NCBI GenBank assembly: GCA_023251875.1
Contig: JAHEXY010000001.1
Coordinates: 248,001 to 312,000 of the forward strand
DNA: 64,000 bases
Direction of reading: 5' to 3'
Source of the DNA: Bacteroidota bacterium
Lineage (GTDB): Bacteria > Bacteroidota > Bacteroidia > JAHEXY01
The stretch's first letter is position 1. Each line of letters opens with the position of its first letter. The position numbers were made by a program, and so were the translations under genes. Shown here piece by piece: positions 1 through 64,000 of the stretch. The notes below the pieces were generated by a model. That model was not told the DNA's origin. It saw only the letters and a list, made by a program, of their open reading frames with translations, and ran no database searches.

Positions 1-1987
1 ATAAAGTATCATGGTACATGGCAGTATGAAGGTTGATAGAATCCATATTAATTATACCATTGTTATCCGGCTGTCCATTGTTATCGTTATCAGGCAAACC
101 AAAACTCGAACGTTGAATATCGTAGCTGTACGTCCAAACACCACCGCTGTCGCATGTTACAGCACAATGTGTATTTACAGTAGCGGTAACCGTTCCTAAT
201 TCAGATTCGCATCCGCAACTTGGGCTTGGAATATAATACGTATTCATTACCACATCTTTTGCGCCATTTTGTGTGCAAGAAGCACAATCCATCATAATAT
301 CAATTGATGTAGTGGTTGTATTCGAAATTTTAAATTTTTTCATTTGTGCCGAACCAAAATAGGCATCCACAATTGAATCATGTGTTACAATAGAATCTGC
401 CACCCAAATATTTCCTGTTTTATCAACAAATGTTACAGAATTACCAACCGCTTTCACGCAAGCTGGAATAATAAATTCAAACTTAAAATACCATAAATTG
501 GTTTCGCCAGGTAATAAAACAAAACTGGAAGTTGAAAATTGAAATGACGCAGTATCTCCCTCATTCATATCCGCAGGATTACTGGTTATTTGTGTAACCA
601 TTTTGGTTTTATTACTGGTTCTTCCACTTTTTACTCCTGAAGCAAATGTATTTGTTCCACATTGGTTGCTATAGGCAACTTCATAATTCCAACCGTTTAT
701 TTCTTTGTCTGCATTAAATGAACTGGTAGTGGAGTCGAGGCTAACACAGCATGTATATACATTCCAATTAATATATAGAGTATCTCCTTTATCTAAAGCT
801 GGAATAGTAATTCTTACATAAGCTTTTGGTGCAGTAGTATTAAAACAACTGTAAGGCGTATTCAATACAGTTGAATCAACAACAGCACTTACGGCACTAC
901 CATTAGCACCATATTGATAAGTAAAAGAGGCATCATCTATATACGAATAAAAGGTATTCTGCATGGCATAGGCAGAAGACTTTGCTTGGTAAACCTCAAT
1001 TGAAATATCGGAAGCAGGACCTGTACCTGTGTTAACAATTCTTATTTGTTGTGCATTGGGAATACTACTATCATAACAACCCGATTGAGATGATGTTGCT
1101 ACATAAGAAAAATTAGGAGTAGAACCCGTAACAGATACACTTGCATAAGCATTTACTTCTTGGCAAGGCTCGTTGTTACATCCCCAATAGGCATCATAAG
1201 TTGATTGAAGGTTCACGCATCCATTAACAATTACTTTTTCACTGATGGTAATTTTTTCGTTTTGTTCGAAGCTTGCATCTCCATCACCAAATTTCATGAT
1301 ATCAGAAGATGATAATGAAATAAATGCGGTATCACCATTAGTAGTATAAGTACCATTATTTAAACTTGCAATACTCAAATCACTTCCATTTACTACATAA
1401 AATTCTAAACTGCTTAATGAACCGGAACCTCCATTAACAATTGAAATGGTTCTTGAAACAGTATCTCCAACATTAGCTGTTGCAGAATTGTTACTTACTG
1501 TTAATGTAATGTTGGGTTCATAAACAGTGATGCTTGTTGATTTGTGATTTTCGGCAAAAGTAGTGCTGCCTTTTTTATAAGTAATAGCAATATTTGCTTT
1601 TAAGCTATCAACATTACTAATAATAGACATGATGTTACAATCAGCCGAAACAGAAAAACTAAATAAATTTAAATTTCCGGATGCTAAAGAACTGATAGTA
1701 AAAATAGGCTTGTTTGTATTGCTTGAATTTACAGTTACACCTGTTCCGGATAAAGAACCAGTTGAATACGACATACCTGTTGGCAGATCATATGTAACAA
1801 CAATATTAGAAATACTAGATGTAGTAATATTAGAAACCTGAAAGGAAATAGTTTTATTTCCACCACAAATTACTAATGGATTACTAATGTTTGGAACACC
1901 AGAAGTGTCGACAAGGATGTTGCCTTGCGAATATCCCAATAAACAATACAATAAAAGTACACTTAGGAGTGTAAGGGGCTTTCTCAT
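1..1987 (-). CDS. Secreted DUF11-type repeat adhesin, C-terminus cut by window edge
   Basis: Reading the minus strand from the ATG at 1985-1987 gives 662 codons with no stop, so the gene runs off the left edge. The first residues (MRKPLTLLSVLLLYCLLGYSQ) are a Sec signal peptide. The rest is Ser/Thr/Asn-rich beta-sandwich sequence with patterns of the DUF11 or 'conserved repeat' type, such as GDTVSRTISIVNGGSGSL and RIVNTGTGPASDISIEV, and several Cys pairs. A T9SS C-terminal sorting domain would be expected in the missing part but cannot be seen. Most likely a cell-surface or secreted structural protein; no enzymatic motif was found. The family assignment is inferred from composition and motif style. 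Confidence 0.75.
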   Translation of the reverse strand, partial: MRKPLTLLSVLLLYCLLGYSQGNILVDTSGVPNISNPLVICGGNKTISFQVSNITTSSISNIVVTYDLPTGMSYSTGSLSGTGVTVNSSNTNKPIFTISSLASGNLNLFSFSVSADCNIMSIISNVDSLKANIAITYKKGSTTFAENHKSTSITVYEPNITLTVSNNSATANVGDTVSRTISIVNGGSGSLSSLEFYVVNGSDLSIASLNNGTYTTNGDTAFISLSSSDIMKFGDGDASFEQNEKITISEKVIVNGCVNLQSTYDAYWGCNNEPCQEVNAYASVSVTGSTPNFSYVATSSQSGCYDSSIPNAQQIRIVNTGTGPASDISIEVYQAKSSAYAMQNTFYSYIDDASFTYQYGANGSAVSAVVDSTVLNTPYSCFNTTAPKAYVRITIPALDKGDTLYINWNVYTCCVSLDSTTSSFNADKEINGWNYEVAYSNQCGTNTFASGVKSGRTSNKTKMVTQITSNPADMNEGDTASFQFSTSSFVLLPGETNLWYFKFEFIIPACVKAVGNSVTFVDKTGNIWVADSIVTHDSIVDAYFGSAQMKKFKISNTTTTSIDIMMDCASCTQNGAKDVVMNTYYIPSPSCGCESELGTVTATVNTHCAVTCDSGGVWTYSYDIQRSSFGLPDNDNNGQPDNNGIINMDSINLHTAMYHDTL

Positions 1988-2333
1988 ATACATTTGCTTA
2001 AATTTGGGATTTCTTAGGGTATAAACAATTTATAGTATATAAGAAGGTTGTTGAAATACACTTTTAGAATAATATCGTTTAGTTTAATTAAATGCATATT
2101 ATTTAATACGCTGATATTGAATAAACTAACATTCATTATTTGAACATATTATTCATTATTAAAATTCGAGCATTTACATCCGCCTTTTCTTATAAACAAT
2201 TGATTTACAATTGTTTAATAATAACATCCGCTTTTATTTTAAACAATCAGATTTTAATGCAAAAAAATTTAAAAAGAGAAAGCCCTTCATTTTTAAAATG
2301 AAGGGCTTTCTTAAAAAGAGTTTTTGAAATTAT
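1988..2333. other. AT-rich intergenic region with a direct repeat
   Basis: No coding potential seen. It holds the upstream region of the truncated adhesin, an imperfect direct repeat starting ACATCCGC at 2176 and again at 2224 (period 48, both followed by a TTTTnTTnTAAACAAT-like stretch), the small palindrome around ACAATTGATTTACAATTGT, and the terminator at 2278-2310. Confidence 0.5.
2278..2310 (-). terminator. Rho-independent terminator
   Basis: GAAAGCCCTTCAT at 2278-2290 is complementary to ATGAAGGGCTTTC at 2298-2310, a perfect 13-bp stem with an AT-rich loop. On the minus strand it is followed by a T-rich tract, and it lies just beyond the stop of the small membrane protein gene at 2334. 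Confidence 0.8.
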
Positions 2334-2723
2334 TTATGCATTTGCCATTTTAGGTTTTACAAGAAATGCTAAGGCTCCTGCAACAAATAAAATAAATGTT
2401 GCAATAAGTGCTTTTGCAGTAAATACTGCAGGTACAACAGCCGCTAATACCAAAATAATAGCTGCCATTTTCGATTGTTTAAAAACCAATAATGAAGCAA
2501 TAAGGCCTATAACACCGCAAGCTAACAATGCATATGAGGCATGGCCAATAGTATTGAATTCTGACATACTTGCTGACACTTCTGCATTACCCAATTTACC
2601 TGCAGCTGTGGTAAGCGACTCTGCGGTTTCTTTGTACTTGTTGTAATCGGTATACCATTTTGAACCTAATGCAAATGATGCTAATGAACCAATGATTCCT
2701 AAAATTAAAGCTGCAATTTTCAT
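2334..2723 (-). CDS. Small four-helix membrane protein, unknown function
   Basis: 129 residues, very hydrophobic. About four transmembrane segments are visible: residues 3-20, 64-82, 85-102 and 104-122. The stretch between helices 1 and 2 (residues 21-60, Lys/Glu/Ser/Thr-rich) would form one soluble loop. It ends in a basic tail KPKMANA. There is no enzymatic motif. It stands alone, with its own terminator downstream and 160 bp of upstream sequence that contains a REP-like repeat. I do not recognise a named family; the membrane prediction is secure, the function unknown. Confidence 0.7.
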   Translation of the reverse strand: MKIAALILGIIGSLASFALGSKWYTDYNKYKETAESLTTAAGKLGNAEVSASMSEFNTIGHASYALLACGVIGLIASLLVFKQSKMAAIILVLAAVVPAVFTAKALIATFILFVAGALAFLVKPKMANA

Positions 2724-2803
2724 AGTGTTTAAAGATTTAAGTGTGAATAATAATTGATTAGTGAATTGACTAAATTTTGTTTTCTAAAAATTGTATTATT
2801 TTA

Positions 2804-2838
2804 TTACCTCTCCCTTTATCTCTCTCCAAAGAGGGAGA
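2804..2838 (-). repeat. REP-like palindromic repeat (CTCTCC/GGAGAG family), copy 1
   Basis: On the minus strand the segment reads TCTCCCTCTTTGGAGAGAG followed by a GGGAGAGG tail, matching the family defined by the copies at 46599, 53715, 17026, 3701 and 26124-26240: a CTCTCC-TTT-GGAGAG stem followed by a G-rich tail ending GAGG. Confidence 0.65.
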
Positions 2839-2886
2839 TAAATGACAATTTTCAGAATGTAGATAATAAATTGAAATAATTTTTGA

Positions 2887-3501
2887 TTATAAATTTGTTT
2901 GGTTTTTGATTACAAAATTTTCTGATTTATAAAGACTGGTTCCTCCGTCATAAATAGCATCAAATACTTTTGATGTAGAATTCCATTTTTCATTTACTTT
3001 TATAAAGCCTTTTACTTCAACAACTATTTTTACTTCTGCAACCGCTTCTTGTTTAAAAGAGGATACTTTTATCTTTTCCGGAATTAAATCACTTGTATTT
3101 AAACATGTCCATCCAACAACATTACTCCACCATTGAAAATCCGATTCGCAGGCTCCTTTAGTATATTCTGCGCGTAGAATTTGTAATTTGTTTTCTTTTT
3201 CTCCCCCTAATTTTACTTCAACTTCTTTCTTTAAAAAAGATCTTTTGAATTCACTCGGGCCAATGTTAATAACAGAACCATCAGCAGCATATTTTTTTGC
3301 TGTAATTTGAAAAACAACCATGTCGTATTTCTTACAATTTTCAGGAATAGGAATGCCTACACTTAAATCGTGATTTTTACGAAGGTCTGGGCCGCTAATT
3401 TCTGAGATTAAAGTACCATTAGAATAATAATTTGTTGTTTGTGCTGTAGCAATTGCTATTGAGCTTACTAAAAAAAGGATGAATAAATTGAATGTTTTCA
3501 T
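2887..3501 (-). CDS. Secreted protein of unknown function
   Basis: 204 residues. An N-terminal signal peptide (FNLFILFLVSSIAIATAQ) ends in the Ala-x-Ala-Gln type cleavage region common in Bacteroidota. The mature protein is probably beta-rich, with two Cys close together near residues 118-135 (ACESDFQWW...WTCL) and a Lys-rich N-terminal half. Its GPSEFKRSFLKKEVEVKLGG stretch and general layout faintly recall periplasmic domains of gliding/T9SS accessory proteins, but this is too weak for a name. Monocistronic by spacing. Function unknown. Confidence 0.65.
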   Translation of the reverse strand: MKTFNLFILFLVSSIAIATAQTTNYYSNGTLISEISGPDLRKNHDLSVGIPIPENCKKYDMVVFQITAKKYAADGSVINIGPSEFKRSFLKKEVEVKLGGEKENKLQILRAEYTKGACESDFQWWSNVVGWTCLNTSDLIPEKIKVSSFKQEAVAEVKIVVEVKGFIKVNEKWNSTSKVFDAIYDGGTSLYKSENFVIKNQTNL

Positions 3502-3818
3502 AAGGTTTAAAGATTATTTTGTGAATATTATTATGAAAACAAAAATATATTCTTGAGATGAAGAGAAAATGCAAAAACAGGGAACGCTAGCAAATTTTAG
3601 GTAAGCGTATAAATTTAAACAGGAATAGAAGTAAATATATACTTATAGATTTTTTCGAGGATTTTCTATTAGAATTTATAAGTTAAACGTTTTTATAATT
3701 CCAAACACTCCTTCTCCTTTGGGAGAAGGATGGGATGAGGGCTTAAAAAAAGATAACGTTGCCTAAATATATAAACTCTATTGTATCTCTTTAAATTTTT
3801 ATCTCAAACGAACTTCCA
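3502..3818. other. Intergenic region with one REP-like repeat
   Basis: 317 bp of AT-rich sequence between two minus-strand genes. No ORF of interest. The only structured element seen is the REP-like repeat at 3701-3744. Confidence 0.5.
3701..3744 (+). repeat. REP-like palindromic repeat, copy 2
   Basis: Begins CCAAACACTCCTTCTCC, has a TTCTCC-TTTG-GGAGAA stem, then the tail GGATGGGATGAGGGCTTA. It shares the CCAAAC leader with the copies at 17026 and 53715. Confidence 0.7.
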
Positions 3819-6800
3819 TTATTTTACTATTTCAAATCGCTGATAAAATCTTCCGCTCTTATCTGAATTAATGGATAACGAATACATTCCCATAGATAAA
3901 TTACTTAAATCAAGTTTAACAAGGTTTCCGGCATGGTTAATTTCTTTATAAACCACTTGGCTTAAGCTATTATAAATTTTTATTTCAAATGCATCGTCAT
4001 GAATTGTAGGTAATGAAAATCCAACTTTTCCATTATTTGTTGGGTTGGGGTATACATTTATTTTTCTTGCATCAGCAAATGTATTGTTTGCAATTTTTGT
4101 TATCACAACATTATCTCCACCATTACTGGTAAAAGGAACTGTATCTCCCGAATTATTTATACCCCCAAAAGTGCTTAATTCAACAGAAATATCTTCTCCA
4201 TTTGCATCCGCATCAATAGTAAATGATACTCTGGCAATTTCGCCTTGATTGGTTTTCATGGTTTGATCATTTCGTACTGACGACATAAATATTTTACCTG
4301 TAGTATTATCCGTTTGATCAAAAGTTAAAAGATCAGATCCTACGGTACCAAGCCAGGAATTTGCAAAATTGACTTGAATAGTACTCATATCAACTACAGT
4401 TGGATCTATGCCTAATTCCCAACCTAAACCATACATCGAAATATTATTTCCATCACCAGCCATAATTGCAATTTCAACTTTTCCTCCTGGAATTATTGGT
4501 GAAGTGAGCACTTCATAATGTAAATCATTTCCACTTTGAGTTTTCATCATTTGGGTGGGATGGCTAAATGCAAAGTTGCTATCAATTGCAATAATATCGT
4601 CAGCATTTACTACACCATCTCCATTGCAATCTACATGTCTGTTATTAGAGCCATTCTCCTGCCACGTTGCCCAATCTTCTCCATGTTGCCCTAGCCACAT
4701 AATGCTTGCGCTATCACGCTTAGGACCTGTTTCTCCATAGTTTAATCCTATTGATAAAAGATCGTAATGATTAGCCTCTAAATCATTATTTGCATCACCG
4801 GGCCATACGCAAGAAAACTTGCAAGGATTTGAAACCGCATTTCCAACTCTGATTATATCACAATATGAATTGCTGCAAGAATCAGAATAAATAGTTATGC
4901 AAACTGCATAGTAACCGGTATCAGCATAAGTATGGGTAGGATTTTTTTGTACTGATGAATTACCATCACCAAAATCCCAATAGTAAGATTTTATATTACC
5001 CTTCGATAGATTTTTAAAATGAGCTGTACTGGTAACTTTATTGGCATAATAGCTAAACTCAGCATAACAGCTATATGTTACATCACCTACAGCCAATACA
5101 TCACAAAATGTTTCCTGACATCCATTAGTGGTTGATACCGTTTCACAAACTTTGTAATAGCCATTATCAGCATATTGGTGTGATGGATTTTGACTTGATG
5201 AGGCAGCTGTATTATCTCCAAAATTCCAATACCAGGTATTAGCACCACCAACAGATTTATCAGTAAAGTAAATAAAATTAGAAGTGGAATCAGGATAATA
5301 AGTATACTTAGCTGCACATAAAGAAGCTGATGAAGATGTATCAGCAAAGGTAACTAAATCGCAAAAAGAAGCTTGGCAGTCACTAATGGAATCATACACA
5401 CTTAAACATACATTATATGAACCGGCTTTGTCATAATTGAATGTTGGATTTTCAAGGTTGGAGTTTGAATACTGATCATCTCCAAAGTCCCAATAGTATT
5501 CGGTAAATGTTCCGAGTGATTTGTTTTTAAAAAACACCTCTCCAATTGAATCTACAAAAAAACTAAAATCTGCCTCACATGAAATTGAATTTCCTGCTAT
5601 ATAAATATGATCTGAATAATAGCTTGAACAACCCGATTTAGAATCGTAAGTAGATAAACTCACCTGATAGTATCCGGAAGAATCAAATTGATGTATTGGA
5701 TTCTCATCGTAATTAGATGCATTATATGTACCATCGCCAAAATTCCAATACCATTTATCAACACTACCTAAAGTTTTATCAGTAAAATAAGCAAGGCCTG
5801 TTGAGTCTATAAAGCTTCCAAAATCTGCTTTGCAAGCAAAGGAACCGGCAACATATATGTCGGTTTCATAAGTAGCCGAACCAGAATAATAACTAGAAAA
5901 AGATAACTTTACATGAAAATAACCGGTACTTGTGTACTGATGTGTTGGCTCCCAATCATAACTATAAGTTCCATCGCCAAAGTCCCAATTAGCCCAACCT
6001 CCGCCTGAAGACATATTATAAAAATGGGCTAAACTTGTTGTATCAATTGTACTAAAAAAACTAGCATAACAACTATTATTATTGGAAGAAAAACCGGATA
6101 CATATACATAATCTCCATACCAACCTGAACATCCGGAATTTTTATCATAGGTAGTTAAGCTCACATAATAATAACCATCATTAGTATACTCATGGGTGGG
6201 ATTTTGTTGATAGCTGTAGCCATTAAAACCTCCATCACCAAAATCCCAATACCAATAACTTGCATTTCCGAGTGATTCATCAGTAAAGCTTATTTTTCCT
6301 ACTGTTGCATTTGATAAATAATAACTATACTTAGCAAAACACCCCGTACCATTATTGCCCTCAATATGTATATCAAATGCTTTAATAGATGAGTTTGTGT
6401 AAGAAGAATCATTTACCGTTAATGAAACGGTATAATAACCAGGAGAAAAAGAATGAGTAGTATTTTCGTCATAACTATATGCTCCATCACCAAAATTCCA
6501 ATAATAATGTGCTACATCACCAATTGAAGTATTAGTAAAACTTACCACACCATTTGAATCTACTCCATAAGTATAATTGGCCAAGCAAGCTCCTCCTTTA
6601 ATAGGTACATAAATAGTTTCTTGATATGCTTTACCACATGAAGCATTAGAATCACTTACGTATAACACAATATCATGAAATCCTAGTTTAGAATAGGTGT
6701 GCGTAGGGTTTTGGTCAAAACTTTCTTTATAATCACCAAAATCCCAATAATAGTTATACGCATCTGCCCCTATAGTGCTATCTGTAAAAATTACAGTTCC

Positions 6801-8210
6801 AATTGAATCGGCTGTATATGTAAAATATGGATTTATATCAGGATTGCAATGCACATAAAATGTTTCAGAAGTCGAATCAGAACAAAATCCGGTATTGTCA
6901 TACACAAAAAGATAAGTAGTCAGGTATCCATGTGAACCAACATAAGTGTGAACAGGATTTGCATCTGTACTTTCAGTTCCATCGCCAAAATACCAATGAC
7001 AATTATTAATATCACCCGAAGAGTTATTAGTAAAAGTAAACGTTATTTCATCTCCATCAGCAATATGGCTAAATGAGGCTGTTAAATTGCATGTGACAAT
7101 AGGAATACCATAACTATAAACATTATTGTTTTCATAGGTATCTCCACACGTATAATCTTTATTATAGGAAGAAAAGTATACATGATGGTAGCCGGAATCT
7201 ACAAAAGTATGGGTGGGATTTTTTTCATTACTATATCCGCCATCATCAAATAACCAATACCACCCTGTATCAGGTTCTGATGATAAATCAGTAAAATAAA
7301 CATCGCCTGATGAATCGGGAATAGAGCTAAAAGAAGTATGAAAAGAACAAGCAAAACTAGATACGTCATTACTTTCGTAAGAATCATGACAGGTAGAACT
7401 TTTGCTCTGAACTGTTAAGCTTACATGATGAAAACCATTACTTGCAAAATTGTGTACGGGATTTTTTTCATTACTTTGATATCCTTCACCAAAATCCCAA
7501 TGCCAGGCTGTATCTGCCTCTGATGATAGATCAGTGAAATAAACATTGCCGGATGTATCCGGATAAAAACTAAATAATGCATTGAAAGTACAAGCAAAAC
7601 TATTTACATAAGTATCATATAAATCATAGCATAATAAATTAGATTTGTACACGGTTAAAGTTACATGGTGGCTTCCATTGCTTGCATAATTGTGCATGGG
7701 ATTTCTTTCATTGCTATGGTTTCCATCACCAAAATCCCAATACCAAGCGGTATCAGCTACAGAGGTAATATCAGTAAAATAAACATTGCCTGACGAATCG
7801 GACGATGAAGTAAATAATGCCGTTATGCTACAATTTGGAGCACCAACACTATATATATAATAATCATACGAATCGCTACACATTCCGTTTGATGAAGTAG
7901 CTGTAAAAGTTACATGGTGTGATCCGTCATGTGCATATGCATGAGTAGGATTATGTGCAGTAGAAGAAGTGCTGTCACCAAAATCCCAATACCAATTTTT
8001 ATTAGTATTAACAGTTGATGACATATCAGTAAAAGCTACGTTGCCTGATGCATCAGGACTAGAGGAAAATATTACCGTAATGGGGCATTGTGCTTTTGCC
8101 ACATTTGCTGAAAAAACAAATACCATAACAATAAAACATATAAGAGCTGAAATAAAAGAAGCTTTCGTTTTATTAAAACACCAACGATACTGTAAGTTTA
8201 TATTTTGCAT
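3819..8210 (-). CDS. Giant PKD-repeat protein with dockerin-like and cohesin-like domains and T9SS type A sorting domain
   Basis: I place the start at the ATG at 8208-8210, giving 1463 residues; it opens directly into a signal peptide (FISALICFIVMVFVFSANVAKAQ), whereas the longer frame adds 34 residues with no purpose. Residues 42-1122 hold 13 tandem PKD domains, recognisable by WDFGDG-type motifs and NPTHxY strands. Residues about 1128-1212 contain two calcium-loop segments typical of type I dockerin, the second reading DCNGDGVVNADDI. Residues about 1227-1367 resemble a cohesin-type beta-sandwich. The last 90 residues (KINVYPNPTNNGK ... RFYQRFEIVK) are a T9SS type A sorting domain. Predicted to be exported across the outer membrane and displayed or released as a long adhesive fibre. 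Divergent from the PKD gene at 8455. Confidence 0.9.
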   Translation of the reverse strand: MQNINLQYRWCFNKTKASFISALICFIVMVFVFSANVAKAQCPITVIFSSSPDASGNVAFTDMSSTVNTNKNWYWDFGDSTSSTAHNPTHAYAHDGSHHVTFTATSSNGMCSDSYDYYIYSVGAPNCSITALFTSSSDSSGNVYFTDITSVADTAWYWDFGDGNHSNERNPMHNYASNGSHHVTLTVYKSNLLCYDLYDTYVNSFACTFNALFSFYPDTSGNVYFTDLSSEADTAWHWDFGEGYQSNEKNPVHNFASNGFHHVSLTVQSKSSTCHDSYESNDVSSFACSFHTSFSSIPDSSGDVYFTDLSSEPDTGWYWLFDDGGYSNEKNPTHTFVDSGYHHVYFSSYNKDYTCGDTYENNNVYSYGIPIVTCNLTASFSHIADGDEITFTFTNNSSGDINNCHWYFGDGTESTDANPVHTYVGSHGYLTTYLFVYDNTGFCSDSTSETFYVHCNPDINPYFTYTADSIGTVIFTDSTIGADAYNYYWDFGDYKESFDQNPTHTYSKLGFHDIVLYVSDSNASCGKAYQETIYVPIKGGACLANYTYGVDSNGVVSFTNTSIGDVAHYYWNFGDGAYSYDENTTHSFSPGYYTVSLTVNDSSYTNSSIKAFDIHIEGNNGTGCFAKYSYYLSNATVGKISFTDESLGNASYWYWDFGDGGFNGYSYQQNPTHEYTNDGYYYVSLTTYDKNSGCSGWYGDYVYVSGFSSNNNSCYASFFSTIDTTSLAHFYNMSSGGGWANWDFGDGTYSYDWEPTHQYTSTGYFHVKLSFSSYYSGSATYETDIYVAGSFACKADFGSFIDSTGLAYFTDKTLGSVDKWYWNFGDGTYNASNYDENPIHQFDSSGYYQVSLSTYDSKSGCSSYYSDHIYIAGNSISCEADFSFFVDSIGEVFFKNKSLGTFTEYYWDFGDDQYSNSNLENPTFNYDKAGSYNVCLSVYDSISDCQASFCDLVTFADTSSSASLCAAKYTYYPDSTSNFIYFTDKSVGGANTWYWNFGDNTAASSSQNPSHQYADNGYYKVCETVSTTNGCQETFCDVLAVGDVTYSCYAEFSYYANKVTSTAHFKNLSKGNIKSYYWDFGDGNSSVQKNPTHTYADTGYYAVCITIYSDSCSNSYCDIIRVGNAVSNPCKFSCVWPGDANNDLEANHYDLLSIGLNYGETGPKRDSASIMWLGQHGEDWATWQENGSNNRHVDCNGDGVVNADDIIAIDSNFAFSHPTQMMKTQSGNDLHYEVLTSPIIPGGKVEIAIMAGDGNNISMYGLGWELGIDPTVVDMSTIQVNFANSWLGTVGSDLLTFDQTDNTTGKIFMSSVRNDQTMKTNQGEIARVSFTIDADANGEDISVELSTFGGINNSGDTVPFTSNGGDNVVITKIANNTFADARKINVYPNPTNNGKVGFSLPTIHDDAFEIKIYNSLSQVVYKEINHAGNLVKLDLSNLSMGMYSLSINSDKSGRFYQRFEIVK

Positions 8211-8454
8211 AAAACAATTTTTGGGGATAAGGGAATAATATATACAAAATATCGTATTATAAATCCTTATACGGATATTTTTAATAAAAGTTACTATTGA
8301 TTGTTGATACATATTTTATATCTACTGAAACCTGAAGAAATAGGTTTGTTTTCTCTTAAATATATTTCAAATGGTTAAATAATATTCTCCATTTTCTTGT
8401 TCGTTTAGTTTGGGACTATTATATTGTCGGTTTATCTCTAATAACCTAAAGCAA
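8211..8454. promoter_or_regulatory. Divergent promoter region between two PKD-protein genes
   Basis: 244 bp separate the two preferred start codons, which point away from each other, so both promoters must lie here or within the start regions. The sequence is strongly AT-rich, but I could not pick a clear TTTG-N19-TAnnTTTG pair for either gene. Confidence 0.45.
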
Positions 8455-10779
8455 ATGAATAAAAAATTACTCCTTTCAACTTTACTATTTTTATCTTTAG
8501 TAGTTCAATCTCAATGTCAAGTTGTATTTGCCTATACTGATTATGCTGCAAAAGACGATACATTTAGAATTAGCAAAGCAGATTCTCTTTGGTTTGTAAA
8601 TTTTGATACTACGGGAGTAGGCATCACTTGGGATTATTCAGCATTAATGCCCTATACTCAAAATGTAGAAAAAGTATTAGCACCCAATTCAACAGGCTAT
8701 GTGTTTACTCCTCCATCTTTTCAATCGGGCCTTGATAGAGCCGAACCCATTAGTGATACGCTATATATTGGCTCAATAGAATTAAGCAATACGTATAATT
8801 TTTTCGATTTAAGTTCTACACAATACAAGCAAATGGCAAAAGCTTCTAAAGTAGAAGGCGTAGATATGAAAACAAAATTTGATACTGCCGATGTGGTGTA
8901 TCGTTTTCCAATGCAATATGGTAATTCCAAAGATTCTTCTAATAGCAGTTACACAACAAGCATAAGTTCATTATTGTATTACCACCATTCACAAAAAAGA
9001 GTAAATGAAATTGAGGGTGAAGGAACGCTTGTTACACCTTATGGAAGTTTTTCGGCTCTTAAATTAAAATCTACATTGTATATAACCGATACCTTTAGTG
9101 TTGATTCTTTTGGAATTCCTAAATATTCGTATCAGGAAATAGAATACAAATGGTTCAGTCCTAATTTTGGATACCCTCTTTTATATGTAAAAAAAGAGAT
9201 TGTTAGTGGAATTACCATTTCTGTTACTGCTGAGTATCTTGATTCGGTTCGTTACTTTATTCCAACAGCAACATTTGCGTATTATCCCGAAAGTCCTGTG
9301 CAGGGAGATGCTATTACGTTTCAAAATCTTTCAACCAATGCAACATCATACCATTGGGATTTTGATGATGGCAATACCTCAACTGACGTTAATCCAAGCC
9401 ATACTTATGCAGATACAGGTACTTATATTGTTCAATTGATTTCTTCTAACCCAACTTCGGCAGATACATTTAATCTTCCCATTTTTGTTACAGATTCAAA
9501 TGCTATTATAGCCTATTTTACTTATACTCCGCAATATCCTTGTTATACAGAAGATACCATTACATTTGTAAATACATCTTATAATGCAACATCTTATTTA
9601 TGGGATTTTGGTGATGGGCATACAAGTACTGCAGAAGACACCGCTTATGCGTATGCAAATCCGGGAATTTATAATGTGAAATTGATTGCCTATAAAACCG
9701 GTTCATCAGATACCATGATTGCTACAATAAATTATGCACAAATTCCTCAAGCATCGTTTACTACCGATTCTGAAGCGATCTCTCCTGTAATTTTTACCAA
9801 TACGTCTTTAGGTATTGATACCAATACCACTTATTATTGGGACTTTGGATTTGGATCTACACCATCTTCATCAACCGAAAAAAATCCTATTGTATCCTAT
9901 AGTTTTATTGGAGACAAAACAGTTTACCTCATTACCTATAATTCGGCTGGTTGTTCATCAACTTATATGACGAGCATTCATGTTGCAGGAATTGACACCA
10001 GTTCCGTAGTTTCTTATTTTTCTTTTAGTCCCGAAAATCCTTGCTTTGGAGAAGATTCAATTTCGTTTATGAATGAATCGTTTAACGCTAATTCGTATTT
10101 ATGGAATTTTGGTGATGGAAAATACAGTGCACAAACCAATCCTGTTCATGCTTATGATTCAGCAGGAGTGTATACGGTTCATTTAATTGCCTATAATAAT
10201 TCTTCATCAGATACCTCAACTGTTCAAATTAATTATGTTGCAGTTCCTCAAGCTTCATTTACAATGTCAGATTCATTGATTAATATTTCAATTGTTTTTA
10301 CGAATACTTCTATAGGTACCGATACATTGTCTACTTATTATTGGGAATTTGGTGCAGATGCTAGCCCTGCTACTTCAACAGATATGAACCCTACAGTAAG
10401 CTATAGCTTACCTGGAGACAAAACAATTTCGCTTACTGCATTTAATTCTGTGGGATGCTATTCTACCAATACTATTGTAAAAAATGTTGCAGGAACTTTA
10501 ACAAATATTACTGCATCTTCTAATACAATAAATAAATTATCAATAAATAATTACAACAACACATTGCATATTTATTATTCGCTTTCAGAAAAAACTCAAA
10601 TGCAATGCAGTATTTATAATTTATTAGGCAAATGTGTTTACACACAAAATATGCATGAGCAATTAAAAGGAGAGCATACTATTTCGCTCCCATTTAATGC
10701 AAACGGAATGTATGTTGTGCAATTGAGCACAGGTAGTGGAGAGAAAATGAGTAAGAAGTTTGTGAGTGTGAATAGATAA
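8455..10779 (+). CDS. PKD-domain protein with T9SS type A sorting domain
   Basis: The start is placed at ATG 8455, which begins MNKKLLLSTLLFLSLVVQSQ, a clean signal peptide; the frame extends 15 codons further upstream only through a TTG. The 774-residue product has an N-terminal region of about 270 residues of no recognised family (DTTGVGITWDYS is characteristic of secreted Bacteroidota proteins), then five PKD domains from about residue 273 to 680 (cores YHWDFDDG, YLWDFGDG, YYWDFGFG, YLWNFGDG, YYWEFGAD). A C-terminal sorting domain from about 685 contains IYNLLGKCVYTQ and ends SKKFVSVNR. A likely T9SS cargo and surface protein, divergently transcribed from the larger PKD protein. Confidence 0.88.
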   Translation: MNKKLLLSTLLFLSLVVQSQCQVVFAYTDYAAKDDTFRISKADSLWFVNFDTTGVGITWDYSALMPYTQNVEKVLAPNSTGYVFTPPSFQSGLDRAEPISDTLYIGSIELSNTYNFFDLSSTQYKQMAKASKVEGVDMKTKFDTADVVYRFPMQYGNSKDSSNSSYTTSISSLLYYHHSQKRVNEIEGEGTLVTPYGSFSALKLKSTLYITDTFSVDSFGIPKYSYQEIEYKWFSPNFGYPLLYVKKEIVSGITISVTAEYLDSVRYFIPTATFAYYPESPVQGDAITFQNLSTNATSYHWDFDDGNTSTDVNPSHTYADTGTYIVQLISSNPTSADTFNLPIFVTDSNAIIAYFTYTPQYPCYTEDTITFVNTSYNATSYLWDFGDGHTSTAEDTAYAYANPGIYNVKLIAYKTGSSDTMIATINYAQIPQASFTTDSEAISPVIFTNTSLGIDTNTTYYWDFGFGSTPSSSTEKNPIVSYSFIGDKTVYLITYNSAGCSSTYMTSIHVAGIDTSSVVSYFSFSPENPCFGEDSISFMNESFNANSYLWNFGDGKYSAQTNPVHAYDSAGVYTVHLIAYNNSSSDTSTVQINYVAVPQASFTMSDSLINISIVFTNTSIGTDTLSTYYWEFGADASPATSTDMNPTVSYSLPGDKTISLTAFNSVGCYSTNTIVKNVAGTLTNITASSNTINKLSINNYNNTLHIYYSLSEKTQMQCSIYNLLGKCVYTQNMHEQLKGEHTISLPFNANGMYVVQLSTGSGEKMSKKFVSVNR

Positions 10780-10874
10780 GAAACTTAAAAACATGTGTTG
10801 GGAAACGCAGTTAACTTTGAACATTTTGCATGTAACAAACAGACAAATACAAACAATTTCAGATGCAAATTTTG

Positions 10875-10882
10875 TATCTTTG
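10875..10882 (+). promoter_or_regulatory. Bacteroidota -7 box TATCTTTG for the fic gene
   Basis: TATCTTTG matches the TAnnTTTG -7 element of the Bacteroidota housekeeping sigma factor. It ends only 4 nt before the ATG at 10887, so the transcript would be leaderless or nearly so. No TTTG element was seen at the usual distance upstream. Confidence 0.55.
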
Positions 10883-10886
10883 AAAC

Positions 10887-11669
10887 ATGACTTTGGCGTT
10901 CAAAATTTTAAACCAAGATTATTTTAACCACTATAAAACGCAACTGAAAGTTGATGTTGAATCTGCGTTTGCAACATTGAAGAACCAACAACAAAGTTTG
11001 GAAGATTTCAAATTCTATCTTGCTAATTCTGCAGTGCACTCCTCTAACATTGAAGGCAACACCGTAAGTTTTGACACTTATCTAAAGTCAAGCGAATTTA
11101 ACTTGCACCTCAAAACAAAAGAAATAAAAGAAATTGAAGACCTTATTGCCGCTTACCAATTTGCAAGAGAAAATTATTTAACACTTAACAACGCATTAAA
11201 AGCTCACGAAATTTTGACCCCATCCATTCTTATAAAAAAAGAACGAGGTAAAATTAGAAAAGTAAAAGTGGGTGTAAGAAGTGAAGGACGACTAATTTAT
11301 TTAGCAGTTGAACCGGAGTTTATAAAACAGGAATTGGAAAAACTTTTCGCAGATATTTCCATTTTGCTGCAATCTAAATTAACAACAGCAGAAATATTTT
11401 ACTATGCTGCTTACATTCATTTGGTTTTTGTAAACATTCACCCATTTGTTGACGGAAACGGTAGAGCAACACGACTGATTGAAAAATGGTTTTTAGCAAA
11501 GATGCTTGGCGACAATGCTTGGTGCATTACCTCAGAAAAAAATTATTGGAATAACAGACCAACTTACTATAAAAACTTGCAAATAGGTGTGAACTATTAC
11601 GAAGTGAAATACGAAAAGAGTATTCCGTTTTTACTCATGCTTCCTAACTCTTTAATTAACGTTGTATAA
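10887..11669 (+). CDS. Fic family protein (AMP-transferase), class II with N-terminal inhibitory motif
   Basis: 260 residues. The Fic catalytic loop HPFVDGNGRATR is intact at about residues 184-196, matching HPFxxGNGRxxR; the His is the catalytic base and the GNGR part binds ATP phosphates. The N-terminal helix carries SSNIEGN at about residues 52-58, the (S/T)xxxE(G/N) inhibitory motif that blocks ATP gamma-phosphate binding in class II Fic proteins, so the enzyme is predicted to be self-inhibited until released. Fic enzymes usually transfer AMP from ATP to a Ser, Thr or Tyr of a target protein. The target is unknown and no separate antitoxin gene is adjacent. It lacks the C-terminal winged helix often present in longer family members. 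Confidence 0.9.
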   Translation: MTLAFKILNQDYFNHYKTQLKVDVESAFATLKNQQQSLEDFKFYLANSAVHSSNIEGNTVSFDTYLKSSEFNLHLKTKEIKEIEDLIAAYQFARENYLTLNNALKAHEILTPSILIKKERGKIRKVKVGVRSEGRLIYLAVEPEFIKQELEKLFADISILLQSKLTTAEIFYYAAYIHLVFVNIHPFVDGNGRATRLIEKWFLAKMLGDNAWCITSEKNYWNNRPTYYKNLQIGVNYYEVKYEKSIPFLLMLPNSLINVV

Positions 11670-12044
11670 TGATTCTAATAAAAAGAGAGGCCTCTTCCCC
11701 TTATTTTTAAAAATTAGTTAATATATTCTATTGATTTCTTCTGCCAAATTAATATCTCGCCACGCTGTGGCTTTATTCGAATTCTTGTCATTTTATTCTA
11801 CAAATATTTTGCTCCTCTGGAGCAATTTTAGCTCCGTTAGGAGCGAAATCTTGAAATTTTAAAGGCCCAACAAAATAATAAACATAAAAGTTTAGGGATA
11901 ATTAAAAATTATCTAATGTTTCAAGCGGCATTACAAATAACCGCTTAGCAGCAGTTACTTTAATTTTTGCTAATTTTGTTGCATATTCGGCCGAGCGAGG
12001 AACCCCCGTTTACCTATTCAATTACATTCCAAGTCTGCAGTCAA
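11670..12044. other. Intergenic region rich in small hairpins
   Basis: 375 bp with no credible gene. It contains the three mini-hairpins annotated at 11759-11844, an AAGCGG/CCGCTT hairpin at 11933-11946, and the imperfect palindrome TAACCGCTTAGCAGCAGTTA beginning at 11939. These look like remnants of small mobile or structured elements. I saw no integrase or complete attachment site. Confidence 0.45.
11759..11844. repeat. Triple mini-hairpin element A
   Basis: Three 5-bp stems with 3-4 nt loops: GCCAC-GCT-GTGGC (11759-11771), GCTCC-TCT-GGAGC (11811-11823) and GCTCC-GTTA-GGAGC (11831-11844). TTCTACAA lies between the first and second. The element at 48402-48506 has the same design, with the same TTCTACAA motif and different stem sequences. 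Confidence 0.6.
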
Positions 12045-12569
12045 CTAATTTAGATAAATAAACCAACAGATTGCATAAGTAATCAAAAGTCCGATTGCAG
12101 AAAACAAAAGAATGAATTGCCAAGTTTCGAATCCATAATACTCAGTCGGTCCATAGTATCGCAACTCTGCTGCTTCGAGTTCAAATTTTCTTGCTTTTTG
12201 TTCTCGTTGAACATAATCCACTCTTACAGCTTTAAGATTGTCGTTTTTGATAGATGAGTAGTCATAATTTTCAAATTGACTATAGTGATCCCTAGCTCTC
12301 TCTACCTGTTGCTCACGCAAAGAACTGTAACCTAATATAAGAAAAAGAAACGCAAAAAAAAGGAGATAGACTGGGATATAATATTTAGAATACTGTTTTG
12401 CAAATTGGAAGAAAACAACTACAAACGAAAACAAAAGAAAAAGGGTAAGTAGTAAAGTTGTCTCATCATTCCCAATGGCAAATTCGAGATGGTCTGTAAT
12501 TGTAAATGTTCCAAGAACAAGTAAAATCATGACAGGCAACCATCCATTGTAACAAATCTGTTTTAGCAT
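12045..12569 (-). CDS. Small membrane protein of unknown function
   Basis: 174 residues with about four transmembrane helices: residues 10-28, 40-58, 66-82 and 151-172. Between the third and fourth helices lies a charged loop of about 65 residues (REQQVERARDHYSQFENYDY onward) rich in Arg, Glu and Tyr, which probably forms a helical cytoplasmic or periplasmic segment. No conserved family recognised. It sits alone between the fic region and prfC. The coding call rests on length, on consistent hydrophobic architecture and on the absence of a competing frame. Confidence 0.6.
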   Translation of the reverse strand: MLKQICYNGWLPVMILLVLGTFTITDHLEFAIGNDETTLLLTLFLLFSFVVVFFQFAKQYSKYYIPVYLLFFAFLFLILGYSSLREQQVERARDHYSQFENYDYSSIKNDNLKAVRVDYVQREQKARKFELEAAELRYYGPTEYYGFETWQFILLFSAIGLLITYAICWFIYLN

Positions 12570-12646
12570 TGTTTGTTAATTTTGTTTTTTGTCCAGTCAA
12601 AATAAATTGTCACTAAAGTAATAATTGTAAAATTATTTATCCACTT

Positions 12647-14245
12647 CTACACCTCCACTGCTGTCTTAAACTCAGAAGTAGTATGAAAAACAATTTCAGG
12701 ATAATCTTGAATGGCGAGTTTTAACAACCAGGCTGATTCTGCTAAGAAAACATAATTATTGTCTTTATCTGTTACTATGTAAGGAGATTTTTTGTCGAGA
12801 AACATTTCTAGTTGTGCTTTATTATCTGATGTAATCCACAAGGCTTTGTGGTAATTTAAAGGTTGAAAAAAGCAAGAAGCTCCATATTCATGTTCTAAGC
12901 GGTATTGAATTACTTCAAACTGTAGTTCACCAACGGTACCCACAATTTTTCTGTTTCCGGGATCTTTAACAAATAATTGAGCAACTCCTTCATCTGTTAA
13001 TTGGCGGATACCTTTTTCTAATTGTTTCGATTTCATGGGATCTTTATTCACCAATTCTTTGAAAATTTCCGGTGAAAAGCTTGGAATACCTTTAAACATT
13101 ATATTTTCACCTTCGGTAAGGGTATCTCCAATTTTAAAATTGCCTGAATCGTATAAACCAACTACATCGCCAGGAAATGCTTCTTCAACCACGCTTTTAT
13201 CTTGCGCCATAAAACTGGTAGGATTGCTAAAGCGTATGTTTTTATTTAATCGAACATGATGGAAAAATTTATTGCGCTCAAATTTGCCTGAACATATTCT
13301 TAAAAAAGCAATTCTATCGCGGTGGCGAGGGTCAATATTGGCATGTATTTTAAAAATAAAACCAGAAAATTTTTCTTCTAAGGGTTCAACCATTCTATGA
13401 TCAGTGGTTCTACTTTTAGGAAAAGGAGAAATAGTAATAAATGTATCGAGCAATTCTTGCACACCAAAATTATTAAAAGCACTACCAAAAAATACGGGAG
13501 CTACTTCACCACTTAAATACGTTTCGGTATCAAAAGTATCGTAAACGCCATCTAGCAATTCAACATTTTCTCTTAATGTTGCAGCGGCTTCTTCTCCAAT
13601 TTGAGTTTCAAGTTCAGCATTATTTAAATCATCGATGGTGATGATGTCTTTGGCTAATTTGGTTTTGCTTGCTTCAAATAAATTCAACGATTTTTTATGC
13701 AAATTATAAACACCTTGAAATGTTCTTCCAATACCAATAGGCCAGGAGAGAGGTCTTACTCTTATATTTAATTTTTCTTCAATTTCATCCATCAAATCAA
13801 AGGGGTCACGGCCTTCACGATCCATTTTATTGATAAAAACAATAACAGGGGTATTGCGCATCCGGCAAACTGCCATTAATTTTTCTGTTTGCGCTTCAAC
13901 ACCGTTTACGCAGTCAATTACCAAAACAACACTATCAACTGCAGTTAATGTTCTATAAGTATCTTCAGCAAAATCTTTGTGGCCGGGAGTGTCTAATAAA
14001 TTTATTTTTATGCCTGAATAATTAAAAGCCATCACAGAAGTAGCAACAGAAATACCTCTTTGCTTTTCAATTTCCATAAAATCGGAAGTAGCCGTTTTGG
14101 TAATCTTGTTTGATTTTACAGCCCCTGCCGTTTGAATGGCGCCACCAAATAACAGCAATTTTTCAGTTAATGTAGTTTTACCGGCATCGGGGTGACTGAT
14201 AATAGCAAAGGTTCTGCGTTTGTTTATTTCTTCAGTAAGGTTCAT
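12647..14245 (-). CDS. prfC: Peptide chain release factor 3
   Basis: 532 residues, full length for RF3, a translational GTPase that ejects RF1/RF2 from the ribosome after peptide release. The GTP-binding motifs are all visible: G1 SHPDAGKTT near residue 17, switch region RGISV near 64, G3 DTPGH near 86 and G4 NKMD near 140. The sequence [11 protein letters not shown] after G1 and the C-terminal [15 protein letters not shown]-type block (here [20 protein letters not shown]) distinguish RF3 from EF-G. Transcribed alone; a TATCTTTG box lies 5 nt before the ATG. Confidence 0.97.
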
Positions 14246-14250
14246 AGCCG

Positions 14251-14258
14251 CAAAGATA
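14251..14258 (-). promoter_or_regulatory. prfC: Bacteroidota -7 box TATCTTTG for prfC
   Basis: TATCTTTG on the minus strand ends 5 nt before the prfC ATG at 14245, which predicts a leaderless or near-leaderless mRNA. No convincing TTTG element upstream. Confidence 0.5.
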
Positions 14259-14291
14259 CAATTTATATTGCTTTTTTTAGCCTGATAGGGC

Positions 14292-16988
14292 TTATTTCAG
14301 CAAGCCATTCAACTTCTTTTTTGCCTCTTCTTTTGCTTTGTCTTCAGCTTCTTTCTTTTTCTTCTCGGCCTCTTTTTTCAATTTAGCTTCCGCTTCTTTT
14401 TTCTTTTTTTCAGCCTCAGCTTTGGCTTTGTCTGCTGCTTGTTTGGCTTTTTCTTCAGCCTGCTTTTTTAATTGCTCCGCTTCTTCTTTGGCTTTTGCTT
14501 CTAGTTCAGCTTTTTTCTTTTCCAGTTCTGCTTTTGCCTTTTCTTTTAAATCATCCACCACATTGGCCGGACTATCTTTTAATGCCATTTTAACGGTTGG
14601 TGAAGTAATGGTTCCCCCCAATACTAAATTGATTTTTATTTTTTCAGGAATAGATAAATTGGCTCCTTTTACTTGAGATAATAATCCACTAATGGCAGTA
14701 TTGGCCGCACCTCCAAATTCAGAGGAAGGTATTTCCAATTTCCACAAATAATCTATGGTTTGATCAAAGCCTGTGCTGCCCGAAATATTTGCAGTACTGT
14801 TTTTAATTTTTATATCAAATGGTTCAACATTTATTCTTCCATCTTTAAATGAAAAAGAAAGATTTACATTGTTTAATTCAAGTTTTTTGAATTGCTCCAT
14901 TTTAACCACATCAGCAATTTTACTAAGCGGTGCAAAATTTTGAATGACTACTGCAGCTGTACTGAGTTTTCCTTTTCCATTTAAAGTATTTAAAACAGGT
15001 TCCATTTTTGAATCGAGAACTGTAGTAAATGTTAACTCTGTCGAAAATTTACCTGAACATTGTTTGGCAATGGGAGCTAATTTTTGAACTGTATTAAAAG
15101 TAGTAGCCGTTTTTTGGATATCCCAATTACTAATACTTAATCCAAAATTTACCAATGGTTTTTTAATGTCTTTTGTTTCGTAACTTCCATTGAGAACCAT
15201 AGAGCCATCCATCAAATTCATTTTTAAATTTTCGAGAGAAGCTTTTTTATCGGCAATTTTTACTTGGCCTGCCACATTCGTCATTACAATATTTTCATAC
15301 AATAATTTATCAATAGTTGTATTTAATGTAAAGTTGATATTACCTGGGATTTCTAATACAGAACTTGTATCTGAAGCACTTGTTGGAGCTGAAGAAGCAG
15401 TAGTACTTGTTTCATCAGCTCCCATAAACTCATTTAAATCCATGGTTTTTGAATTCATGGTAAAATTACCGGTAAGCATTTCATCTTTTAAAGCATATTG
15501 CAATACATTATCCAGTTTGCCGGTTGCATGAATATCCGTTTTGCCCACCTTGCCTTCAAAACCTGTAAGGTTTACAAATGCAGGCGAAAAATCCATACTC
15601 ATTTTGGTAATAGTCATATCATAAGGTGTGTCTTTGCTTTTATAAAGCATGTCTGTTATGATGAGTTGTCCAGTAAAATTAAATTGGTCGTATTGCTTTT
15701 TATCAATTGACGACATTCTTCCATTTAACTTGGTATCTGCTTCAATGGTTCCATTTAAACTTTCATCTTTATCTAAAGGAATAACATCTTTAATACTGCT
15801 CAATACAATTTTTCCTTTTATCTCTCCATTTATATTGGCATCGGATTCAGGTGTAGTAATATGCATTTTCATGTCAACCGGATTATCGGCCATTTCGAAA
15901 TGTGCTTTGTTAAGATCAATTATAGTATGATCAGGTACACCATCTTTATTATCAATTTTTAAATCGATATTAATATTTTTAACTGATTTTGGAAGATCGG
16001 GATATTGAAACATAGCATTTTCGATCATGAGTTTTAAACCAAAACCAGGCATCGTTTTATCATTGTATTTGCCTTTTGCATATCCATCAAGGGCCAGTTT
16101 TCCGGATGTTTTTACCGATTCAAAATCTTTGGAATAAACGGCAGGCACCAATGATAAAATATTTTTGAACTCAGTTTTTTTAGCAGCATAAGTAATGTCC
16201 ATATCTATATCATCACCCGGCATAGCCATCCATCCATTAAAGCCAATAAAAAGTTGGTTGAGTTGCAATTCATTTTCTTTAAAAGTGTATTTAGAATTTT
16301 TCATATCCACATCTAAATCTGCTTTTAAATTTGTTTTTACTTTATTTAACATTTTTACGCCACCATCCATATAGGTAAGTTGCTCAATACTGGTATTGGT
16401 TTCTAATACAAAAAGATCTTGTGTAAAATCACCGGATCCTTTATGTGTAAATCCAGTAAGTTCAGCATACATTTTCCCTTGTCTATCATCATAAACAATG
16501 TGGGCGTTTTTTATTTCATATTTTTTTAAAGAAGCTTTAAAGGATGTAGCTTGGGAAGAGTTATTATCTGCTTTTGATGCATCACTTGGTTTGGTAATAT
16601 CCCAATTGGCTTTGCCGTTTTCAAGAACAATGGCTTTTATATTGGGTTCATTAAGTGAAAATGATTTTATCATTATTTGTTTGCCATCCAATACACTCAT
16701 TAAATCAATGGTAAAAGAAAATGTTTTGATTGATGCCAGTGTATCTTTTTCAAATTCCTCTATTCCAACAACGCTAATACTATTTACTTCCAAACTAAAA
16801 TTGGGGAAGCTTTTAATTAATGAAAGACTAAATTCTCCAAAATCAACTTTGGCATTTATGTTTTTATTCACTTCTTCTTTTACTTTTGCAACTATTTTAT
16901 CTTTGAAAACAATTGGTAAAACAATTATTGCAGCTAATAATAAAATAAAGAGAACAGCAATAGAAATAAGAATTTTCTTTTTCATCAT
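14292..16988 (-). CDS. AsmA-like envelope protein with long charged coiled-coil tail
   Basis: 898 residues. One N-terminal transmembrane helix (about residues 5-27) is followed by a long periplasmic beta-rich body typical of the AsmA family: [19 protein letters not shown] at the start, repeated LxGxFxMNSKxMDLNEF-type strands, and a C-terminal [24 protein letters not shown] block diagnostic of the AsmA C-terminal domain. AsmA-like proteins are thought to act at the inner membrane in envelope lipid transport or outer-membrane homeostasis. From about residue 805 to the end runs an extreme Lys/Glu/Ala heptad tail ([20 protein letters not shown]), almost certainly a long coiled coil and unusual for the family. 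Start MMKKKILIS is the natural one. Confidence 0.88.
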
Positions 16989-17025
16989 AGATAAAATTTA
17001 TGAGTGTTTTAATTTAAAATTATTT

Positions 17026-17070
17026 CCAAACACACCCTCTCCATTTGAAGAGGGATGGGGTGAGGTCTTA
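17026..17070 (+). repeat. REP-like palindromic repeat, copy 3
   Basis: Starts CCAAACACACCCTCTCC, stem CCCTCTTC/GAAGAGGG-like with an ATTT loop, tail ATGGGGTGAGGTCTTA. It lies between the AsmA-like gene and lolA. Confidence 0.7.
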
Positions 17071-17096
17071 AAAATATATCGATCAAAATAATTTTT

Positions 17097-17189
17097 ATGA
17101 ACAACAACAATCTTGCCAAAGATATTCAATTATTACTTGATGAGCTATATACAATGAGTGACAATGCACTTAACTTATATAAACTCTAA
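17097..17189 (+). CDS. Possible 30-residue small ORF
   Basis: ATG at 17097 opens MNNNNLAKDIQLLLDELY and continues to a TAA at 17187-17189. It is helix-prone and not hydrophobic, lies immediately after the REP-like repeat, and is antisense to the flanking genes. It could be a genuine short peptide, a remnant, or chance; nothing but its amphipathic look supports it. Confidence 0.2.
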   Translation: MNNNNLAKDIQLLLDELYTMSDNALNLYKL

Positions 17190-17244
17190 TATAAATAGAG
17201 AAATTTTATTTAAAATGGAGCTTATTAGGCTGACAGAATGGAAA

Positions 17245-17892
17245 TTATTCTCTCATATCAACAACCTCAACTCCCGGAAAGTTTGCTTTGGTGAAAGTAA
17301 AAACAGCATTATCTAATTTAATATTGGGAGAAAGTTCTGTAATGGTATAGGTATAAGTATTTCCTTTTTTGTCATTTACTTCGGCTTTGGTTACTGTAAG
17401 TGTAGTTTTGTCAATAAATAAACGAACTCTAAAAAAATTTCTACTGGTTTCGGGAAATAAATCAATAACATGTTGGGGTTTGTTATTGATATTCTGGGCT
17501 TCTTGGTACTTGTATTTATAGCCCTTTTGGTAAAGGGTAAAAATATTAACGGGGCTAATTACATCATCGTTGTATTCAGCTTTTGTTATTTGCACTTCAT
17601 TGGCATCTTTCATGTATGTCCAAATGGTGGTGCTATCGCTAATAATTTCTTGCCCTGCTATTAACACATGGTATTTTGCTCCTTTAAGGATAGCGCTTCC
17701 ATTTTGTTTTTCGTGTACGTTTTTGTCTTTGTTATCAACAGTATAGGTAAATGAAATTTTTATTGATGCGTATGATTTTGCTTTTTTACTCATTTGATCA
17801 AGTACTTCTTTTGCTTTAACATCGTTTTGAGCGAAAGACAAAGAAAATTTTATTGTGAGAATGGATACAATAATTATAGCTATTTTTTTCAT
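17245..17892 (-). CDS. lolA: LolA-family outer-membrane lipoprotein carrier
   Basis: 215 residues with a signal peptide ending SLSFAQ. The mature part starts with the LolA-type helix (AKEVLDQMSKKAKSYASIKISFTYTV), followed by alternating beta strands and the pattern FRVRLFIDKTTLTVTKAEVNDKKGN, typical of the Bacteroidota LolA group. The protein binds acyl chains of lipoproteins in a half-barrel and ferries them across the periplasm. Its neighbour ftsK, 195 bp upstream on the same strand, is a gene order seen repeatedly in Bacteroidota. A period-8 inverted repeat element fills the gap between the two. Confidence 0.85.
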   Translation of the reverse strand: MKKIAIIIVSILTIKFSLSFAQNDVKAKEVLDQMSKKAKSYASIKISFTYTVDNKDKNVHEKQNGSAILKGAKYHVLIAGQEIISDSTTIWTYMKDANEVQITKAEYNDDVISPVNIFTLYQKGYKYKYQEAQNINNKPQHVIDLFPETSRNFFRVRLFIDKTTLTVTKAEVNDKKGNTYTYTITELSPNIKLDNAVFTFTKANFPGVEVVDMRE

Positions 17893-17913
17893 AACAAAAT
17901 TTTAAAATTATTA

Positions 17914-18076
17914 AACCACATAGATACATAGAAAATTAGAAGCTTCGCTTTGCATAGGTGTTTTCTATTTAATATTTGATACAAATAGGATTGCTTTTTC
18001 CACTATCACATAGCTAAACGCTCTGTTAAAAATCATAATTTCTATGTATTCTTAATTTCTATGTTTCTATGCGGTT
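17914..18076 (-). repeat. Period-8 convergent-arm repeat element between ftsK and lolA
   Basis: Left arm AACCACATAGATACATAGAA begins at 17914; the right arm (18037-18076) is its complement, ending TTTCTATGTTTCTATGCGG. The arms pair over about 23 bp with three mismatches and are built of 8-nt units (CACATAGA, TACATAGA and variants). About 95 nt separate them. Same design as the element inside batC at 55934-56006 and the half-element at 47263-47288, sharing an ACCRCAKAG core. Confidence 0.75.
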
Positions 18077-18087
18077 AAATATTTAGT

Positions 18088-20589
18088 TTACAAGAACTGT
18101 TCCAAACTTCTTTCATCAGTAATTAGTACTTTTCTAGCTTTGCTTCCTTCATTAGGCCCTACAATACCTGCAGCTTCTAATTGATCCATTAATCTACCGG
18201 CACGGTTGTATCCTAATTTTAATTTTCTTTGAATTAAAGAAGTAGAGCCCTGTTGGTGGCTGATAATTAATAAAGCGGCCTCTTTAAACATGGGGTCTCT
18301 TTCATTCGGGTCAACATCGCTCGATTCTAGTTTAGCTGTTTCATCCGTAAATTCAGGTAATAAAAATGCACTTGGATAACCCATTTGTGAACCAATAAAA
18401 TCTGTAACCTTGTCTACTTCAGGTGTATCTAAAAATGCACATTGAATTCTAATTACATCACTTCCGTTAGATAATAACATATCTCCTTTTCCAATTAATT
18501 GATCAGCTCCTCCGGTATCTAAAATGGTACGTGAATCTATTTTTGATGCAACTCTAAAAGCAATTCTTGAAGGGAAGTTGGCTTTAATGGTTCCTGTAAT
18601 AATATTTACCGATGGCCTTTGTGTGGCAATAATTAAATGTATGCCAATGGCTCTTGCTAACTGCGCTAAACGGGCAATGGGAGTTTCAATCTCTTTACCG
18701 GCAGTCATTATGAGATCAGCAAATTCATCAATAACCAATACGATATATGGCAAATAGCGATGGCCATCATTGGGATTTAATCTACGCGCAACAAATTTTG
18801 TATTGTATTCTTTAATGTTTCGAACAAGAGCGTGTTTTAGTAATTCATATCTCAAATCCATTTCTGTACATAATGAATTGAGTGTATGGATTACGCTTTT
18901 GGTATCTGTAATAATGGGTTCTTCAGTACCCGGTAATTTGGCTAAAAAATGTCTTTCTATTTTATTGAATAAAGTTAATTCAACTTTTTTAGGATCGACC
19001 AAAACAAATTTTAATTCTGCAGGATGTTTTTTATACAGTAGAGATGCAAGTATAGCATTTAATCCAACCGATTTGCCTTGTCCGGTTGCCCCAGCCATAA
19101 GTAAGTGAGGCATTTTTGCAAGATCAACAACATAGGTTTCATTGGCAATGGTACGGCCTAATGCAATAGGTAATTCCATTTTCGATTTCTGAAATTTTTC
19201 CGACATGAGAACCGATTTCATCGAAACGGTTTCACCTTGTTGGTTAGGGACCTCAATACCTATAGTTCCCTTACCGGGAATAGGTGCAATGATACGAATG
19301 CCTAATGCAGAAAGACTTAATGCAATATCATCTTCTAAACTTTTTATTTTGGAAATGCGTACTCCGGCAGCCGGAACAATTTCGTACAAAGTTACGGTTG
19401 GGCCAATGGTTGCTTTTATTTTAGAAATCTCGATGCTGTAATTGCCAAGCGTTTCAACAATTTTATTTTTGTTTGCTTCTAATTCTTCACGGTTTACATT
19501 GATTTCATTATGGCCATACTCGTTTAATAAATCGAGTGTAGGATATTTATATTTTGACAAATCGAGTGTAGGATCATATTCACCTAAAGCTTCAATACTG
19601 TATGCTCGATCCTCATCTGATGAATCATTATTTACTATTACTTCTTCTTTTTGTTTTTCAATGGTTAAGCCTGCAATTTCAATTTCTTTGTCGTTTTCTA
19701 CAGAGAGTTCTAATTTTTTTTCTTTTTGTGGTTCTTCTTTTTTTGAATTGGAAATGGTAAAAGTATTTTCTTCTTTCTCTAAGGGCACTTCGTTTTTGTC
19801 TTCCTCTTTTAATTTATTTCCAGCAATCGTAATTGTTTCATTTTCTTTTTTGTCTTCAATGATTGGAATTATCGATTTTACTTCATCTTTTTCTTCTTTC
19901 TTTTTTGGAAGCCAATTAAAAGAAAGATTAATGGCAATTACTAGAAAAACCAATGCGCTCACAAGCAATAAAATTCCTGTTCCTGTATAGCCAATCATGC
20001 CTTGATCATCTGGATTAATGGGGTCTCCACACAAAAAGCGCGTAACCTGATAACCCACCGCCCCCCCAAGTATCAATAAAGAATTATTTATAAAGAGATA
20101 ACCTAAAGCAACAGAAAGCCAAACCAAGCCGAAAAAAGCAAAGGGTAAAAATTTACTAAGAGAAATAAACTGCGTTTTAAAAAGGGCTTTCACTCCTATT
20201 AAAAAAGAAGTGATTACGATAAAAAAAGAAGCAATACCAAAACCTTGATAAATGAAAAAATGAGCAACCAGTGCCCCAATTTTACCCAATTTGTTACTTA
20301 CAACGACATCTGAATTAAATAAAAATTTATTCCAAGGCAATGAAAGTTTATCTTGATCAACTTCCCAATTAAATAAATATGAAATAAAAGCTGTTGCTAA
20401 AAAAACAGAAAGAGAAATAAAGAATAGTCCTGTTACTTTTTGTAGTTTTTCGTTTTCTAAAATGCCATTGATGCGTTCGCCAATTCGTTTAAAAAAGCCA
20501 CTATTTTTCTTCTTCTGCGGTTTTTCAGGTGCAGTAGCAGTTTCGGTATTATTTGTTTCTGATTTTAATTGGTTTGCTTTTTTTGCCAT
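18088..20589 (-). CDS. ftsK: FtsK/SpoIIIE-family DNA translocase
   Basis: 833 residues. Four to five N-terminal transmembrane helices (about residues 50-235) anchor it at the division septum. An acidic, Lys/Glu-rich linker follows (235-345), then the alpha/beta motor with Walker A GATGQGKSVGLN near residue 501 and Walker B VLVIDEFADL near 620. A C-terminal gamma winged helix (about 770-833, LIQRKLKLGYNRAGRLMDQL) recognises orienting DNA sequences. Role: pumping the chromosome terminus through the closing septum and activating XerCD. A G7 tract lies in the membrane region (20051-20057, C on the plus strand). Length is normal for Bacteroidota FtsK. Confidence 0.96.
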   Translation of the reverse strand: MAKKANQLKSETNNTETATAPEKPQKKKNSGFFKRIGERINGILENEKLQKVTGLFFISLSVFLATAFISYLFNWEVDQDKLSLPWNKFLFNSDVVVSNKLGKIGALVAHFFIYQGFGIASFFIVITSFLIGVKALFKTQFISLSKFLPFAFFGLVWLSVALGYLFINNSLLILGGAVGYQVTRFLCGDPINPDDQGMIGYTGTGILLLVSALVFLVIAINLSFNWLPKKKEEKDEVKSIIPIIEDKKENETITIAGNKLKEEDKNEVPLEKEENTFTISNSKKEEPQKEKKLELSVENDKEIEIAGLTIEKQKEEVIVNNDSSDEDRAYSIEALGEYDPTLDLSKYKYPTLDLLNEYGHNEINVNREELEANKNKIVETLGNYSIEISKIKATIGPTVTLYEIVPAAGVRISKIKSLEDDIALSLSALGIRIIAPIPGKGTIGIEVPNQQGETVSMKSVLMSEKFQKSKMELPIALGRTIANETYVVDLAKMPHLLMAGATGQGKSVGLNAILASLLYKKHPAELKFVLVDPKKVELTLFNKIERHFLAKLPGTEEPIITDTKSVIHTLNSLCTEMDLRYELLKHALVRNIKEYNTKFVARRLNPNDGHRYLPYIVLVIDEFADLIMTAGKEIETPIARLAQLARAIGIHLIIATQRPSVNIITGTIKANFPSRIAFRVASKIDSRTILDTGGADQLIGKGDMLLSNGSDVIRIQCAFLDTPEVDKVTDFIGSQMGYPSAFLLPEFTDETAKLESSDVDPNERDPMFKEAALLIISHQQGSTSLIQRKLKLGYNRAGRLMDQLEAAGIVGPNEGSKARKVLITDERSLEQFL

Positions 20590-20647
20590 TCTTTTATTCT
20601 ATGTATGGCTAAAGTAATGAAAAATCTCAAATGAGAATAAATCTTCA

Positions 20648-20672
20648 CAAGGATTTAAGCGCCTATCCTTGT
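20648..20672 (-). terminator. Weak hairpin after the HEPN gene
   Basis: ACAAGGAT (20648-20655) pairs with ATCCTTGT (20665-20672), an 8-bp stem just past the stop of the HEPN gene at 20691. The tail on the minus strand is only moderately T-rich, so termination is a guess. Confidence 0.35.
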
Positions 20673-20690
20673 AAATAACAAATGACGTGT

Positions 20691-21080
20691 TTATGATGCT
20701 ATTAAATTTTCAATTTGAATAATAAATTCTTCAACCTGTGAGATTAAAGGCTCAATATCTTCTTGAGTAAAAATCAAAAAGTCTTCATAGTCTCCTTCAT
20801 GTCTTTTGCTGAATAGATCACTATATAGGTAGCCAAGTTCTTTATTGATAATATTAGATTTAATAAATGTTTTATGAAATTCAGCTTTTGTACCAGAATG
20901 CGTATGTGTTTTAATATCATACTTAACAAATAATGCAGATACAGCATAAAATATACTATAATACAATCTGTTTGCAACAGTATTCCAGTAGTCATTTTGT
21001 GCTAGAAGCCTTGCTTCTTCTAATGATTCTTTGGCTTTTAACAATTTAAAATTGAGTAAATCATCTTTGGAGTAAGTCAT
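20691..21080 (-). CDS. HEPN-domain protein of MNT/HEPN cassette
   Basis: 129 residues, all helical, of the HEPN type: the first helix LLKAKESLEEARLLAQNDYW and the central NRLYYSIFYAVSALF are diagnostic. The Rx4-6H ribonuclease motif of catalytic HEPN toxins is not visible; the only nearby candidate is KRHEGDY near residue 92. It may therefore be a non-nucleolytic HEPN, or the toxin of a type in which Tyr modification matters. It overlaps the nucleotidyltransferase gene by 4 bp (ATGA), so the two are translationally coupled. Together they form the common minimal-nucleotidyltransferase/HEPN pair, often regarded as a toxin-antitoxin system. Confidence 0.85.
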   Translation of the reverse strand: MTYSKDDLLNFKLLKAKESLEEARLLAQNDYWNTVANRLYYSIFYAVSALFVKYDIKTHTHSGTKAEFHKTFIKSNIINKELGYLYSDLFSKRHEGDYEDFLIFTQEDIEPLISQVEEFIIQIENLIAS

Positions 21081-21385
21081 AGTTCTTTACCTTCATTCAG
21101 AATATTTTTATAAAGAGAAGTAATTTTTAATTGTTCCCAATGGCTTTTATTATGTATTATAGAACTAATAGTTTCATCAGTAAGTAGTTCTGCTTGGTAA
21201 ATTTCTTTTCTAAAAATTTTCTTAGTAGTTTCGTTTTCAGGTAAAGTGGTTAATATTAATAAATCCCAATCAGAATCAGGTTTGTTATCTCCCCTTGCTC
21301 TGGAACCGTATAATATTATTTTTGCATTCGTATCAATATTATGAATCCCAGTTTTGAGCAATTGTAAAATATTTTCAGATGCCAT
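21077..21385 (-). CDS. Minimal nucleotidyltransferase (MNT) of MNT/HEPN cassette
   Basis: 102 residues. The active-site signature GSRARGDNKPDSDWDLLIL fits GSx10DxD, with both catalytic Asp present, so it should bind nucleotide and metal. In characterised MNT/HEPN pairs the MNT protein acts as antitoxin by adding AMP to a Tyr of the HEPN partner. Five nt separate it from the small gene upstream and it overlaps the HEPN gene by 4 bp. Start MASENILQLLKTG is well placed. Confidence 0.88.
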   Translation of the reverse strand: MASENILQLLKTGIHNIDTNAKIILYGSRARGDNKPDSDWDLLILTTLPENETTKKIFRKEIYQAELLTDETISSIIHNKSHWEQLKITSLYKNILNEGKEL

Positions 21386-21390
21386 AGTTC

Positions 21391-21618
21391 CTATTTATTT
21401 TTTTCATTCTTTAAAAATGCTTTTCCATTTTCTTTCCACCATGATTTATTAATGCTTTCAGCCACTGAAAGTATCTTATTACTAAACCCTGATTTTTTTG
21501 CTAGTTCTTCAAGTTGTAGTCTTTTAATTAATGAAATAAGATATGATTCGTCAAAGCCTTTAGGGTTAAGACGAAAAATCATTTCATTACCATTATTTTG
21601 TATAGATAAATTTTCCAT
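21391..21618 (-). CDS. Small protein opening the MNT/HEPN cassette, antitoxin-like
   Basis: 75 residues. An N-terminal beta-prone part (LSIQNNGNEMIFRLNPKGFD) precedes a helical part with LQLEELAKKSGFSNKILS and a C-terminal SWWKENGKAFLKNEKNK. It looks like the small accessory or antitoxin-type proteins found beside Bacteroidota toxin genes; I cannot name its family. It lies 5 nt upstream of the MNT gene on the same strand, so it is almost certainly in the same transcript. No DNA-binding motif is obvious. Confidence 0.65.
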   Translation of the reverse strand: MENLSIQNNGNEMIFRLNPKGFDESYLISLIKRLQLEELAKKSGFSNKILSVAESINKSWWKENGKAFLKNEKNK

Positions 21619-21795
21619 GGTATTAGCTTTGTGATAAATGTAATAAAAAATAAATATTTTAATGTATCTGTATTTTAGAAAGGCACCCCAATATAGATTT
21701 TGTTTTATACTTTCTCTTTTCTAAAGAGCCGAATAAGTAAAACAATATTTGAAATCATAAATAAAATTGGAAGAAAGAGGCTAAATAAATAGATT

Positions 21796-22266
21796 CTAAT
21801 TTACAGCCTTTAAATGCAACTCATGGGTATCTCCTCCATCTTCAAAAGTATACCAATATTCATCTTTGGTTAATTTGAGGATTGTAACATGTGAAGAAGA
21901 TAAAGAGTAAGAATAAGTGCTACAAAATTTACTATAACTGCTAATTCCGGAAAGATGTAAACCATCTTTTTTATTTTCAAATTCCCATTTTCCGGATTCG
22001 TTGATACTTTTATTGCTATCATCATAATAGCTTACAGTATAGGTTCCGTCTTTACCATATGTTTCAAGGTAAGTAATTGTATTAATTACAATATAACTTG
22101 TTTCATCTACATTGTTTCTCAGATATTGATCAAGTGCCCATTGATGATTAACCAATCTTGATTGGGCTGATACAAGTGTAAAAAATGGCCCGTCTTCATA
22201 TTTTTTACATCCCCAAAAAAATAAACTGATAGTTATTAAAAGCAATAAGTATTTAGTTGTCTTCAT
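21796..22266 (-). CDS. Lipocalin-like lipoprotein of unknown function
   Basis: 156 residues. The lipobox FFWGC at about residues 16-20 follows a hydrophobic stretch, so the protein is processed by signal peptidase II and anchored by a lipidated Cys. The mature part begins with the SRLVNHQWALDQYLRNNVD strand/helix seen in Bacteroidota lipocalin-like lipoproteins and continues with beta strands (GTYTVSYYDDSNKSINESG, GKWEFENKKDGLHLSG). Transcribed on the minus strand just downstream of the terminator of the collagen-like gene, so it likely has its own promoter near 22270. Confidence 0.7.
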   Translation of the reverse strand: MKTTKYLLLLITISLFFWGCKKYEDGPFFTLVSAQSRLVNHQWALDQYLRNNVDETSYIVINTITYLETYGKDGTYTVSYYDDSNKSINESGKWEFENKKDGLHLSGISSYSKFCSTYSYSLSSSHVTILKLTKDEYWYTFEDGGDTHELHLKAVN

Positions 22267-22290
22267 AGCATTTTAAGATGTTATTCAAAA

Positions 22291-22325
22291 AAAATCCTGA
22301 ACAGATTTTGTCTGTGCAGGATTTT
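22291..22325 (-). terminator. Rho-independent terminator after the collagen-like gene
   Basis: AAAATCCTGAACAGA (22291-22305) pairs with TCTGTGCAGGATTTT (22311-22325), 14 of 15 positions, with a 5-nt loop. On the minus strand it runs into T-rich sequence. It lies 18 bp past the stop of the gene at 22343. Confidence 0.85.
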
Positions 22326-22342
22326 ATTAAATCTAAATTTTA

Positions 22343-24115
22343 TTATTTATGAGAACCAGTTTCTCCTTTTGCCGGTTTAATTTCATTTTTAGGTTCTACA
22401 CGAGGAGTTTCATAAAAAATACCCATTTCTTTAGGTTGGCCATACAGTTCTGGTTGTAAGTATTTTCCTTTTTCTCTACCTTCTTTTTCAACCACATCAA
22501 CTACTCTATGTGCATTTGCATAAGGATCTTGACGAACACCGGTAACCTGCCAACTCACTTTTACATTAGGTTTGTCGGTTTTAATTTCAAACTGATTGCC
22601 TTCAATTTCTCTTGCAACAATAGCTTGTGCAAATTGCCCGATTACGGTTAATGAATATTTAAAATCTTTATTCAATACACTAAAATATTCCGGAAGATTA
22701 ATACTTGCATTTCCATTGGCATCGGTAGTGATATTACCATTATAAATATTCATCATATCCGGACTTTCAACAAAACTGTGGTATAAATATTTATTAGCAG
22801 GATCCATTGGATTATCAATTTGAAAAGTACCACTTGCTTTAGATAAGCTACCATTTACATATACTTTACCATCAAAATAACCTGCATATGAAGTAGAAGG
22901 TGTAACAGTTCCTCTAACACCAATCCAGCCACCCTCAAACTTTCCACCTGTTCCATTACCAGAACCTGCATCTGTTGCTTGTCCGTATATAGCATAGTTT
23001 CCAGTAGTACTTGTTCCTGCATATTTAGCCCATAATGTTGTTGCATTTCCACTATTGTAATTATTGGTTAAAAATGCAGTAGTGGCTCCTGTTGCGGTTT
23101 GTGCTCTAAAAGGATATCCGGTTCCATAATGTGTGATTAATAAACCATCACCTCCTGATGCATTTGAATAGGACTCAATTTCAAGAGCCGGTTTTACGTT
23201 TGAAGTATTGGTAGTTTTAAAATATCCTGCACCACCCAAAGTGCCATAGTTATAGCCATTAATGGCCCAAGAACTTGTTCCCTTAGCATGAACAGACAGT
23301 ACGTCAACGGTTGGAGCGGCTGTTGTATTACTTGCATCTTCAAAATATATTGGAGTTGAGCTTGCAGTTGTAATTTGGTTGCCTACATCATAAGCATTTT
23401 GCAATGATACTGTTCCTGTAATTGTTCCAGTTGGGCCTGTTGCTCCGGTAGCACCTTTTGATCCTGCTGAACCATTTGTTCCGTTAGTGCCATTTGTTCC
23501 AGCAGCACCCGTTGGACCTGTAGGCCCAGTAGCTCCTGCTGCGCCCGTATTTCCTTTAGAACCAGTTGGGCCGGTTACTCCTGTTAAGGTATATGCTTGA
23601 ACAATACTATCGATTAAACTTTGAATACTTTGTCCCCCTACAAATAAGCTATCAAAACTTGCATAGGCAGCAAAAAGAGAATCAAAATAGGCATAAGATG
23701 CAGTAAGTGTATCGAAATATGCAAAATTACCAAATAAGGAATCTACCGTTAGTTTGTTAATCACTAAGCTATCAAGGGAGTTAAATCCTAAACCAGTAGG
23801 GCCAGTCGGACCAGTTGGGCCATTTCCACTACCTCCAAGAGGCATCCATGAATTACCATCGTAATACCAAAAATCTTGAGAGCTTGTTACAAAAACAAAT
23901 AATCCTTGAGCAGGATTTTTAATGGCATTCATTTGAGAAGTAGTTACTCTTGGAATAAGTAATCCCTTATCACTTGCTTTTAGATCAAGAATGGCAGAAT
24001 TATCTGGAGTAAGTGTTCCAATTCCGACATTGTCTTGAGAAAAAGAAGAAGATTGGTTTATTAAAAACAGAATTACAATAAGGGTGAAAATTCGAGTAAG
24101 CATTATTTTTTTCAT
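22343..24115 (-). CDS. Secreted collagen-like (Gly-Pro-Thr repeat) protein
   Basis: The start is placed at the ATG at 24113-24115 (MKKIMLTRIFTLIVILF), which opens a signal peptide ending SSSFSQ; the longer frame adds 14 residues and would begin inside the promoter. Product 590 residues. A conserved head (NVGIGTLTPDNSAILDLKA, then FVFVTSSQDFWYYDGNSWMPL) is typical of Bacteroidota proteins that carry tail-fibre-like domains. Two collagen-type G-x-y tracts follow, a short one near residue 95 and a long one at about 175-238, separated by Asp-Ser-Leu-Phe repeats (AYFDSLF units). The C-terminal half is beta-rich with SINLPEYFSVLNKDFKYSLT, resembling fibre-tip or trimerisation regions. A trimeric surface fibre is likely; no T9SS tail is seen. 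Confidence 0.82.
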   Translation of the reverse strand: MKKIMLTRIFTLIVILFLINQSSSFSQDNVGIGTLTPDNSAILDLKASDKGLLIPRVTTSQMNAIKNPAQGLFVFVTSSQDFWYYDGNSWMPLGGSGNGPTGPTGPTGLGFNSLDSLVINKLTVDSLFGNFAYFDTLTASYAYFDSLFAAYASFDSLFVGGQSIQSLIDSIVQAYTLTGVTGPTGSKGNTGAAGATGPTGPTGAAGTNGTNGTNGSAGSKGATGATGPTGTITGTVSLQNAYDVGNQITTASSTPIYFEDASNTTAAPTVDVLSVHAKGTSSWAINGYNYGTLGGAGYFKTTNTSNVKPALEIESYSNASGGDGLLITHYGTGYPFRAQTATGATTAFLTNNYNSGNATTLWAKYAGTSTTGNYAIYGQATDAGSGNGTGGKFEGGWIGVRGTVTPSTSYAGYFDGKVYVNGSLSKASGTFQIDNPMDPANKYLYHSFVESPDMMNIYNGNITTDANGNASINLPEYFSVLNKDFKYSLTVIGQFAQAIVAREIEGNQFEIKTDKPNVKVSWQVTGVRQDPYANAHRVVDVVEKEGREKGKYLQPELYGQPKEMGIFYETPRVEPKNEIKPAKGETGSHK

Positions 24116-24154
24116 AACAATGGATTTGTTTATACAGGTGCTTTTCGGGGCTGG

Positions 24155-24162
24155 CAAAGATA
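24155..24162 (-). promoter_or_regulatory. Bacteroidota -7 box TATCTTTG for the collagen-like gene
   Basis: TATCTTTG on the minus strand; 19 nt further upstream stands CTTG, one base from the TTTG -33 element. It predicts a leader of about 35 nt before the ATG at 24115. Confidence 0.55.
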
Positions 24163-24490
24163 ATACTTTTTACAAATCATTCAAGCGTTTGTTAATATGT
24201 TTTGAATTAAGAGGGTTGGATTAGGCAATTTGCCAGACTGGTAAAAGTGATACGAACATTTGTTTGCCTAGCATTGAAATAAATGAGAAATTAGTATTGT
24301 AGATAATTAATAAATAAAAAATACCAATATAATAAGAAAGTGAAAATTGTAAGTAGGTGTTTATTATTTGTTTACAAGTTAATAGCATGGGATTATAGAT
24401 AAATTGAAGTATTAAAGTTAACAAACATTGTGATTGTAGTCACATATAATATATACTAATTTAGTATTACAAATCAGGGTTTCTTGGGTT

Positions 24491-24541
24491 TGACTCCTAA
24501 AGGCCTCTTAAGGTAACAACCTTAATGCCATTTAGGAGTCA
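24491..24541 (-). terminator. Long two-part hairpin downstream of the flavoprotein gene
   Basis: TGACTCCTAAAGGC (24491-24504) pairs with GCCATTTAGGAGTCA (24527-24541) with one bulge, and inside it TTAAGGT pairs with ACCTTAA around an AACA loop. It lies 27 bp beyond the stop of the gene at 24568. The T tail is weak on the minus strand, so it may be a terminator, an mRNA 3' stabiliser or a small structured RNA. Confidence 0.5.
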
Positions 24542-24567
24542 TTATTTTAGGACGTTTTTTATTTTTC

Positions 24568-26070
24568 TTATCGAGCAGAGATTTCAACTAAACTTTCAAT
24601 AGGGGTACAAACTCCATTTGCGCAACGATAGATTACCAATTTATCTTTAAATAAATCGGGTTTGAAAATGGATTTATTGAGAATCATTCTTACGCATTCT
24701 TGTAAGCCTTCAATAATAGAGGGGTGTGGATAGGTTAATTCGCCTAAAGCTCTGATGCTTTGATTATTTGCAATGATTAAAGCTATAGCTAAAATTGCAG
24801 TTGATGCATGTACGCCTAAGGCTCTCATACCTAATACTCTCATTTCTTCATCATCTGTTACCATTATTTTGAAAAACCCCTGTGTTTTACGCATGGCAAT
24901 GGCTCTCACAATACAAGAAAAGTCAATCTTTACCATTTTATAGGGAATACCTTTTTCCTGCAATTGCTTTTCATTCATTCCAATACAAGCTACTTCAGGA
25001 TTTAAAAACATGATATTAGAAATAATGTCATAGCGCATGGGTACAGATTTACCAAACATTCTTTTTACTGCTTCACGCGCTTCAAGTTCTCCAACATTTA
25101 CAAGGCAAACCCTTCCGCATAAATCTCCTGCAACAAAAATATTCGGTATAGTAGTTTGGGTATCAAAATCTAATAAATAACCTTCTTTATCCATACGTAC
25201 ACCGATTTCTTCAAGACCTAGCCCTTTTGAATTGGGAATACGACCAACGGATACCAGCGCTTTTTCAACTCTGCAAATTTCGGCACTTCCATCTTGATGT
25301 AATAATTCATATTCAACCTGGCCATCAATTATTTCCATACGCTTTAATGAACAGCTATGATGAATAACGACTCCATTTTTCTCAAAATTTGAAGCAATAA
25401 TTTTTACTACATCTTCATCTTCAAATGGTAAAATACGTTCAGCTTTATCAATAATATTTACTTGCGTTTTGCCAAAATTGGCAAACATGGTAGCATATTC
25501 GCAACCTATTACTCCGGCTCCAAGTATAACAAGGCTTTTGGGAAATTCTGTTAGGTTCATTAAACCATCACTGGTCATAATGATTTTCTCATCAATAGGA
25601 ATATTATTCAGTTTTCGTGGTTTAGAGCCGGTTGCAACAAGAATATATTTGGCATCAATAATTTCTTCTCCTTTTTCAGTTTGAATAACAACTTGGTTTT
25701 TTGTTTTTAGAAATGCATATCCTTTTACAAAACGAAATTGTTGTTCATTGTATTTTTCTTCTAATAGCTTAATATGACCTTCTAATTGATTTTTTCTTTC
25801 TCCTATTGCCGCATTCACAACTTCCTTAACCTCGGTAAAGGTTACATCGTATGCTTTATCAGAAAGGTGTTTGATTTCTTTAGTAACATTATTTATTTTT
25901 TTAGCAAATTCCCATGTAGATTTTGATGAAAGTGCACCGTTATAAATTCCAGCCCCTCCCACTTTATCTTTTTCAATTAAGATTACGCTTTTGCCAAAAT
26001 CTAAAGCTCGCATGGCTCCGGCATATCCTGCAGGTCCGGCACCAATCACACATAAGTCGTATTTTTCCAT
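24568..26070 (-). CDS. FAD/NAD(P)-dependent oxidoreductase of lipoamide-dehydrogenase fold lacking redox cysteines
   Basis: 500 residues. FAD-binding Rossmann motif CVIGAGPAGYAGAMRA near residue 7, second dinucleotide-binding motif LVILGAGVIGCEYATMFANFG near 185, an FAD-contact VFVAGDLCGRV near 314, and a C-terminal dimerisation domain with ALGELTYPHPSIIEGL. This is the dihydrolipoamide dehydrogenase/soluble transhydrogenase fold. Where active enzymes have GGTCLNVGCIPSK, it reads GGAGIYNGALSSK, so both redox-active Cys are missing. A lipoamide or disulfide reaction is therefore unlikely; a transhydrogenase or unknown role is more plausible. The end carries an extra YRCANGVC motif that could supply a thiol pair. 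Monocistronic. Confidence 0.85.
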   Translation of the reverse strand: MEKYDLCVIGAGPAGYAGAMRALDFGKSVILIEKDKVGGAGIYNGALSSKSTWEFAKKINNVTKEIKHLSDKAYDVTFTEVKEVVNAAIGERKNQLEGHIKLLEEKYNEQQFRFVKGYAFLKTKNQVVIQTEKGEEIIDAKYILVATGSKPRKLNNIPIDEKIIMTSDGLMNLTEFPKSLVILGAGVIGCEYATMFANFGKTQVNIIDKAERILPFEDEDVVKIIASNFEKNGVVIHHSCSLKRMEIIDGQVEYELLHQDGSAEICRVEKALVSVGRIPNSKGLGLEEIGVRMDKEGYLLDFDTQTTIPNIFVAGDLCGRVCLVNVGELEAREAVKRMFGKSVPMRYDIISNIMFLNPEVACIGMNEKQLQEKGIPYKMVKIDFSCIVRAIAMRKTQGFFKIMVTDDEEMRVLGMRALGVHASTAILAIALIIANNQSIRALGELTYPHPSIIEGLQECVRMILNKSIFKPDLFKDKLVIYRCANGVCTPIESLVEISAR

Positions 26071-26123
26071 ATAAAAAGTTTATGCCTTTGGATGTGTATA
26101 CGTTTGAAAAAGAAAAATAGTTA

Positions 26124-26164
26124 CAAGCCTCTCCTAAATCCTCTCCAAAGGAGAGGACTTTAAG
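26124..26164 (-). repeat. REP-like palindromic repeat, copy 4a
   Basis: Stem CCTCTCC-AAA-GGAGAGG at 26140-26156 with its tail to the left (AGCCTCTCCTAAAT on the plus strand), so it is in minus orientation. It pairs with copy 4b, which points the other way. Confidence 0.7.
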
Positions 26165-26208
26165 CACAAGAGCAAATAGTATCAATAATAAACTACTAGC
26201 TTTTATAA

Positions 26209-26240
26209 CGTTCTCCCCTTTGGGGAGACAGAGGGGCTTA
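26209..26240 (+). repeat. REP-like palindromic repeat, copy 4b
   Basis: TTCTCCCCTTTGGGGAGA stem followed by CAGAGGGGCTTA. It is in plus orientation and overlaps the stop codon of the prolyl oligopeptidase gene (26238-26240). Confidence 0.7.
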
Positions 26241-28373
26241 ATAGCTTATTCCTAAATTATAAAATACAAACGACCATATATCACCCTCTTCATCAATAAT
26301 TTTTGAAATAGGTTTTCCCGACCCATGACCAGCCATTGATTCAATACGGATTAAAGCAGGGTTAGCACCTTTGTATTTTTCTTGTAATGTAGCAATATAT
26401 TTAAAGGAGTGAGCCGGTACCACACGATCATCATGATCTGCAGTTGTTACCATAATTGCAGGGTAATTGGCATTGTCTTTTATTGTATGTAAGGGTGAAA
26501 ATTTATAGAGGCTTGCAAATTGTACAGAATCATCACTTGATCCATAATCTCCAACCCAACCCCAACCAACAGTAAATTTTTGAAAACGCAACATATCCAT
26601 AACTCCAACTGCTGGTAAAGCCACTCTAAATAAATCGGGTCGTTGATTGGTAACAGCACCAATTAACAAACCTCCATTTGAACGGCCTGAAATTATTAAA
26701 TGTTCAGACGAGGTATATTTTTCTTTAATTAAATATTCTGCAGCTGCAATAAAATCGTCAAATACATTTTGTTTGTTCAATTGGGTGCCTGCTTTGTGCC
26801 AATCTTCTCCATATTCCCCACCTCCACGCATATTGGCTGATGCAAAAACTCCTCCTTGCTCAAGTAGCAACATGCGTTCAGCTTTAAATGCAGGGGTAAC
26901 ACTAATATTAAATCCTCCGTAACCGTATAAAAGGGTAGGGGCTGTACCATCTAATTTTAGTCCTTTTTTGTAAGTGAGAAATAGGGGTATTTTAGTGCCA
27001 TCTTTACTTGGATAAAATACTTGCGTGGTTTCATAATCATCAGGATTAAAATTAAGTTTTATTTCAGCATATTTTTTTGATTGGTTTGAATTGATATGGT
27101 ATTCATAAACTGTTGTTGGAAAAGTAAAAGACACGTAAGAATAAAATGCAATTGTATCTTCTGCAGTAGCATTAAATGCAGTTAAATCACCAATAGCCGG
27201 CAGTGCTATTTCTTTTTCTTGTTGGCCATTCATATTGTAAACAAATGCTTTTGCGCTGGCATCTTGCATGCGTGTTACTACAAATTTATCAGCCATGCGA
27301 TGTACTCCTGTCATTACGTTTTTTTGTTCAGGAATTACATCTTTCCAATTTTTCTCATCACTATTTTTTAAATCTATTTGTATTAATTTCCAATTGGGAG
27401 CTTTAAAATTGGTGCGAACAAAAAATGAATTATCATTGTTGTCTGCCACTCCAAATTCATATTCAAATCCATGAGTTAGTTGGGTAAAATTTTTATCTCC
27501 CTTTTTTAAGTTTTTATAATATAATTCTGTTCCGTCTGTAGCTTCACTGGCATAAATAATTAAAAATTGTTCATCGTCTGTAACTTGGGCTGAGTGGTAT
27601 CTTAATGGCTTATCCGGATTGCTATAAATAAGTTGATCATTAGCTTGTAACGTTTTTAATTTATGGTATTTTACTTTATGAAATTGATTTTTTCCTGAAA
27701 GTTCCTGGCCTTTTTGAGGTGCATCGTAACAGCTGTAATAAAAACCATCGGCTTGCCAGGCTATATCAGTAAATTTAACCCATTCAAGATGGTCGGCTAA
27801 TTGTTTACCCGATTCAAGATCCAGAACAAAAATTTCATTCCAGTCAGAGCCTCCTTTAGCAATAACATAAGCCAAGTATTTACCATCATTTGAAACATCA
27901 AAAGAAGCAATAGTAGTAGTGCCATCAGCAGAAAGTGAATTAGGATCAAGTAATACTTTGGCTGTGCCATTTATCCCATCTTGCATGTATAAGACACTTT
28001 GATTCTGAAGCCCTTCGTTTTTTTGGAAAAAGAGTTTATTTTTTTTCTTAATAGGAGCGGTACATCTAGGATAATTAAACAGTTGCGATAATCTTTCTTT
28101 TATTTTAGATCGAAAAGGAATTTGAGAAAGGTAATTTTGAGTTACTTCATTTTCAGCTTTTACCCATTGTGCTGTTTCTGCAGAGGTATCATTTTCGAGC
28201 CATCGGTAGGGATCGGCTACTTGAGTACCAAAATAATTATCTGTTACATCCCCTTTTTTTGTGATAGGATAAGAAAGGGTTGCTTTTGCTATTTCTTTAT
28301 TTTCTGAATGGTTGCATGCAATACTTGCTGCTAATAAAAATAATAAAGAAATTTTTTTTAGAAGTGATTTCAC
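26238..28373 (-). CDS. Prolyl oligopeptidase family (S9A) lipoprotein
   Basis: I place the start at GTG 28371-28373, giving 711 residues that begin MKSLLKKISLLFLLAASIAC, a clear lipoprotein signal with lipobox SIAC; the frame's upstream ATG adds 33 residues with no signal. Seven-bladed propeller sequence follows (about residues 70-430), opening with the family's DNYFGTQVADPYRWLE. The alpha/beta hydrolase domain carries Ser in SGRSNGGLL (about 562), Asp in DHDDRV (about 647) and His in GHGSGKP (about 684), so the triad is complete. It cleaves short peptides after Pro, at the outer membrane or in the periplasm. Divergent from the DUF885 peptidase gene. Confidence 0.92.
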   Translation of the reverse strand: MKSLLKKISLLFLLAASIACNHSENKEIAKATLSYPITKKGDVTDNYFGTQVADPYRWLENDTSAETAQWVKAENEVTQNYLSQIPFRSKIKERLSQLFNYPRCTAPIKKKNKLFFQKNEGLQNQSVLYMQDGINGTAKVLLDPNSLSADGTTTIASFDVSNDGKYLAYVIAKGGSDWNEIFVLDLESGKQLADHLEWVKFTDIAWQADGFYYSCYDAPQKGQELSGKNQFHKVKYHKLKTLQANDQLIYSNPDKPLRYHSAQVTDDEQFLIIYASEATDGTELYYKNLKKGDKNFTQLTHGFEYEFGVADNNDNSFFVRTNFKAPNWKLIQIDLKNSDEKNWKDVIPEQKNVMTGVHRMADKFVVTRMQDASAKAFVYNMNGQQEKEIALPAIGDLTAFNATAEDTIAFYSYVSFTFPTTVYEYHINSNQSKKYAEIKLNFNPDDYETTQVFYPSKDGTKIPLFLTYKKGLKLDGTAPTLLYGYGGFNISVTPAFKAERMLLLEQGGVFASANMRGGGEYGEDWHKAGTQLNKQNVFDDFIAAAEYLIKEKYTSSEHLIISGRSNGGLLIGAVTNQRPDLFRVALPAVGVMDMLRFQKFTVGWGWVGDYGSSDDSVQFASLYKFSPLHTIKDNANYPAIMVTTADHDDRVVPAHSFKYIATLQEKYKGANPALIRIESMAGHGSGKPISKIIDEEGDIWSFVFYNLGISY

Positions 28374-28374
28374 G

Positions 28375-28404
28375 TTTGTAATGAATTTAAGTTTTGTATT
28401 TTTG
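28375..28404 (+). promoter_or_regulatory. Bacteroidota promoter TTTG-N18-TATTTTTG for the DUF885 gene
   Basis: TTTG at 28375-28378, 18 nt spacer, TATTTTTG at 28397-28404: a near-ideal match to the TTTG/TAnnTTTG promoter. It starts 2 nt from the GTG of the divergent peptidase gene, so the two promoters must overlap. Confidence 0.65.
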
Positions 28405-28493
28405 CGTTTAAGAACCAATTTAATTCTTGAGTTGGCGAATTTACAAAAAATAATGTTGCTACATATTGGCAATACACTAATCTCTTTTTTAAA

Positions 28494-30251
28494 ATGTTAA
28501 ACAGACTTTATTTAGTTCTTGCCTTGGCATTATTTATCTCTTCATGCAGTGAAAATGCTAATACCAACAAAGATCAAAATGCAGATTTTGATCGATTTAA
28601 AAATGCTTATATAGAATCTCTATGGAAACAGGCTCCTTCGTGGGCTACTTCATTGGGCTATCATAAGTTCGATAGTCTTTTACTTGTTCCGGATGCAGCA
28701 GAAAGAGCAAGTGATGTAGCTTTTTTTAAAAGTTATGAAGATTCATTAAAGAAATTTGATTTGGCTCAACTTTCGGCAAGTAATAAAATTGATTTTAATC
28801 TTTTGCAAAATGATTTTAAGTCTGAAATATGGGCTTTAGATACTTGTAAAGAATGGGAGTGGAATCCTTCGGTGTATAATATTAGTGATGCCTTTGAAAT
28901 GGTGCTGGATAGTAAACAATCAGACATCAATGCCAGGTTAACTTCTCTTGCTAAGAAATTAAAAAATGTTTCTGCTTATTATAAAGCGGCCAAAGAAAAT
29001 ATAAAAAATCCTACTAAAGAGCATACTGATTTAGCGGTGATGCAAAATCAAGGCTGTTTGAGCGTACTTCAGCAAATAAAAGATTCCTTATCTATTTCTA
29101 CTCTAAGTGAAGATGAGAAAAAAAACATACAAGCAGATGTTGATGTTGCAACTGCAGCTGTAAATGATTATATCAAATGGTTAACAGATTTAAAGCCAAC
29201 TTTACTTACTGAAAAAACTGCTAGGAGTTTTAGACTTGGAAAAGATTTGTATATGAGTAAGTTCAATTACCAAATGGCTACTGATTATACTGCAGATGAA
29301 ATTTATAAAATAGCTCTTCAGCAAAAAGATACTTTACACGCAAAAATGATAGCCATAAGCAAACAATTGTGGCCAACTTATTTTAAAAATAAACCAATGC
29401 CTACAAATGAATTGGATATTGTAAGAAAAATGATAGATACATTATCTTATCAGCATGTAAATAGAGATTCATTTATTACTGCTATTAAGACACTTATTCC
29501 TACAATAGTTTCTTTTATAAATGATAAAAAGTTGGTTTATATGGATCCGGCTAAACCTCTTGTAGTGCGTGAAACGCCTTTGTATATGCAAGGTGTGGCG
29601 GGTGCATCCATGTCTTCACCTGGCCCATATGAGCAAAATAATAATGCGTATTACAATGTAACCCCTCTTAATAATGAAACTCCGGAGCAGGCTGAAAGTT
29701 ATTTACGAGAGTACAATAATTATTTGTTGCAGATTTTAAGTATTCATGAAGCTTTGCCTGGCCATTATGTGCAATTGATGTATAGTAATCAATCTCCAAG
29801 TATTATTAAATCAGTATTTGGCAATAGCACCATGATTGAAGGCTGGGCAGTTTATTCAGAACGCATGATGATGGAAGAAGGCTGGGGAAATAATGATCCA
29901 GCACTTTGGTTGATGTATTACAAATGGAATTTAAGAGCTACTTGCAATACCATTTTAGATTATGGTGTGCATGCACAGGGTATGACAAAAGAAGAAGCTA
30001 TGGACTTAATGGTAAACCAAGCTTTTCAACAACAAGCAGAAGCAGAAGGCAAGTGGAGAAGAGTACAATTAACTTCAGTGCAATTGTGTAGTTATTTTAC
30101 GGGCTTTAGAGAGATTTATGAATTAAGAGCAGAAATAAAAAAGCGTATGGGTGATAAATTTGACCTGAAAGCTTTTCATGAAAAATTCTTGAGTTTTGGT
30201 AGTGCGCCTGTAAAGGATATTAAAAGGTTGATGTTGGAGGAGGTGAAGTAA
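28494..30251 (+). CDS. DUF885 family lipoprotein, probable metallopeptidase
   Basis: 585 residues. The N-terminus MLNRLYLVLALALFISSC is a lipoprotein signal with lipobox ISSC. The body matches the DUF885 family: RxxDAERASDVAFFKSYEDSLKKFD-like start, TPLYMQGVAGASMSSPGPYE in the middle, then HEALPGHYVQ near residue 418 and EGWAVYSERMMMEEG near 447. The HExxPGH and downstream Glu arrangement suggests a zinc-dependent peptidase of gluzincin type. Located in the periplasm or at the outer membrane; the divergent neighbour is also a peptidase, which suggests a shared role in peptide use. Followed 14 bp later by a small unknown gene. Confidence 0.88.
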   Translation: MLNRLYLVLALALFISSCSENANTNKDQNADFDRFKNAYIESLWKQAPSWATSLGYHKFDSLLLVPDAAERASDVAFFKSYEDSLKKFDLAQLSASNKIDFNLLQNDFKSEIWALDTCKEWEWNPSVYNISDAFEMVLDSKQSDINARLTSLAKKLKNVSAYYKAAKENIKNPTKEHTDLAVMQNQGCLSVLQQIKDSLSISTLSEDEKKNIQADVDVATAAVNDYIKWLTDLKPTLLTEKTARSFRLGKDLYMSKFNYQMATDYTADEIYKIALQQKDTLHAKMIAISKQLWPTYFKNKPMPTNELDIVRKMIDTLSYQHVNRDSFITAIKTLIPTIVSFINDKKLVYMDPAKPLVVRETPLYMQGVAGASMSSPGPYEQNNNAYYNVTPLNNETPEQAESYLREYNNYLLQILSIHEALPGHYVQLMYSNQSPSIIKSVFGNSTMIEGWAVYSERMMMEEGWGNNDPALWLMYYKWNLRATCNTILDYGVHAQGMTKEEAMDLMVNQAFQQQAEAEGKWRRVQLTSVQLCSYFTGFREIYELRAEIKKRMGDKFDLKAFHEKFLSFGSAPVKDIKRLMLEEVK

Positions 30252-30265
30252 ATCTTGTAAATTTA

Positions 30266-30604
30266 ATGGAGACAAATACAATAATATCTCTTATAAATTG
30301 CGCATTATTAGAATGTGATAATCTTGTTGCCAAAGGTTTTTATTTCGATGAAAAAGAACCTATTGTGAGTACTAAAAAAGGTTTAATTTTATTAAAAGAA
30401 GAGCTTCTTTATAATCCTAAAAAAATAAATTTACGGGTTTTAAGGAGAATGCATGACATTGGAATGTCTTCATATAAAGAATTTGAAAATACTCCACTTG
30501 AAGATGCGATATTAAACATAGTTAATCAACTTGGTAAAGAAATACCATACTATAAAAACTTAGAACCATTGCGAATGGATTTTAATAAGGAAAATCCTTT
30601 ATAA
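30266..30604 (+). CDS. Small soluble protein of unknown function
   Basis: 112 residues, no signal peptide or membrane segment, mixed alpha/beta with a helical tail (MHDIGMSSYKEFENTPLEDAILNIVNQLG). It begins 14 bp after the DUF885 gene on the same strand, so it may be its operon partner. The codon usage and clean start support a real gene. No family recognised. Confidence 0.6.
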   Translation: METNTIISLINCALLECDNLVAKGFYFDEKEPIVSTKKGLILLKEELLYNPKKINLRVLRRMHDIGMSSYKEFENTPLEDAILNIVNQLGKEIPYYKNLEPLRMDFNKENPL

Positions 30605-30664
30605 TAAAACTGTAGGAAAAATATTTTTTGATAAATTATAATTAACCATTTAAAATTTTATTCT

Positions 30665-31030
30665 ATGAAAATTGCAAGCTTAATTATTACTTATTTAGTA
30701 GGATTACTTTTTGTATTATCTGCGGTTATTTATTTTTTTCATTTAGTTGAAATGCCGGTTATTCCTGGTGATGCCGGCACCTTTGGTACTATATTAAACA
30801 GTAGCGGTTATATGATTATTATTAAAATTTTAGAAATAAGTATTGGTGCAATGCTTTTGGTAAATTTTAAACGTCAATTGGCATGGTTACTTCTATTGCC
30901 GATCAATGTAAACATTGCTATTTTTGAGGTATTGCTTTCTAAGCAACCAAGTATAGGAATTGCGCTGCTGGTATTAAACTTTTTTATGATCTATGTAAAT
31001 AGAGAGCATTATAAAGGTTTGGTAAGCTAA
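30665..31030 (+). CDS. DoxX-like small membrane protein
   Basis: 121 residues with four transmembrane helices (about residues 4-24, 46-66, 70-88 and 92-112). The layout, with an 'LEISIGAMLLVNFKRQLAWLLLLPINVNI' type second and third helix region, fits the DoxX-like/DUF4267 membrane family; members are associated with quinone or redox functions, but none is established here. No adjoining redox gene. The gene is convergent with the lipoprotein gene at 31038, only 8 bp apart. Confidence 0.65.
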   Translation: MKIASLIITYLVGLLFVLSAVIYFFHLVEMPVIPGDAGTFGTILNSSGYMIIIKILEISIGAMLLVNFKRQLAWLLLLPINVNIAIFEVLLSKQPSIGIALLVLNFFMIYVNREHYKGLVS

Positions 31031-31037
31031 AAATAAA

Positions 31038-31877
31038 TTACCCAACAATTTTATTCCTGGTTTTTTCTACTTGTTCACTAATATTAGGAAGTTCTTCTTT
31101 TCCAATTTCAGGTTTTTCAATAAAAGGGTGCAGTGTTTTATATAATTCCTGAAAATCGTTATAGGCAGAAGCGCAATCTTTATTAGAATCTTTAAAAGAT
31201 TCTAGCAACTGAATAATATATTTGAAGGCATAAATATGATTCCATATTTTATTGATTAATTCTTTTTTAGGTTGTATGCCATTGGTTGACGATAATGCCA
31301 AATGCAAGCCTTCAACCCAACCACCAGCAATAGTTATAGCCGTAGTACTTAGGCGATCGTTTGTTTTTAAATTATCATGCATTTTTTGAAAAGCCATACT
31401 TATTAAAGCGTCTAATGTATCTGGATTACCGAGGTTGGAGTTAATATCATTAAAAAAATCTTTATCAAAAACACCGGCTACTCCAATTTTTTCGGCCATT
31501 GAGTTTACTTGATTAAAATAGGTAATAACATCTTGTGATTGATTGAATACAGAAACATAACCTAAATCGGCACCGTATACTCCTAAGTTGATAGCTGTTT
31601 GGTAATTGGTAGCATAAGAAGATGCTTTTTCTATTGGATTTACAAGGGCTTTGTCAAATTTTATATTTGATTGCATTAAAGAAGACATGATTACCGTAGG
31701 CGATGGAATGTTTACCATAATCAGTCCAAGATTTACTGCTGCTTCAGGAGATAATTGATCTACAGATGGAGTTGAAGTTTCGTCTTCTATTTTTTTGGCG
31801 TTATCACCAGAACCGCATGATTGGATTAACAGTGAGATAAAGAGAATAAGGCAAAGAGAGGCGAAAAGTTTTTTCAT
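31038..31877 (-). CDS. Lipoprotein of unknown function
   Basis: 279 residues. Lipobox LIQSC after a short hydrophobic helix; the mature protein starts SGDNAKKIEDETSTPSVDQL, a low-complexity spacer. The rest is alpha-helical, with long amphipathic helices such as SYATNYQTAINLGVYGADLG and NKIWNHIYAFKYIIQLLESF. This helical, Ala/Asn-rich lipoprotein type recurs in Bacteroidota, but I do not know a function. A TAATGCCGAT repeat lies just upstream of the start, between this gene and accA. Confidence 0.7.
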   Translation of the reverse strand: MKKLFASLCLILFISLLIQSCGSGDNAKKIEDETSTPSVDQLSPEAAVNLGLIMVNIPSPTVIMSSLMQSNIKFDKALVNPIEKASSYATNYQTAINLGVYGADLGYVSVFNQSQDVITYFNQVNSMAEKIGVAGVFDKDFFNDINSNLGNPDTLDALISMAFQKMHDNLKTNDRLSTTAITIAGGWVEGLHLALSSTNGIQPKKELINKIWNHIYAFKYIIQLLESFKDSNKDCASAYNDFQELYKTLHPFIEKPEIGKEELPNISEQVEKTRNKIVG

Positions 31878-31911
31878 TCGTAAATAGATTTTATACCATT
31901 TGTAACTATAA

Positions 31912-32003
31912 ATTATACCAAAATTTTTGGTATAATGCCGATATAACAGCCGTTTAGGATCCCGATTTTTCGGGAGACTATTACGGATGTATAATCGGTA
32001 TTA
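31912..32003. repeat. TAATGCCGAT-family inverted repeat, downstream side of accA
   Basis: A 12-bp-arm palindrome centred at 31924 (ATTATACCAAAA and its complement) is followed by arms TAATGCCGATATAACAGCCG (31933) and its imperfect complement ending ATAATCGGTATTA (to 32003), with an inner TCCCG-ATTTT-CGGGA hairpin. The shared TAATGCCGAT motif and flank recur at 33041 on the other side of accA. Confidence 0.7.
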
Positions 32004-32007
32004 ATGC

Positions 32008-32970
32008 TTAGTTTTTAATTTCATCATATACTCCCATATTACAGAATTTTTCAATACGTTTTTGAATTCTCTCTTCGGGTGAAAGTAATTTAAGTTTGGC
32101 AATGTACTTTTTTAATTCACGTTTTACAATTTTATACATTTCATCGGGATTATTGTGCGCCCCTCCGATAGGTTCTTCAATAATTCCATCAATTAATTTA
32201 TTCGAAAACATGTCTTTTGCGGTAAGTTTTAAAGCTTCTGCCGCTTTTTCCTTATAATCCCAACTACGCCAAAGAATAGAAGAACATGATTCTGGAGAGA
32301 TAACAGAATACCATGTATATTCAAGCATGAAAACTTTGTCTCCTACTCCAATTCCAAGCGCTCCTCCAGAAGCGCCTTCTCCAATAACAACACATATTAC
32401 CGGAACTTTTAATTGAAACATTTCAAATAAATTGCGAGCAATGGCTTCGCCTTGTCCACGTTCTTCTGCTTCTAAACCGGGAAATGCTCCAGGGGTATCA
32501 ATAAATGTAATAATGGGTTTATTAAATTTTTCAGCCATTTTCATAAGGCGTAATGCTTTTCTATACCCTTCAGGATTAGCCATACCAAAATTTCTGTATT
32601 GTCTCATTTTGGTATTGTTGCCTTTTTGATGGCCAATAAACATTACAGATTCTCCGTCAATACTACCTATTCCGCCAATAATGGCTTTGTCATCTTTCAC
32701 ATTACGATCACCATGTAACTCAATAAAATCATTATCGGTAATGGCTTGAATGTATGAAAGCGTATAGGGTCGCTCGGGGTGACGTGAAATTTGAACTTTT
32801 TGCCAGGGACTAAGATTTTTATAAATTTCTTTTCGCGTAATATCTATACGTTTTTCAATTTCTGTTAAAGAAGTAGACATATCAATATTACTTTTTTCAG
32901 CAATTTGTTTTGCCTTTTCAAGTTGTTCGCACAACTCTATAACCGGTTTTTCAAAATCGAGATGAGTCAT
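32008..32970 (-). CDS. accA: Acetyl-CoA carboxylase carboxyltransferase subunit alpha
   Basis: 320 residues, typical length. Characteristic motifs: [66 protein letters not shown] (split here for reading as [20 protein letters not shown]) and [15 protein letters not shown], all of the AccA crotonase-fold subunit. With AccD it transfers the carboxyl group from carboxybiotin to acetyl-CoA to give malonyl-CoA, the first step of fatty-acid synthesis. It is flanked on both sides by copies of one repeat family. Confidence 0.97.
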
Positions 32971-33040
32971 CTAATAAAAAATGAAACTAATTTACAAATT
33001 AATACCTAATAGATTTATATAATAGTCCAAAAACTTATTG

Positions 33041-33105
33041 TATAATGCCGATAAGATTTTGTTAAGTTCAAATGTTTGAATTATTACGAATATCGAATCG
33101 GTATA
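33041..33105. repeat. TAATGCCGAT-family inverted repeat, upstream side of accA
   Basis: Left arm TATAATGCCGATAAG at 33041, right arm ATCGAATCGGTATA ending at 33105; inside it is the small palindrome TTCAAATGTTTGAA (33067-33080). The outer sequence CCAAAAAC...TATAATGCCGAT resembles the copy at 31912. Confidence 0.65.
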
Positions 33106-33114
33106 AAATAAATT

Positions 33115-33150
33115 AAAAAAGCCCTCTCTACTAAAAGAGAAGGCTTTTTT
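33115..33150 (-). terminator. Rho-independent terminator after the BNR-repeat gene
   Basis: AAAAAAGCC plus TCTCT pairs with AGAGA plus GGCTTTTTT (33115-33150), with T-runs on both strands. It lies 20 bp beyond the stop of the gene at 33170. Confidence 0.82.
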
Positions 33151-33169
33151 AATTGAATACAATCAATAA

Positions 33170-35119
33170 TTATCTTACTACTAATTTTTCAGTTGATATA
33201 CGATTGTTGGAAATTACGTTAACAAAATATACTCCTGATGCATATTTAGAAGTATTAATTTCATTACAATAAGTTCCTGCCATTACTGTTTTTTCAGGAG
33301 CAATTATTTCTATTGTTTTTCCTAACACATTTTTTACTTCAATTTTTAATGAAGATTTAGCTTTTAGGCTATAGCTTAATGATGTATAAGAAGATGCTGG
33401 ATTGGGGTATAAACTAACATCGGATAGTTTTGAACTTACTTCTTTAATGCCACTACCAACAGATCCGGAAGATTTTAAAGAATCAACTGAAACTTTCATG
33501 TAGATATAATCATTAGATCCGGCAGCATCTTGGTCTCCACGAACACTTAAGCCCGGTTCAACATCTCTTTGAAAAACAAGATGAAGGTAACCATCTAAAT
33601 CAGCAGCTACAGAGCCAAATACACATTCTCCGAATTGATCATCATCAGAATTGGTAAGATGTACCGGATTCATCCATGTACTTCCTCCATCTTTCGACAT
33701 CATGCCGTATATATGTCTGTAATTTTGAGAACCTTGATCTAAACTTTCCATAAATGTTGAATAAGTAACATATAAAAAGTTGCTATCGTCTACCGCACAA
33801 TTAGGCATACTTGTAAGCGAAGCATAATATAATGCCAAACTTCCATCTACACTTAAATCAATACCACTACCATAAACAGATGGATCAATTGTATTATCGC
33901 CATTAAGATCTGGAGCAGCAGCAATTTCTACAGCCTCACCTGTATTCATGTCTTCATTCCAATAATACAATCCATCTATTAATGGAAAATAAGAATAAGC
34001 ACCATCGTCTGTTACATCATCATCCATATATCTTTGTAATCCATAAAATACATGCACTTTACCTGTTTTATCAATAGTTACAGAACCTACACCATCAGTA
34101 CTATAAAGAGTATCTGCAACTGCATCATTGTTTGTATCCGTTCCATTTGGATAGGTTGTTTCTGTATATTTGTCAAGTGGGAAATCAAAAATTACTTTCT
34201 TTGTCCATGTATCTCCGTTATCAGTTGATTTAAATAATACAGAATTTTCTAATTGTCCAAAAACAGCAATTGCTACAGTATTTCCTAGAGCAGCAATAGC
34301 ATATTGATCACCGCCAAATCCAATAAAAAAAGCAGTGTCTAAGCCTGGAAGAATAGAATCTTGAATATCCCAAGAATCTCCTTGATCTTGAGATCTGTAG
34401 TAAAGAAGAGCTCCGTCAGAACCTTTGAATAAACTACCACCACTTGCAACCGGATAAGTTATAGCAATTAAATGTATTGTATTGCCATCGGCACCACCAA
34501 CAGCAGATCTTGGCCATAAAACATCAGTACCTGTAATAGTACTAATACCCGTTTCTGTCCATGTTCCTGTTCCTTTAGTATCTCTGTATGACATATAAAG
34601 TCCTTCAGAACCATCATGGGCAATTACAACTTCACGACCCGAAGTAGTAATATTAATACCTCCCCAACCTGTTCTAGAACTTTCTATACGAGCAGTTGGA
34701 TTAGCACTCCATACGGAACCATCATTATAACAATAACCGGTTCCTCTATCAGTCCAACTTGCACTTTGTTGGCTAAACGTAAATGCAGCACTAAGTGTAC
34801 CGCTATTTAAAACAAGTTGTCTTCTCACACTTCCGTTTGATTGTAAATCATAGTAAGTTGTACCAATAATGGTTTCAGCAAATGAGCCACTACTGTTTGT
34901 TTTATTTGAAGAAGATAAAATAGGGTTAGGGGTTGATAATAGATTGTCATTAATAGAATTCTCATTGTTTGTATAAGAATACTTTTTTGCTTTAGCTGTT
35001 TTGCTAGCTAATTTTGGATTAACTTTTGGGAAGTTTTTCCCAGATGTGAAAGCCATGTTTTGAGCAGATACGGTTACATACGCACCCAATAGACACAACA
35101 TAAGTAGTAATTTTTTCAT
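33170..35119 (-). CDS. Secreted BNR/sialidase-like propeller protein with T9SS type A sorting domain
   Basis: 649 residues. Signal peptide MKKLLLMLCLLGAYVTVSAQ. The middle is a beta-propeller with Asp-box (BNR) repeats: RSQDQGDSWDIQD, KSTDNGDTWTKKV and SKDGGSTWMNP. Catalytic sialidase residues cannot be confirmed, so it may be a binding rather than a hydrolytic protein. The last 85 residues (LSDVSLYPNPASSYTSLSYS, then GKTIEIIAPE and a final STEKLVVR) are a T9SS type A sorting domain. An extracellular or outer-membrane-attached product is expected. A TACTTTTG box is 34 nt upstream of the ATG. Confidence 0.87.
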   Translation of the reverse strand: MKKLLLMLCLLGAYVTVSAQNMAFTSGKNFPKVNPKLASKTAKAKKYSYTNNENSINDNLLSTPNPILSSSNKTNSSGSFAETIIGTTYYDLQSNGSVRRQLVLNSGTLSAAFTFSQQSASWTDRGTGYCYNDGSVWSANPTARIESSRTGWGGINITTSGREVVIAHDGSEGLYMSYRDTKGTGTWTETGISTITGTDVLWPRSAVGGADGNTIHLIAITYPVASGGSLFKGSDGALLYYRSQDQGDSWDIQDSILPGLDTAFFIGFGGDQYAIAALGNTVAIAVFGQLENSVLFKSTDNGDTWTKKVIFDFPLDKYTETTYPNGTDTNNDAVADTLYSTDGVGSVTIDKTGKVHVFYGLQRYMDDDVTDDGAYSYFPLIDGLYYWNEDMNTGEAVEIAAAPDLNGDNTIDPSVYGSGIDLSVDGSLALYYASLTSMPNCAVDDSNFLYVTYSTFMESLDQGSQNYRHIYGMMSKDGGSTWMNPVHLTNSDDDQFGECVFGSVAADLDGYLHLVFQRDVEPGLSVRGDQDAAGSNDYIYMKVSVDSLKSSGSVGSGIKEVSSKLSDVSLYPNPASSYTSLSYSLKAKSSLKIEVKNVLGKTIEIIAPEKTVMAGTYCNEINTSKYASGVYFVNVISNNRISTEKLVVR

Positions 35120-35153
35120 ACTTTATTTTTTTATTGGTTAAGATAATTTGATG

Positions 35154-35161
35154 CAAAAGTA
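35154..35161 (-). promoter_or_regulatory. Bacteroidota -7 box TACTTTTG for the BNR-repeat gene
   Basis: TACTTTTG on the minus strand, with a TTTG 22 nt upstream of it (spacing slightly long). It predicts a leader of about 30 nt. Confidence 0.5.
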
Positions 35162-35179
35162 ATTATTTTTTAACATACT

Positions 35180-36526
35180 TTAGCAAATGCTAAATTTTAT
35201 TTCAATGATAATAAAGGCCAGGAATAAGCAAATAGAGAAAACTACGTATTGTTTTAATGGAATGTAAGATTGGGGAGAGATAGCATATTTTTTTTCTAAA
35301 ATAAAAATCATCAATAGCTTTTCAATTGCATAAGCAATAACAGTTCCAATGGCTACACCTACCATTCCCCAATAATTGACAAGAATAAAACTGAGGGTAG
35401 TATTGATGATAAGTTCAATAACTGAAATCCATAGTATATAATTATTTTTTTTTAGTCCAATCAATATGGATTGTGGAAAAATAAGTCGGCTAATGATTAA
35501 TAATAAATAAGCATTAAAAACAGAAGCACTTTCTGAAAAATGAATATTGAAAGCTATAGGATATAAATAATGACTGCTTAAAATAAGTGTTATTGTTATT
35601 GGATATAATATGTATAATAATGTAAGAGATTTTTCTTTTATTTTTTTTAGTGATTCGTTTATGTTTTCGGCACCTGCAACTTCTGTTACCATTGAATTAC
35701 TGAACGTTGTAGCTAATAAAAGGGTTAAAGGAAATTCACGTGCTCCATACCTGAAAACGGCAAAAGTTGAACTATCAAAATGGGTAGAAATAATAAAACT
35801 ATCAATAAATTCAGATGAGCTTGCTATAAGATTACTAAGAATAAGGGGAAGCGCAAGTAGTATGTATTTTGATAAAAATGGAATGTCAATTTTTAAACTA
35901 GAGTATTTTAGAATCAAATAAACAAGGATAATGAGTTTGATAAAAGCGATGCCTATTAGCCCATATAAACTATAGTTTAAAGAATAACCACATAGTATGG
36001 GGCCTGCAACAGCAATAAGTTGAAGCAATGAAATAACAATACCGTATACAAAAATGGCTTTGGTTTTGTTTTTTAGTAAGAAGAAATATTCAATTAAATA
36101 GGCCGGATTGCTTAACAAGATATACCATGATAATAAATTGAAATAAGGGATATAGCCGTTGTTACTTAATTGATGCGATAAAGTATCTTGAAAAGTGTTG
36201 AGAAGAAAAAAACAAAGAATGCTTATAAAAGAGGTTAATACAAATACGTTGAAAAAAAAACCAGATCGAATGGTATCATCTTCTTTTTTATCATACTGAG
36301 CAAGCATGGCTTTAATAATTCCCGTAATCCAAAATGTAGTAACCAACGAAGCTATAAACATTAATGTTTCGTAATTGCCAATAGCTCCAATGGGTAATCC
36401 GCTTTTTGCAAAAATAATTCCGGTAATTAGTATGGTTGTATACCTAAATACTTGATAAAATTGCAATGCCGATAGGCTGGTAATGTATTTATTGATTGTA
36501 GAGCTTGTAAACACGAATAAATGCAA
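35180..36526 (-). CDS. Polysaccharide flippase (MATE/Wzx-like)
   Basis: 448 residues with about 12 predicted transmembrane helices and the MOP-superfamily layout (LPIGAIGNYETLMFIASLVTTFWITG near the N-terminus, LILSNLIASSSEFIDSFIIS in the middle, VVLVNYWGMVGVAIGTVIAY-like helix 11). Such proteins flip lipid-linked sugar units from the cytoplasmic to the outer face of the inner membrane. The gene overlaps the 3' end of the upstream GT-C glycosyltransferase gene by 38 bp, so the two are co-transcribed; both point to an exported glycan pathway. Substrate unknown. Confidence 0.82.
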   Translation of the reverse strand: MHLFVFTSSTINKYITSLSALQFYQVFRYTTILITGIIFAKSGLPIGAIGNYETLMFIASLVTTFWITGIIKAMLAQYDKKEDDTIRSGFFFNVFVLTSFISILCFFLLNTFQDTLSHQLSNNGYIPYFNLLSWYILLSNPAYLIEYFFLLKNKTKAIFVYGIVISLLQLIAVAGPILCGYSLNYSLYGLIGIAFIKLIILVYLILKYSSLKIDIPFLSKYILLALPLILSNLIASSSEFIDSFIISTHFDSSTFAVFRYGAREFPLTLLLATTFSNSMVTEVAGAENINESLKKIKEKSLTLLYILYPITITLILSSHYLYPIAFNIHFSESASVFNAYLLLIISRLIFPQSILIGLKKNNYILWISVIELIINTTLSFILVNYWGMVGVAIGTVIAYAIEKLLMIFILEKKYAISPQSYIPLKQYVVFSICLFLAFIIIEIKFSIC

Positions 36527-37694
36527 ATATAGTTGCTGCTAAGATAAGGATTGAGATGAATATGGGATTAAAAAAGAATAAATGATATACATTATAAAAT
36601 GACTTATTCATGTAGGGAAGGATTTGCATAACAGATTCTAGGTTTAATAAATAACCAATAGAAACAAGAGTATATACTTCCAATCTTTTTGAAAAAATAG
36701 CATAAAGGCCTCCAAATAAAACAGCAGGATGAATATATCTTTCGTGCATTTGTGTGTTAAAGTAAAAGAATAGGATAGCGTTTAGCGTAAAAACTAAAAA
36801 AATATAGGAAAGTTTTTGATCTTCGTCTTTTATAGTAAAAGATTTACGTAATAAAATAAGTAGTACTACAAGAAAACTTCCAAAAAGCATCAATCCCCAA
36901 TGTTTGTACGTTAATCCTAAAAAAGATAGGGAATCGGGCAGGTTATTGGGGGAGTGAAATAATAGATACCAAAAATTGTAAGCGGAAACCGAAAGCTTAG
37001 GATAAAAATCGAGGGAACGTGTTGCAATAGCGGAGATAGAGGGTGTGAACGTGCCCTTTATAAGAAAGGGTAGCATAATTATAAATAGTGTTGCAATAAA
37101 TACAATAACAGTTTCAATTGTTTTTTTAGGATGTAGCCTTAATTGCGGTAAAACAATAAGCAATAATAAGGGGAAAAAGATAATGGCTTGAAGTTTTGTT
37201 GCTAGGGCGAGTGCCATTGCAATAGAACATAAATGGATTTTGTTTGTTAAAGCAAAATACAAACTCAAAAAAATGAAAAAAGTATGTATGGTATCACATT
37301 GAATCCAAATAAGGGTATTGTACCAAAAAGCAGGATTTAAAATCAAAAGCCAGATAAAGTGAATGCTGGTTTTATTTTTGTGCAATACATGAACTACAAA
37401 ACCAAGCGTTAAAAAATCGAATAGAATATAAAATGCTTTTATGTAATTAATGCTTACTAAATTAATTTCTGATGAGGAATGAAATAAAAATGTAAATGCT
37501 TTTAAAATATACAAAAGTAGGGGATGGTTATTTACTTCAGGATTAGTATAGATGTTAGAAAAGCCACTATCCATCATGCTTTTAGACCAGCTTATTAAAA
37601 AATACTTGTCGTAGCCGGCATCAGGAATATGAAATACAAATAAAATATATGCGAAAGCAAAAAGAATGTAATAGTGTATGGGTTTAAAGTTCAA
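36489..37694 (-). CDS. GT-C-type membrane glycosyltransferase
   Basis: 401 residues, about ten transmembrane helices. An N-terminal luminal Asp region (IPDAGYDKYFLISWSKSM) and NNHPLLLYILK are typical of polyprenyl-phosphate-sugar-dependent GT-C enzymes, and a late MHERYIHPAVLFGGLYAIF resembles the mannosyltransferase/DUF2029 group. The frame begins with TTG at 37692-37694, inside a period-7 repeat (37682-37709); there is an in-frame stop two codons upstream and no ATG before residue 40, so a non-ATG start is required. It overlaps the flippase gene downstream. Confidence 0.72.
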   Translation of the reverse strand: MNFKPIHYYILFAFAYILFVFHIPDAGYDKYFLISWSKSMMDSGFSNIYTNPEVNNHPLLLYILKAFTFLFHSSSEINLVSINYIKAFYILFDFLTLGFVVHVLHKNKTSIHFIWLLILNPAFWYNTLIWIQCDTIHTFFIFLSLYFALTNKIHLCSIAMALALATKLQAIIFFPLLLLIVLPQLRLHPKKTIETVIVFIATLFIIMLPFLIKGTFTPSISAIATRSLDFYPKLSVSAYNFWYLLFHSPNNLPDSLSFLGLTYKHWGLMLFGSFLVVLLILLRKSFTIKDEDQKLSYIFLVFTLNAILFFYFNTQMHERYIHPAVLFGGLYAIFSKRLEVYTLVSIGYLLNLESVMQILPYMNKSFYNVYHLFFFNPIFISILILAATIFAFIRVYKLYNQ

Positions 37695-37709
37695 GGTTCA
37701 ATGTTTAAA
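37682..37709. repeat. Period-7 repeat arm (GTTCAAG-type)
   Basis: Four 7-nt units in a row: GTTTAAA, GTTCAAG, GTTCAAT, GTTTAAA. The same family appears before moxR (50671), in the gene before batA (52686) and between batA and batB (54784-54864). Here it covers the start codon of the glycosyltransferase gene. Confidence 0.65.
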
Positions 37710-37739
37710 AACTTCAATTTAAGTAAATGAAAACGTTGT

Positions 37740-39281
37740 TTATCTCGGACTTTGATAATATTCTAATGACTTGCTGCCGTAATAATCTTGCTCTTCATTT
37801 GTGTCAAGATCGGTAATGTTGCTGTGGCGTTTGTGTAAAAGAATATTCCATTTTGAATTGTAGAGTTCTCCACGTGCGTCAGAATGAATCAGGTTGTATT
37901 CATTGGTGACCAAATCGGTATTGCAAAAAACAAATTTGCGGTTACTTTGTCCATCACTCAACTTGTAGTAATGCCATATTTCATAAGGATAGGTATTAGG
38001 CTCATGTTCCACTTGTGTACGTTGATTGGGTGGGCCATATTGCAAGTATACTCTACCTCTATCTGTTTCGTAACCTTTATGAATTTTGCTTCCAAAATTA
38101 TGATTTACCCTAAGCACATCAGCATAATAGTTTTTCCAGGCTTGCTCAGGATCTAAAGCATTTCTTTTTTGCCAGAAGTATAAAAAATATTGTTGCATTA
38201 ATTTTAGGTCGTGCATTTCAATTTGATTGTTAGCAAATTTTTTCTCATAATCGCTTGAAATAGGGTACAGGCATTTAATATATTCTTTAAGAGAATCAAC
38301 TGATGTAAGAGTAGCAACAAAACCTTGCGAAGGATCTGGCAATTGGGCTAAAAGTAAAGAATCTGTTTGGGTGTTACTTCTTTGAAAAAATATTTTTTTA
38401 CTATTTACCGATTGATTTTCTTGGTTTTTTATTTCAACTACAAGATTGTAATTTCCCGAAGCAAGTTTATCTATGGCAAAAGAGTTAAACAAAACATTTA
38501 CTGATGCAGTATCAAGTCTTTTAAATTTAAAATATTGATCAAGGGCTTTTTTGGTGTCAGCATTTTCAATGTAACAATCAACAATAAATTTCTTGTTTGC
38601 TTCACGTTCATTTGCCAGATTGTAAATTTCGGTATAGAATGATAAACTAGTTACTGATTCCGGAAAAAAGTTGTATAAGTACGGAATGATATCATACCCT
38701 ACTTTAGTAAATTTCGAATTTTGATTGGATTTAGAATAGGAATCAATTAATTCAATATCAGAAATAGCAATAGTTTCAGAACTATTGGGGAGCTTTATTT
38801 TCTGACTCGTTGAATATACAAAAGTAGTATCGTTAAGGTCTTTAATTTTAGTACTTACAACATATTCTCCACTGGCTAATGGAATACGTTGGAGGTCAAA
38901 AATACAAAGGTTTGCAGGAATAAGAGAATCTATAGTTTGATTATGCAAATTGTATTTATCAGTATAAATTTCTTTGTCATCTTGTTTTATTGTTAAGTTA
39001 ACTTCAAGATTTGCACGATATATTTTTTCTATTCTAACTTCAAATATAGAGTCATCTTCAAGGTTTGCTTGATATAGAGTATCTGTCGTCCCTCTATATT
39101 TTACGGATGAGCCATTTATCGATATATAAAGTTCTATATAAGGTCCATGATCAGGCAAATAGAAATTACAGGAAGCAATAGAAGCTATGGGCTGGGCTAA
39201 AACATTTTCTGTTCTATAAATAAATAGTAAAAGAAAACCAATAATAATTTTAAATAGATGCCTCATAATGTTTTTGTTCAT
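37740..39281 (-). CDS. GWxTD domain-containing secreted protein
   Basis: 513 residues with a signal peptide (LFKIIIGFLLLFIYRTENVLAQ). The first 300 residues are a beta-rich region; from about residue 380 comes the GWxTD module, here as GYETDRGRVYLQYGPPNQ with YEIWHYYKLSDGQSNRKFVF after it. The eponymous Trp is replaced by Tyr. GWxTD proteins are widespread in Bacteroidota as periplasmic or secreted proteins of unknown role. It lies 45 bp upstream of the GT-C gene, so it probably belongs to the same envelope cluster. Confidence 0.82.
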   Translation of the reverse strand: MNKNIMRHLFKIIIGFLLLFIYRTENVLAQPIASIASCNFYLPDHGPYIELYISINGSSVKYRGTTDTLYQANLEDDSIFEVRIEKIYRANLEVNLTIKQDDKEIYTDKYNLHNQTIDSLIPANLCIFDLQRIPLASGEYVVSTKIKDLNDTTFVYSTSQKIKLPNSSETIAISDIELIDSYSKSNQNSKFTKVGYDIIPYLYNFFPESVTSLSFYTEIYNLANEREANKKFIVDCYIENADTKKALDQYFKFKRLDTASVNVLFNSFAIDKLASGNYNLVVEIKNQENQSVNSKKIFFQRSNTQTDSLLLAQLPDPSQGFVATLTSVDSLKEYIKCLYPISSDYEKKFANNQIEMHDLKLMQQYFLYFWQKRNALDPEQAWKNYYADVLRVNHNFGSKIHKGYETDRGRVYLQYGPPNQRTQVEHEPNTYPYEIWHYYKLSDGQSNRKFVFCNTDLVTNEYNLIHSDARGELYNSKWNILLHKRHSNITDLDTNEEQDYYGSKSLEYYQSPR

Positions 39282-39354
39282 AATAATAACCTATTATTAC
39301 AAATTTCAGCATATTTAATTCAATAGCCAAAAACATTTTTAATGGGTTGCCAAT

Positions 39355-40926
39355 CTATAACTTTAGCTTTATACCCGATATTGCAGGCGATTCTTTTTCT
39401 GCGTATTCTTTTATGAGCTTTTCTATTGATTTGTCTTCTATTTTGCTATCTATCCATAAATAAGGATTAAAACCAATAATGTTGGTGATATGGCCAATGG
39501 TAAATGAGCTTTCGAGATAAGCTTTTAATTTTTGAAAATGTTCTTTAATGGTCTTTTGATTATTTTCATAAATCAATATTTTTAAATGATTGGTAATGGC
39601 TTCTTCAAATTCCAATAATTGGTTGTGTCTTTTTAGATAAAGTCTGGTAGATCTTATTAAATCATCGAGTGTATTAAAATCTTTTTGTTCAAAAAAGATG
39701 ATCAACTTAATCAATCGACATGGAAGAGTTATATAATCTATTTCAGATGATGATCCAACATAATTTAAAATGTTGTTTAAGTATACATTTACATCTTTGT
39801 ATGATTTATTAAAGAAGCATACAAGCATACAATTAAATTGCCATAATTTATATTGCGAAGGATAGTAGTCTACATTATTTAAAATAGGACATAAATCGGA
39901 TTCAAATTTTTTAATCTGCGAAAAAGCCAATTGAATATCACCTCGGGTAAGTAATATTCTCATTTTAATCGAGGCTTGTTCGTATTTATATAGTGTTTCA
40001 AAAAATAAGGAAGGGAATTCAATTGATAAAAACTTATCTAAAATATTTTGGAAGTTTTCGTATTTATTTAAAACCATACTCATTGTTAAGTAGCGGGTAT
40101 AGGCATAGAGCGTACGCATGGGCGTGGTTTGCGCTACTTGTGGGGTATGATTCAACAACATTACTAAGGCATGCAAGTATTTGTATTGCTCTTCAAGTTT
40201 TGCAATATAATTATTGTAAGAGGCATGGGTATTTAAAAATAAGTATTGTGCTTTTACTGTTCTGGCATTTGTAATTTCTTTTAATAGGGGAGAATCAAAT
40301 AGTTTTTTTAATTCTTTGTTTTCTTTTCCCTTTCTATCAACTTGGCCTTTTTTTAAAGTGTCAATAACCCTAAAATGAAGCTTTTGATAATCAGCTAAAT
40401 TTTGGTATTGATGAATAATAGAATGTTGTTGCTCAAATAGTAAATCAATTTCTTCTTTGGCCTTTTTGTTTTCTTTTTTAAACTGCAGCTGAGCCCTTAG
40501 TTCATTTATTTCGAGTAAATAAAGATGAAGTTCATAGTGGCGTGCCGTTTTATGAGCTTTTTCCAGCAGATCCTCACACTCATCAAATTGTTCACGATGA
40601 AATAAAATGTTAGCCTTTTCAATTTGTTCGTATACTTTTCTTGTGAAATTATTAACAGGATGGAATTCGTATAAAAATTGTAAAATATTAGTGTATAAAC
40701 TATTCTTTGCATCTGAATAGCGTTCAATAATTTTTTTGTCTTTTATCTTTTTTAAAATTTCAGGCTTGTTGTATTCAACCATGTTATCCATGGTGTCAAA
40801 TAATTTAATATAAGCTTGCTTTGATGCTGATTCCTGACTTTTAGATGTAAATTGTTTTTTGAAATGAGATTTTTCGGCAGTATTAAGCGATTTTATTAAA
40901 CGAAACAGCGTATCAGATGATTTCAT
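39355..40926 (-). CDS. Helical-repeat protein of unknown function
   Basis: The start is placed at the ATG at 40924-40926 (MKSSDTLFRLIKSLNTAEKSHFKKQF), typical of this Bacteroidota family; the longer frame adds 14 unlikely residues. Product 523 residues, no signal peptide, almost entirely alpha-helical with TPR-like pairs and Lys/Glu-rich connecting helices, so a cytoplasmic scaffold is likely. Proteins starting this way are common near secreted-protein and stress genes, but I know no defined function. It lies between the SprB-repeat gene and the GWxTD gene, on their strand. Confidence 0.7.
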   Translation of the reverse strand: MKSSDTLFRLIKSLNTAEKSHFKKQFTSKSQESASKQAYIKLFDTMDNMVEYNKPEILKKIKDKKIIERYSDAKNSLYTNILQFLYEFHPVNNFTRKVYEQIEKANILFHREQFDECEDLLEKAHKTARHYELHLYLLEINELRAQLQFKKENKKAKEEIDLLFEQQHSIIHQYQNLADYQKLHFRVIDTLKKGQVDRKGKENKELKKLFDSPLLKEITNARTVKAQYLFLNTHASYNNYIAKLEEQYKYLHALVMLLNHTPQVAQTTPMRTLYAYTRYLTMSMVLNKYENFQNILDKFLSIEFPSLFFETLYKYEQASIKMRILLTRGDIQLAFSQIKKFESDLCPILNNVDYYPSQYKLWQFNCMLVCFFNKSYKDVNVYLNNILNYVGSSSEIDYITLPCRLIKLIIFFEQKDFNTLDDLIRSTRLYLKRHNQLLEFEEAITNHLKILIYENNQKTIKEHFQKLKAYLESSFTIGHITNIIGFNPYLWIDSKIEDKSIEKLIKEYAEKESPAISGIKLKL

Positions 40927-40999
40927 TAGTTTGAAATTTATAAATGCAAGATATTTATTTTCTCGCAATAGTTACAAACAATAAAATCTAATGTATTTT

Positions 41000-43648
41000 T
41001 TATCGAATGAGATTTATATTTCCAGCGTAGTGATGATGGGTTCCTAAAATATCAAGAACATAAATGGAATAATTGTAGGTATCGGTTTGAGCCATATTGA
41101 TCTCTCCATCCGGAATGCCATTCCATTGGTCATTGAGATTTGATGAAAAATGAATTTTGTTTCCCCAGCGATTAAAGATATGGTATTCGATCGATTTTAT
41201 TCCTATTCCACTTACACTGAAAACATCATTTACACCATCTCCATTAGGAGTAAAAGTATTCGGGATATAGATGATTAAATCAGCATCCACATTTATTGTT
41301 TTAGTTAGGGTGTCGATACATCCAAATTGGTCTGTTGCAATTAAACTAACCGAATAGGTTCCAATAGCACTAAATACATGAGTAGGATTATCTTCAAGAG
41401 AAGAGTCTCCATCTCCAAAATCCCAATAATATTGAACAGCATTTACAGCAGTTTCAAAAAAGTCAACTTCCATTCCTAAATCAATGCTGTAGTCTTGAGC
41501 TAAGTAATTAAAATCAGAACTGATTAAACTTAAAGTACCGTTAACAGTTGTTGAAATAGTAGTATCGCATCCTTTACCATCAGAAATGGTAACACTATAA
41601 ATTCCCGAAGCAATGTTTGTGATGTTTTGTGTTGTAGCACCTGTATTCCAAACATAAGTATAAGGAGGAGTACCTCCACTAACAGTTACTGCAGCACTAC
41701 CATTTTTGAGGGAACAGCTTTCATCAATTACCGTTGTAACAGGAGTCATTATTCCATTATCATTAATATCTATAGCAGTATCAATTAAACATCCATTTTT
41801 ATCCGTTACGGTTACTGAATAATTTCCCGATGTAAGATTGGTAGCTGAGCTTGTCGAAGCTCCATTACTCCATAAATAAGTATAGGGAGCAGTGCCTGAG
41901 CTAGCTGTAACAGCAATAGAGCCATTGGCCTGTCCGCAAGAGGCATCAATAACAGAAAGAGTAAGCTGTATGGCTGCAGTAACATCATTAATAGTAATAG
42001 ATGCTGTTGATACACAACCTTTGCTATCTGTCACAGTTACTGAATAATTTCCTGCAATTAAATTAGAAGCTGTTGTAGAAGTTTGTCCATCACTCCATAA
42101 ATAAGTATAGGGAGCAACGCCTCCACTTGCACTTACTGTAGCGGAGCCATTAGCTTGTCCGCATGATGCATCTATTGTTGTTGTAGCTAGTGTTGCAGCT
42201 CCAATATCGTTAACAATAACTGAAATAGTAGATGCACAGCCATTCGCGTCTGTAACAGTTACTGAATAAGTTCCAGCTACAAGATTTTTAGCTTTTTTAG
42301 TAGTTTGTCCGTTACTCCATAAATAGGTATACGGATACATTCCTCCTGATGCTGTAACAGTTGCAGAGCCATTTGCTTGGCCACAAACAGCATCAACCGT
42401 AGTAGCATAAAGTGTTGCACCTCCAATATCACTAACGGTCACAGTGGTAGTAGATACACAACCGTTTTTATCCGTTACAGTAACCGAATAGGAACCGGAT
42501 GCTAAATTAGAAGCTGTTGCAGAAGTTTGTCCGTTGCTCCATAAATAAGTGAATGGAGCAACACCGCCCGTTGCAGTAATTGTTGCAGTGCCATTCGCTT
42601 GACCACAAGATGCATCAGTAGTTGAAGAGCTAAGTGTAGCGGCACCCACAGAATTGATAGTAACAGTGGCATTTGATGCACAGCCATTAGCGTCAGTAAC
42701 TTTAACCGTATAAGTTCCGGCTATAAGGTTGGTAGCTGAGCTTGTTGAAGCTCCATTACTCCATAAGTAAGTATAAGGGGCTGTTCCTCCGGTTGCTGTA
42801 ACAGTTGCAGAACCATCCGCTTTACCACATGATTCATCTGTACTTGAAGTTTTGAGAGTTGCAGCTCCTGCATCATTAATTATAATTGAAGCCGTTTGCG
42901 AGCAGCCATTTGCATCCGTTACACTAACAGTATAACTTCCGGAAATAAGATTGGTAGCTGAGCTTGTCGAAGCTCCATTGCTCCATAAATAGGTATAAGG
43001 ACTCTTTCCACTAATTATGGTAACACTTGCGCTTCCGTCTGCATTACCACAACTGGCATTAACCGAACTTGTTGAAATGGTTAAGGGGCTAAAGACAATA
43101 TTGTCTACTAATACATCTTCATATCCATTTGCCGTGGAGAAATTTTGGGTTTCAAATTGAATATAACTGTAATTAGAATTTGCAGTAAAGCTTACTGTAA
43201 ATGTTTTCCAAGTAGTATTGGTTATTTGTCCTGAGCTATAAATTAATTGATTTTTACCACATTGAGTACTTCCTAAATACATTTTTACTCCCGCTCCGGT
43301 ACAAGTATAATAATAGAATGTTGCATAACATATATCAACTGTGAAACTATAGGTTTGCCCACTTACTAAGGGTGTTGTAAATTTTTGAGAAGCAGATTCT
43401 GTATAAGTTCCATATTCTCCAAAAAGACCAAGGCAAGTAGAGCCATCGGATGGAACAATGGTTGAGAACCAGGGTTCAGTATCAGGAGTATTGGTGCATA
43501 AATTACATGAACTTGGAACTATGCCACCGCCTGAAGTACCTTCAAAGGAGGGGTTGGGTAACATGGAACAGCTTTGGGCAAACGCAATACCACCATGGCT
43601 CAAAGTTGCAAGCAGTAGAATAGCAATAAAAGAAAAAAAACGTTTCAT
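41000..43648 (-). CDS. SprB-repeat cell-surface protein with PKD and T9SS type B sorting domain
   Basis: 882 residues. Signal peptide ending GGIAFAQ. An N-terminal beta-sandwich of about 170 residues (PNPSFEGTSGGG start) resembles carbohydrate-binding modules. Seven SprB repeats follow from about residue 195 to 700, each with the pattern DASCGQANGSATV then PYTYLWSNG and GSYSVTVTDANGC. One PKD domain (YYWDFGDGDSS) lies near 715-790. The last 90 residues (IPNTFTPNGDGVNDVFSV, then IFNRWGNKI and a final NINLIR) are the type B (CHU_C) sorting domain used by gliding adhesins. It is probably exported by T9SS and held on the cell surface. The downstream gliding partners SprC/D/F are absent. Confidence 0.92.
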   Translation of the reverse strand: MKRFFSFIAILLLATLSHGGIAFAQSCSMLPNPSFEGTSGGGIVPSSCNLCTNTPDTEPWFSTIVPSDGSTCLGLFGEYGTYTESASQKFTTPLVSGQTYSFTVDICYATFYYYTCTGAGVKMYLGSTQCGKNQLIYSSGQITNTTWKTFTVSFTANSNYSYIQFETQNFSTANGYEDVLVDNIVFSPLTISTSSVNASCGNADGSASVTIISGKSPYTYLWSNGASTSSATNLISGSYTVSVTDANGCSQTASIIINDAGAATLKTSSTDESCGKADGSATVTATGGTAPYTYLWSNGASTSSATNLIAGTYTVKVTDANGCASNATVTINSVGAATLSSSTTDASCGQANGTATITATGGVAPFTYLWSNGQTSATASNLASGSYSVTVTDKNGCVSTTTVTVSDIGGATLYATTVDAVCGQANGSATVTASGGMYPYTYLWSNGQTTKKAKNLVAGTYSVTVTDANGCASTISVIVNDIGAATLATTTIDASCGQANGSATVSASGGVAPYTYLWSDGQTSTTASNLIAGNYSVTVTDSKGCVSTASITINDVTAAIQLTLSVIDASCGQANGSIAVTASSGTAPYTYLWSNGASTSSATNLTSGNYSVTVTDKNGCLIDTAIDINDNGIMTPVTTVIDESCSLKNGSAAVTVSGGTPPYTYVWNTGATTQNITNIASGIYSVTISDGKGCDTTISTTVNGTLSLISSDFNYLAQDYSIDLGMEVDFFETAVNAVQYYWDFGDGDSSLEDNPTHVFSAIGTYSVSLIATDQFGCIDTLTKTINVDADLIIYIPNTFTPNGDGVNDVFSVSGIGIKSIEYHIFNRWGNKIHFSSNLNDQWNGIPDGEINMAQTDTYNYSIYVLDILGTHHHYAGNINLIR

Positions 43649-43967
43649 ATGTACATTATTTGTTTTTAAAAGTCATCTCGATGTATCGGGACGCCATTTA
43701 ATGTTCATCAATGTTTAAGCACGTTTGGTGCATGGCTATTTCATGTTTTTATATTAGACAAATAAAATCAATTTAGTAAAAAGGGGATTTACTAGAACAG
43801 AAATATACTGATCGTCAGGGAATCAGTGCAAAGTTATTGATTCGTTAAGTAAATTCAAACTATATAAATACAATTCATTATAGATTATGCCAATATATCC
43901 TACTCGATTTGTAACCTTTTTCATTTTTTTGCGTATAAGATAGTATAAAATGAGTTAATTAGGTGGT
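43649..43967. other. AT-rich divergent intergenic region
   Basis: 319 bp between two divergent genes. It must contain both promoters. An 18-codon frame at 43887 is not supported as a gene. A short imperfect repeat (ATGTTCATCAATGTTTAA near 43698) weakly resembles the period-7 family. No clear TAnnTTTG pair was seen. Confidence 0.45.
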
Positions 43968-44327
43968 ATGAATAAAATATTTACTTCAATAGTGGTTGCT
44001 TCGATAATTTCAATTGTAACTCAAGCGGATGTGCAAGCACAATCATCTGAAGAAACAATTAATAGTCAAATGCTGCAAACTGAAGATGTTATTATCAGTG
44101 CTTATCCTAATCCAGCCATTGATTATATAGAATTTCACGCAAGTGGAAATGGTGTAATTATAGATATACAATTATTTGATATGATTGGCAACAAAGTTTT
44201 TAACGAGGATTTAATTAATCAACCCAAATACGTACTAGAAAGAAGGACATTAAAAAACGGAATGTACATTTACAGCGCCAAAGACGCTAATGGCAAGACC
44301 TATGCCGGTCGGATCACGCTAAAGTAA
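43968..44327 (+). CDS. Minimal secreted protein consisting mainly of a T9SS type A sorting domain
   Basis: 119 residues: a signal peptide (IFTSIVVASIISIVTQADVQAQ), a linker of about 18 residues, then a standard sorting domain from about residue 43 (IISAYPNPAIDYIEF, IQLFDMIGNKVFNEDL, LKNGMYIYSAKDANGKTYAG, RITLK). There is no room for a cargo domain. It could be a small surface protein, a bound plug or regulator of the translocon, or the stump of a larger cargo. Followed directly by a strong terminator. Confidence 0.82.
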   Translation: MNKIFTSIVVASIISIVTQADVQAQSSEETINSQMLQTEDVIISAYPNPAIDYIEFHASGNGVIIDIQLFDMIGNKVFNEDLINQPKYVLERRTLKNGMYIYSAKDANGKTYAGRITLK

Positions 44328-44358
44328 TTTAGTAGGAGTTTATCTCCAGAAAAACAAA

Positions 44359-44391
44359 GGGCCGCAGCTTCATCGATATTGAAGGCGGCCC
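44359..44391 (+). terminator. Strong rho-independent terminator
   Basis: GGGCCGC (44359-44365) pairs with GCGGCCC (44385-44391), reinforced by CTTCA/TGAAG inside, followed by eight T. It terminates the minimal T9SS gene, and by its position may also serve the convergent gene ending at 44399. Confidence 0.88.
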
Positions 44392-44398
44392 ATTTTTT

Positions 44399-45007
44399 TT
44401 AATTCCAAGTTAAATCAGTGAACTTGCCTTCTGTAAGTGAAACAACATAGTTAGAATCAACAGGAGCATATTCTTTTGCATCAAAGCTAAATGTTCCGGA
44501 AATTTTTTTGTTTGTATAATCAAAACTAGTAATTACTAATGTTCCGGTATTAACTGTGTCAGTAGAAAAAGCTACATAATCAACAAAACTAGTAGTTGGA
44601 GCTGAAAAATAAATCCCTTGCCCATACACGGAAGAAGAGGCACTTAAATCATAGGTCCCTTCTCCTGAAACATTATATACTGATACACTAATTTCATCCC
44701 AACCCGAAAAAGTAGAATTGGTATAACTATATCTGAATCCAAGAATACTTATTTGATAAGTACCATTTCCATTATCTGTAACATAGGCATATCCAGCAGG
44801 AGAACTACCACCATATACTCCGTAATAGGCACTCCATGAATCTCCATCAACTTTTGCAGTCATGTTAGATGCTGTAGTAGTTGTATTATTATTATCATCA
44901 TTTGAGTCATCGCTTGAATCTTTTTTACCACATGATGTTAAGTTTAAAAAGAATATTGTAGTTAATAGAAATGTAAGAGTTCTAAATTTGTGTGAGTTTT
45001 TTTTCAT
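44399..45007 (-). CDS. Lipoprotein with Asp/Asn-rich linker, DUF6252-like
   Basis: I use the ATG at 45005-45007 (MKKNSHKFRTLTFLLTTIFF); the longer frame has no signal logic. Lipobox LTSC at about residue 26. A low-complexity linker (KKDSSDDSNDDNNNTTTT) spaces the beta-rich domain from the membrane. The domain of about 150 residues has the pattern MTAKVDGDSWSAYYGVYGG and NKKISGTFSFDAKE, characteristic of the DUF6252-type lipoproteins of Bacteroidota. Function unknown; an outer-membrane-attached ligand-binding role is a guess. Confidence 0.72.
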   Translation of the reverse strand: MKKNSHKFRTLTFLLTTIFFLNLTSCGKKDSSDDSNDDNNNTTTTASNMTAKVDGDSWSAYYGVYGGSSPAGYAYVTDNGNGTYQISILGFRYSYTNSTFSGWDEISVSVYNVSGEGTYDLSASSSVYGQGIYFSAPTTSFVDYVAFSTDTVNTGTLVITSFDYTNKKISGTFSFDAKEYAPVDSNYVVSLTEGKFTDLTWN

Positions 45008-45066
45008 GGTTAATGAGTTTAAGGTTAAAGCATTCAAGATAAAAATTATTTAAATAATGGTAATAA

Positions 45067-46554
45067 TTAACTTCTATTTGTTTTCCACATAGAGGTAGTT
45101 TTGCTTAATGAATCTGAATTTGTTGATGCATGATTCTTTTTATGTTGATGAATTAATTTTTCTACTGCAAGAACAGCAATTATTGCATTTTCTTCATGAT
45201 GTGTTTCGAGCATTTCCGGCTTAAAATAGTTTTGGACAAAATGTGTATCAAATTTTCCGGATGTAAAGGCATTGTGTTGCATTACAAATTTGCAAAAGGG
45301 TAGGGTAGTGGCTATTCCCGAAATTTGATATTCGTCAATAGCTCTTATCATACGGGCAATGGCTTCCTCCCTGGTTTTTCCATGAACAATTAATTTTGCA
45401 ATCATGGGATCATAATAAATGGAAATTTCCATACCCTCTTCATAACCATCATCTACTCTAATGCCAATACCATTGGGGCGTTTATATGTTTTTAATTTTC
45501 CTATATCAGGTAAAAAATTATTCAGGGGATCTTCGGCACAAACCCTAATTTCAATGGCATGTCCATTTATCTTTAAATCTTCTTGTGTAAAACTTAATTT
45601 TTCTCCTCTAGCCACCCTAATTTGTTCTTTCACCAAATCAACTCCTGTAATAAATTCCGTAACAGGATGCTCTACTTGCAAACGTGTATTCATTTCCAAG
45701 AAATAGAAATTCAAATTTTCATCCAATAAAAACTCAACTGTCCCCGCTCCTTCATATTTGCAAGCCTTGGCAACATTTACTGCACATTGCCCCATTTCTT
45801 TTCTTAATTTTTCTGTAAGAATAGAAGATGGAGCTTCTTCAACCAGTTTTTGATGCCTGCGTTGAATGGAACATTCTCGTTCGAATAAATAAACTACATT
45901 TCCGTGCTTATCGGCCATAATTTGAATTTCGATATGGCGTGGAGATGAAACATATTTTTCCATAAATACAGCTCCATCACCAAAAGCAGAAGTGGCTTCA
46001 CTTATAGCCAATTGCAATTGTTCTTTAAATTCCTCTTTTTTATGAACTATACGCATTCCCTTACCACCACCACCTGCAGATGCCTTGATAAGAATTGGGA
46101 ATCCAGTTTGCTCTGCAATTTTTAGCGCTTCATTTATATCTGTTATGGCTTTATTAGTACCCGGCACCATAGGAACATTAAATTTTTTGGCAGCTTCTTT
46201 AGCTCCCAATTTACTTCCCATGATTTTCATCGCTTCTGAGCTTGGACCAACAAAAATTAATCCTGCTTTGTTTACTTCATGCGCAAATGCCGCATTCTCT
46301 GATAAAAATCCATAACCGGGATGAATAGCATCTGCATTTACAGCTTTTGCAATTTCTATAATTTTATTTCCTAATAGGTAGGATTGATTTGAGGGGCCTG
46401 GTCCAATGCAAATAGCTTCATCGGCATAGCGCACATGAGGAGAAACGCGATCAGGTTCTGAATAAATAGCAACAGTTTTAATTCCCATTTCGCGTGCAGA
46501 ACGCATAATGCGTAAAGCAATTTCACCTCTATTGGCGATAAGTAGTTTCTTCAT
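45067..46554 (-). CDS. accC: Biotin carboxylase subunit of an acyl-CoA carboxylase
   Basis: 495 residues. Biotin carboxylase landmarks: IANRGEIALRIMRSAREMGI at the start, ATP-grasp glycine loop ASAGGGGKGMR near 160, ERECSIQRRHQKLVEEAPS near 228 and EMNTRLQVEHPVTE near 288. It carboxylates biotin on its carrier protein with ATP and bicarbonate. About 45 extra residues at the C-terminus, ending in a Ser/Thr/Lys-rich tail, exceed the usual 450-residue AccC, so it could instead serve a propionyl-CoA or other acyl-CoA carboxylase. No accB or carboxyltransferase gene is adjacent; accA is 12 kb away. Confidence 0.92.
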   Translation of the reverse strand: MKKLLIANRGEIALRIMRSAREMGIKTVAIYSEPDRVSPHVRYADEAICIGPGPSNQSYLLGNKIIEIAKAVNADAIHPGYGFLSENAAFAHEVNKAGLIFVGPSSEAMKIMGSKLGAKEAAKKFNVPMVPGTNKAITDINEALKIAEQTGFPILIKASAGGGGKGMRIVHKKEEFKEQLQLAISEATSAFGDGAVFMEKYVSSPRHIEIQIMADKHGNVVYLFERECSIQRRHQKLVEEAPSSILTEKLRKEMGQCAVNVAKACKYEGAGTVEFLLDENLNFYFLEMNTRLQVEHPVTEFITGVDLVKEQIRVARGEKLSFTQEDLKINGHAIEIRVCAEDPLNNFLPDIGKLKTYKRPNGIGIRVDDGYEEGMEISIYYDPMIAKLIVHGKTREEAIARMIRAIDEYQISGIATTLPFCKFVMQHNAFTSGKFDTHFVQNYFKPEMLETHHEENAIIAVLAVEKLIHQHKKNHASTNSDSLSKTTSMWKTNRS

Positions 46555-46598
46555 ATTTATCTCTAAATTTGAGCTGAAAATACGAAATATTCTACTAA

Positions 46599-46636
46599 CA
46601 AATTCCCTCTCCTTTGGAGAGGGTTAGGGAGAGGTT
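46599..46636 (+). repeat. REP-like palindromic repeat, copy 5, abutting a start codon
   Basis: Core CCCTCTCCTTTGGAGAGGG at 46605-46623, then TTAGGGAGAGGTT ending exactly one base before the ATG at 46637. The tail AGGGAGAGG stands at Shine-Dalgarno distance from the ATG, so the repeat may supply the ribosome-binding region of the next gene. Confidence 0.75.
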
Positions 46637-47140
46637 ATGAAACAAATTGGTTTATTATCCGACACACATGGCCATCTTCACCCAAAGGTATTTGAGTTTT
46701 TTGCAGATTGTGATGAAGTATGGCATGCCGGAGATATTGGTGGAAATAATGTTGCAGAAGAACTAAGCAAATTTAAACCTTTTAAAGCCGTATATGGTAA
46801 TATTGACGGGCAAAGTATTCGATCTGTTTATCCAAAAGACTTGCGCTTCTATTGCGAAAAAGTAGATGTGTGGATTACCCATATTGGTGGCTATCCGGGA
46901 AAATATGATAAATTGGTAAAAGACGAAATTCATGCTAATCCACCAAAATTATTTATTTGCGGACATTCACATATTTTAAAAGTAATGCCCGATAAAAAAT
47001 TAAATTTATTGTTTATGAATCCAGGAGCTGCGGGGATTTCCGGTTTTCATAAAGTAATTACCTTGCTTAAATTTTGTATTACCGAAAATAAAATTCATGA
47101 TTTAAAAGTGATGGAATTACCTAAAGCAAGTTCTTTGTGA
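46637..47140 (+). CDS. Metallophosphoesterase, YfcE/MJ0936 family
   Basis: 167 residues, full length for the family. The metal-binding motifs are in order: LSDTHGHLH (residues 6-14), AGDIGGNN (about 36), GNIDG (about 55), and ICGHSH near 113 followed by NPGAAG. Family members hydrolyse phosphodiesters with Mn or similar metals; the physiological substrate is unknown. It is divergent from accC, 82 bp away, and a REP-like repeat fills that gap up to its start codon. Confidence 0.9.
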   Translation: MKQIGLLSDTHGHLHPKVFEFFADCDEVWHAGDIGGNNVAEELSKFKPFKAVYGNIDGQSIRSVYPKDLRFYCEKVDVWITHIGGYPGKYDKLVKDEIHANPPKLFICGHSHILKVMPDKKLNLLFMNPGAAGISGFHKVITLLKFCITENKIHDLKVMELPKASSL

Positions 47141-47262
47141 TCTCTATGGCTCTAAAAGGTGGCTGAAGTTCTCGAAACCATCCTTATAATTCATTATTAA
47201 TATGCCGGATGTATCTAAAGAATGTCTTATTTTTTTAAATTAGTACGATTTATATTAATTAT

Positions 47263-47288
47263 CCTCTGTGGCTCTGTGCCTCTGTGGT
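47263..47288 (+). repeat. Half-element of the period-8 ACCRCAKAG repeat family
   Basis: CCTCTGTGGCTCTGTGCCTC followed by TGTGGT; the reverse strand reads in 8-nt units CACAGAGG, CACAGAGC, CACAGAGG. No matching left arm was found nearby, so this is one arm only. It is 12 nt before the GTG start of the glycosyltransferase gene. Confidence 0.65.
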
Positions 47289-47300
47289 AAAATTTTTTAG

Positions 47301-48392
47301 GTGAAAAAAAAAATCATATTTGCAGTAACCAATGATCTTACTTATGATCAGCGCATGTATAAAATTTGCACATCGCTATCTAGTGCAGGCTATGAAGTAA
47401 AATTGGTTGGGCGCTTGAGAAAAAATTCCATAGATTTTAATCCCAGCCATTTTTCATCACATAGAATTAAATGTTTTTCTGATAAGGGAAAATTATTCTA
47501 TTTAGAATACAATTTTCGATTGTTTTTCTATTTGCTTTTTATCTCTTTTGATATTGTTTCTGCAATAGATTTGGATACTGTTGCCCCTTGTTATTTTGCA
47601 GGAAAACTAAAATTAAAGCCGATTGTTTTCGATGCACATGAATATTTTCCTGAAGTGCCGGAGGTATTGCACAGGCCATTCACAAAAAAAGTATGGTTAT
47701 GGGGTGAAGCATTTTTTGTTCCCAGAATAAAATATTTGTATACCGTGAGTGATGGCTTAGCAGAAATATTTAAGAGAAAATATAAAGTAGATTTTACAGT
47801 AATTAGAAATATTTCCATTTTGCAAGAAAGCTCCTTAATAAATACTTCAGAAAAATACATCCTCTATCAAGGTATGCTCAATAAGGGCCGTGGATTAGAA
47901 CAGTTAATTGAAGCCATGCCCAATATTGATTCAAAATTATACTTAGCAGGTGATGGAGATATTGCATTGAATTTAAAAGAAAAAGTTGCTCAATTAAAAC
48001 TTGAAAATAAAGTTCAATTTCTCGGACTTTTAAAACCCGATGAACTAAGGGCAGTTTCATTACAAGCCTATATTGGCATTAATCTTTTAGAAAATATAGG
48101 GGCCAGTTATTATTTTTCATTAAGCAATAAATTTTTCGATTACATACATGCCGGTATACCTCAAATAGCAATGAATTTACCTGAATACAAAAAACTGAAT
48201 GACCAATATAAAGTTGGAGTTTTACTGGATGATCTCAATATTAAAAAAATTGCAGAAGCCATTAATCAATTATTAAATGATAGAATATTATATCAAGGCT
48301 TAAAAGAAAATACTTTGATTGCGCAAAAGGAATTGTGTTGGCAGAAGGAGGAGGAGAAATTACTGGAAATTTATAAAAAAATCAATATTTAA
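47301..48392 (+). CDS. Glycosyltransferase family 4 protein
   Basis: 363 residues starting at GTG 47301 (MKKKIIFAVTNDLTYDQRMYK), a family-typical start. The C-terminal Rossmann domain carries LYQGMLNKGRGLEQLIEAMP, LYLAGDGD and VQFLGLLKPDELR, and an acceptor-loop region with NKFFDYIHAGIPQIAMNLPEY where GT4 enzymes bind the donor nucleotide. It probably transfers a hexose to a cell-envelope glycan or lipid; the sugar cannot be deduced. Stands alone between repeats. Confidence 0.88.
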   Translation: MKKKIIFAVTNDLTYDQRMYKICTSLSSAGYEVKLVGRLRKNSIDFNPSHFSSHRIKCFSDKGKLFYLEYNFRLFFYLLFISFDIVSAIDLDTVAPCYFAGKLKLKPIVFDAHEYFPEVPEVLHRPFTKKVWLWGEAFFVPRIKYLYTVSDGLAEIFKRKYKVDFTVIRNISILQESSLINTSEKYILYQGMLNKGRGLEQLIEAMPNIDSKLYLAGDGDIALNLKEKVAQLKLENKVQFLGLLKPDELRAVSLQAYIGINLLENIGASYYFSLSNKFFDYIHAGIPQIAMNLPEYKKLNDQYKVGVLLDDLNIKKIAEAINQLLNDRILYQGLKENTLIAQKELCWQKEEEKLLEIYKKINI

Positions 48393-48401
48393 TATTATTA
48401 A

Positions 48402-48506
48402 ACATCTACGATGTATAGATCTAAAATGACATTTTTCTACAATAATGTATGCCTTACAGGCAATCAATTCAAATACACCGTAGGTGTTTTAGTATTGTAG
48501 AAAAAT
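48402..48506. repeat. Triple mini-hairpin element B with TTCTACAA ends
   Basis: Three small hairpins, ACATC-TAC-GATGT (48402-48414), TGCCT-TAC-AGGCA (48450-48462) and ACACC-GTA-GGTGT (48475-48487). The second and third are bracketed by a perfect 14-bp inverted repeat ATTTTTCTACAATA (48431-48444) and TATTGTAGAAAAAT (48493-48506). Same plan as the element at 11759. Confidence 0.75.
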
Positions 48507-48549
48507 AAATAAGAGTAAGATATTTACTGCGTAGCGGTTTAAGAAAATT

Positions 48550-50559
48550 TTACCTCGTAACAATCCTGCCTAAATGTGCAGAAATTTGTTTTTTTAATCC
48601 TAATAATTTTAGTTGCTCTTGCATTATATGTAATGTTTCTTCATCATTCTTTGTTTCTTTAAGCAAATTGCGGTAATCTTCTAGCATTTTTTCAACTTTC
48701 CTGAGTCTTAATGAATCTACGGATGAAGTAACAGCCCGTTTTAATTGCATTTCTTCAGTTATGACAATAATTCCATGTTGATCATTCCAATACGGACTCA
48801 AAAAATATTCTGATTTGACTAGGTCAATAGCTGTATTTTTAACAGATTCATTTTGGTTTTGAATGAAAAACTGTTCGCTTGCAATAATACCATTTTCCAG
48901 TTGTAATTGAAATTCTAAAAATATTTGTTGGTAAACTACATTTTCAAATTTAGGGTAATCTTGTAATAAGACAAGTTCTTTAAAGATATATTCAGCAACA
49001 CTCATTTTATGTTCTGAACCTGGTAATCTTAATTCAGGCGCTATATTTTCATCATCATAAAAAATTACTTCCTTATTTCCATAATTCATTAGAATTCGAA
49101 TAATATCTCTCTCGTTATGTTCAAACGAGCTTGATTTAATTCTTTCATTTATATTTTTTTCTTGCTGTGTTTGAAAAGCAAGAGGGTCGGTAATACTTTC
49201 TTCAATATTTTTTGCTTCATCGCCTTTAAACTGACTAACAAATTTTTTCTTCCTTATTTTATTGAGTTCAACAATTAATGTTTGTTCTTGTATATCCAAT
49301 AAACGAGAAGCTTCTTTTACATAAAGTGATTGCGTAATATGATCGGGTATTAAACCAATAGTATTAACAATATCTTTAATGAGATTTACTTTTTTAATGG
49401 GATCATTTTCCGTTTCTTTTAAAAGCAAGGAAGTTTTAAATACAATAAAATCTTTTGCTTGTTTACTGATATAATTTTTTAATTCTTGTGTAGGGACTTT
49501 TCTTGCATAAGAATCAGGGTCATCTCCATCAGGAAAAAGAACAACTTTTACGTTTAATCCTTCTTCAAGTATCATATCAATACCCCTAAAAGAAGCTTTA
49601 ATACCGGCAGCATCACCATCATACAGAATGGTAATGTTATTGGTAAATCTTCTTATCAATCGAATTTGTTCAACAGTAAGTGAAGTGCCGGAGGATGCTA
49701 CAACATTGGTAACACCAGATTGATGAAGCGAAATAACATCGGTATAACCTTCAACCAAATAGCAATTATCTTGTTCTACAATTGTTTTTTTAGCAAAGAA
49801 AATTCCATACAGTACTTTGCTTTTATCATAAATTTCAGAAGCAGGAGAATTGAGGTATTTGGCTTGCTTCTCGCTGGTAACTAAAATTCGTCCGCCAAAG
49901 CCAATTACGCGCCCCGATAAATTATGAATGGGAAACATCACCCTTCCGCGAAAGCGATCAAAATGCTTTTCCGGAGTATTTTCTTCTTTTTTAACTATGG
50001 AAAGTCCTGTTTTCTCTAAATATTCAAGTTTGTAGCCTTTTGCAAGGGCATCATCAGTAAACGCACTCCATTGATCTAAACTATAGCCCAACTGAAATTT
50101 TTGAATGGTATCCTCTTTAAAACCTCGCTCTTTAAAATACGTAAGGCCAATGGCTTTGCCATGCTCATTGTTATGCAATATTTCCGAAAAATATTTTTGT
50201 GCATATGCAGAAGCGAGATAGAGGGCTTCTCGTTCGTTTAATTCTTCTTTGTCTTGAGGTGTAAATTCTGTTTCGGCAATTTCAATATTGTACTTTTTGG
50301 CAAGAAACTTAAGCGCTTCCGGAAAAGTGGAATGCTCATGTTCCATTATAAAATTTACCGAATTACCACCCTTTCCACAGCCAAAACACTTATATATTCC
50401 CTTAACAGGAGATACTGAAAATGAAGGTGTTTTTTCATTATGAAAGGGACATAGACCAATCATATTAGTGCCACGCCTTTTAAGCGTAACAAAATCTCCT
50501 ACTACTTCTTCAATTTTAGCAGTATCAAATATTAAGTCTATCGTTTCTTTAGTAATCAT
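48550..50559 (-). CDS. dnaG: DNA primase
   Basis: The start is placed at the ATG at 50557-50559 (MITKETIDLIFDTAKIEEVV), because the longer frame begins inside a promoter box; this gives 669 residues. The CHC2 zinc finger (LCPFHNEKTPSFSV, YKCFGCGKGG) lies at about residues 36-64, the TOPRIM catalytic domain near 255-340 with YLVEGYTDVISLHQSG and LYDGDAAG, and a C-terminal helicase-binding region follows. It synthesises RNA primers for chromosome replication together with DnaB. Divergent from moxR. Confidence 0.95.
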   Translation of the reverse strand: MITKETIDLIFDTAKIEEVVGDFVTLKRRGTNMIGLCPFHNEKTPSFSVSPVKGIYKCFGCGKGGNSVNFIMEHEHSTFPEALKFLAKKYNIEIAETEFTPQDKEELNEREALYLASAYAQKYFSEILHNNEHGKAIGLTYFKERGFKEDTIQKFQLGYSLDQWSAFTDDALAKGYKLEYLEKTGLSIVKKEENTPEKHFDRFRGRVMFPIHNLSGRVIGFGGRILVTSEKQAKYLNSPASEIYDKSKVLYGIFFAKKTIVEQDNCYLVEGYTDVISLHQSGVTNVVASSGTSLTVEQIRLIRRFTNNITILYDGDAAGIKASFRGIDMILEEGLNVKVVLFPDGDDPDSYARKVPTQELKNYISKQAKDFIVFKTSLLLKETENDPIKKVNLIKDIVNTIGLIPDHITQSLYVKEASRLLDIQEQTLIVELNKIRKKKFVSQFKGDEAKNIEESITDPLAFQTQQEKNINERIKSSSFEHNERDIIRILMNYGNKEVIFYDDENIAPELRLPGSEHKMSVAEYIFKELVLLQDYPKFENVVYQQIFLEFQLQLENGIIASEQFFIQNQNESVKNTAIDLVKSEYFLSPYWNDQHGIIVITEEMQLKRAVTSSVDSLRLRKVEKMLEDYRNLLKETKNDEETLHIMQEQLKLLGLKKQISAHLGRIVTR

Positions 50560-50565
50560 ATAATA

Positions 50566-50573
50566 CAAATGTA
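50566..50573 (-). promoter_or_regulatory. dnaG: Bacteroidota -7 box TACATTTG for dnaG
   Basis: TACATTTG on the minus strand, ending 6 nt before the preferred dnaG ATG at 50559. This decides the start and predicts a near-leaderless transcript. Confidence 0.5.
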
Positions 50574-50620
50574 TAAATTAGCTACTTAACATTTCTTAAC
50601 ACTTTTTGATTTTTTTTGGG

Positions 50621-50651
50621 TTGACGTATAAGCGTGATCCGTATACATTTG
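50621..50651 (+). promoter_or_regulatory. Promoter candidate for the moxR-bat operon
   Basis: TACATTTG at 50644-50651 matches TAnnTTTG. Alternatively TTGACG at 50621-50626 lies 17 nt before TACATT, which is close to a classical -35/-10 pair. Either way transcription would start about 55 nt before the moxR ATG, and the leader would contain the period-7 repeat at 50671. Confidence 0.5.
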
Positions 50652-50670
50652 CATTATGTATGGAATAAAA

Positions 50671-50706
50671 AACTTTAAACCTTCAAACATTAAACTTTGA
50701 ACTAAT
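50671..50706 (+). repeat. Period-7 repeat arm in the moxR leader
   Basis: Units AACTTTA, AACCTTC, AAACATTA, AACTTTG, AACTAAT run right up to 6 nt before the moxR ATG. This is the reverse-complement orientation of the GTTYAAA family at 37682 and 54784. No second arm. Confidence 0.6.
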
Positions 50707-50712
50707 TTATAT

Positions 50713-51711
50713 ATGGAAAGTACAAATACAGACATTCGTGAATTAAACGAGCGAATTCAACGTGAAAGTGCCTTTGTTGATATGCTTAATATGGAAATCA
50801 ATAAGGTAATTGTTGGACAAAAATACATGATAGAGCGATTACTTATTGGGCTTTTATCGAATGGGCATATTTTGCTAGAAGGTGTGCCGGGCTTAGCAAA
50901 AACACTTGCCATAAATACTTTGTCAAAAACCATTAATGCAAAATTTAGCCGTATTCAGTTTACGCCCGATTTGCTTCCTGCTGATTTATTAGGAACCATG
51001 ATTTATAGTCAGAAAAAAGAAGAATTTGTGGTGAAAAAAGGACCGCTTTTTTCAAATTTTGTGTTGGCAGATGAGATTAATCGTTCTCCGGCTAAAGTAC
51101 AAAGTGCATTGCTCGAAGCTATGCAAGAAAGACAAATTACAATCGGAGAACAAACGTATAAATTAGAAGAACCCTTTTTAGTTTTAGCTACTCAAAACCC
51201 AATTGATCAAGAAGGAACTTATCCTTTACCGGAAGCTCAGGTAGATCGTTTTATGCTAAAGGTTGTAATTGGATACCCAAGTAAAGAAGATGAAAAATTA
51301 ATTATTCGTCAGAATTTGGCTAAGGCTTTTCCAAAGGCTGTTGAAATATTATCTACTGATGCCATTATTAAAGCTAGAGATGTGGTTAAAGAAGTTTATA
51401 TGGATGAAAAAATTGAGCAATATATAGTAGATATTGTTTTTGCTACACGTTTCCCTAAGGAATACAAATTAAGCAAGTTTTCTTCTTTGATCAGTTATGG
51501 AGGTTCACCTCGTGCAAGTATTAGTCTTGCTCAAGCTGCTAAAGCCTATGCATTTATTAAGAGAAGAGGCTATGTAATTCCGGAAGATGTGCGTGCAGTT
51601 TGTGCAGATGTATTGCGTCACCGTATTGGATTAACCTACGAAGCAGAAGCAGAAAATATCACAACAGAGAATATTATTACTGAGATATTGAATGTGGTAG
51701 AAGTACCCTAG
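50713..51711 (+). CDS. moxR: MoxR-family AAA+ ATPase
   Basis: 332 residues. Walker A LLEGVPGLAKT near residue 55, Walker B FVLADEINRSPAKVQSALLE near 115, sensor 1 LATQNPIDQEGTYPLPEAQ near 160, then a helical lid. MoxR ATPases are thought to act as chaperones that help assemble or activate the von Willebrand factor A (VWA) proteins encoded beside them. First gene of the operon moxR-DUF58-X-batA-batB-batC-batD-batE. The gap to the next gene holds a period-8 inverted repeat. Confidence 0.93.
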   Translation: MESTNTDIRELNERIQRESAFVDMLNMEINKVIVGQKYMIERLLIGLLSNGHILLEGVPGLAKTLAINTLSKTINAKFSRIQFTPDLLPADLLGTMIYSQKKEEFVVKKGPLFSNFVLADEINRSPAKVQSALLEAMQERQITIGEQTYKLEEPFLVLATQNPIDQEGTYPLPEAQVDRFMLKVVIGYPSKEDEKLIIRQNLAKAFPKAVEILSTDAIIKARDVVKEVYMDEKIEQYIVDIVFATRFPKEYKLSKFSSLISYGGSPRASISLAQAAKAYAFIKRRGYVIPEDVRAVCADVLRHRIGLTYEAEAENITTENIITEILNVVEVP

Positions 51712-51712
51712 T

Positions 51713-51802
51713 TAATTTGAAAATTAGCTAATTTGAAAATGTGGCAATGTTGAGAATTTCGATATTCATTTTCAAATTTATTCATTTTCAAATTTTCAAA
51801 TT
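51713..51802 (+). repeat. Period-8 convergent-arm element between moxR and DUF58 genes
   Basis: Left arm (51714-51741): AATTTGAAAATTAGCTAATT then TGAAAATG, i.e. TTTGAAAA, TTAGCTAA, TTTGAAAA. Right arm (51767-51802) on the reverse strand reads TTTGAAAA, TTTGAAAA, TGAATAAA, TTTGAAAA. The arms can pair over about 28 nt around a 25-nt loop. The element fills the whole 97-bp gap. Confidence 0.75.
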
Positions 51803-51808
51803 GATAAA

Positions 51809-52678
51809 ATGGAAACATCAGCATTATTAAAAAAAGTACGTAAGATTGAAATTAAAACACGAGGACTCTCAAGCCAGGTTTTTTCCGGAGAGTACCATAG
51901 TGCTTTTAAGGGAAAGGGTATGACTTTTTCTGAAGTTAGGGAATATCAGTATGGAGACGATATTAGAAGTATTGATTGGAATGTTACTGCTCGTTTTAAT
52001 GCTCCTTATGTGAAAATATTTGAAGAAGAACGAGAGCTTACCGTAATGCTTTTAGTTGATGTAAGTGGTTCAAAAGAATTTGGAACTCAAAAACAATTGA
52101 AGCAAGATTTGGTTACTGAAATTGCTGCAGTGTTGGCTTTTTCTGCCATTCAAAATAATGATAAAGTGGGAGTAATTTTATTCAGCAATAAGATTGAAAA
52201 GTTTATTTCTCCTAAAAAAGGTTCAGCACATATTTTAAGAATTATTAGAGAGCTTATTAATTTTGAACCAACAAGTCGAGAAACAGATATTGCAGAAGCC
52301 TTGCGTTATTTTACCAATGTTATAAAAAAGAAAAGTACTGCATTTTTAATTTCAGATTTAATTGGAAAAAAATTTGATGATGCCATTAAAATCACCAATA
52401 AAAAACACGATTTAGTTGCCGTACGTGTGTATGATGTAAGAGAAACTGAAATTCCTCCAATGGGTTTGGTAAAAGTTAAAGATGCAGAAACCGGAAAAAT
52501 GATTTGGGTAAATACCTCAAGCCAAAAAGTAAGAGACCATTATAAAATATGGTGGAAACAACAAGAAGAACGCGTAAATGATTTGTTGAAGAAAAGTGGA
52601 GTTGATGCAGTTTCTATTCGTACAGATCAGGATTATGTTAGGCCACTGATGAATTTATTTAAAAAGCGTGAGAAGTGA
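51809..52678 (+). CDS. DUF58 domain protein of the bat operon
   Basis: 289 residues without a signal peptide. Family start RKIEIKTRGLSSQVFSGEYH and the diagnostic EYQYGDDIRSIDWNVTARF near residue 48, then a VWA-like fold with DVSGSKEFG near 90 in place of a MIDAS motif. DUF58 proteins accompany MoxR ATPases and Bat VWA proteins and are presumed to be soluble partners. The last four bases, GTGA, overlap the next reading frame. Confidence 0.92.
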   Translation: METSALLKKVRKIEIKTRGLSSQVFSGEYHSAFKGKGMTFSEVREYQYGDDIRSIDWNVTARFNAPYVKIFEEERELTVMLLVDVSGSKEFGTQKQLKQDLVTEIAAVLAFSAIQNNDKVGVILFSNKIEKFISPKKGSAHILRIIRELINFEPTSRETDIAEALRYFTNVIKKKSTAFLISDLIGKKFDDAIKITNKKHDLVAVRVYDVRETEIPPMGLVKVKDAETGKMIWVNTSSQKVRDHYKIWWKQQEERVNDLLKKSGVDAVSIRTDQDYVRPLMNLFKKREK

Positions 52679-53703
52679 AAATGAGTTCAACGTTCAATAA
52701 TTCAAAGTTTAAAGTTCAAGGAACAAAGTTCAAATATATTGGACTTAGTTCTTGTATATCAAAAATCTTTCAATCTTTCAATTTTTCAATTTTTCAATTT
52801 ACGTTATTATTCATTATTCATTGTTCATTATTCACTGTAAATGCACAAGATATTTCTGTTGTTGCAAAATTCGATTCTTCAAACGTAATTAAAATTGGGG
52901 ACCAGCTTCAATTGCATCTTAAAGCACAGTTGCCGAAGAATACAAACATTATCTGGCCAAGCATTGTGGATACAATTTCCAAACAAATTGAAATCGTAAA
53001 AAAATCTGTAATAGATACAAGTTTTGCTTCCGATAGTCAGCATGTGGTTCTTTCTCAAACATTATATCTCACTTCATTTGATTCGGGATATTGGGCTATT
53101 CCTCCCTTCAAGTTTACTACTGTAGTTGGAAAAGATTCCAGTGCATTTGAAACAGAGCCTTTGCTTTTACAAGTAAATACCATTGCTGTAGATACCACAC
53201 AAGCCATTAAAGAAATTAAAGAACCATTAGATATACCAATTGGCTGGGAAGAAATTGCGTCTTATGTGATTGGAGGAATAGTTTTATTGGCACTACTTAT
53301 TTTAGCCTTTTATTTTATCAGAAAATACAGAAACAAACCCAAAGAAATTATTGTTGAGAAAAAACCGGATATTCCACCTCATATTATTGCGCTTGAAAAA
53401 TTAGAGAAACTAAAGGAGCAACAACTTTGGCAAAATAACCAAACAAAAGAATACCACGCTGTACTTTCTGAAATTGTGAGAACCTATCTTGAAAATCGTT
53501 ATCAATTTAACGCATTGGAATTTACTACCGATGAAATTATGCAAGCTATTAGAAATATTGAAGTCCCAACTGAAATGGTTTCAAAATTGCGACAATTATT
53601 AGTGCTGTCCGACATGGCGAAATTTGCCAAAGAGCAACCTTTGCCAAATGAAAACGAATTGAGTATGAATAATGCAGTAGAATTTATAAATCAAACTAAA
53701 TAA
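52675..53703 (+). CDS. BatD-related membrane protein with a repeat-derived signal region
   Basis: 342 residues, starting at GTG 52675 (overlapping the DUF58 stop as GTGA) or ATG 52681. Residues 1-58 are peculiar: they are encoded by three different period-7/8 repeat tracts (52686-52735, 52764-52800, 52806-52835), and the last two give the hydrophobic core FQFTLLFIIHCSLFTVNAQ, which works as a signal peptide. The mature part has a beta-rich periplasmic domain (about 60-190), one transmembrane helix (VIGGIVLLALLILAFYFI, about 208-226) and a helical cytoplasmic tail of 115 residues. This layout matches the short BatD-like/DUF4381-like proteins between DUF58 and batA genes in Bacteroidota. Confidence 0.8.
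   Translation: MKMSSTFNNSKFKVQGTKFKYIGLSSCISKIFQSFNFSIFQFTLLFIIHCSLFTVNAQDISVVAKFDSSNVIKIGDQLQLHLKAQLPKNTNIIWPSIVDTISKQIEIVKKSVIDTSFASDSQHVVLSQTLYLTSFDSGYWAIPPFKFTTVVGKDSSAFETEPLLLQVNTIAVDTTQAIKEIKEPLDIPIGWEEIASYVIGGIVLLALLILAFYFIRKYRNKPKEIIVEKKPDIPPHIIALEKLEKLKEQQLWQNNQTKEYHAVLSEIVRTYLENRYQFNALEFTTDEIMQAIRNIEVPTEMVSKLRQLLVLSDMAKFAKEQPLPNENELSMNNAVEFINQTK
52686..52835 (+). repeat. Composite of three period-7/8 repeat tracts inside coding sequence
   Basis: Tract i (52686-52735): GTTCAAT, AATTCAAA, GTTTAAA, GTTCAAG, GAACAAA, GTTCAAA. Tract ii (52764-52800): AATCTTTC twice, AATTTTTC twice. Tract iii (52806-52835): ATTATTC, ATTATTC, ATTGTTC, ATTATTC. Tract i matches the element at 54784 and tract ii the right arm at 58710-58734. 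Their complements are not found on the other side, so they are single arms placed in series. Confidence 0.75.
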
Positions 53704-53714
53704 AATAAATAATT

Positions 53715-53757
53715 CCAAACTCTCCCTCTCTTTTGGAGAGGGGTAGGGAGAGGTCAT
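53715..53757 (+). repeat. REP-like palindromic repeat, copy 6
   Basis: CCAAACTCTCCCTCTC, then TTTTGGAGAG and the tail GGGTAGGGAGAGGTC. It fills the gap between the BatD-related gene and batA. Confidence 0.75.
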
Positions 53758-53782
53758 AAACTAAAAAACATTGAACTAAAAA

Positions 53783-54778
53783 TTGATCCCTGATTTTGCA
53801 AATAAAGAATATTTTTTTCTCTTACTGGTTATCCCGGTAATGCTATACTGGTATTGGAGAAAGCGTAATAATTCTCATGCAGAGCTTCAAATTTCTTCAA
53901 TTGAAGGATTTGAAACTACTTCATCAGCTTCCATTTTGCCCAAATTACGTCATACCTTATTTGTGTTAAGAATAGTAGGAATTAGCTCTTTGATTATTGC
54001 TATGGCTCGTCCACAATCAAGTACGAGTTGGCAAGAAGTAAAAACAGAAGGTATTGATATTGTATTAGCGCTGGATATTTCTGGAAGTATGATGGCAAAA
54101 GATTTTAAACCAGATCGTTTAAGCGCAGCCAAAGAAAATGCAATGAATTTTATTGAAGAGCGTCCAAATGATCGAATTGGCTTGGTTATTTTTAGTGGAG
54201 AAAGCTTTACGCAATGTCCATTAACAACAGACCATTCTGTATTAAAAAATTTGTTTGCTGATATTAAAAGTGGCATGATTAAAGATGGTACTGCCATTGG
54301 TATGGGTTTGGGAACTGCCGTAAATCGCTTGCGTGGATCTGAAGCAAAAAGTAAAGTAATTATTCTTTTAACCGATGGTGTAAATAATTCAGGCGATTTA
54401 TCTCCCATGACAGCAGCTAAACTTGCGCAAGGAGAAAACATTCGAGTTTATACAATTGGTGTGGGAACAATTGGTCAGGCACCATTTCCATATCAAGATA
54501 TGTTTGGCAATATACAATATCAAATGGTAGATGTGAAAATTGATGAGGATTTAATGAAATCGATTGCTGATATGACCGGTGGAAAATATTTTAGGGCAAC
54601 TGACGAAAATAAATTAAAAGATATTTATAAAGAAATTGACCAACTCGAAAAATCAAAAATTAACTCAACAGAATTTCGCAAGCATACTGAATTGTTTTTC
54701 TGGTATGCATTTTTTGGAATATTATTAATAGTATTAGAAATGGCATTGAGGTATACTTTGTTTAGAAGTGTTCCTTAA
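53783..54778 (+). CDS. batA: BatA, von Willebrand factor A membrane protein
   Basis: 331 residues. The frame has no ATG before residue 20; the TTG at 53783 (read as Met, then IPDFANKEYFFLLL) is needed to keep the first transmembrane helix. Helices at about 10-25 and 55-73, then a VWA domain with MIDAS motif DISGSMMAKD near residue 98 and LLTDGVNNSGD near 195, and a C-terminal helix at about 305-325. It projects into the periplasm and, with BatB, forms part of the Bat complex linked to oxygen tolerance and envelope stress. Confidence 0.9.
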   Translation: MIPDFANKEYFFLLLVIPVMLYWYWRKRNNSHAELQISSIEGFETTSSASILPKLRHTLFVLRIVGISSLIIAMARPQSSTSWQEVKTEGIDIVLALDISGSMMAKDFKPDRLSAAKENAMNFIEERPNDRIGLVIFSGESFTQCPLTTDHSVLKNLFADIKSGMIKDGTAIGMGLGTAVNRLRGSEAKSKVIILLTDGVNNSGDLSPMTAAKLAQGENIRVYTIGVGTIGQAPFPYQDMFGNIQYQMVDVKIDEDLMKSIADMTGGKYFRATDENKLKDIYKEIDQLEKSKINSTEFRKHTELFFWYAFFGILLIVLEMALRYTLFRSVP

Positions 54779-54783
54779 AAACC

Positions 54784-54864
54784 GGTTCAAAGTTCAATGT
54801 TAGAAAGTTTAAAGTTTTTGATAAATGACTTTACTCCTCAACCTTGAACTTTCAAACTTTAAAC
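54784..54864 (+). repeat. Period-7 convergent-arm element between batA and batB
   Basis: Left arm (54784-54820): GTTCAAA, GTTCAAT, GTTAGAAA, GTTTAAA, GTTTTTG. Right arm (54842-54864) reads on the reverse strand GTTTAAA, GTTTGAAA, GTTCAAG. Loop about 20 nt. The element nearly fills the gap. Confidence 0.75.
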
Positions 54865-54871
54865 TAAAGTA

Positions 54872-55915
54872 ATGGAACTATTCCGTTTTCAACATATAGA
54901 ATATTTATACGGCTTACTGGCAATACCGGTATTTGTTATCATTTATGCATTAATGCTTGCTTGGAAAAGGAAAGCATTAAATGAGTTCGGTTCTATTAAA
55001 GTGATCAAACAATTAATGCCTGAAGTGTCATCTGCAAAACCTTTGTTGAAATTTATTATCATGTTATTTGCTTTTGCATTTCTTGTTGTTGGATTAGCCA
55101 ATCCACAAATAGGATCTAAAATGGAAGAAGTAAAACGTGAGGGGATAGATATTGTGGTTGCATTAGATTTATCTAATAGTATGTTGGCTGAAGATTTAAC
55201 GCCTAGCCGTTTAGAAAAAGCCAAAAATGCCATTTCGCAATTAATTGACAAATTGCATGGAGATAGAATTGGAGTAGTGGTGTTTGCAGGAGACGCCTAT
55301 GTTCAACTTCCTATTACAACTGATTATGCCGCAGCAAAATTATTTTTATCGACTATTAATACAGAGATGATTCCAACTCAAGGAACAGCTATTGGTTCTG
55401 CAATTGAATTGGCCATAAAATCTTTTGGAGATAAAAATGAAAATAGCAAATCTATTATTGTAATAACGGATGGAGAAAATCATGAAGACGATGCATTGGC
55501 ACAAGCGCAAGAAGCAGTAAAAAAGGGAATAGTTGTGCATACAATTGGAATGGGATCTCCTCAAGGAGCACCAATACCAACTTATTTGCATGGACAGCTT
55601 GCAGGATATAGAAAAGATAAAGATGGAACAACAGTTGTTACCAAATTAGATGAAGCTATGCTGCAACAATTAGCAGCTGCCGGAAATGGTATTTATATTC
55701 GTGCTAATAATACACAAGTAGGTTTAGATATTTTATTTGAACAATTAAATAAAATGCAAAAAAAAGAATATGGTAGTAAAATGTTTACTGATTACGAAGA
55801 TCGTTTTCAAATTTTCTTTGGAATAGCACTACTTTTACTTGTTCTTGAATTTTTTATTTCGGAAAGAAGAAGCAAATGGTGGGCAAAAATTAATTTATTT
55901 GGTGATTCAAAATGA
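54872..55915 (+). CDS. batB: BatB, von Willebrand factor A membrane protein
   Basis: 347 residues, paralogue of BatA. Transmembrane helices near residues 10-28 and 57-76, VWA domain with MIDAS DLSNSMLAEDL near residue 98 and VITDGENHEDD near 195, and a C-terminal helix at about 315-335. The periplasmic VWA domain is expected to interact with BatA. It ends in ATGA shared with batC, so the two are translationally coupled. Confidence 0.93.
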   Translation: MELFRFQHIEYLYGLLAIPVFVIIYALMLAWKRKALNEFGSIKVIKQLMPEVSSAKPLLKFIIMLFAFAFLVVGLANPQIGSKMEEVKREGIDIVVALDLSNSMLAEDLTPSRLEKAKNAISQLIDKLHGDRIGVVVFAGDAYVQLPITTDYAAAKLFLSTINTEMIPTQGTAIGSAIELAIKSFGDKNENSKSIIVITDGENHEDDALAQAQEAVKKGIVVHTIGMGSPQGAPIPTYLHGQLAGYRKDKDGTTVVTKLDEAMLQQLAAAGNGIYIRANNTQVGLDILFEQLNKMQKKEYGSKMFTDYEDRFQIFFGIALLLLVLEFFISERRSKWWAKINLFGDSK

Positions 55916-56739
55916 AAATTATAAAAAACATATACCGCAGAGACGCAGAGACGCAGAGATTTTATTATTATCTGGCTATGCCTTTGCGTCTTTGCGCCTT
56001 TGCGGTTGAAAAAAGATATTTATTAGCGCTATTACTTATTTTATTTTCTTTTATGAGCTTTGCTCAGCAAGACAAAAAACTTTTGCGTGATGGAAATAAA
56101 TTGTATGAGGCGAAGAAATTTACGGAAGCAGATTCTTTATACCGACAAGCATTAGGAACCAAACAATCAACCGAGGGTGCATTTAATTTAGGAGATGCAT
56201 TGTTTCAACAAGGAAAATATGATGATGCAGCTCAACAATTTCAGAGTATTACTTCTCAAGATGTAGATAAAGAAACCAAAGCAAAAGCATATCATAATCT
56301 TGGAAATTCATTATTGCAATCTAAAAAATACCAAGAAAGTGTTGATGCTTATAAAAATGCTTTACGAGCCAATCCAAGTGACGATGACACAAAATATAAT
56401 TTAGCTTATGCTCAGAAAAAACTAATTCAACAACAGCAGCAGCAACAACAACAGCAACAAAACCAGGATAAAAATAAAGATCAAGATAAAAAAGATCAAC
56501 AAAACAAAGACGATAAAAACAAAGATCAAAAAGATCAGGATAAGAATGATGACCAGCAGGCCGATAAAGATAAAAAAGATGATAAAAAGCAAGGCCAGCA
56601 ACCAAAGCCTGACGATATTTCAAAACAAGATGCCGATCGTATGCTTGATGCATTAAATAAAGATGAACAAGATCTTCAAAAAGATTTGCAAAAAAAGAAA
56701 GCTAAAGTTGCAGTGGTAAAAATTGATAAGGATTGGTAA
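55912..56739 (+). CDS. batC: BatC, TPR protein with polyglutamine tract and a repeat-encoded N-terminus
   Basis: 275 residues from ATG 55912, which overlaps batB as ATGA. Codons 8-32 are made by a period-8 inverted repeat (55934-56006) and read RRDAETQR ... PLRLCAFAV; the true signal peptide (YLLALLLILFSFMSFAQ) follows. Residues about 55-165 form TPRs (LYEAKKFTEADSLYRQAL, AYHNLGNSLLQSKKYQESVD). A run of 12 Gln (about 173-184) leads into a Lys/Asp-rich tail (DKNKDQDKKDQQNKDDKNKD). BatC is a periplasmic partner of BatA/BatB. The insertion has kept the frame. Confidence 0.9.
   Translation: MKIIKNIYRRDAETQRFYYYLAMPLRLCAFAVEKRYLLALLLILFSFMSFAQQDKKLLRDGNKLYEAKKFTEADSLYRQALGTKQSTEGAFNLGDALFQQGKYDDAAQQFQSITSQDVDKETKAKAYHNLGNSLLQSKKYQESVDAYKNALRANPSDDDTKYNLAYAQKKLIQQQQQQQQQQQNQDKNKDQDKKDQQNKDDKNKDQKDQDKNDDQQADKDKKDDKKQGQQPKPDDISKQDADRMLDALNKDEQDLQKDLQKKKAKVAVVKIDKDW
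55934..56006 (+). repeat. Period-8 convergent-arm element inside batC
   Basis: Left arm ACCGCAGAGACGCAGAGACG plus CAGAG (55934-55958), units GCAGAGAC. Right arm (55981-56006) ends CTTTGCGCCTTTGCGGT. They pair over 25 positions with one mismatch if G-U pairs are allowed in the plus-strand RNA. Loop 22 nt. Confidence 0.85.
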
Positions 56740-56742
56740 AAA

Positions 56743-56832
56743 ATAATTAGCTAATTAGTAGATGTGATAATTAGCTAATGAAAAAATTATTAACGCATCA
56801 GCTAATTAGCTAATTAGCTAATCAGCTAATTT
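56743..56832 (+). repeat. Period-8 element between batC and batD
   Basis: TAATTAGCTAATTAG (56744-56758) and TAATTAGCTAAT (56768-56779) form the left part; the right part (56801-56832) is four 8-nt units GCTAATTA, GCTAATTA, GCTAATCA, GCTAATTT. The unit is itself palindromic, so many pairings are possible. Confidence 0.75.
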
Positions 56833-56839
56833 CGTAACT

Positions 56840-58645
56840 ATGAAAAACACAATATTAACAATTATATTATTACTTGGCTACGCAGTAACAATGTCAGCCA
56901 ACTTCACCGCTTCGGTTAATAAAACTACTGTTGCTGTAGGAGAAACTTTTCAATTAACTTTTTCTGTTAATACTAGCGCATCTGGTTTTAAAGCTCCAAG
57001 TTTTACTGATTTTCAAATCTTGTCCGGCCCTAATCAATCAACAAGTATGAGTATAGTAAATGGAAGTATGTCGCAATCTATTTCGTACTCTTATTATTTG
57101 CAACCATTTAAAGAGGGAGAATTTACCATACCTGCGGCCAGCATTAATGCTGATGGAAAAATAATTTCTTCTAACCCCATTAAAATAAAGGTTGTAAAAG
57201 GTGCTGCGGCTCCAAGTCAAAACCAACAACAGCAGCAACAGAATGGAAATACACAACAGCAATCTGCTTCAGGAGGCAATGCCGGAAACGATATTTTTCT
57301 TAGAGCAGTAGTTGATAAATCAAGTATGTATCAAGGAGAACAATTTGTAGTTACTTTCAAATTGTATACCCGTAAACAAATTTCAGGTTTAGACGCAGAA
57401 AAACTTCCGGCATTTGATGGATTTTGGTCAAAAGATATTGATATCCCTAATCAAATTTCTTTATCTACAGAAAATGTAGATGGTGTAAATTACAATGTTG
57501 GTGTAATTAAAAAATGTGTATTGTTTCCGCAACATTCCGGTTCCTTAGAAATAGGACCTATGGAAATTAATGTTAATGCTTTGGAAGCAGCCAAACCTCG
57601 CAATTGGATGGAGCAAATGATGGGGGGGGGACAAAAGGAAGTAAAATACACGCTTAAAAGTAAGCCAGTAAAAATTAATGTAAATGCATTGCCCGAACCT
57701 AAACCTGCAGATTTTAGTGGCATTGTTGGTAATATTTCAATGAAAGATAATATTGATAAAACTTCAGTAAAAACCAATGATGCTATTAATTTATCCATTA
57801 CTATTTCCGGTAGCGGAAATTTAAGTTTAATTGATTCTCCTAAACTTTCTTTTCCAACAGATTTTGAAGCTTACGATCCTAAAATAAAAGATAATATTAC
57901 TACCAATAGCAGTGGTGTTTCAGGAAGCAGAACTTATGATTATTTATTAATTCCCCGTCATCCCGGTGATTTTGAAATTCCTGTTGTTACACTTTCTTAT
58001 TTTGATGCTAGTAAAAAAAATTATGTAACGCTGCAAACAAAAAAGTACAGTATTCATGTTGATAAAGGAGAAGGTTATGACGAAAGTGCTGTTACTTCCG
58101 GAATTCAAAATAAAGAAGACATCAAATATATTGGTAGCGATATTCATTTTATAAAAACCAATTCTTTTACATTAAAAAAGCAAGCGGAACATTTTTATCG
58201 TTCGTTTTTATTTTATCTATTGCTTGTAATACAGCTTTTGGGTTTTACCGCTTTTGTAGTGTACCGACAAATACAAATAAAAGACAATAGCAATATTGGA
58301 TTAAAGAAAAGTCGTGAAGCTGCTAAAATGGCTAAAAAACGATTGAGCAAAGCTCAGGTATATTTAAAAGAAAATAAAAAAGATCAGTTTTATGAAGAAA
58401 TATTTACTGCCCTCTGGGGATTTTTAGGAGATAAATTAGGCATACCTGTTTCTGAATTAAATAAAGAAGTAGTTGGAGAACGATTGCAAAAAAAACAAGT
58501 AAAAGACGAAACCATAAAACAATTAATGGATACGATTAATACTTGTGAATTTGCTCGATTTGCTCCCGGAGGAAATTCTCAACAAGAAAATATTTACAAC
58601 GATGCTATGGGAGTGATAATGAAAGTTGCAGAAGAGATTAAATAA
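56840..58645 (+). CDS. batD: BatD, oxygen-tolerance membrane protein
   Basis: 601 residues. Signal peptide MKNTILTIILLLGYAVTMSA; then FTASVNKTTVAVGETFQLTF, the BatD hallmark start, and repeated beta-sandwich domains with KSSMYQGEQFVVTFKLYTRK near residue 162 and RHPGDFEIPVVTLSYFD near 373. One C-terminal transmembrane helix (FLFYLLLVIQLLGFTAFVVY, about 455-475) precedes a cytoplasmic helical tail. A Gln-rich spacer lies near 127-140. A run of nine G occurs within codons for MMGGGQ at 57622-57630, notable in this AT-rich genome. Confidence 0.93.
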   Translation: MKNTILTIILLLGYAVTMSANFTASVNKTTVAVGETFQLTFSVNTSASGFKAPSFTDFQILSGPNQSTSMSIVNGSMSQSISYSYYLQPFKEGEFTIPAASINADGKIISSNPIKIKVVKGAAAPSQNQQQQQQNGNTQQQSASGGNAGNDIFLRAVVDKSSMYQGEQFVVTFKLYTRKQISGLDAEKLPAFDGFWSKDIDIPNQISLSTENVDGVNYNVGVIKKCVLFPQHSGSLEIGPMEINVNALEAAKPRNWMEQMMGGGQKEVKYTLKSKPVKINVNALPEPKPADFSGIVGNISMKDNIDKTSVKTNDAINLSITISGSGNLSLIDSPKLSFPTDFEAYDPKIKDNITTNSSGVSGSRTYDYLLIPRHPGDFEIPVVTLSYFDASKKNYVTLQTKKYSIHVDKGEGYDESAVTSGIQNKEDIKYIGSDIHFIKTNSFTLKKQAEHFYRSFLFYLLLVIQLLGFTAFVVYRQIQIKDNSNIGLKKSREAAKMAKKRLSKAQVYLKENKKDQFYEEIFTALWGFLGDKLGIPVSELNKEVVGERLQKKQVKDETIKQLMDTINTCEFARFAPGGNSQQENIYNDAMGVIMKVAEEIK

Positions 58646-58650
58646 TTAAA

Positions 58651-58734
58651 AATTGAAAGATTGTAAAATTGAAAGATTGTAAAGATTAATTTTAGAATAT
58701 AATTTTTTTAATCTTTTAACCTTTCAATCTTTCC
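58651..58734 (+). repeat. Period-8 convergent-arm element between batD and batE
   Basis: Left arm is a perfect tandem of the 16-mer AATTGAAAGATTGTAA (58651-58682), itself two 8-nt units. The right arm (58710-58734) reads on the reverse strand GGAAAGAT, TGAAAGGT, TAAAAGAT. Inner sequences AAAGATTAA and TTAATCTTT pair well. It covers most of the 102-bp gap. Confidence 0.8.
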
Positions 58735-58747
58735 AACCTAATTTAAG

Positions 58748-59512
58748 ATGAGCTACAAAAAAATAATCTATACATTAGCGGTGCTTCTGTCGGTAATAGT
58801 TACCGCTTTCAGCCAAGAGCTTGATCCACGTATAAAAAATGCAAACGATGCCTATACAAAAGGCGATTATCAACCGGCCATTGATCAATATACACAAGTT
58901 GTTAATGAAGGTAATGTTGCGCCAGAATTGTATTTTAATCTCGCTAATGCATATTATAAAAACAACCAAATTTCTCTTTCTATTTTAAATTACGAAAGGG
59001 CCTTAAAATTAAAGCCGGATGATGAGGATATAAAGTTTAATCTTCAAATGGCTAATTTAAAAATTGTGGATAAAATGGATGCCATACCGCAAATGTTTTA
59101 CCAAGACTGGTGGGAAAATTTTAAAAATATTTTCTCAATGGATGGTTGGGCTTGGTTGGCAATTATTTCGGTTTTTCTTACGCTTACTCTTTTTATTTTA
59201 TTTCTTATTGCCAATGTTTCTGCCTACAAAAGAATTGCTTTTTCTTTAAGCATAATGTTCTTGATTGTTTCTATAAGCAGTTTTGTATTTGCTCAAAAGC
59301 AATATAAATCTGTTCATGAGGCAGGCCAAGCCATTGTAACTTCTCCAACTATTGTTGTTAAAGGCTCTCCGGCTGAAACCGGTACCGAGCTTTTTGTTAT
59401 TCATGAAGGTTTAAAAGTGATCATCACAGAAAATGTTGGTGATTGGTATCAGATTAAACTTCCGAATGGTAACCAAGGTTGGTTGAAGGTAAGTTCAGTA
59501 GAAATAATCTAA
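58748..59512 (+). CDS. batE: BatE, TPR and SH3-domain membrane protein
   Basis: 254 residues. Signal peptide ending TAFSQE; TPRs at about 25-105 (ANDAYTKGDYQPAIDQYTQV, LYFNLANAYYKNNQISLSIL, YERALKLKPDDEDIKFNLQ). Two transmembrane helices follow (about 135-155 and 160-178), then a bacterial SH3 domain at the C-terminus (SPAETGTELFVIHEGLKVII, GNQGWLKVSSVEII). This is the standard last gene of Bacteroidota bat operons. Confidence 0.9.
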   Translation: MSYKKIIYTLAVLLSVIVTAFSQELDPRIKNANDAYTKGDYQPAIDQYTQVVNEGNVAPELYFNLANAYYKNNQISLSILNYERALKLKPDDEDIKFNLQMANLKIVDKMDAIPQMFYQDWWENFKNIFSMDGWAWLAIISVFLTLTLFILFLIANVSAYKRIAFSLSIMFLIVSISSFVFAQKQYKSVHEAGQAIVTSPTIVVKGSPAETGTELFVIHEGLKVIITENVGDWYQIKLPNGNQGWLKVSSVEII

Positions 59513-59587
59513 TAAAATGCGTAATTTTGATTCATGGCATTATTCTTGCAAAGATAATCCCTAGAAAAAAAGACCCTGAATATCGAA

Positions 59588-60634
59588 ATGCATTTACGTT
59601 TATTTAAATTTCACATTGCTGTTTTATTATTTTCCATTGCTCTATTTTTTAGTAGTTGTAATCATTCAAATAAACACCAAATAGTACCAGCCTTCTACCA
59701 TTGGCAAAGCCAATTGAATTTATCTCCTGAAGAAACATCCTACTTACAAAAACTTCATGTTCAAAAACTATATCTTAAATTTTTTGATGTTGATTGGGAT
59801 GTTGATACAAAACAAGCAATGCCGCTTGCTATACTTGATGTAAAAACAAAGCCTGATTCTGTTGAAATTATCCCAACCGTATTTATTACCAATCGTACTT
59901 TATTAAATATTGGAGATAATGAGATTGATTCTCTCTCAAACCACATTACTAAAAAAGTGAATACTATTGCCGGCAAAGCCAATATTAGTTTTTATGAATT
60001 ACAATTTGATTGCGACTGGACGGAGAAAACCCGCGAAAAATATTTTCGTTTGATTAAACTGGTTCATAAAAATTATACACAAAATAATTTTACTATTTCA
60101 GCTACTATTCGATTGCATCAAATAAAATATTATAAACAAACAGGAGTACCTCCGGTTGATAAAGGCATGCTCATGTTTTACAATACAGGAGATGTAGATG
60201 ATGTTAATACCTCAAATTCAATTTTAGATTTAGAAACAGCCAAAAAGTACTTAGTAAATTTTGATGAATACACCTTGCCTTTAGATGTTGTGCTCCCCGT
60301 ATTTTCATGGGGCGTTTTATACCGAAGAGGAAAATTAATACAATTGTTAAACAATACCTCAGCCAATGACTTTGCCGATACCTCTCGTTTTATATTGCTC
60401 GAAAACAATAAATACAGAGTTGTAAAGAGCACCTATTATAATGGCACGTATCTATACAGCAATGATGTTATCCGGATTGAATCTGTTTCAAACAACACAT
60501 TAGAACAAGCAGCAGATTTACTCAGCAAGCAAATTAAAAACAAAAATATTACTGTGGCATTTTATCATTTACATCCTAGTATTTTTAAAAAATATACTTA
60601 TGAAGAATTGGAAAAAGCGCTTACTCATTTTTAG
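59588..60634 (+). CDS. Lipoprotein of unknown function, DUF3142-like
   Basis: 348 residues. Lipobox FSSC near residues 21-24 of a hydrophobic N-terminus. The mature part (AFYHWQSQLNLSPEETSYLQ, KLYLKFFDVDWDVD, YELQFDCDWTEKTREKYFRL and LPLDVVLPVFSWGVLYRRGKL) looks like a TIM-barrel glycosidase-type protein of the DUF3142 group; Asp and Glu residues near 130-140 could be catalytic, which I cannot establish. Its 3' end overlaps the next gene by 35 bp in another frame, so the pair is coupled. Confidence 0.72.
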   Translation: MHLRLFKFHIAVLLFSIALFFSSCNHSNKHQIVPAFYHWQSQLNLSPEETSYLQKLHVQKLYLKFFDVDWDVDTKQAMPLAILDVKTKPDSVEIIPTVFITNRTLLNIGDNEIDSLSNHITKKVNTIAGKANISFYELQFDCDWTEKTREKYFRLIKLVHKNYTQNNFTISATIRLHQIKYYKQTGVPPVDKGMLMFYNTGDVDDVNTSNSILDLETAKKYLVNFDEYTLPLDVVLPVFSWGVLYRRGKLIQLLNNTSANDFADTSRFILLENNKYRVVKSTYYNGTYLYSNDVIRIESVSNNTLEQAADLLSKQIKNKNITVAFYHLHPSIFKKYTYEELEKALTHF

Positions 60635-63137
60635 TGAGCTATTGATTGTATTATTTTTTGCTTCCAATAATGAAAGTCATGCCTGTGGACCTAGTTATGA
60701 TGAATATGATAGAATGTACCGCTTTTTTAACCCTGAAGTAATAAATTCAGATGAATATAAACCATTTTATTTTTCAATTTTTGACACTTATACTTCTTTA
60801 ATATTGGATCCCGATTCAAATAGAGAAGATAATTTAAAAGATTGGGATGCATTTTTGGTACCAATAAGCGATCATTACTTAATAAATGATTTGCTATATA
60901 CTGATGAGATTGATTTGTTAAAACAAATAAGTCTTTATGTTGATAGTGAAATTTATAATGCTCCATATTATAAAAATAACGCTCTAATTGAAAAATGGAA
61001 AAAAGATAAAAATACAGAAGTCATAAATTATATCATCTATGCTAAATCGTGTGAACCATTTTGTATTAGCACTTCTGATCGATGGGAAGAAAAAGAAAAT
61101 ATGGACCCAATTAAATTAAATGTATTGGTAAATGAAGGATTAGCTGCATATAATAAGACTACAACTTCATTTATAAAATTACGTTATGCTTACCAAATTG
61201 TAAGACTATATAGATACTCCCAACAATATGATAAATGCATTGAGACTTATAACAATCTAATAGGCCCTCTAAAAACAAATAGTACTATTAAATATTGGGC
61301 AATGGAACAAATGGCAGGTGCGTTCTTAAAAATAAAACAATATGCTAAAGCCGCTTATTATTTTTCGATGGTTTTTAATAACGATAAAAACAAAAGGGCT
61401 TCTTCACTTAACAGTTTTTATATCCCTAATGACTCTGTTTGGAATGAATGTGTGAACCTCTGTCAAAATAAGAAAGAACGGTCTAGTCTCTATTTTATGC
61501 GAGGCATTAATTATAATAGTAATGCTCTTGAAGAAATGAAAGAAATTTACAGTTTAAATGAATCATCAAAAGAACTTCAATTATTATTGGTTCGTGAAAT
61601 TTCAAAACTTGAACTTTATATTCCCTTAACTCAAATTGATTCCTCTTACAATTTAGGGCAATCATTACTACAAAAAGAAGAGAATATGGAGTATTTAGAA
61701 AATTTGAGGGTATTTATTGAAAAATGTGTGAGTGAAGGTAAAATAAGTAACAAACAAATTTGGCAACTTAGTTTAGCTTATTTATTTACCCTGCAAGAAA
61801 ATTTTAAACAATCAAATATTGTATTAAACACCATTGGAAAGCAATTCTATGTTGATCTCAAATTTAAAAAGCAGGCTCAAATTATTTCAATAATTAATCA
61901 AGCTAACTTACTTGATAAGCCGGATGAAAAAGCCATGAATAATATTATGGTTCAATACAAGCAAATTTGGAAGAATAAAACTGATATACCAAGTGAATTT
62001 TATACCCAATCTAATTATCGACATTCTTTACTTGAATATATATTGTCTGTTTTTTCCAAAATTTATACCCATTATGGAAATGCAGAGATGGCCTTAATAT
62101 GTACAGGAAGGTATGGTCAATTATATTGTAGGCCAACTATTGAATCAATTAATTGTTTTGAAGCACTAGTACAAAAAGATCAAAAGAATTCCTATGATAG
62201 TCTGCTCTTACAATCATTCTGGAATAATAACTTCTGGTGGGGAACCAATGATATTTGGATAGAGTGGAATGTAACTAAAGAGTGGCAAAGTAATGAGCAA
62301 AATTATAAAAATAGTATTACCAATTTTTGGAGTAATTACAAAATATTGGAATCATATCTTAAAGAATTAAGAGGAACGGTATACTTAGGTGAAGGGAATT
62401 TAACTAATGCCCTTAATGAATTTTCTACCGTAAATTATTCGAATATTAATAGAAACACAGATTTTCCTTATGGTGAATATTACAATCATTTTAATTTAGA
62501 TATAGATCCATTTAAAGGATATATTAATGATTTGAATGATACAATTGACTGGCATGTAAGCAACAGTAACTATACAAAGTATACTTATACAAAAGAGCTT
62601 AAAAAATTATTGGATTTAGAAATCTCCAGTTCGTCTGAAAAGGAAAAAGCAATTACCTGTTTCAAAATTGGCAACGCATATTACAATAGTTCCTTATTTG
62701 GTAAAGCCCATCATATACTTTACCAATACCGTTTTAGAAATTACGATAGTTATTTATATAAAGAAATTACTCTACAAAATAATGGTTTTATAAAACAACG
62801 AGGCATTAGGATATACGATTGTTATTTTAAAGCAAATGAATATTATAAAAAAGCTCTTGCGTTTGCTAATAGTTCTGGAAACAAAGAGCTAGCTGCTAAA
62901 TGTTGCTTTATGCTTGCAAAATGTGAACAAAATGATTTTTACATGTCAGATATTTCTAAAAATATTAAATACAATTATTCTAGCAACGTAAGCTCATTTT
63001 CACAGGAAGAGATAGTAAAGGAAACATCAGGATACCGCAGCAACTTCAAACTCCTCAAAGAAAAATATTCAGATACTCAATTTTATAAAGAAGCAATAAA
63101 AGAATGTAAGTATTTTGAGTATTATGTGAGTAGGTAG
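60600..63137 (+). CDS. Large secreted helical-repeat protein of unknown function
   Basis: 845 residues. The start at ATG 60600 lies inside the preceding gene and gives a signal peptide (RLLIFSELLIVLFFASNNESHA) just before CGPSYDEYDRMYRFFNPE, an N-terminal signature of an uncharacterised Bacteroidota family that recurs beside DUF3142-like genes. Aromatic-rich TPR-like helical repeats follow (AMEQMAGAFLKIKQYAKAAYYFSMVF, given here in pieces: AMEQMAGAFLK, KIKQYAKAAYYFSMVF). No catalytic motif. A periplasmic or surface scaffold is likely; function unknown. Confidence 0.75.
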   Translation: MKNWKKRLLIFSELLIVLFFASNNESHACGPSYDEYDRMYRFFNPEVINSDEYKPFYFSIFDTYTSLILDPDSNREDNLKDWDAFLVPISDHYLINDLLYTDEIDLLKQISLYVDSEIYNAPYYKNNALIEKWKKDKNTEVINYIIYAKSCEPFCISTSDRWEEKENMDPIKLNVLVNEGLAAYNKTTTSFIKLRYAYQIVRLYRYSQQYDKCIETYNNLIGPLKTNSTIKYWAMEQMAGAFLKIKQYAKAAYYFSMVFNNDKNKRASSLNSFYIPNDSVWNECVNLCQNKKERSSLYFMRGINYNSNALEEMKEIYSLNESSKELQLLLVREISKLELYIPLTQIDSSYNLGQSLLQKEENMEYLENLRVFIEKCVSEGKISNKQIWQLSLAYLFTLQENFKQSNIVLNTIGKQFYVDLKFKKQAQIISIINQANLLDKPDEKAMNNIMVQYKQIWKNKTDIPSEFYTQSNYRHSLLEYILSVFSKIYTHYGNAEMALICTGRYGQLYCRPTIESINCFEALVQKDQKNSYDSLLLQSFWNNNFWWGTNDIWIEWNVTKEWQSNEQNYKNSITNFWSNYKILESYLKELRGTVYLGEGNLTNALNEFSTVNYSNINRNTDFPYGEYYNHFNLDIDPFKGYINDLNDTIDWHVSNSNYTKYTYTKELKKLLDLEISSSSEKEKAITCFKIGNAYYNSSLFGKAHHILYQYRFRNYDSYLYKEITLQNNGFIKQRGIRIYDCYFKANEYYKKALAFANSSGNKELAAKCCFMLAKCEQNDFYMSDISKNIKYNYSSNVSSFSQEEIVKETSGYRSNFKLLKEKYSDTQFYKEAIKECKYFEYYVSR

Positions 63138-63162
63138 GTTTTTCAAAATTATAGTTTAATGT

Positions 63163-64000
63163 TTATGCTCCAATCCAAGCAAGGTAATTTTCAGGGCTTA
63201 TTATTTGAAACTGTGAATTTGGATATGCTTCTTTCCATGTTTTAGGTTCTTTTACTTTTTTTGTAACACTCCATTTTGCTTCATAGGCATAAAGGTTTCC
63301 AGCCCTTTCTTCAATAAAATCAATTTCTTGTTGCTGATAGGTGCGCCAAAAATAATTGTTAACCAACATGCCTGAATAGTGTTGGAATTTTATTCGTTCA
63401 GCTAAAAGATAATTTTCCCATAATTCTCCAACATCATTTCGCAATGCAATTGCATTATGGTTTGCAATTAAAGTATTGCGTATACCATTATCATAAAAAT
63501 ACCATTTACTACTTTTTGAAATTTCGTTTCGTAAATTTCTACTAAAGCCTTGTAAGCGATAAATTACAAATACTTTTGAAAGTAAATCTAGATAACGCTC
63601 TACCGTATTCTTACCAATAGAAAGTTGTCGGCCCAATTCATCCATCGACACTTCTTTACCCATTTGAAAAGCAAGCAACCTTAATAAATCTAAAAGTTTG
63701 TTTGAATTACGAATATTTTCAAAGGCAAGAATGTCTTTTAAAAGATAAGAATTAACCAATTCTTTTAAATATTGTGTTTTCTCTTCTTTTGATTCATACT
63801 GAAATAGTTCAGGGTAGGAGCCAAATACAAGCCGATCTTCGAGTCTGGCTTTTGTTTGAATTAAATTTTCGGTTTTGGATATTTCCATTTGTGCTAATGG
63901 AAAAAGATGAAATGTAATTTTTCGGCCGGTTAAGGGTTCTCCTAATTTATTATTTAAATCAAACATTGAAGAACCGGTTACCAATATTTTGATTCCATTT
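63163..64000 (-). CDS. AAA ATPase with DUF4143 domain, N-terminus beyond window
   Basis: The frame is open to the window edge: upstream of codon TTG 63984 it reads NGIKILVTGSSMFDLN, so the annotated part is the C-terminal 279 or so residues. IKILVTGSSMFDLNNKLGEP is the conserved sensor region of the AAA_14 family, and LFQYESKEEKTQYLKELVNSYL followed by a winged-helix segment (LLRLLAFQMGKEVSMDELGRQLS) and a nuclease-like C-terminus (EIDFIEERAGNLYAYEAKW) are DUF4143. The Walker motifs would lie outside the window. The role of such ATPases is unclear; some are linked to mobile or defence functions. Confidence 0.85.
   Translation of the reverse strand, partial: NGIKILVTGSSMFDLNNKLGEPLTGRKITFHLFPLAQMEISKTENLIQTKARLEDRLVFGSYPELFQYESKEEKTQYLKELVNSYLLKDILAFENIRNSNKLLDLLRLLAFQMGKEVSMDELGRQLSIGKNTVERYLDLLSKVFVIYRLQGFSRNLRNEISKSSKWYFYDNGIRNTLIANHNAIALRNDVGELWENYLLAERIKFQHYSGMLVNNYFWRTYQQQEIDFIEERAGNLYAYEAKWSVTKKVKEPKTWKEAYPNSQFQIISPENYLAWIGA

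Follow-up and report, generated by a model that had tools for sequence, protein, structure and literature searches.

The moxR-bat operon in the window, the 64,000-nt stretch of Bacteroidota DNA analysed here, appeared in an earlier sequence-only reading to carry a periodic element with facing arms at almost every gene junction, which raises the question of whether these repeats set the expression of the Bat subunits or belong to something wider. The operon encodes a MoxR AAA ATPase, a DUF58 protein, a product without Pfam match, two BatA/VWA proteins, a TPR protein, BatD and a TPR-SH3 protein. Gene calls come from a simple longest-ORF script, so the limits of a few gaps may be inexact. The features concerned are as follows.

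50713..59512, plus strand, moxR-bat operon (Pfam matches and open reading frames)
50671..50706, no strand, weak, degenerate and single heptamer arm in the moxR leader, read in the sequence
51709..51802, no strand, two-armed octamer element AATTTGAA / TTCAAATT in the moxR-DUF58 gap (z -4.3), with dispersed homologues in the genome
52684..52838, plus strand, composite of three arrays forming the N-terminus of the overlapping gene 52675-53703
53720..53752, no strand, REP-like CTCTCC...GGAGAGG palindrome at the eighth junction (fold -20.1 kcal/mol, z -2.4)
54785..54860, no strand, two-armed heptamer element (GTTCAAA / TTTGAAC), filling the space from one VWA gene to the other
55934..56006, no strand, two-armed octamer element CGCAGAGA / CTTTGCGT, in frame within the TPR gene 55912-56739
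56743..56831, no strand, two-armed octamer element AATTAGCT between the TPR gene and batD
58648..58733, no strand, two-armed octamer element TTGAAAGA / TCTTTCAA between batD and the TPR-SH3 gene

Period-7/8 arrays clearly exceed chance at six of the eight junctions, five of which also hold a complementary arm at a distance of about 11-40 nt from the first. Tandem Repeats Finder and a second repeat finder located arrays of period 7, 8 or 16 at six operon sites (51709-51802, 52684-52838, 54785-54816, 55936-56004, 56744-56831 and 58648-58733), and folding against shuffled sequence, the check that had been proposed, gave z from -2.1 to -7.5 at the six junction elements, with values of -4.3 (51709), -2.1 (54779), -7.5 (55916), -4.6 (56740) and -4.1 (58646) for the two-armed ones. 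The stems, as judged by eye, are A+U-rich except at 55934 and all lie inside the operon. The description fails in the moxR leader, where a single arm of units ACTTTAA-ACCTTCA-AACATTA-AACTTTG ends 6 nt before the ATG and the segment 50660-50712 folds no better than shuffles (z -0.72). No Rfam family matched 50500-59600 above its gathering score.

The first two-armed element takes in the moxR stop codon and finishes 6 nt before the next ATG, with arms (51714-51741 and 51767-51794) complementary at 86% over 28 nt. A 16-nt period is also present in both of its arms (51763-51794 and 51709-51740), the moxR stop codon being part of the repeat unit. Complementarity reaches 88% over 16 nt between 54786-54801 and 54840-54855, 76-86% within 56743-56831, and 79% over 34 nt between 58655-58688 and 58700-58733. 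The element at 55934-56006, the sole occurrence of GCAGAGACGCAGAGA in the genome, has a near-perfect arm pair and the outer ACC end of its family. The palindrome of the eighth junction, correctly recognized from the outset as REP-like, belongs to a separate, G+C-rich, high-copy family with no 7/8 periodicity and 53 pattern matches in the genome sample, some of them overlapping.

Most elements lie in gaps, as first described, but those at 52684 and 55934 are N-terminal coding sequence, because the genes starting at 52675 and 55912 overlap their upstream neighbours. The former comprises a heptamer array AGTTCAA (52684-52734), an octamer array AATCTTTC (52764-52800) and a heptamer array ATTATTC (52806-52838), whose arms are poorly complementary and fold weakly (z -2.2). 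A complementary second arm is present at five junctions and not at this one or in the moxR leader. The last two arrays encode FNFSIFQFTLLFIIHCSLF, a hydrophobic signal-peptide-like stretch, and the element at 55934 sits about 7 codons into its TPR gene, ahead of the signal peptide. Heptamer arrays occur at the 52684 junction in L074 and L091 as well, and the gene after DUF58 begins with heptamer-encoded NSKFKVQG in the window, NSKFKVQ in L074 and EFKVQGSK in L091. Repeat DNA has thus become N-terminal coding sequence, with an FKVQ-containing start in three genomes.

Chance is excluded as the source of the periodicity. Convergent period-7/8 arms were found nine times in 707 kb outside the window and never in dinucleotide shuffles, where equal numbers would have spoken against the pattern. 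The genome was sampled as stretches totalling 1.55 Mb, on which the gap counts rest; exact 7-mer repeats in these gaps peak at lags of 7, 8, 14 and 16, and the 743 gaps hold 33 period-7 and 23 period-8 arrays (56 in all). Markov simulations yield about 3 and 5 (about 8), and other periods show no surplus of this kind. Since the genome so far exceeds shuffles and simulations at these two periods, the pattern is real and period-specific.

The elements are not special to the moxR-bat operon. The share of co-directional gaps with arrays is about 9% here, 13% in 80 GTDB bat-operon loci and 3% in 40 stretches of other genomes of the class; none of 22 gaps in a small E. coli control has any. The distinctive feature is clustering: element-bearing junctions adjoin one another more often than expected (11 pairs versus 3.5, p = 0.0005), also when the window is left out (8 versus 2.9, p = 0.007), and L060 and L160 contain further runs, again with differing units within one run.

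The arrays fall into families dispersed through the genome. Copies of one family at unrelated loci of this genome align over arms and loop at about 72-94% identity across roughly 35-100 nt; for instance, two other genome loci are 86-89% identical to 56743-56793 across 51-53 nt, and a further two share 72-77% identity with 51709-51802 across 86-92 nt. The heptamer pattern (AACNAAY)3, with units AACTAAT, AACGAAT, AACCAAC and others, has 162 matches in this genome versus 7 for the reversed pattern and is present in 34 of 149 genomes; among the heptamer arms listed, those paired within about 130 nt are always in minus-plus order. The octamer CTTTGCGT occurs in 71 of the 149 genomes, with up to 160 matches in one and a near-absent control, and TTTGAAC triplets occur in 24. 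Family members share ends too: an AACC or ACC end is present in 18 of 34 pattern matches of the RCANAG octamer family in this genome, 55934 included, and octamer copies in G114 and G132 share an 8-then-9 spacing together with ends such as TGGCAC or TTTCTC. Such shared ends and spacing defects at separate loci would not be created by slippage alone.

Several related repeats lie elsewhere. In the 195-nt gap between the minus-strand genes 17245-17892 and 18088-20589, a two-armed AACCACATAGA family octamer element (17905-18075) shares its AACC end with the element at 55934, and the octamer array CTCTGTGG at 47264-47287, in the gap before 47301, is an RCANAG family copy whose reverse complement reads like ACC(CACAGAGG)n. 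A single heptamer array GTTTAAAGTTCAAGGTTCAATG (37682-37708) occupies a co-directional junction of minus-strand genes. Another dispersed, MITE-like palindromic element, TTCTAAAAATTA ... TAATTTTTAGAA, 73-78 nt in total, is represented in 1.55 Mb by six exact pairs (L057:18934, L058:9521, L061:19832, L153:15623, L180:18502 and L182:16172), some of which enclose the CTCTCC palindrome; the reversed control gave none. In L244 and L247 (G114 and G132), an octamer arm and its flank recur in a local head-to-tail series with a period of about 50-90 nt, a one-arm tandem growth on a larger scale.

Position is strongly biased. In total, 45 two-armed elements were collected over all samples, 27 from this genome and 18 from others, of which 41 lie in co-directional, 0 in divergent and 4 in convergent gaps, as opposed to 202:85:55 in the same order for other palindromes. 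The suggestion of a class of structured intergenic elements enriched in co-directional gaps therefore holds both genome-wide and class-wide. In co-directional gaps the median distance of the outer ends is 3 nt to the stop and 12 nt to the start. Arrays of this genome occur in 47 of 507 co-directional and 0 of 94 convergent gaps (p = 5e-4); full absence from convergent gaps as a general rule was dropped, as other genomes have 2 of 40 and 3 of 60. Even in long gaps the arrays of this genome, but not of others, lie near start codons (7 versus 2.3 expected, p = 0.004).

The arms also follow a polarity rule. Among two-armed elements, G outnumbers C in the left arm of 38 and is outnumbered in 6, compared with 159:164 for other palindromes. 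Of the 29 start-side arms in this genome with unequal G and C, 28 are C-type, and most end 0-10 nt before the start. Since the two strands of a palindrome have the same sequence, the polarity is a property of the element and not of gene orientation. The left G-type, right C-type order spans many unit families. GTT occurs 53 times among 80 heptamer units, an AGT/GTT core being shared among families that are not independent.

Related genomes show gain, loss or unit change at the same junction. Between moxR and DUF58, the stop codon of L108 is followed immediately by a heptamer array of 73 nt. In L112, L114 and L127, whose proteins are about 80% identical, the gap bounded by the same codons is 9 nt long, and the window has an octamer element instead of the heptamer array of L108. 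Arrays of differing units occupy one junction in L074 versus L080 and in L082 versus L083; L101, L102 and L109 keep one unit family, strongly diverged, and the near relatives L119 and L122 differ in copy number.

A function in the mRNA is one conceivable use for a hairpin reaching from stop to start, which could govern processing or stability, or hide the next start until the upstream ribosome melts the structure. Nearly all two-armed elements are co-directional and fit closely between stop and start, divergent promoter gaps are avoided, the folds are strong, junctions with elements come in runs, and initiation in Bacteroidota is tuned by structure around the start codon (PMC6847099). Selected pairing in mRNA would leave more G-U than A-C mismatches in sense-strand stems, yet the counts are 45:48 (29:25 in this genome, 16:23 elsewhere), which argues against it. 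In the TTAGTTA family, the one tested for co-adaptation, own arms pair no better than arms of other copies. A translational-coupling hairpin was rejected as well, the predicted accessibility of positions -20 to -1 being 0.48 versus 0.52 at control junctions (p = 0.23), and a ribosome placed at the stop codon brought no significant gain in predicted start-region accessibility. These three modest tests for mRNA-pairing selection are negative, and stability or processing may still be affected at individual junctions. With element presence not conserved among relatives either, control at the RNA level is a rather unlikely explanation. The analysis gives no support to the proposed role in Bat expression: elements of this kind are not confined to the operon, their presence and unit vary in relatives, and G-U bias, arm co-adaptation and start occlusion all gave negative results.

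The arrays might instead be paired sites for DNA- or RNA-binding proteins, an idea that draws on the same architecture of paired tandem octamers or heptamers on opposite strands with variable spacing in Geobacter metallireducens (PMC2700814), where IHF/HU was proposed, and on TAACTGA arrays just upstream of starts (PMC4679880), which the C-type start-side arms recall. One design built from many unrelated units in a single operon, no two-armed element in a divergent (promoter) gap, and units that change at orthologous junctions make binding sites of this kind improbable. About equally improbable would be a purely local origin, in which slippage and template switching repeatedly make arrays and inverted copies without dispersal. 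In many prokaryotes, long simple repeats most often have units of 7 nt (Mrazek 2007, cited in PMC4679880), and both the copy-number differences between L119 and L122 and the stop codon included in the 51709 array suit such a process; the recurrence of a few unit families, complete with common ends and spacing defects, at dozens of unrelated loci and across many genera does not.

The reading that best accommodates the observed families, dispersal, ends, position, polarity and turnover is that the elements are probably a REP-like class of dispersed 7/8-nt-unit palindromes, copied and kept at operon junctions, with little function for Bat expression. Several families, each with tandem 7/8-nt arrays as arms, G-type on the left and C-type on the right, are dispersed through the genome as elements that carry arms of their own and, in at least one family, a fixed end; the copying is presumably at DNA level and by an enzyme. 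Unit copy number changes fast, probably through growth of the arrays by slippage. Elements are kept mainly between the stop and the next start of co-directional genes, and where genes overlap, an element comes to lie in tolerant N-terminal (signal-peptide) coding sequence.

Some facts sit uneasily with the REP-like reading. The families differ in unit, so that a single copying machinery is at most a possibility, and no target-site duplication was seen. The genome has seven matches to Y1 transposases, and the two inspected had no period-7/8 arrays within 900 nt; G009 combines 26 octamer matches with 0 Y1 matches. Mere tolerance is countered by the empty convergent gaps of this genome, though some are occupied in others. 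The closeness of its arrays to start codons in long gaps, not seen in the other genomes, is a further difficulty. A bolder version, in which Bacteroidota-wide mobile palindromes with interchangeable 7/8-nt units and one architecture and polarity are made or copied by an activity that targets junctions of translated genes, supplying operons with new spacers and even signal peptides, is decidedly speculative. In either case such arrays recur in Bacteroidota genomes, have hardly been described and are readily taken for operon-specific regulation. Any account of how they arose has to meet the quantitative facts of polarity, co-directional bias and turnover at a given junction.

Like REP, BIME and REPIN sequences, the elements are high-copy, dispersed, hairpin-forming, intergenic and patchy between genomes. 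REPs also avoid divergent gaps. Unlike them, the arms are 7/8-nt tandem arrays and several unit families coexist per genome; no associated RAYT (Y1) gene was found at the two loci inspected. The elements were not filed as REPs because the GTAG/CGTC foot is missing: within the first 8 nt of the left arm, GTAG is present in 1 and CGTC in 0 of 45 two-armed elements. A search of the accessible literature found no paper on a two-armed class in Bacteroidota, nor any by unit sequence, which is weak evidence of absence. The closest precedents are the paired sites of G. metallireducens (PMC2700814) and the TAACTGA repeats (PMC4679880). The former, termed global regulator binding sites, comprise classes 1-3 with 16 to 48 copies per class, each site having three to five tandem octamers or heptamers interpreted as IHF/HU sites (Aklujkar 2009, PMC2700814). 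The 45 two-armed elements share with classes 1-3 the tandem 7/8-nt units paired on opposite strands, and differ in phylum, in units (GTTGCTYN, TCTCCGTSY and MTYCTGA in Geobacter, known from the published consensus only), in avoiding divergent gaps, in occupying operon junctions and in quick turnover. The class 4 CCYTC sites resemble the CTCTCC...GGAGAGG palindrome of the eighth junction, as judged from the published consensus only. TAACTGA direct repeats are known from Beggiatoaceae, Cyanobacteria and some Bacteroidetes and are almost all direct, with one inverted set reported (MacGregor 2015, PMC4679880). They have one unit, in contrast to the many units described here in arrays of which about half are two-armed, and the present arrays do not belong to them; both are nevertheless heptamer arrays placed a few nucleotides upstream of starts in a fixed orientation, and TAACTGA itself resembles AACTAAT and AACGAAT.

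Follow-up and report, generated by a model that had tools for sequence, protein, structure and literature searches.

An in-frame hairpin in batC as a probable gene-less copy of a GxxExxY-associated repeat element

The batC gene of this Bacteroidota bacterium contains, close behind its start codon, a 73-base inverted repeat at positions 55934-56006 of the 64-kb window (the whole stretch of DNA that was analysed). We consider, with a probability of roughly two in three, that this hairpin is a gene-less copy, resembling REPINs and Rickettsia palindromic elements (RPEs), of a mobile element associated with GxxExxY genes, and that it has been tolerated in frame. The full-length form would consist of a GxxExxY gene between two arms of tandem CRCAGAG/T units, and a non-autonomous copy without the gene would have inserted in frame just past the batC start codon, leaving a BatC that presumably still works. 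We hypothesise, from sequence comparison, that these units are recognised by the GxxExxY nuclease, which may move such short copies in trans.

Structure and placement of the batC hairpin

The features of the batB-batC junction are as follows.

54872-55915, + strand: batB (VWA, BatA_N)
55912-56739, + strand: batC, encoding a TPR protein of 275 aa (TPR families matched)
55934-55958, + strand: left arm of the hairpin, three CGCAGAGA-type units (ACCGCAGAGACGCAGAGACGCAGAG)
55959-55981, + strand: AT-rich loop, with an in-frame ATG at 55978-55980 as a possible alternative batC start
55982-56006, + strand: right arm of the hairpin (CTTTGCGTCTTTGCGCCTTTGCGGT)

Two 25-nt arms surround a 23-nt loop, and the unit period is 8 nt, with CGCAGAGA repeated 3.0 times (100% matches) and GCCTTTGC repeated 3.1 times in a degenerate form. 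The arms showed 84% Watson-Crick complementarity, corresponding on the plus strand to 21 Watson-Crick pairs, three G-U pairs and one mismatch. An earlier sequence-only reading had described an inverted repeat of 8-nt units at codons 8-32, with 24 of 25 positions paired on the plus strand if three G-U pairs are counted; we recovered the same arms, units, coordinates and count. The predicted RNA fold of 55928-56012 reached -39.4 kcal/mol on the plus strand (z -7.64, with none of 200 shuffles folding as well) and -35.2 kcal/mol on the minus strand (z -6.90). The motif ACCGCAGAGACGCAGAG had 0 expected occurrences in shuffles of the window, and the GC content of the hairpin was 49%, as compared with 32.6% in the window and 32.2% in the remainder of batC. 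The hairpin ends in ACC...GGT and lacks the GTAG/CGTC tag of REP/REPIN sequences. No Rfam family came close to its gathering score at the hairpin, and no target-site duplication was evident by eye at the batC, radA and fabD sites.

The batB stop codon (TGA, 55913-55915) overlaps the batC ATG at 55912 in an ATGA arrangement; the hairpin starts 22 nt into batC and the reading frame is open throughout. The signal-peptide core of BatC, RYLLALLLILFSFMSFA-QQ, lies downstream of the hairpin codons, so that the start is separated from the hydrophobic core by about 34 residues, as compared with about 3-17 in homologues (about fifteen BatC proteins with a readable start, drawn from other families within the class, with beginnings such as MKKLFFLLLF, MKGLFFIGLF and MRNRLNILILF). 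When 72 nt are deleted from batC, MKIIKNIYEKRYLLALLL remains, in frame, and the shortened gene encodes MKIIKNIYEKRYLLALLLILFSFMSFA-QQ, an ordinary signal peptide. No BatC relative of more than 49% identity was found in the genome contigs searched, where the nearest genomes belong to the same class. The comparison with protein homologues supports the reading of the hairpin as a translated repeat foreign to BatC and inserted in frame. The earlier claim that the peptide RRDAETQR...LRLCAF is a translated repeat and not BatC sequence therefore held, since the class homologues lack this segment. The 24 added residues probably form the n-region of the signal peptide and are thus expected to be removed with it, in which case mature BatC should be unchanged. 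The hairpin appears harmless because this end of BatC is probably cut off during export.

We regard it as somewhat unlikely that batC begins at the loop ATG, which would leave the hairpin partly or wholly untranslated, with only its right arm coded. That ATG is in frame and preceded by an AT-rich stretch, a start there (M23) would yield a signal peptide of normal length (MPLRLCAFAVEKRYLLALLL...), and REPs at the N-termini of ORFs often lie outside the true coding region (PMC3733652). However, the ATGA overlap favours coupled initiation at 55912, the frame is preserved across the entire hairpin, and the right arm would be translated even with an M23 start. The sequence-only reading had argued from the overlap that translation starts upstream of the hairpin; the overlap and the open frame stand, but the loop ATG is a second possible start, and because of it the left arm is probably, though not certainly, translated. 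A start in the loop is compatible with a mobile element and would alter only the extent to which the hairpin has been absorbed into the protein.

The 25-nt arms are stop-free in all six frames, a property that shuffling the joined arms reproduced in 2.5% of cases; the entire hairpin is open in the three plus-strand frames, and the loop carries stops on the minus strand. Since 8 and 3 share no common factor, all frames of a strand read one 8-residue cycle, RRDAETQR forward and SLRLCVSA in reverse, without stops. An 8-nt period with a stop-free cycle is thus expected to produce spurious ORFs as well as real fusions. We suggest that the hairpin persists in batC because its arms are stop-free in every frame and because it lies in a signal peptide that is probably cleaved.

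A dispersed repeat family and its GxxExxY genes

The search for further copies, also proposed from the sequence alone, was positive: CRCARAGNCRCARAG gave 51 matches in this genome, as compared with 2 for the reversed control pattern. The copies comprise solo arms, bare hairpins (for example C5:245087-245197, C14:133768-133853 and C18:51916-51968) and pairs of arms separated by about 400 bp. About 30 places in this genome hold the CGCAGAG unit. It was also found in 21 more genomes of the class sample, one of these being a chance coding match, and on plasmids from Alpha- and Gammaproteobacteria, Cyanobacteria and Gemmatimonadota. Many arms stand alone, and the solo copies had no partner arm within 1.5 kb; one of them lies in the window.

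47264-47287, - strand: same-family arm (ACCACAGAGGCACAGAG-type) in an intergenic gap, with no inverted partner nearby

Among about two dozen copies checked in this genome, three enter ORFs, all at protein ends: besides the one in batC, one lies at the N-terminus of an ORF of 314 aa and one at the C-terminus of an ORF of 447 aa. In the 314-aa ORF (C14:161736), which matched no Pfam family, the arm peptide MTKKITAEAQRRR... lies upstream of a signal-like core. A single arm was also observed in another genome (G119), where it falls in the signal-peptide region of a protein that contains repeats, and a Thiodictyon plasmid carries, at about 1455-1524 of its locus, a hairpin with reversed unit order, a CTCTGCG arm being followed by a CGCAGAG arm. 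Arms lay between co-directional genes in 22 of 26 cases, close to the window background of about 32 of 40 counted gene pairs, which leaves operon-junction targeting by arms unsupported.

In this genome, arm pairs enclose a PF13366 gene (PDDEXK_3, GxxExxY, PD-(D/E)XK), and for three PF13366 genes arms of this family lie no more than about 460 bp away. Between the arms of the batC copy there is only the 23-nt loop and no PF13366 gene, and full-length copies are found in the same genome. Across the class, 26 of 31 PF13366 loci had inverted arms on both sides at a score of at least 27, the maximum in 29 control loci being 25. The same arrangement was found for four-helix PF05635 genes (23S_rRNA_IVP), 18 of 27 of which lie between inverted arms, with units such as GTTAGTT, AGATGTT and GTACAAA. 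The unit CRCxRA[GT] was present in both arms of 21 of the 26 GxxExxY pairs and in none of the 18 IVP pairs (Fisher 3.4e-8); thus, the architecture is common to the two gene families and the unit is gene-specific. At the four-helix 23S-IVP genes (L204-L233), the tandem 7-8-nt arm units vary from locus to locus. Like the full-length copies, the batC hairpin has two inverted arms of tandem CRCAGAG/T units, and on this sequence basis it is classed as a gene-less derivative of the GxxExxY-associated family. The sequence-only reading had found the hairpin and its in-frame placement, and had overlooked the GxxExxY link, the loop ATG and the operon arrays described below.

The nuclease itself looks intact, because the active-site D, K and Q are invariant in 35 PF13366 proteins and E is present in 34. 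Of 149 genomes sampled in the class, 103 have PF13366/GxxExxY genes. Such genes were present in 21 of 22 genomes with the arm motif as compared with 82 of 127 others (p = 0.002); in the one exception (L244), the motif matched by chance inside a GC-rich gene. This association is partly common to PF05635 (p = 0.08) and may reflect genome size. When arms were ranked by best partner, the true partner came first in 12 of 30 cases, a partial result on which we do not claim co-evolution of the arms. A complete hairpin was observed on each side of a GxxExxY gene on a Gemmatirosa plasmid (790-877 and downstream of 1365 of its locus). No GxxExxY match was found among phage records, and no solved GxxExxY structure was found. 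In the openly licensed literature, we found no paper on GxxExxY function, two papers that mention GxxExxY, at least one of them in passing, and one that mentions PF13366; there was no occurrence of the arm sequence or its peptide, and no description of the association between GxxExxY genes and these arms.

Occupied and empty sites, tandem arrays and RNA folding

Relatives have empty sites for the arm-gene-arm units at three places. A congener lacks the full element between gltX and folB (names given from a reading of the flanking proteins), and in its empty site the stop and start codons overlap as TAATG; GACTTTGAAAT/GACTGTGAAAT may form an imperfect repeat of 11 bp at the gltX-folB site. Full elements are likewise present in one and absent from the other of Bacteroides finegoldii and Parabacteroides distasonis, between radA and a FAD-dependent gene, and of Sphingomonas parapaucimobilis and S. 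paeninsulae, between fabD and fabG. No consistent target duplication was seen across the full-element sites.

A second in-frame case was found in another genus, where genome G086 carries the same hairpin in prmC, directly before NPPYI (ILEFYRRGAETQSNNKDKKNSAPLHLRGEKKFDLIVSNPPYI), in a product with PrmC_N and methyltransferase domains. All six congeners examined have intact prmC genes without this hairpin, and at the same site they hold other 8-9-nt arrays (CACCAATTC, TCTCACCT and TAACACCT), translated as HQFAKSP etc. One of the replacing units is itself dispersed in the genus, with 59 matches versus 0 for the control and several inverted pairs. A second prmC loop also varies (L264-L270), with different dispersed repeats in different species, and a TTCGAGCGTAGTCGAGAA palindrome is among the repeats of the prmC loops in this genus, reaching dozens of copies in some genomes. 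As the arrays differ among congeners, these permissive loops turn over tandem-unit elements.

Along the MoxR-DUF58-batABCDE operon (51709-58732), most junctions hold tandem arrays or hairpins of 7-8-nt units, the unit differing from one junction to the next, and the remainder of the window has almost no such arrays. Besides the batC hairpin, they are the following, none with an assigned strand.

51709-51802: 8-nt-unit hairpin (AATTTGAA/TTCAAATT) in the gap between the MoxR and DUF58 genes
52684-52838: 7-8-nt-unit arrays (AGTTCAA, AATTTTTC, ATTATTC) in the N-terminal coding region of a 342-aa gene
54785-54816: degenerate 7-nt-unit array (GTTCAAA) in the batA-batB gap, weak (score 34)
56743-56841: 8-nt-unit hairpin (TTAGCTAA) in the batC-batD gap
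58635-58732: 8-nt-unit array (AAAATTGA, TTTTAATC) in the batD-batE gap

The arrays at 52684-52838, whose fold was not significant (z -1.75), overlie the signal-peptide region of the 342-aa gene before batA. The N-terminus of this gene (52675-52845) consists largely of translated repeats (NSKFKVQGTKFK...FTLLFIIHCSLFTVNAQ), and its signal peptide may derive from repeat units. The readable batC-batD gaps of relatives held no comparable array, leaving a conserved function of the arrays in the bat operon unsupported.

It is improbable, in our judgement, that the batC hairpin is a local quasi-palindrome in which replication slippage expanded an 8-nt unit and template switching copied it into the opposite arm. 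Such an origin would agree with arms that are tandem arrays, with the differing unit sequences at the prmC site of the six congeners, and with the several unrelated-unit arrays in the bat operon, as if these arose repeatedly in permissive spots. However, CGCAGAG recurs at about 30 places in its own genome, in 21 other genomes of the class and on plasmids of other phyla, it is tied to one gene family, and even one of the arrays replacing it in prmC is dispersed. Slippage is disfavoured because independent events would not pick one unit.

The sequence-only reading had weakly favoured RNA folding on the transcribed strand. This preference was not borne out: over 26 GxxExxY elements read in gene orientation, the arm mismatches comprised 20 G-U and 25 A-C (p = 0.55), and the minus-strand fold of the batC hairpin is nearly equal to that of the plus strand. 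Selection for RNA pairing is unsupported by these counts. By analogy, the hairpin could still matter as RNA, as the 23S intervening sequence of Coxiella, which has a 28-bp terminal stem, tandem heptamers and an S23p ORF, is excised by RNase III (PMC4990558). A functional RNA of the bat operon, acting as an RNase III site or as a brake on translation and so separating the expression of batB and batC, with the other junction arrays acting likewise, would be in keeping with this precedent, with the very stable stem and with the arrays at most operon junctions between 51.7 and 58.7 kb. We nevertheless think such a role very improbable as the explanation of the hairpin, given the lack of a comparable batC-batD array in relatives with readable gaps, the lack of a sense-strand G-U bias and the near-background placement of copies between co-directional genes. 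In addition, the full batC hairpin does not qualify as an intrinsic terminator when read on the coding strand.

Relation to known elements and implications

RPEs are palindromes lying in frame within protein genes (PMC10969869, PMC3733652). The batC hairpin likewise lies in frame within a protein gene and is missing from its homologues, and the family resembles RPEs in placing a small palindrome of a few tens of residues in tolerated places of unrelated genes, with several families in one genome. This likeness is one of architecture and description, and we do not claim the batC hairpin as an RPE member: RPEs are described as about 150 bp, whereas the arms of the present family consist of tandem 8-nt units and its full-length members have a nuclease gene, and we know of no gene linked to RPEs. 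In REPINs, too, solo arms, paired arms and a linked gene are found (PMC3733652). As in REP/REPIN-RAYT systems, solo arms, inverted doublets and arms around one small gene coexist in one genome, mainly in intergenic and occasionally in intragenic positions; however, the gene here encodes a PD-(D/E)XK protein (PF13366) and not a Y1 HUH transposase such as RAYT, the GTAG/CGTC tag is absent, and the arms are tandem-unit arrays. The 23S intervening sequences of Coxiella and Leptospira similarly have a small ORF between long terminal inverted repeats of tandem 7-8-nt units (PMC4990558) and are inserted in transcribed sequence, but their protein family and arm units are different, and the batC copy is ORF-less and lies in an mRNA rather than in 23S rRNA. 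Like MITEs, it is short and gene-less, has terminal inverted repeats and has gene-bearing relatives; it differs in that neither a clear target-site duplication nor a known transposase was found.

We tentatively propose a broader hypothesis, itself rather doubtful, that GxxExxY proteins may be the mobility enzymes of a widespread, undescribed transposon-like class without a classical transposase. The PD-(D/E)XK nuclease would recognise tandem CRCAGAG/T units in both arms and mobilise its own gene, bare hairpins and solo arms; the IVP genes would share this architecture with a unit code of their own, and the elements together would feed stop-free peptides into host proteins. The arrangement of most PF13366 genes between inverted arms of one unit type, the presence or absence of whole units between relatives and the turning of bare copies into coding sequence together give the GxxExxY family a testable role and point to a source of new peptide segments. 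With the stop-free 8-residue cycle, they also explain odd database peptides such as RRDAETQR...LRLCAF.
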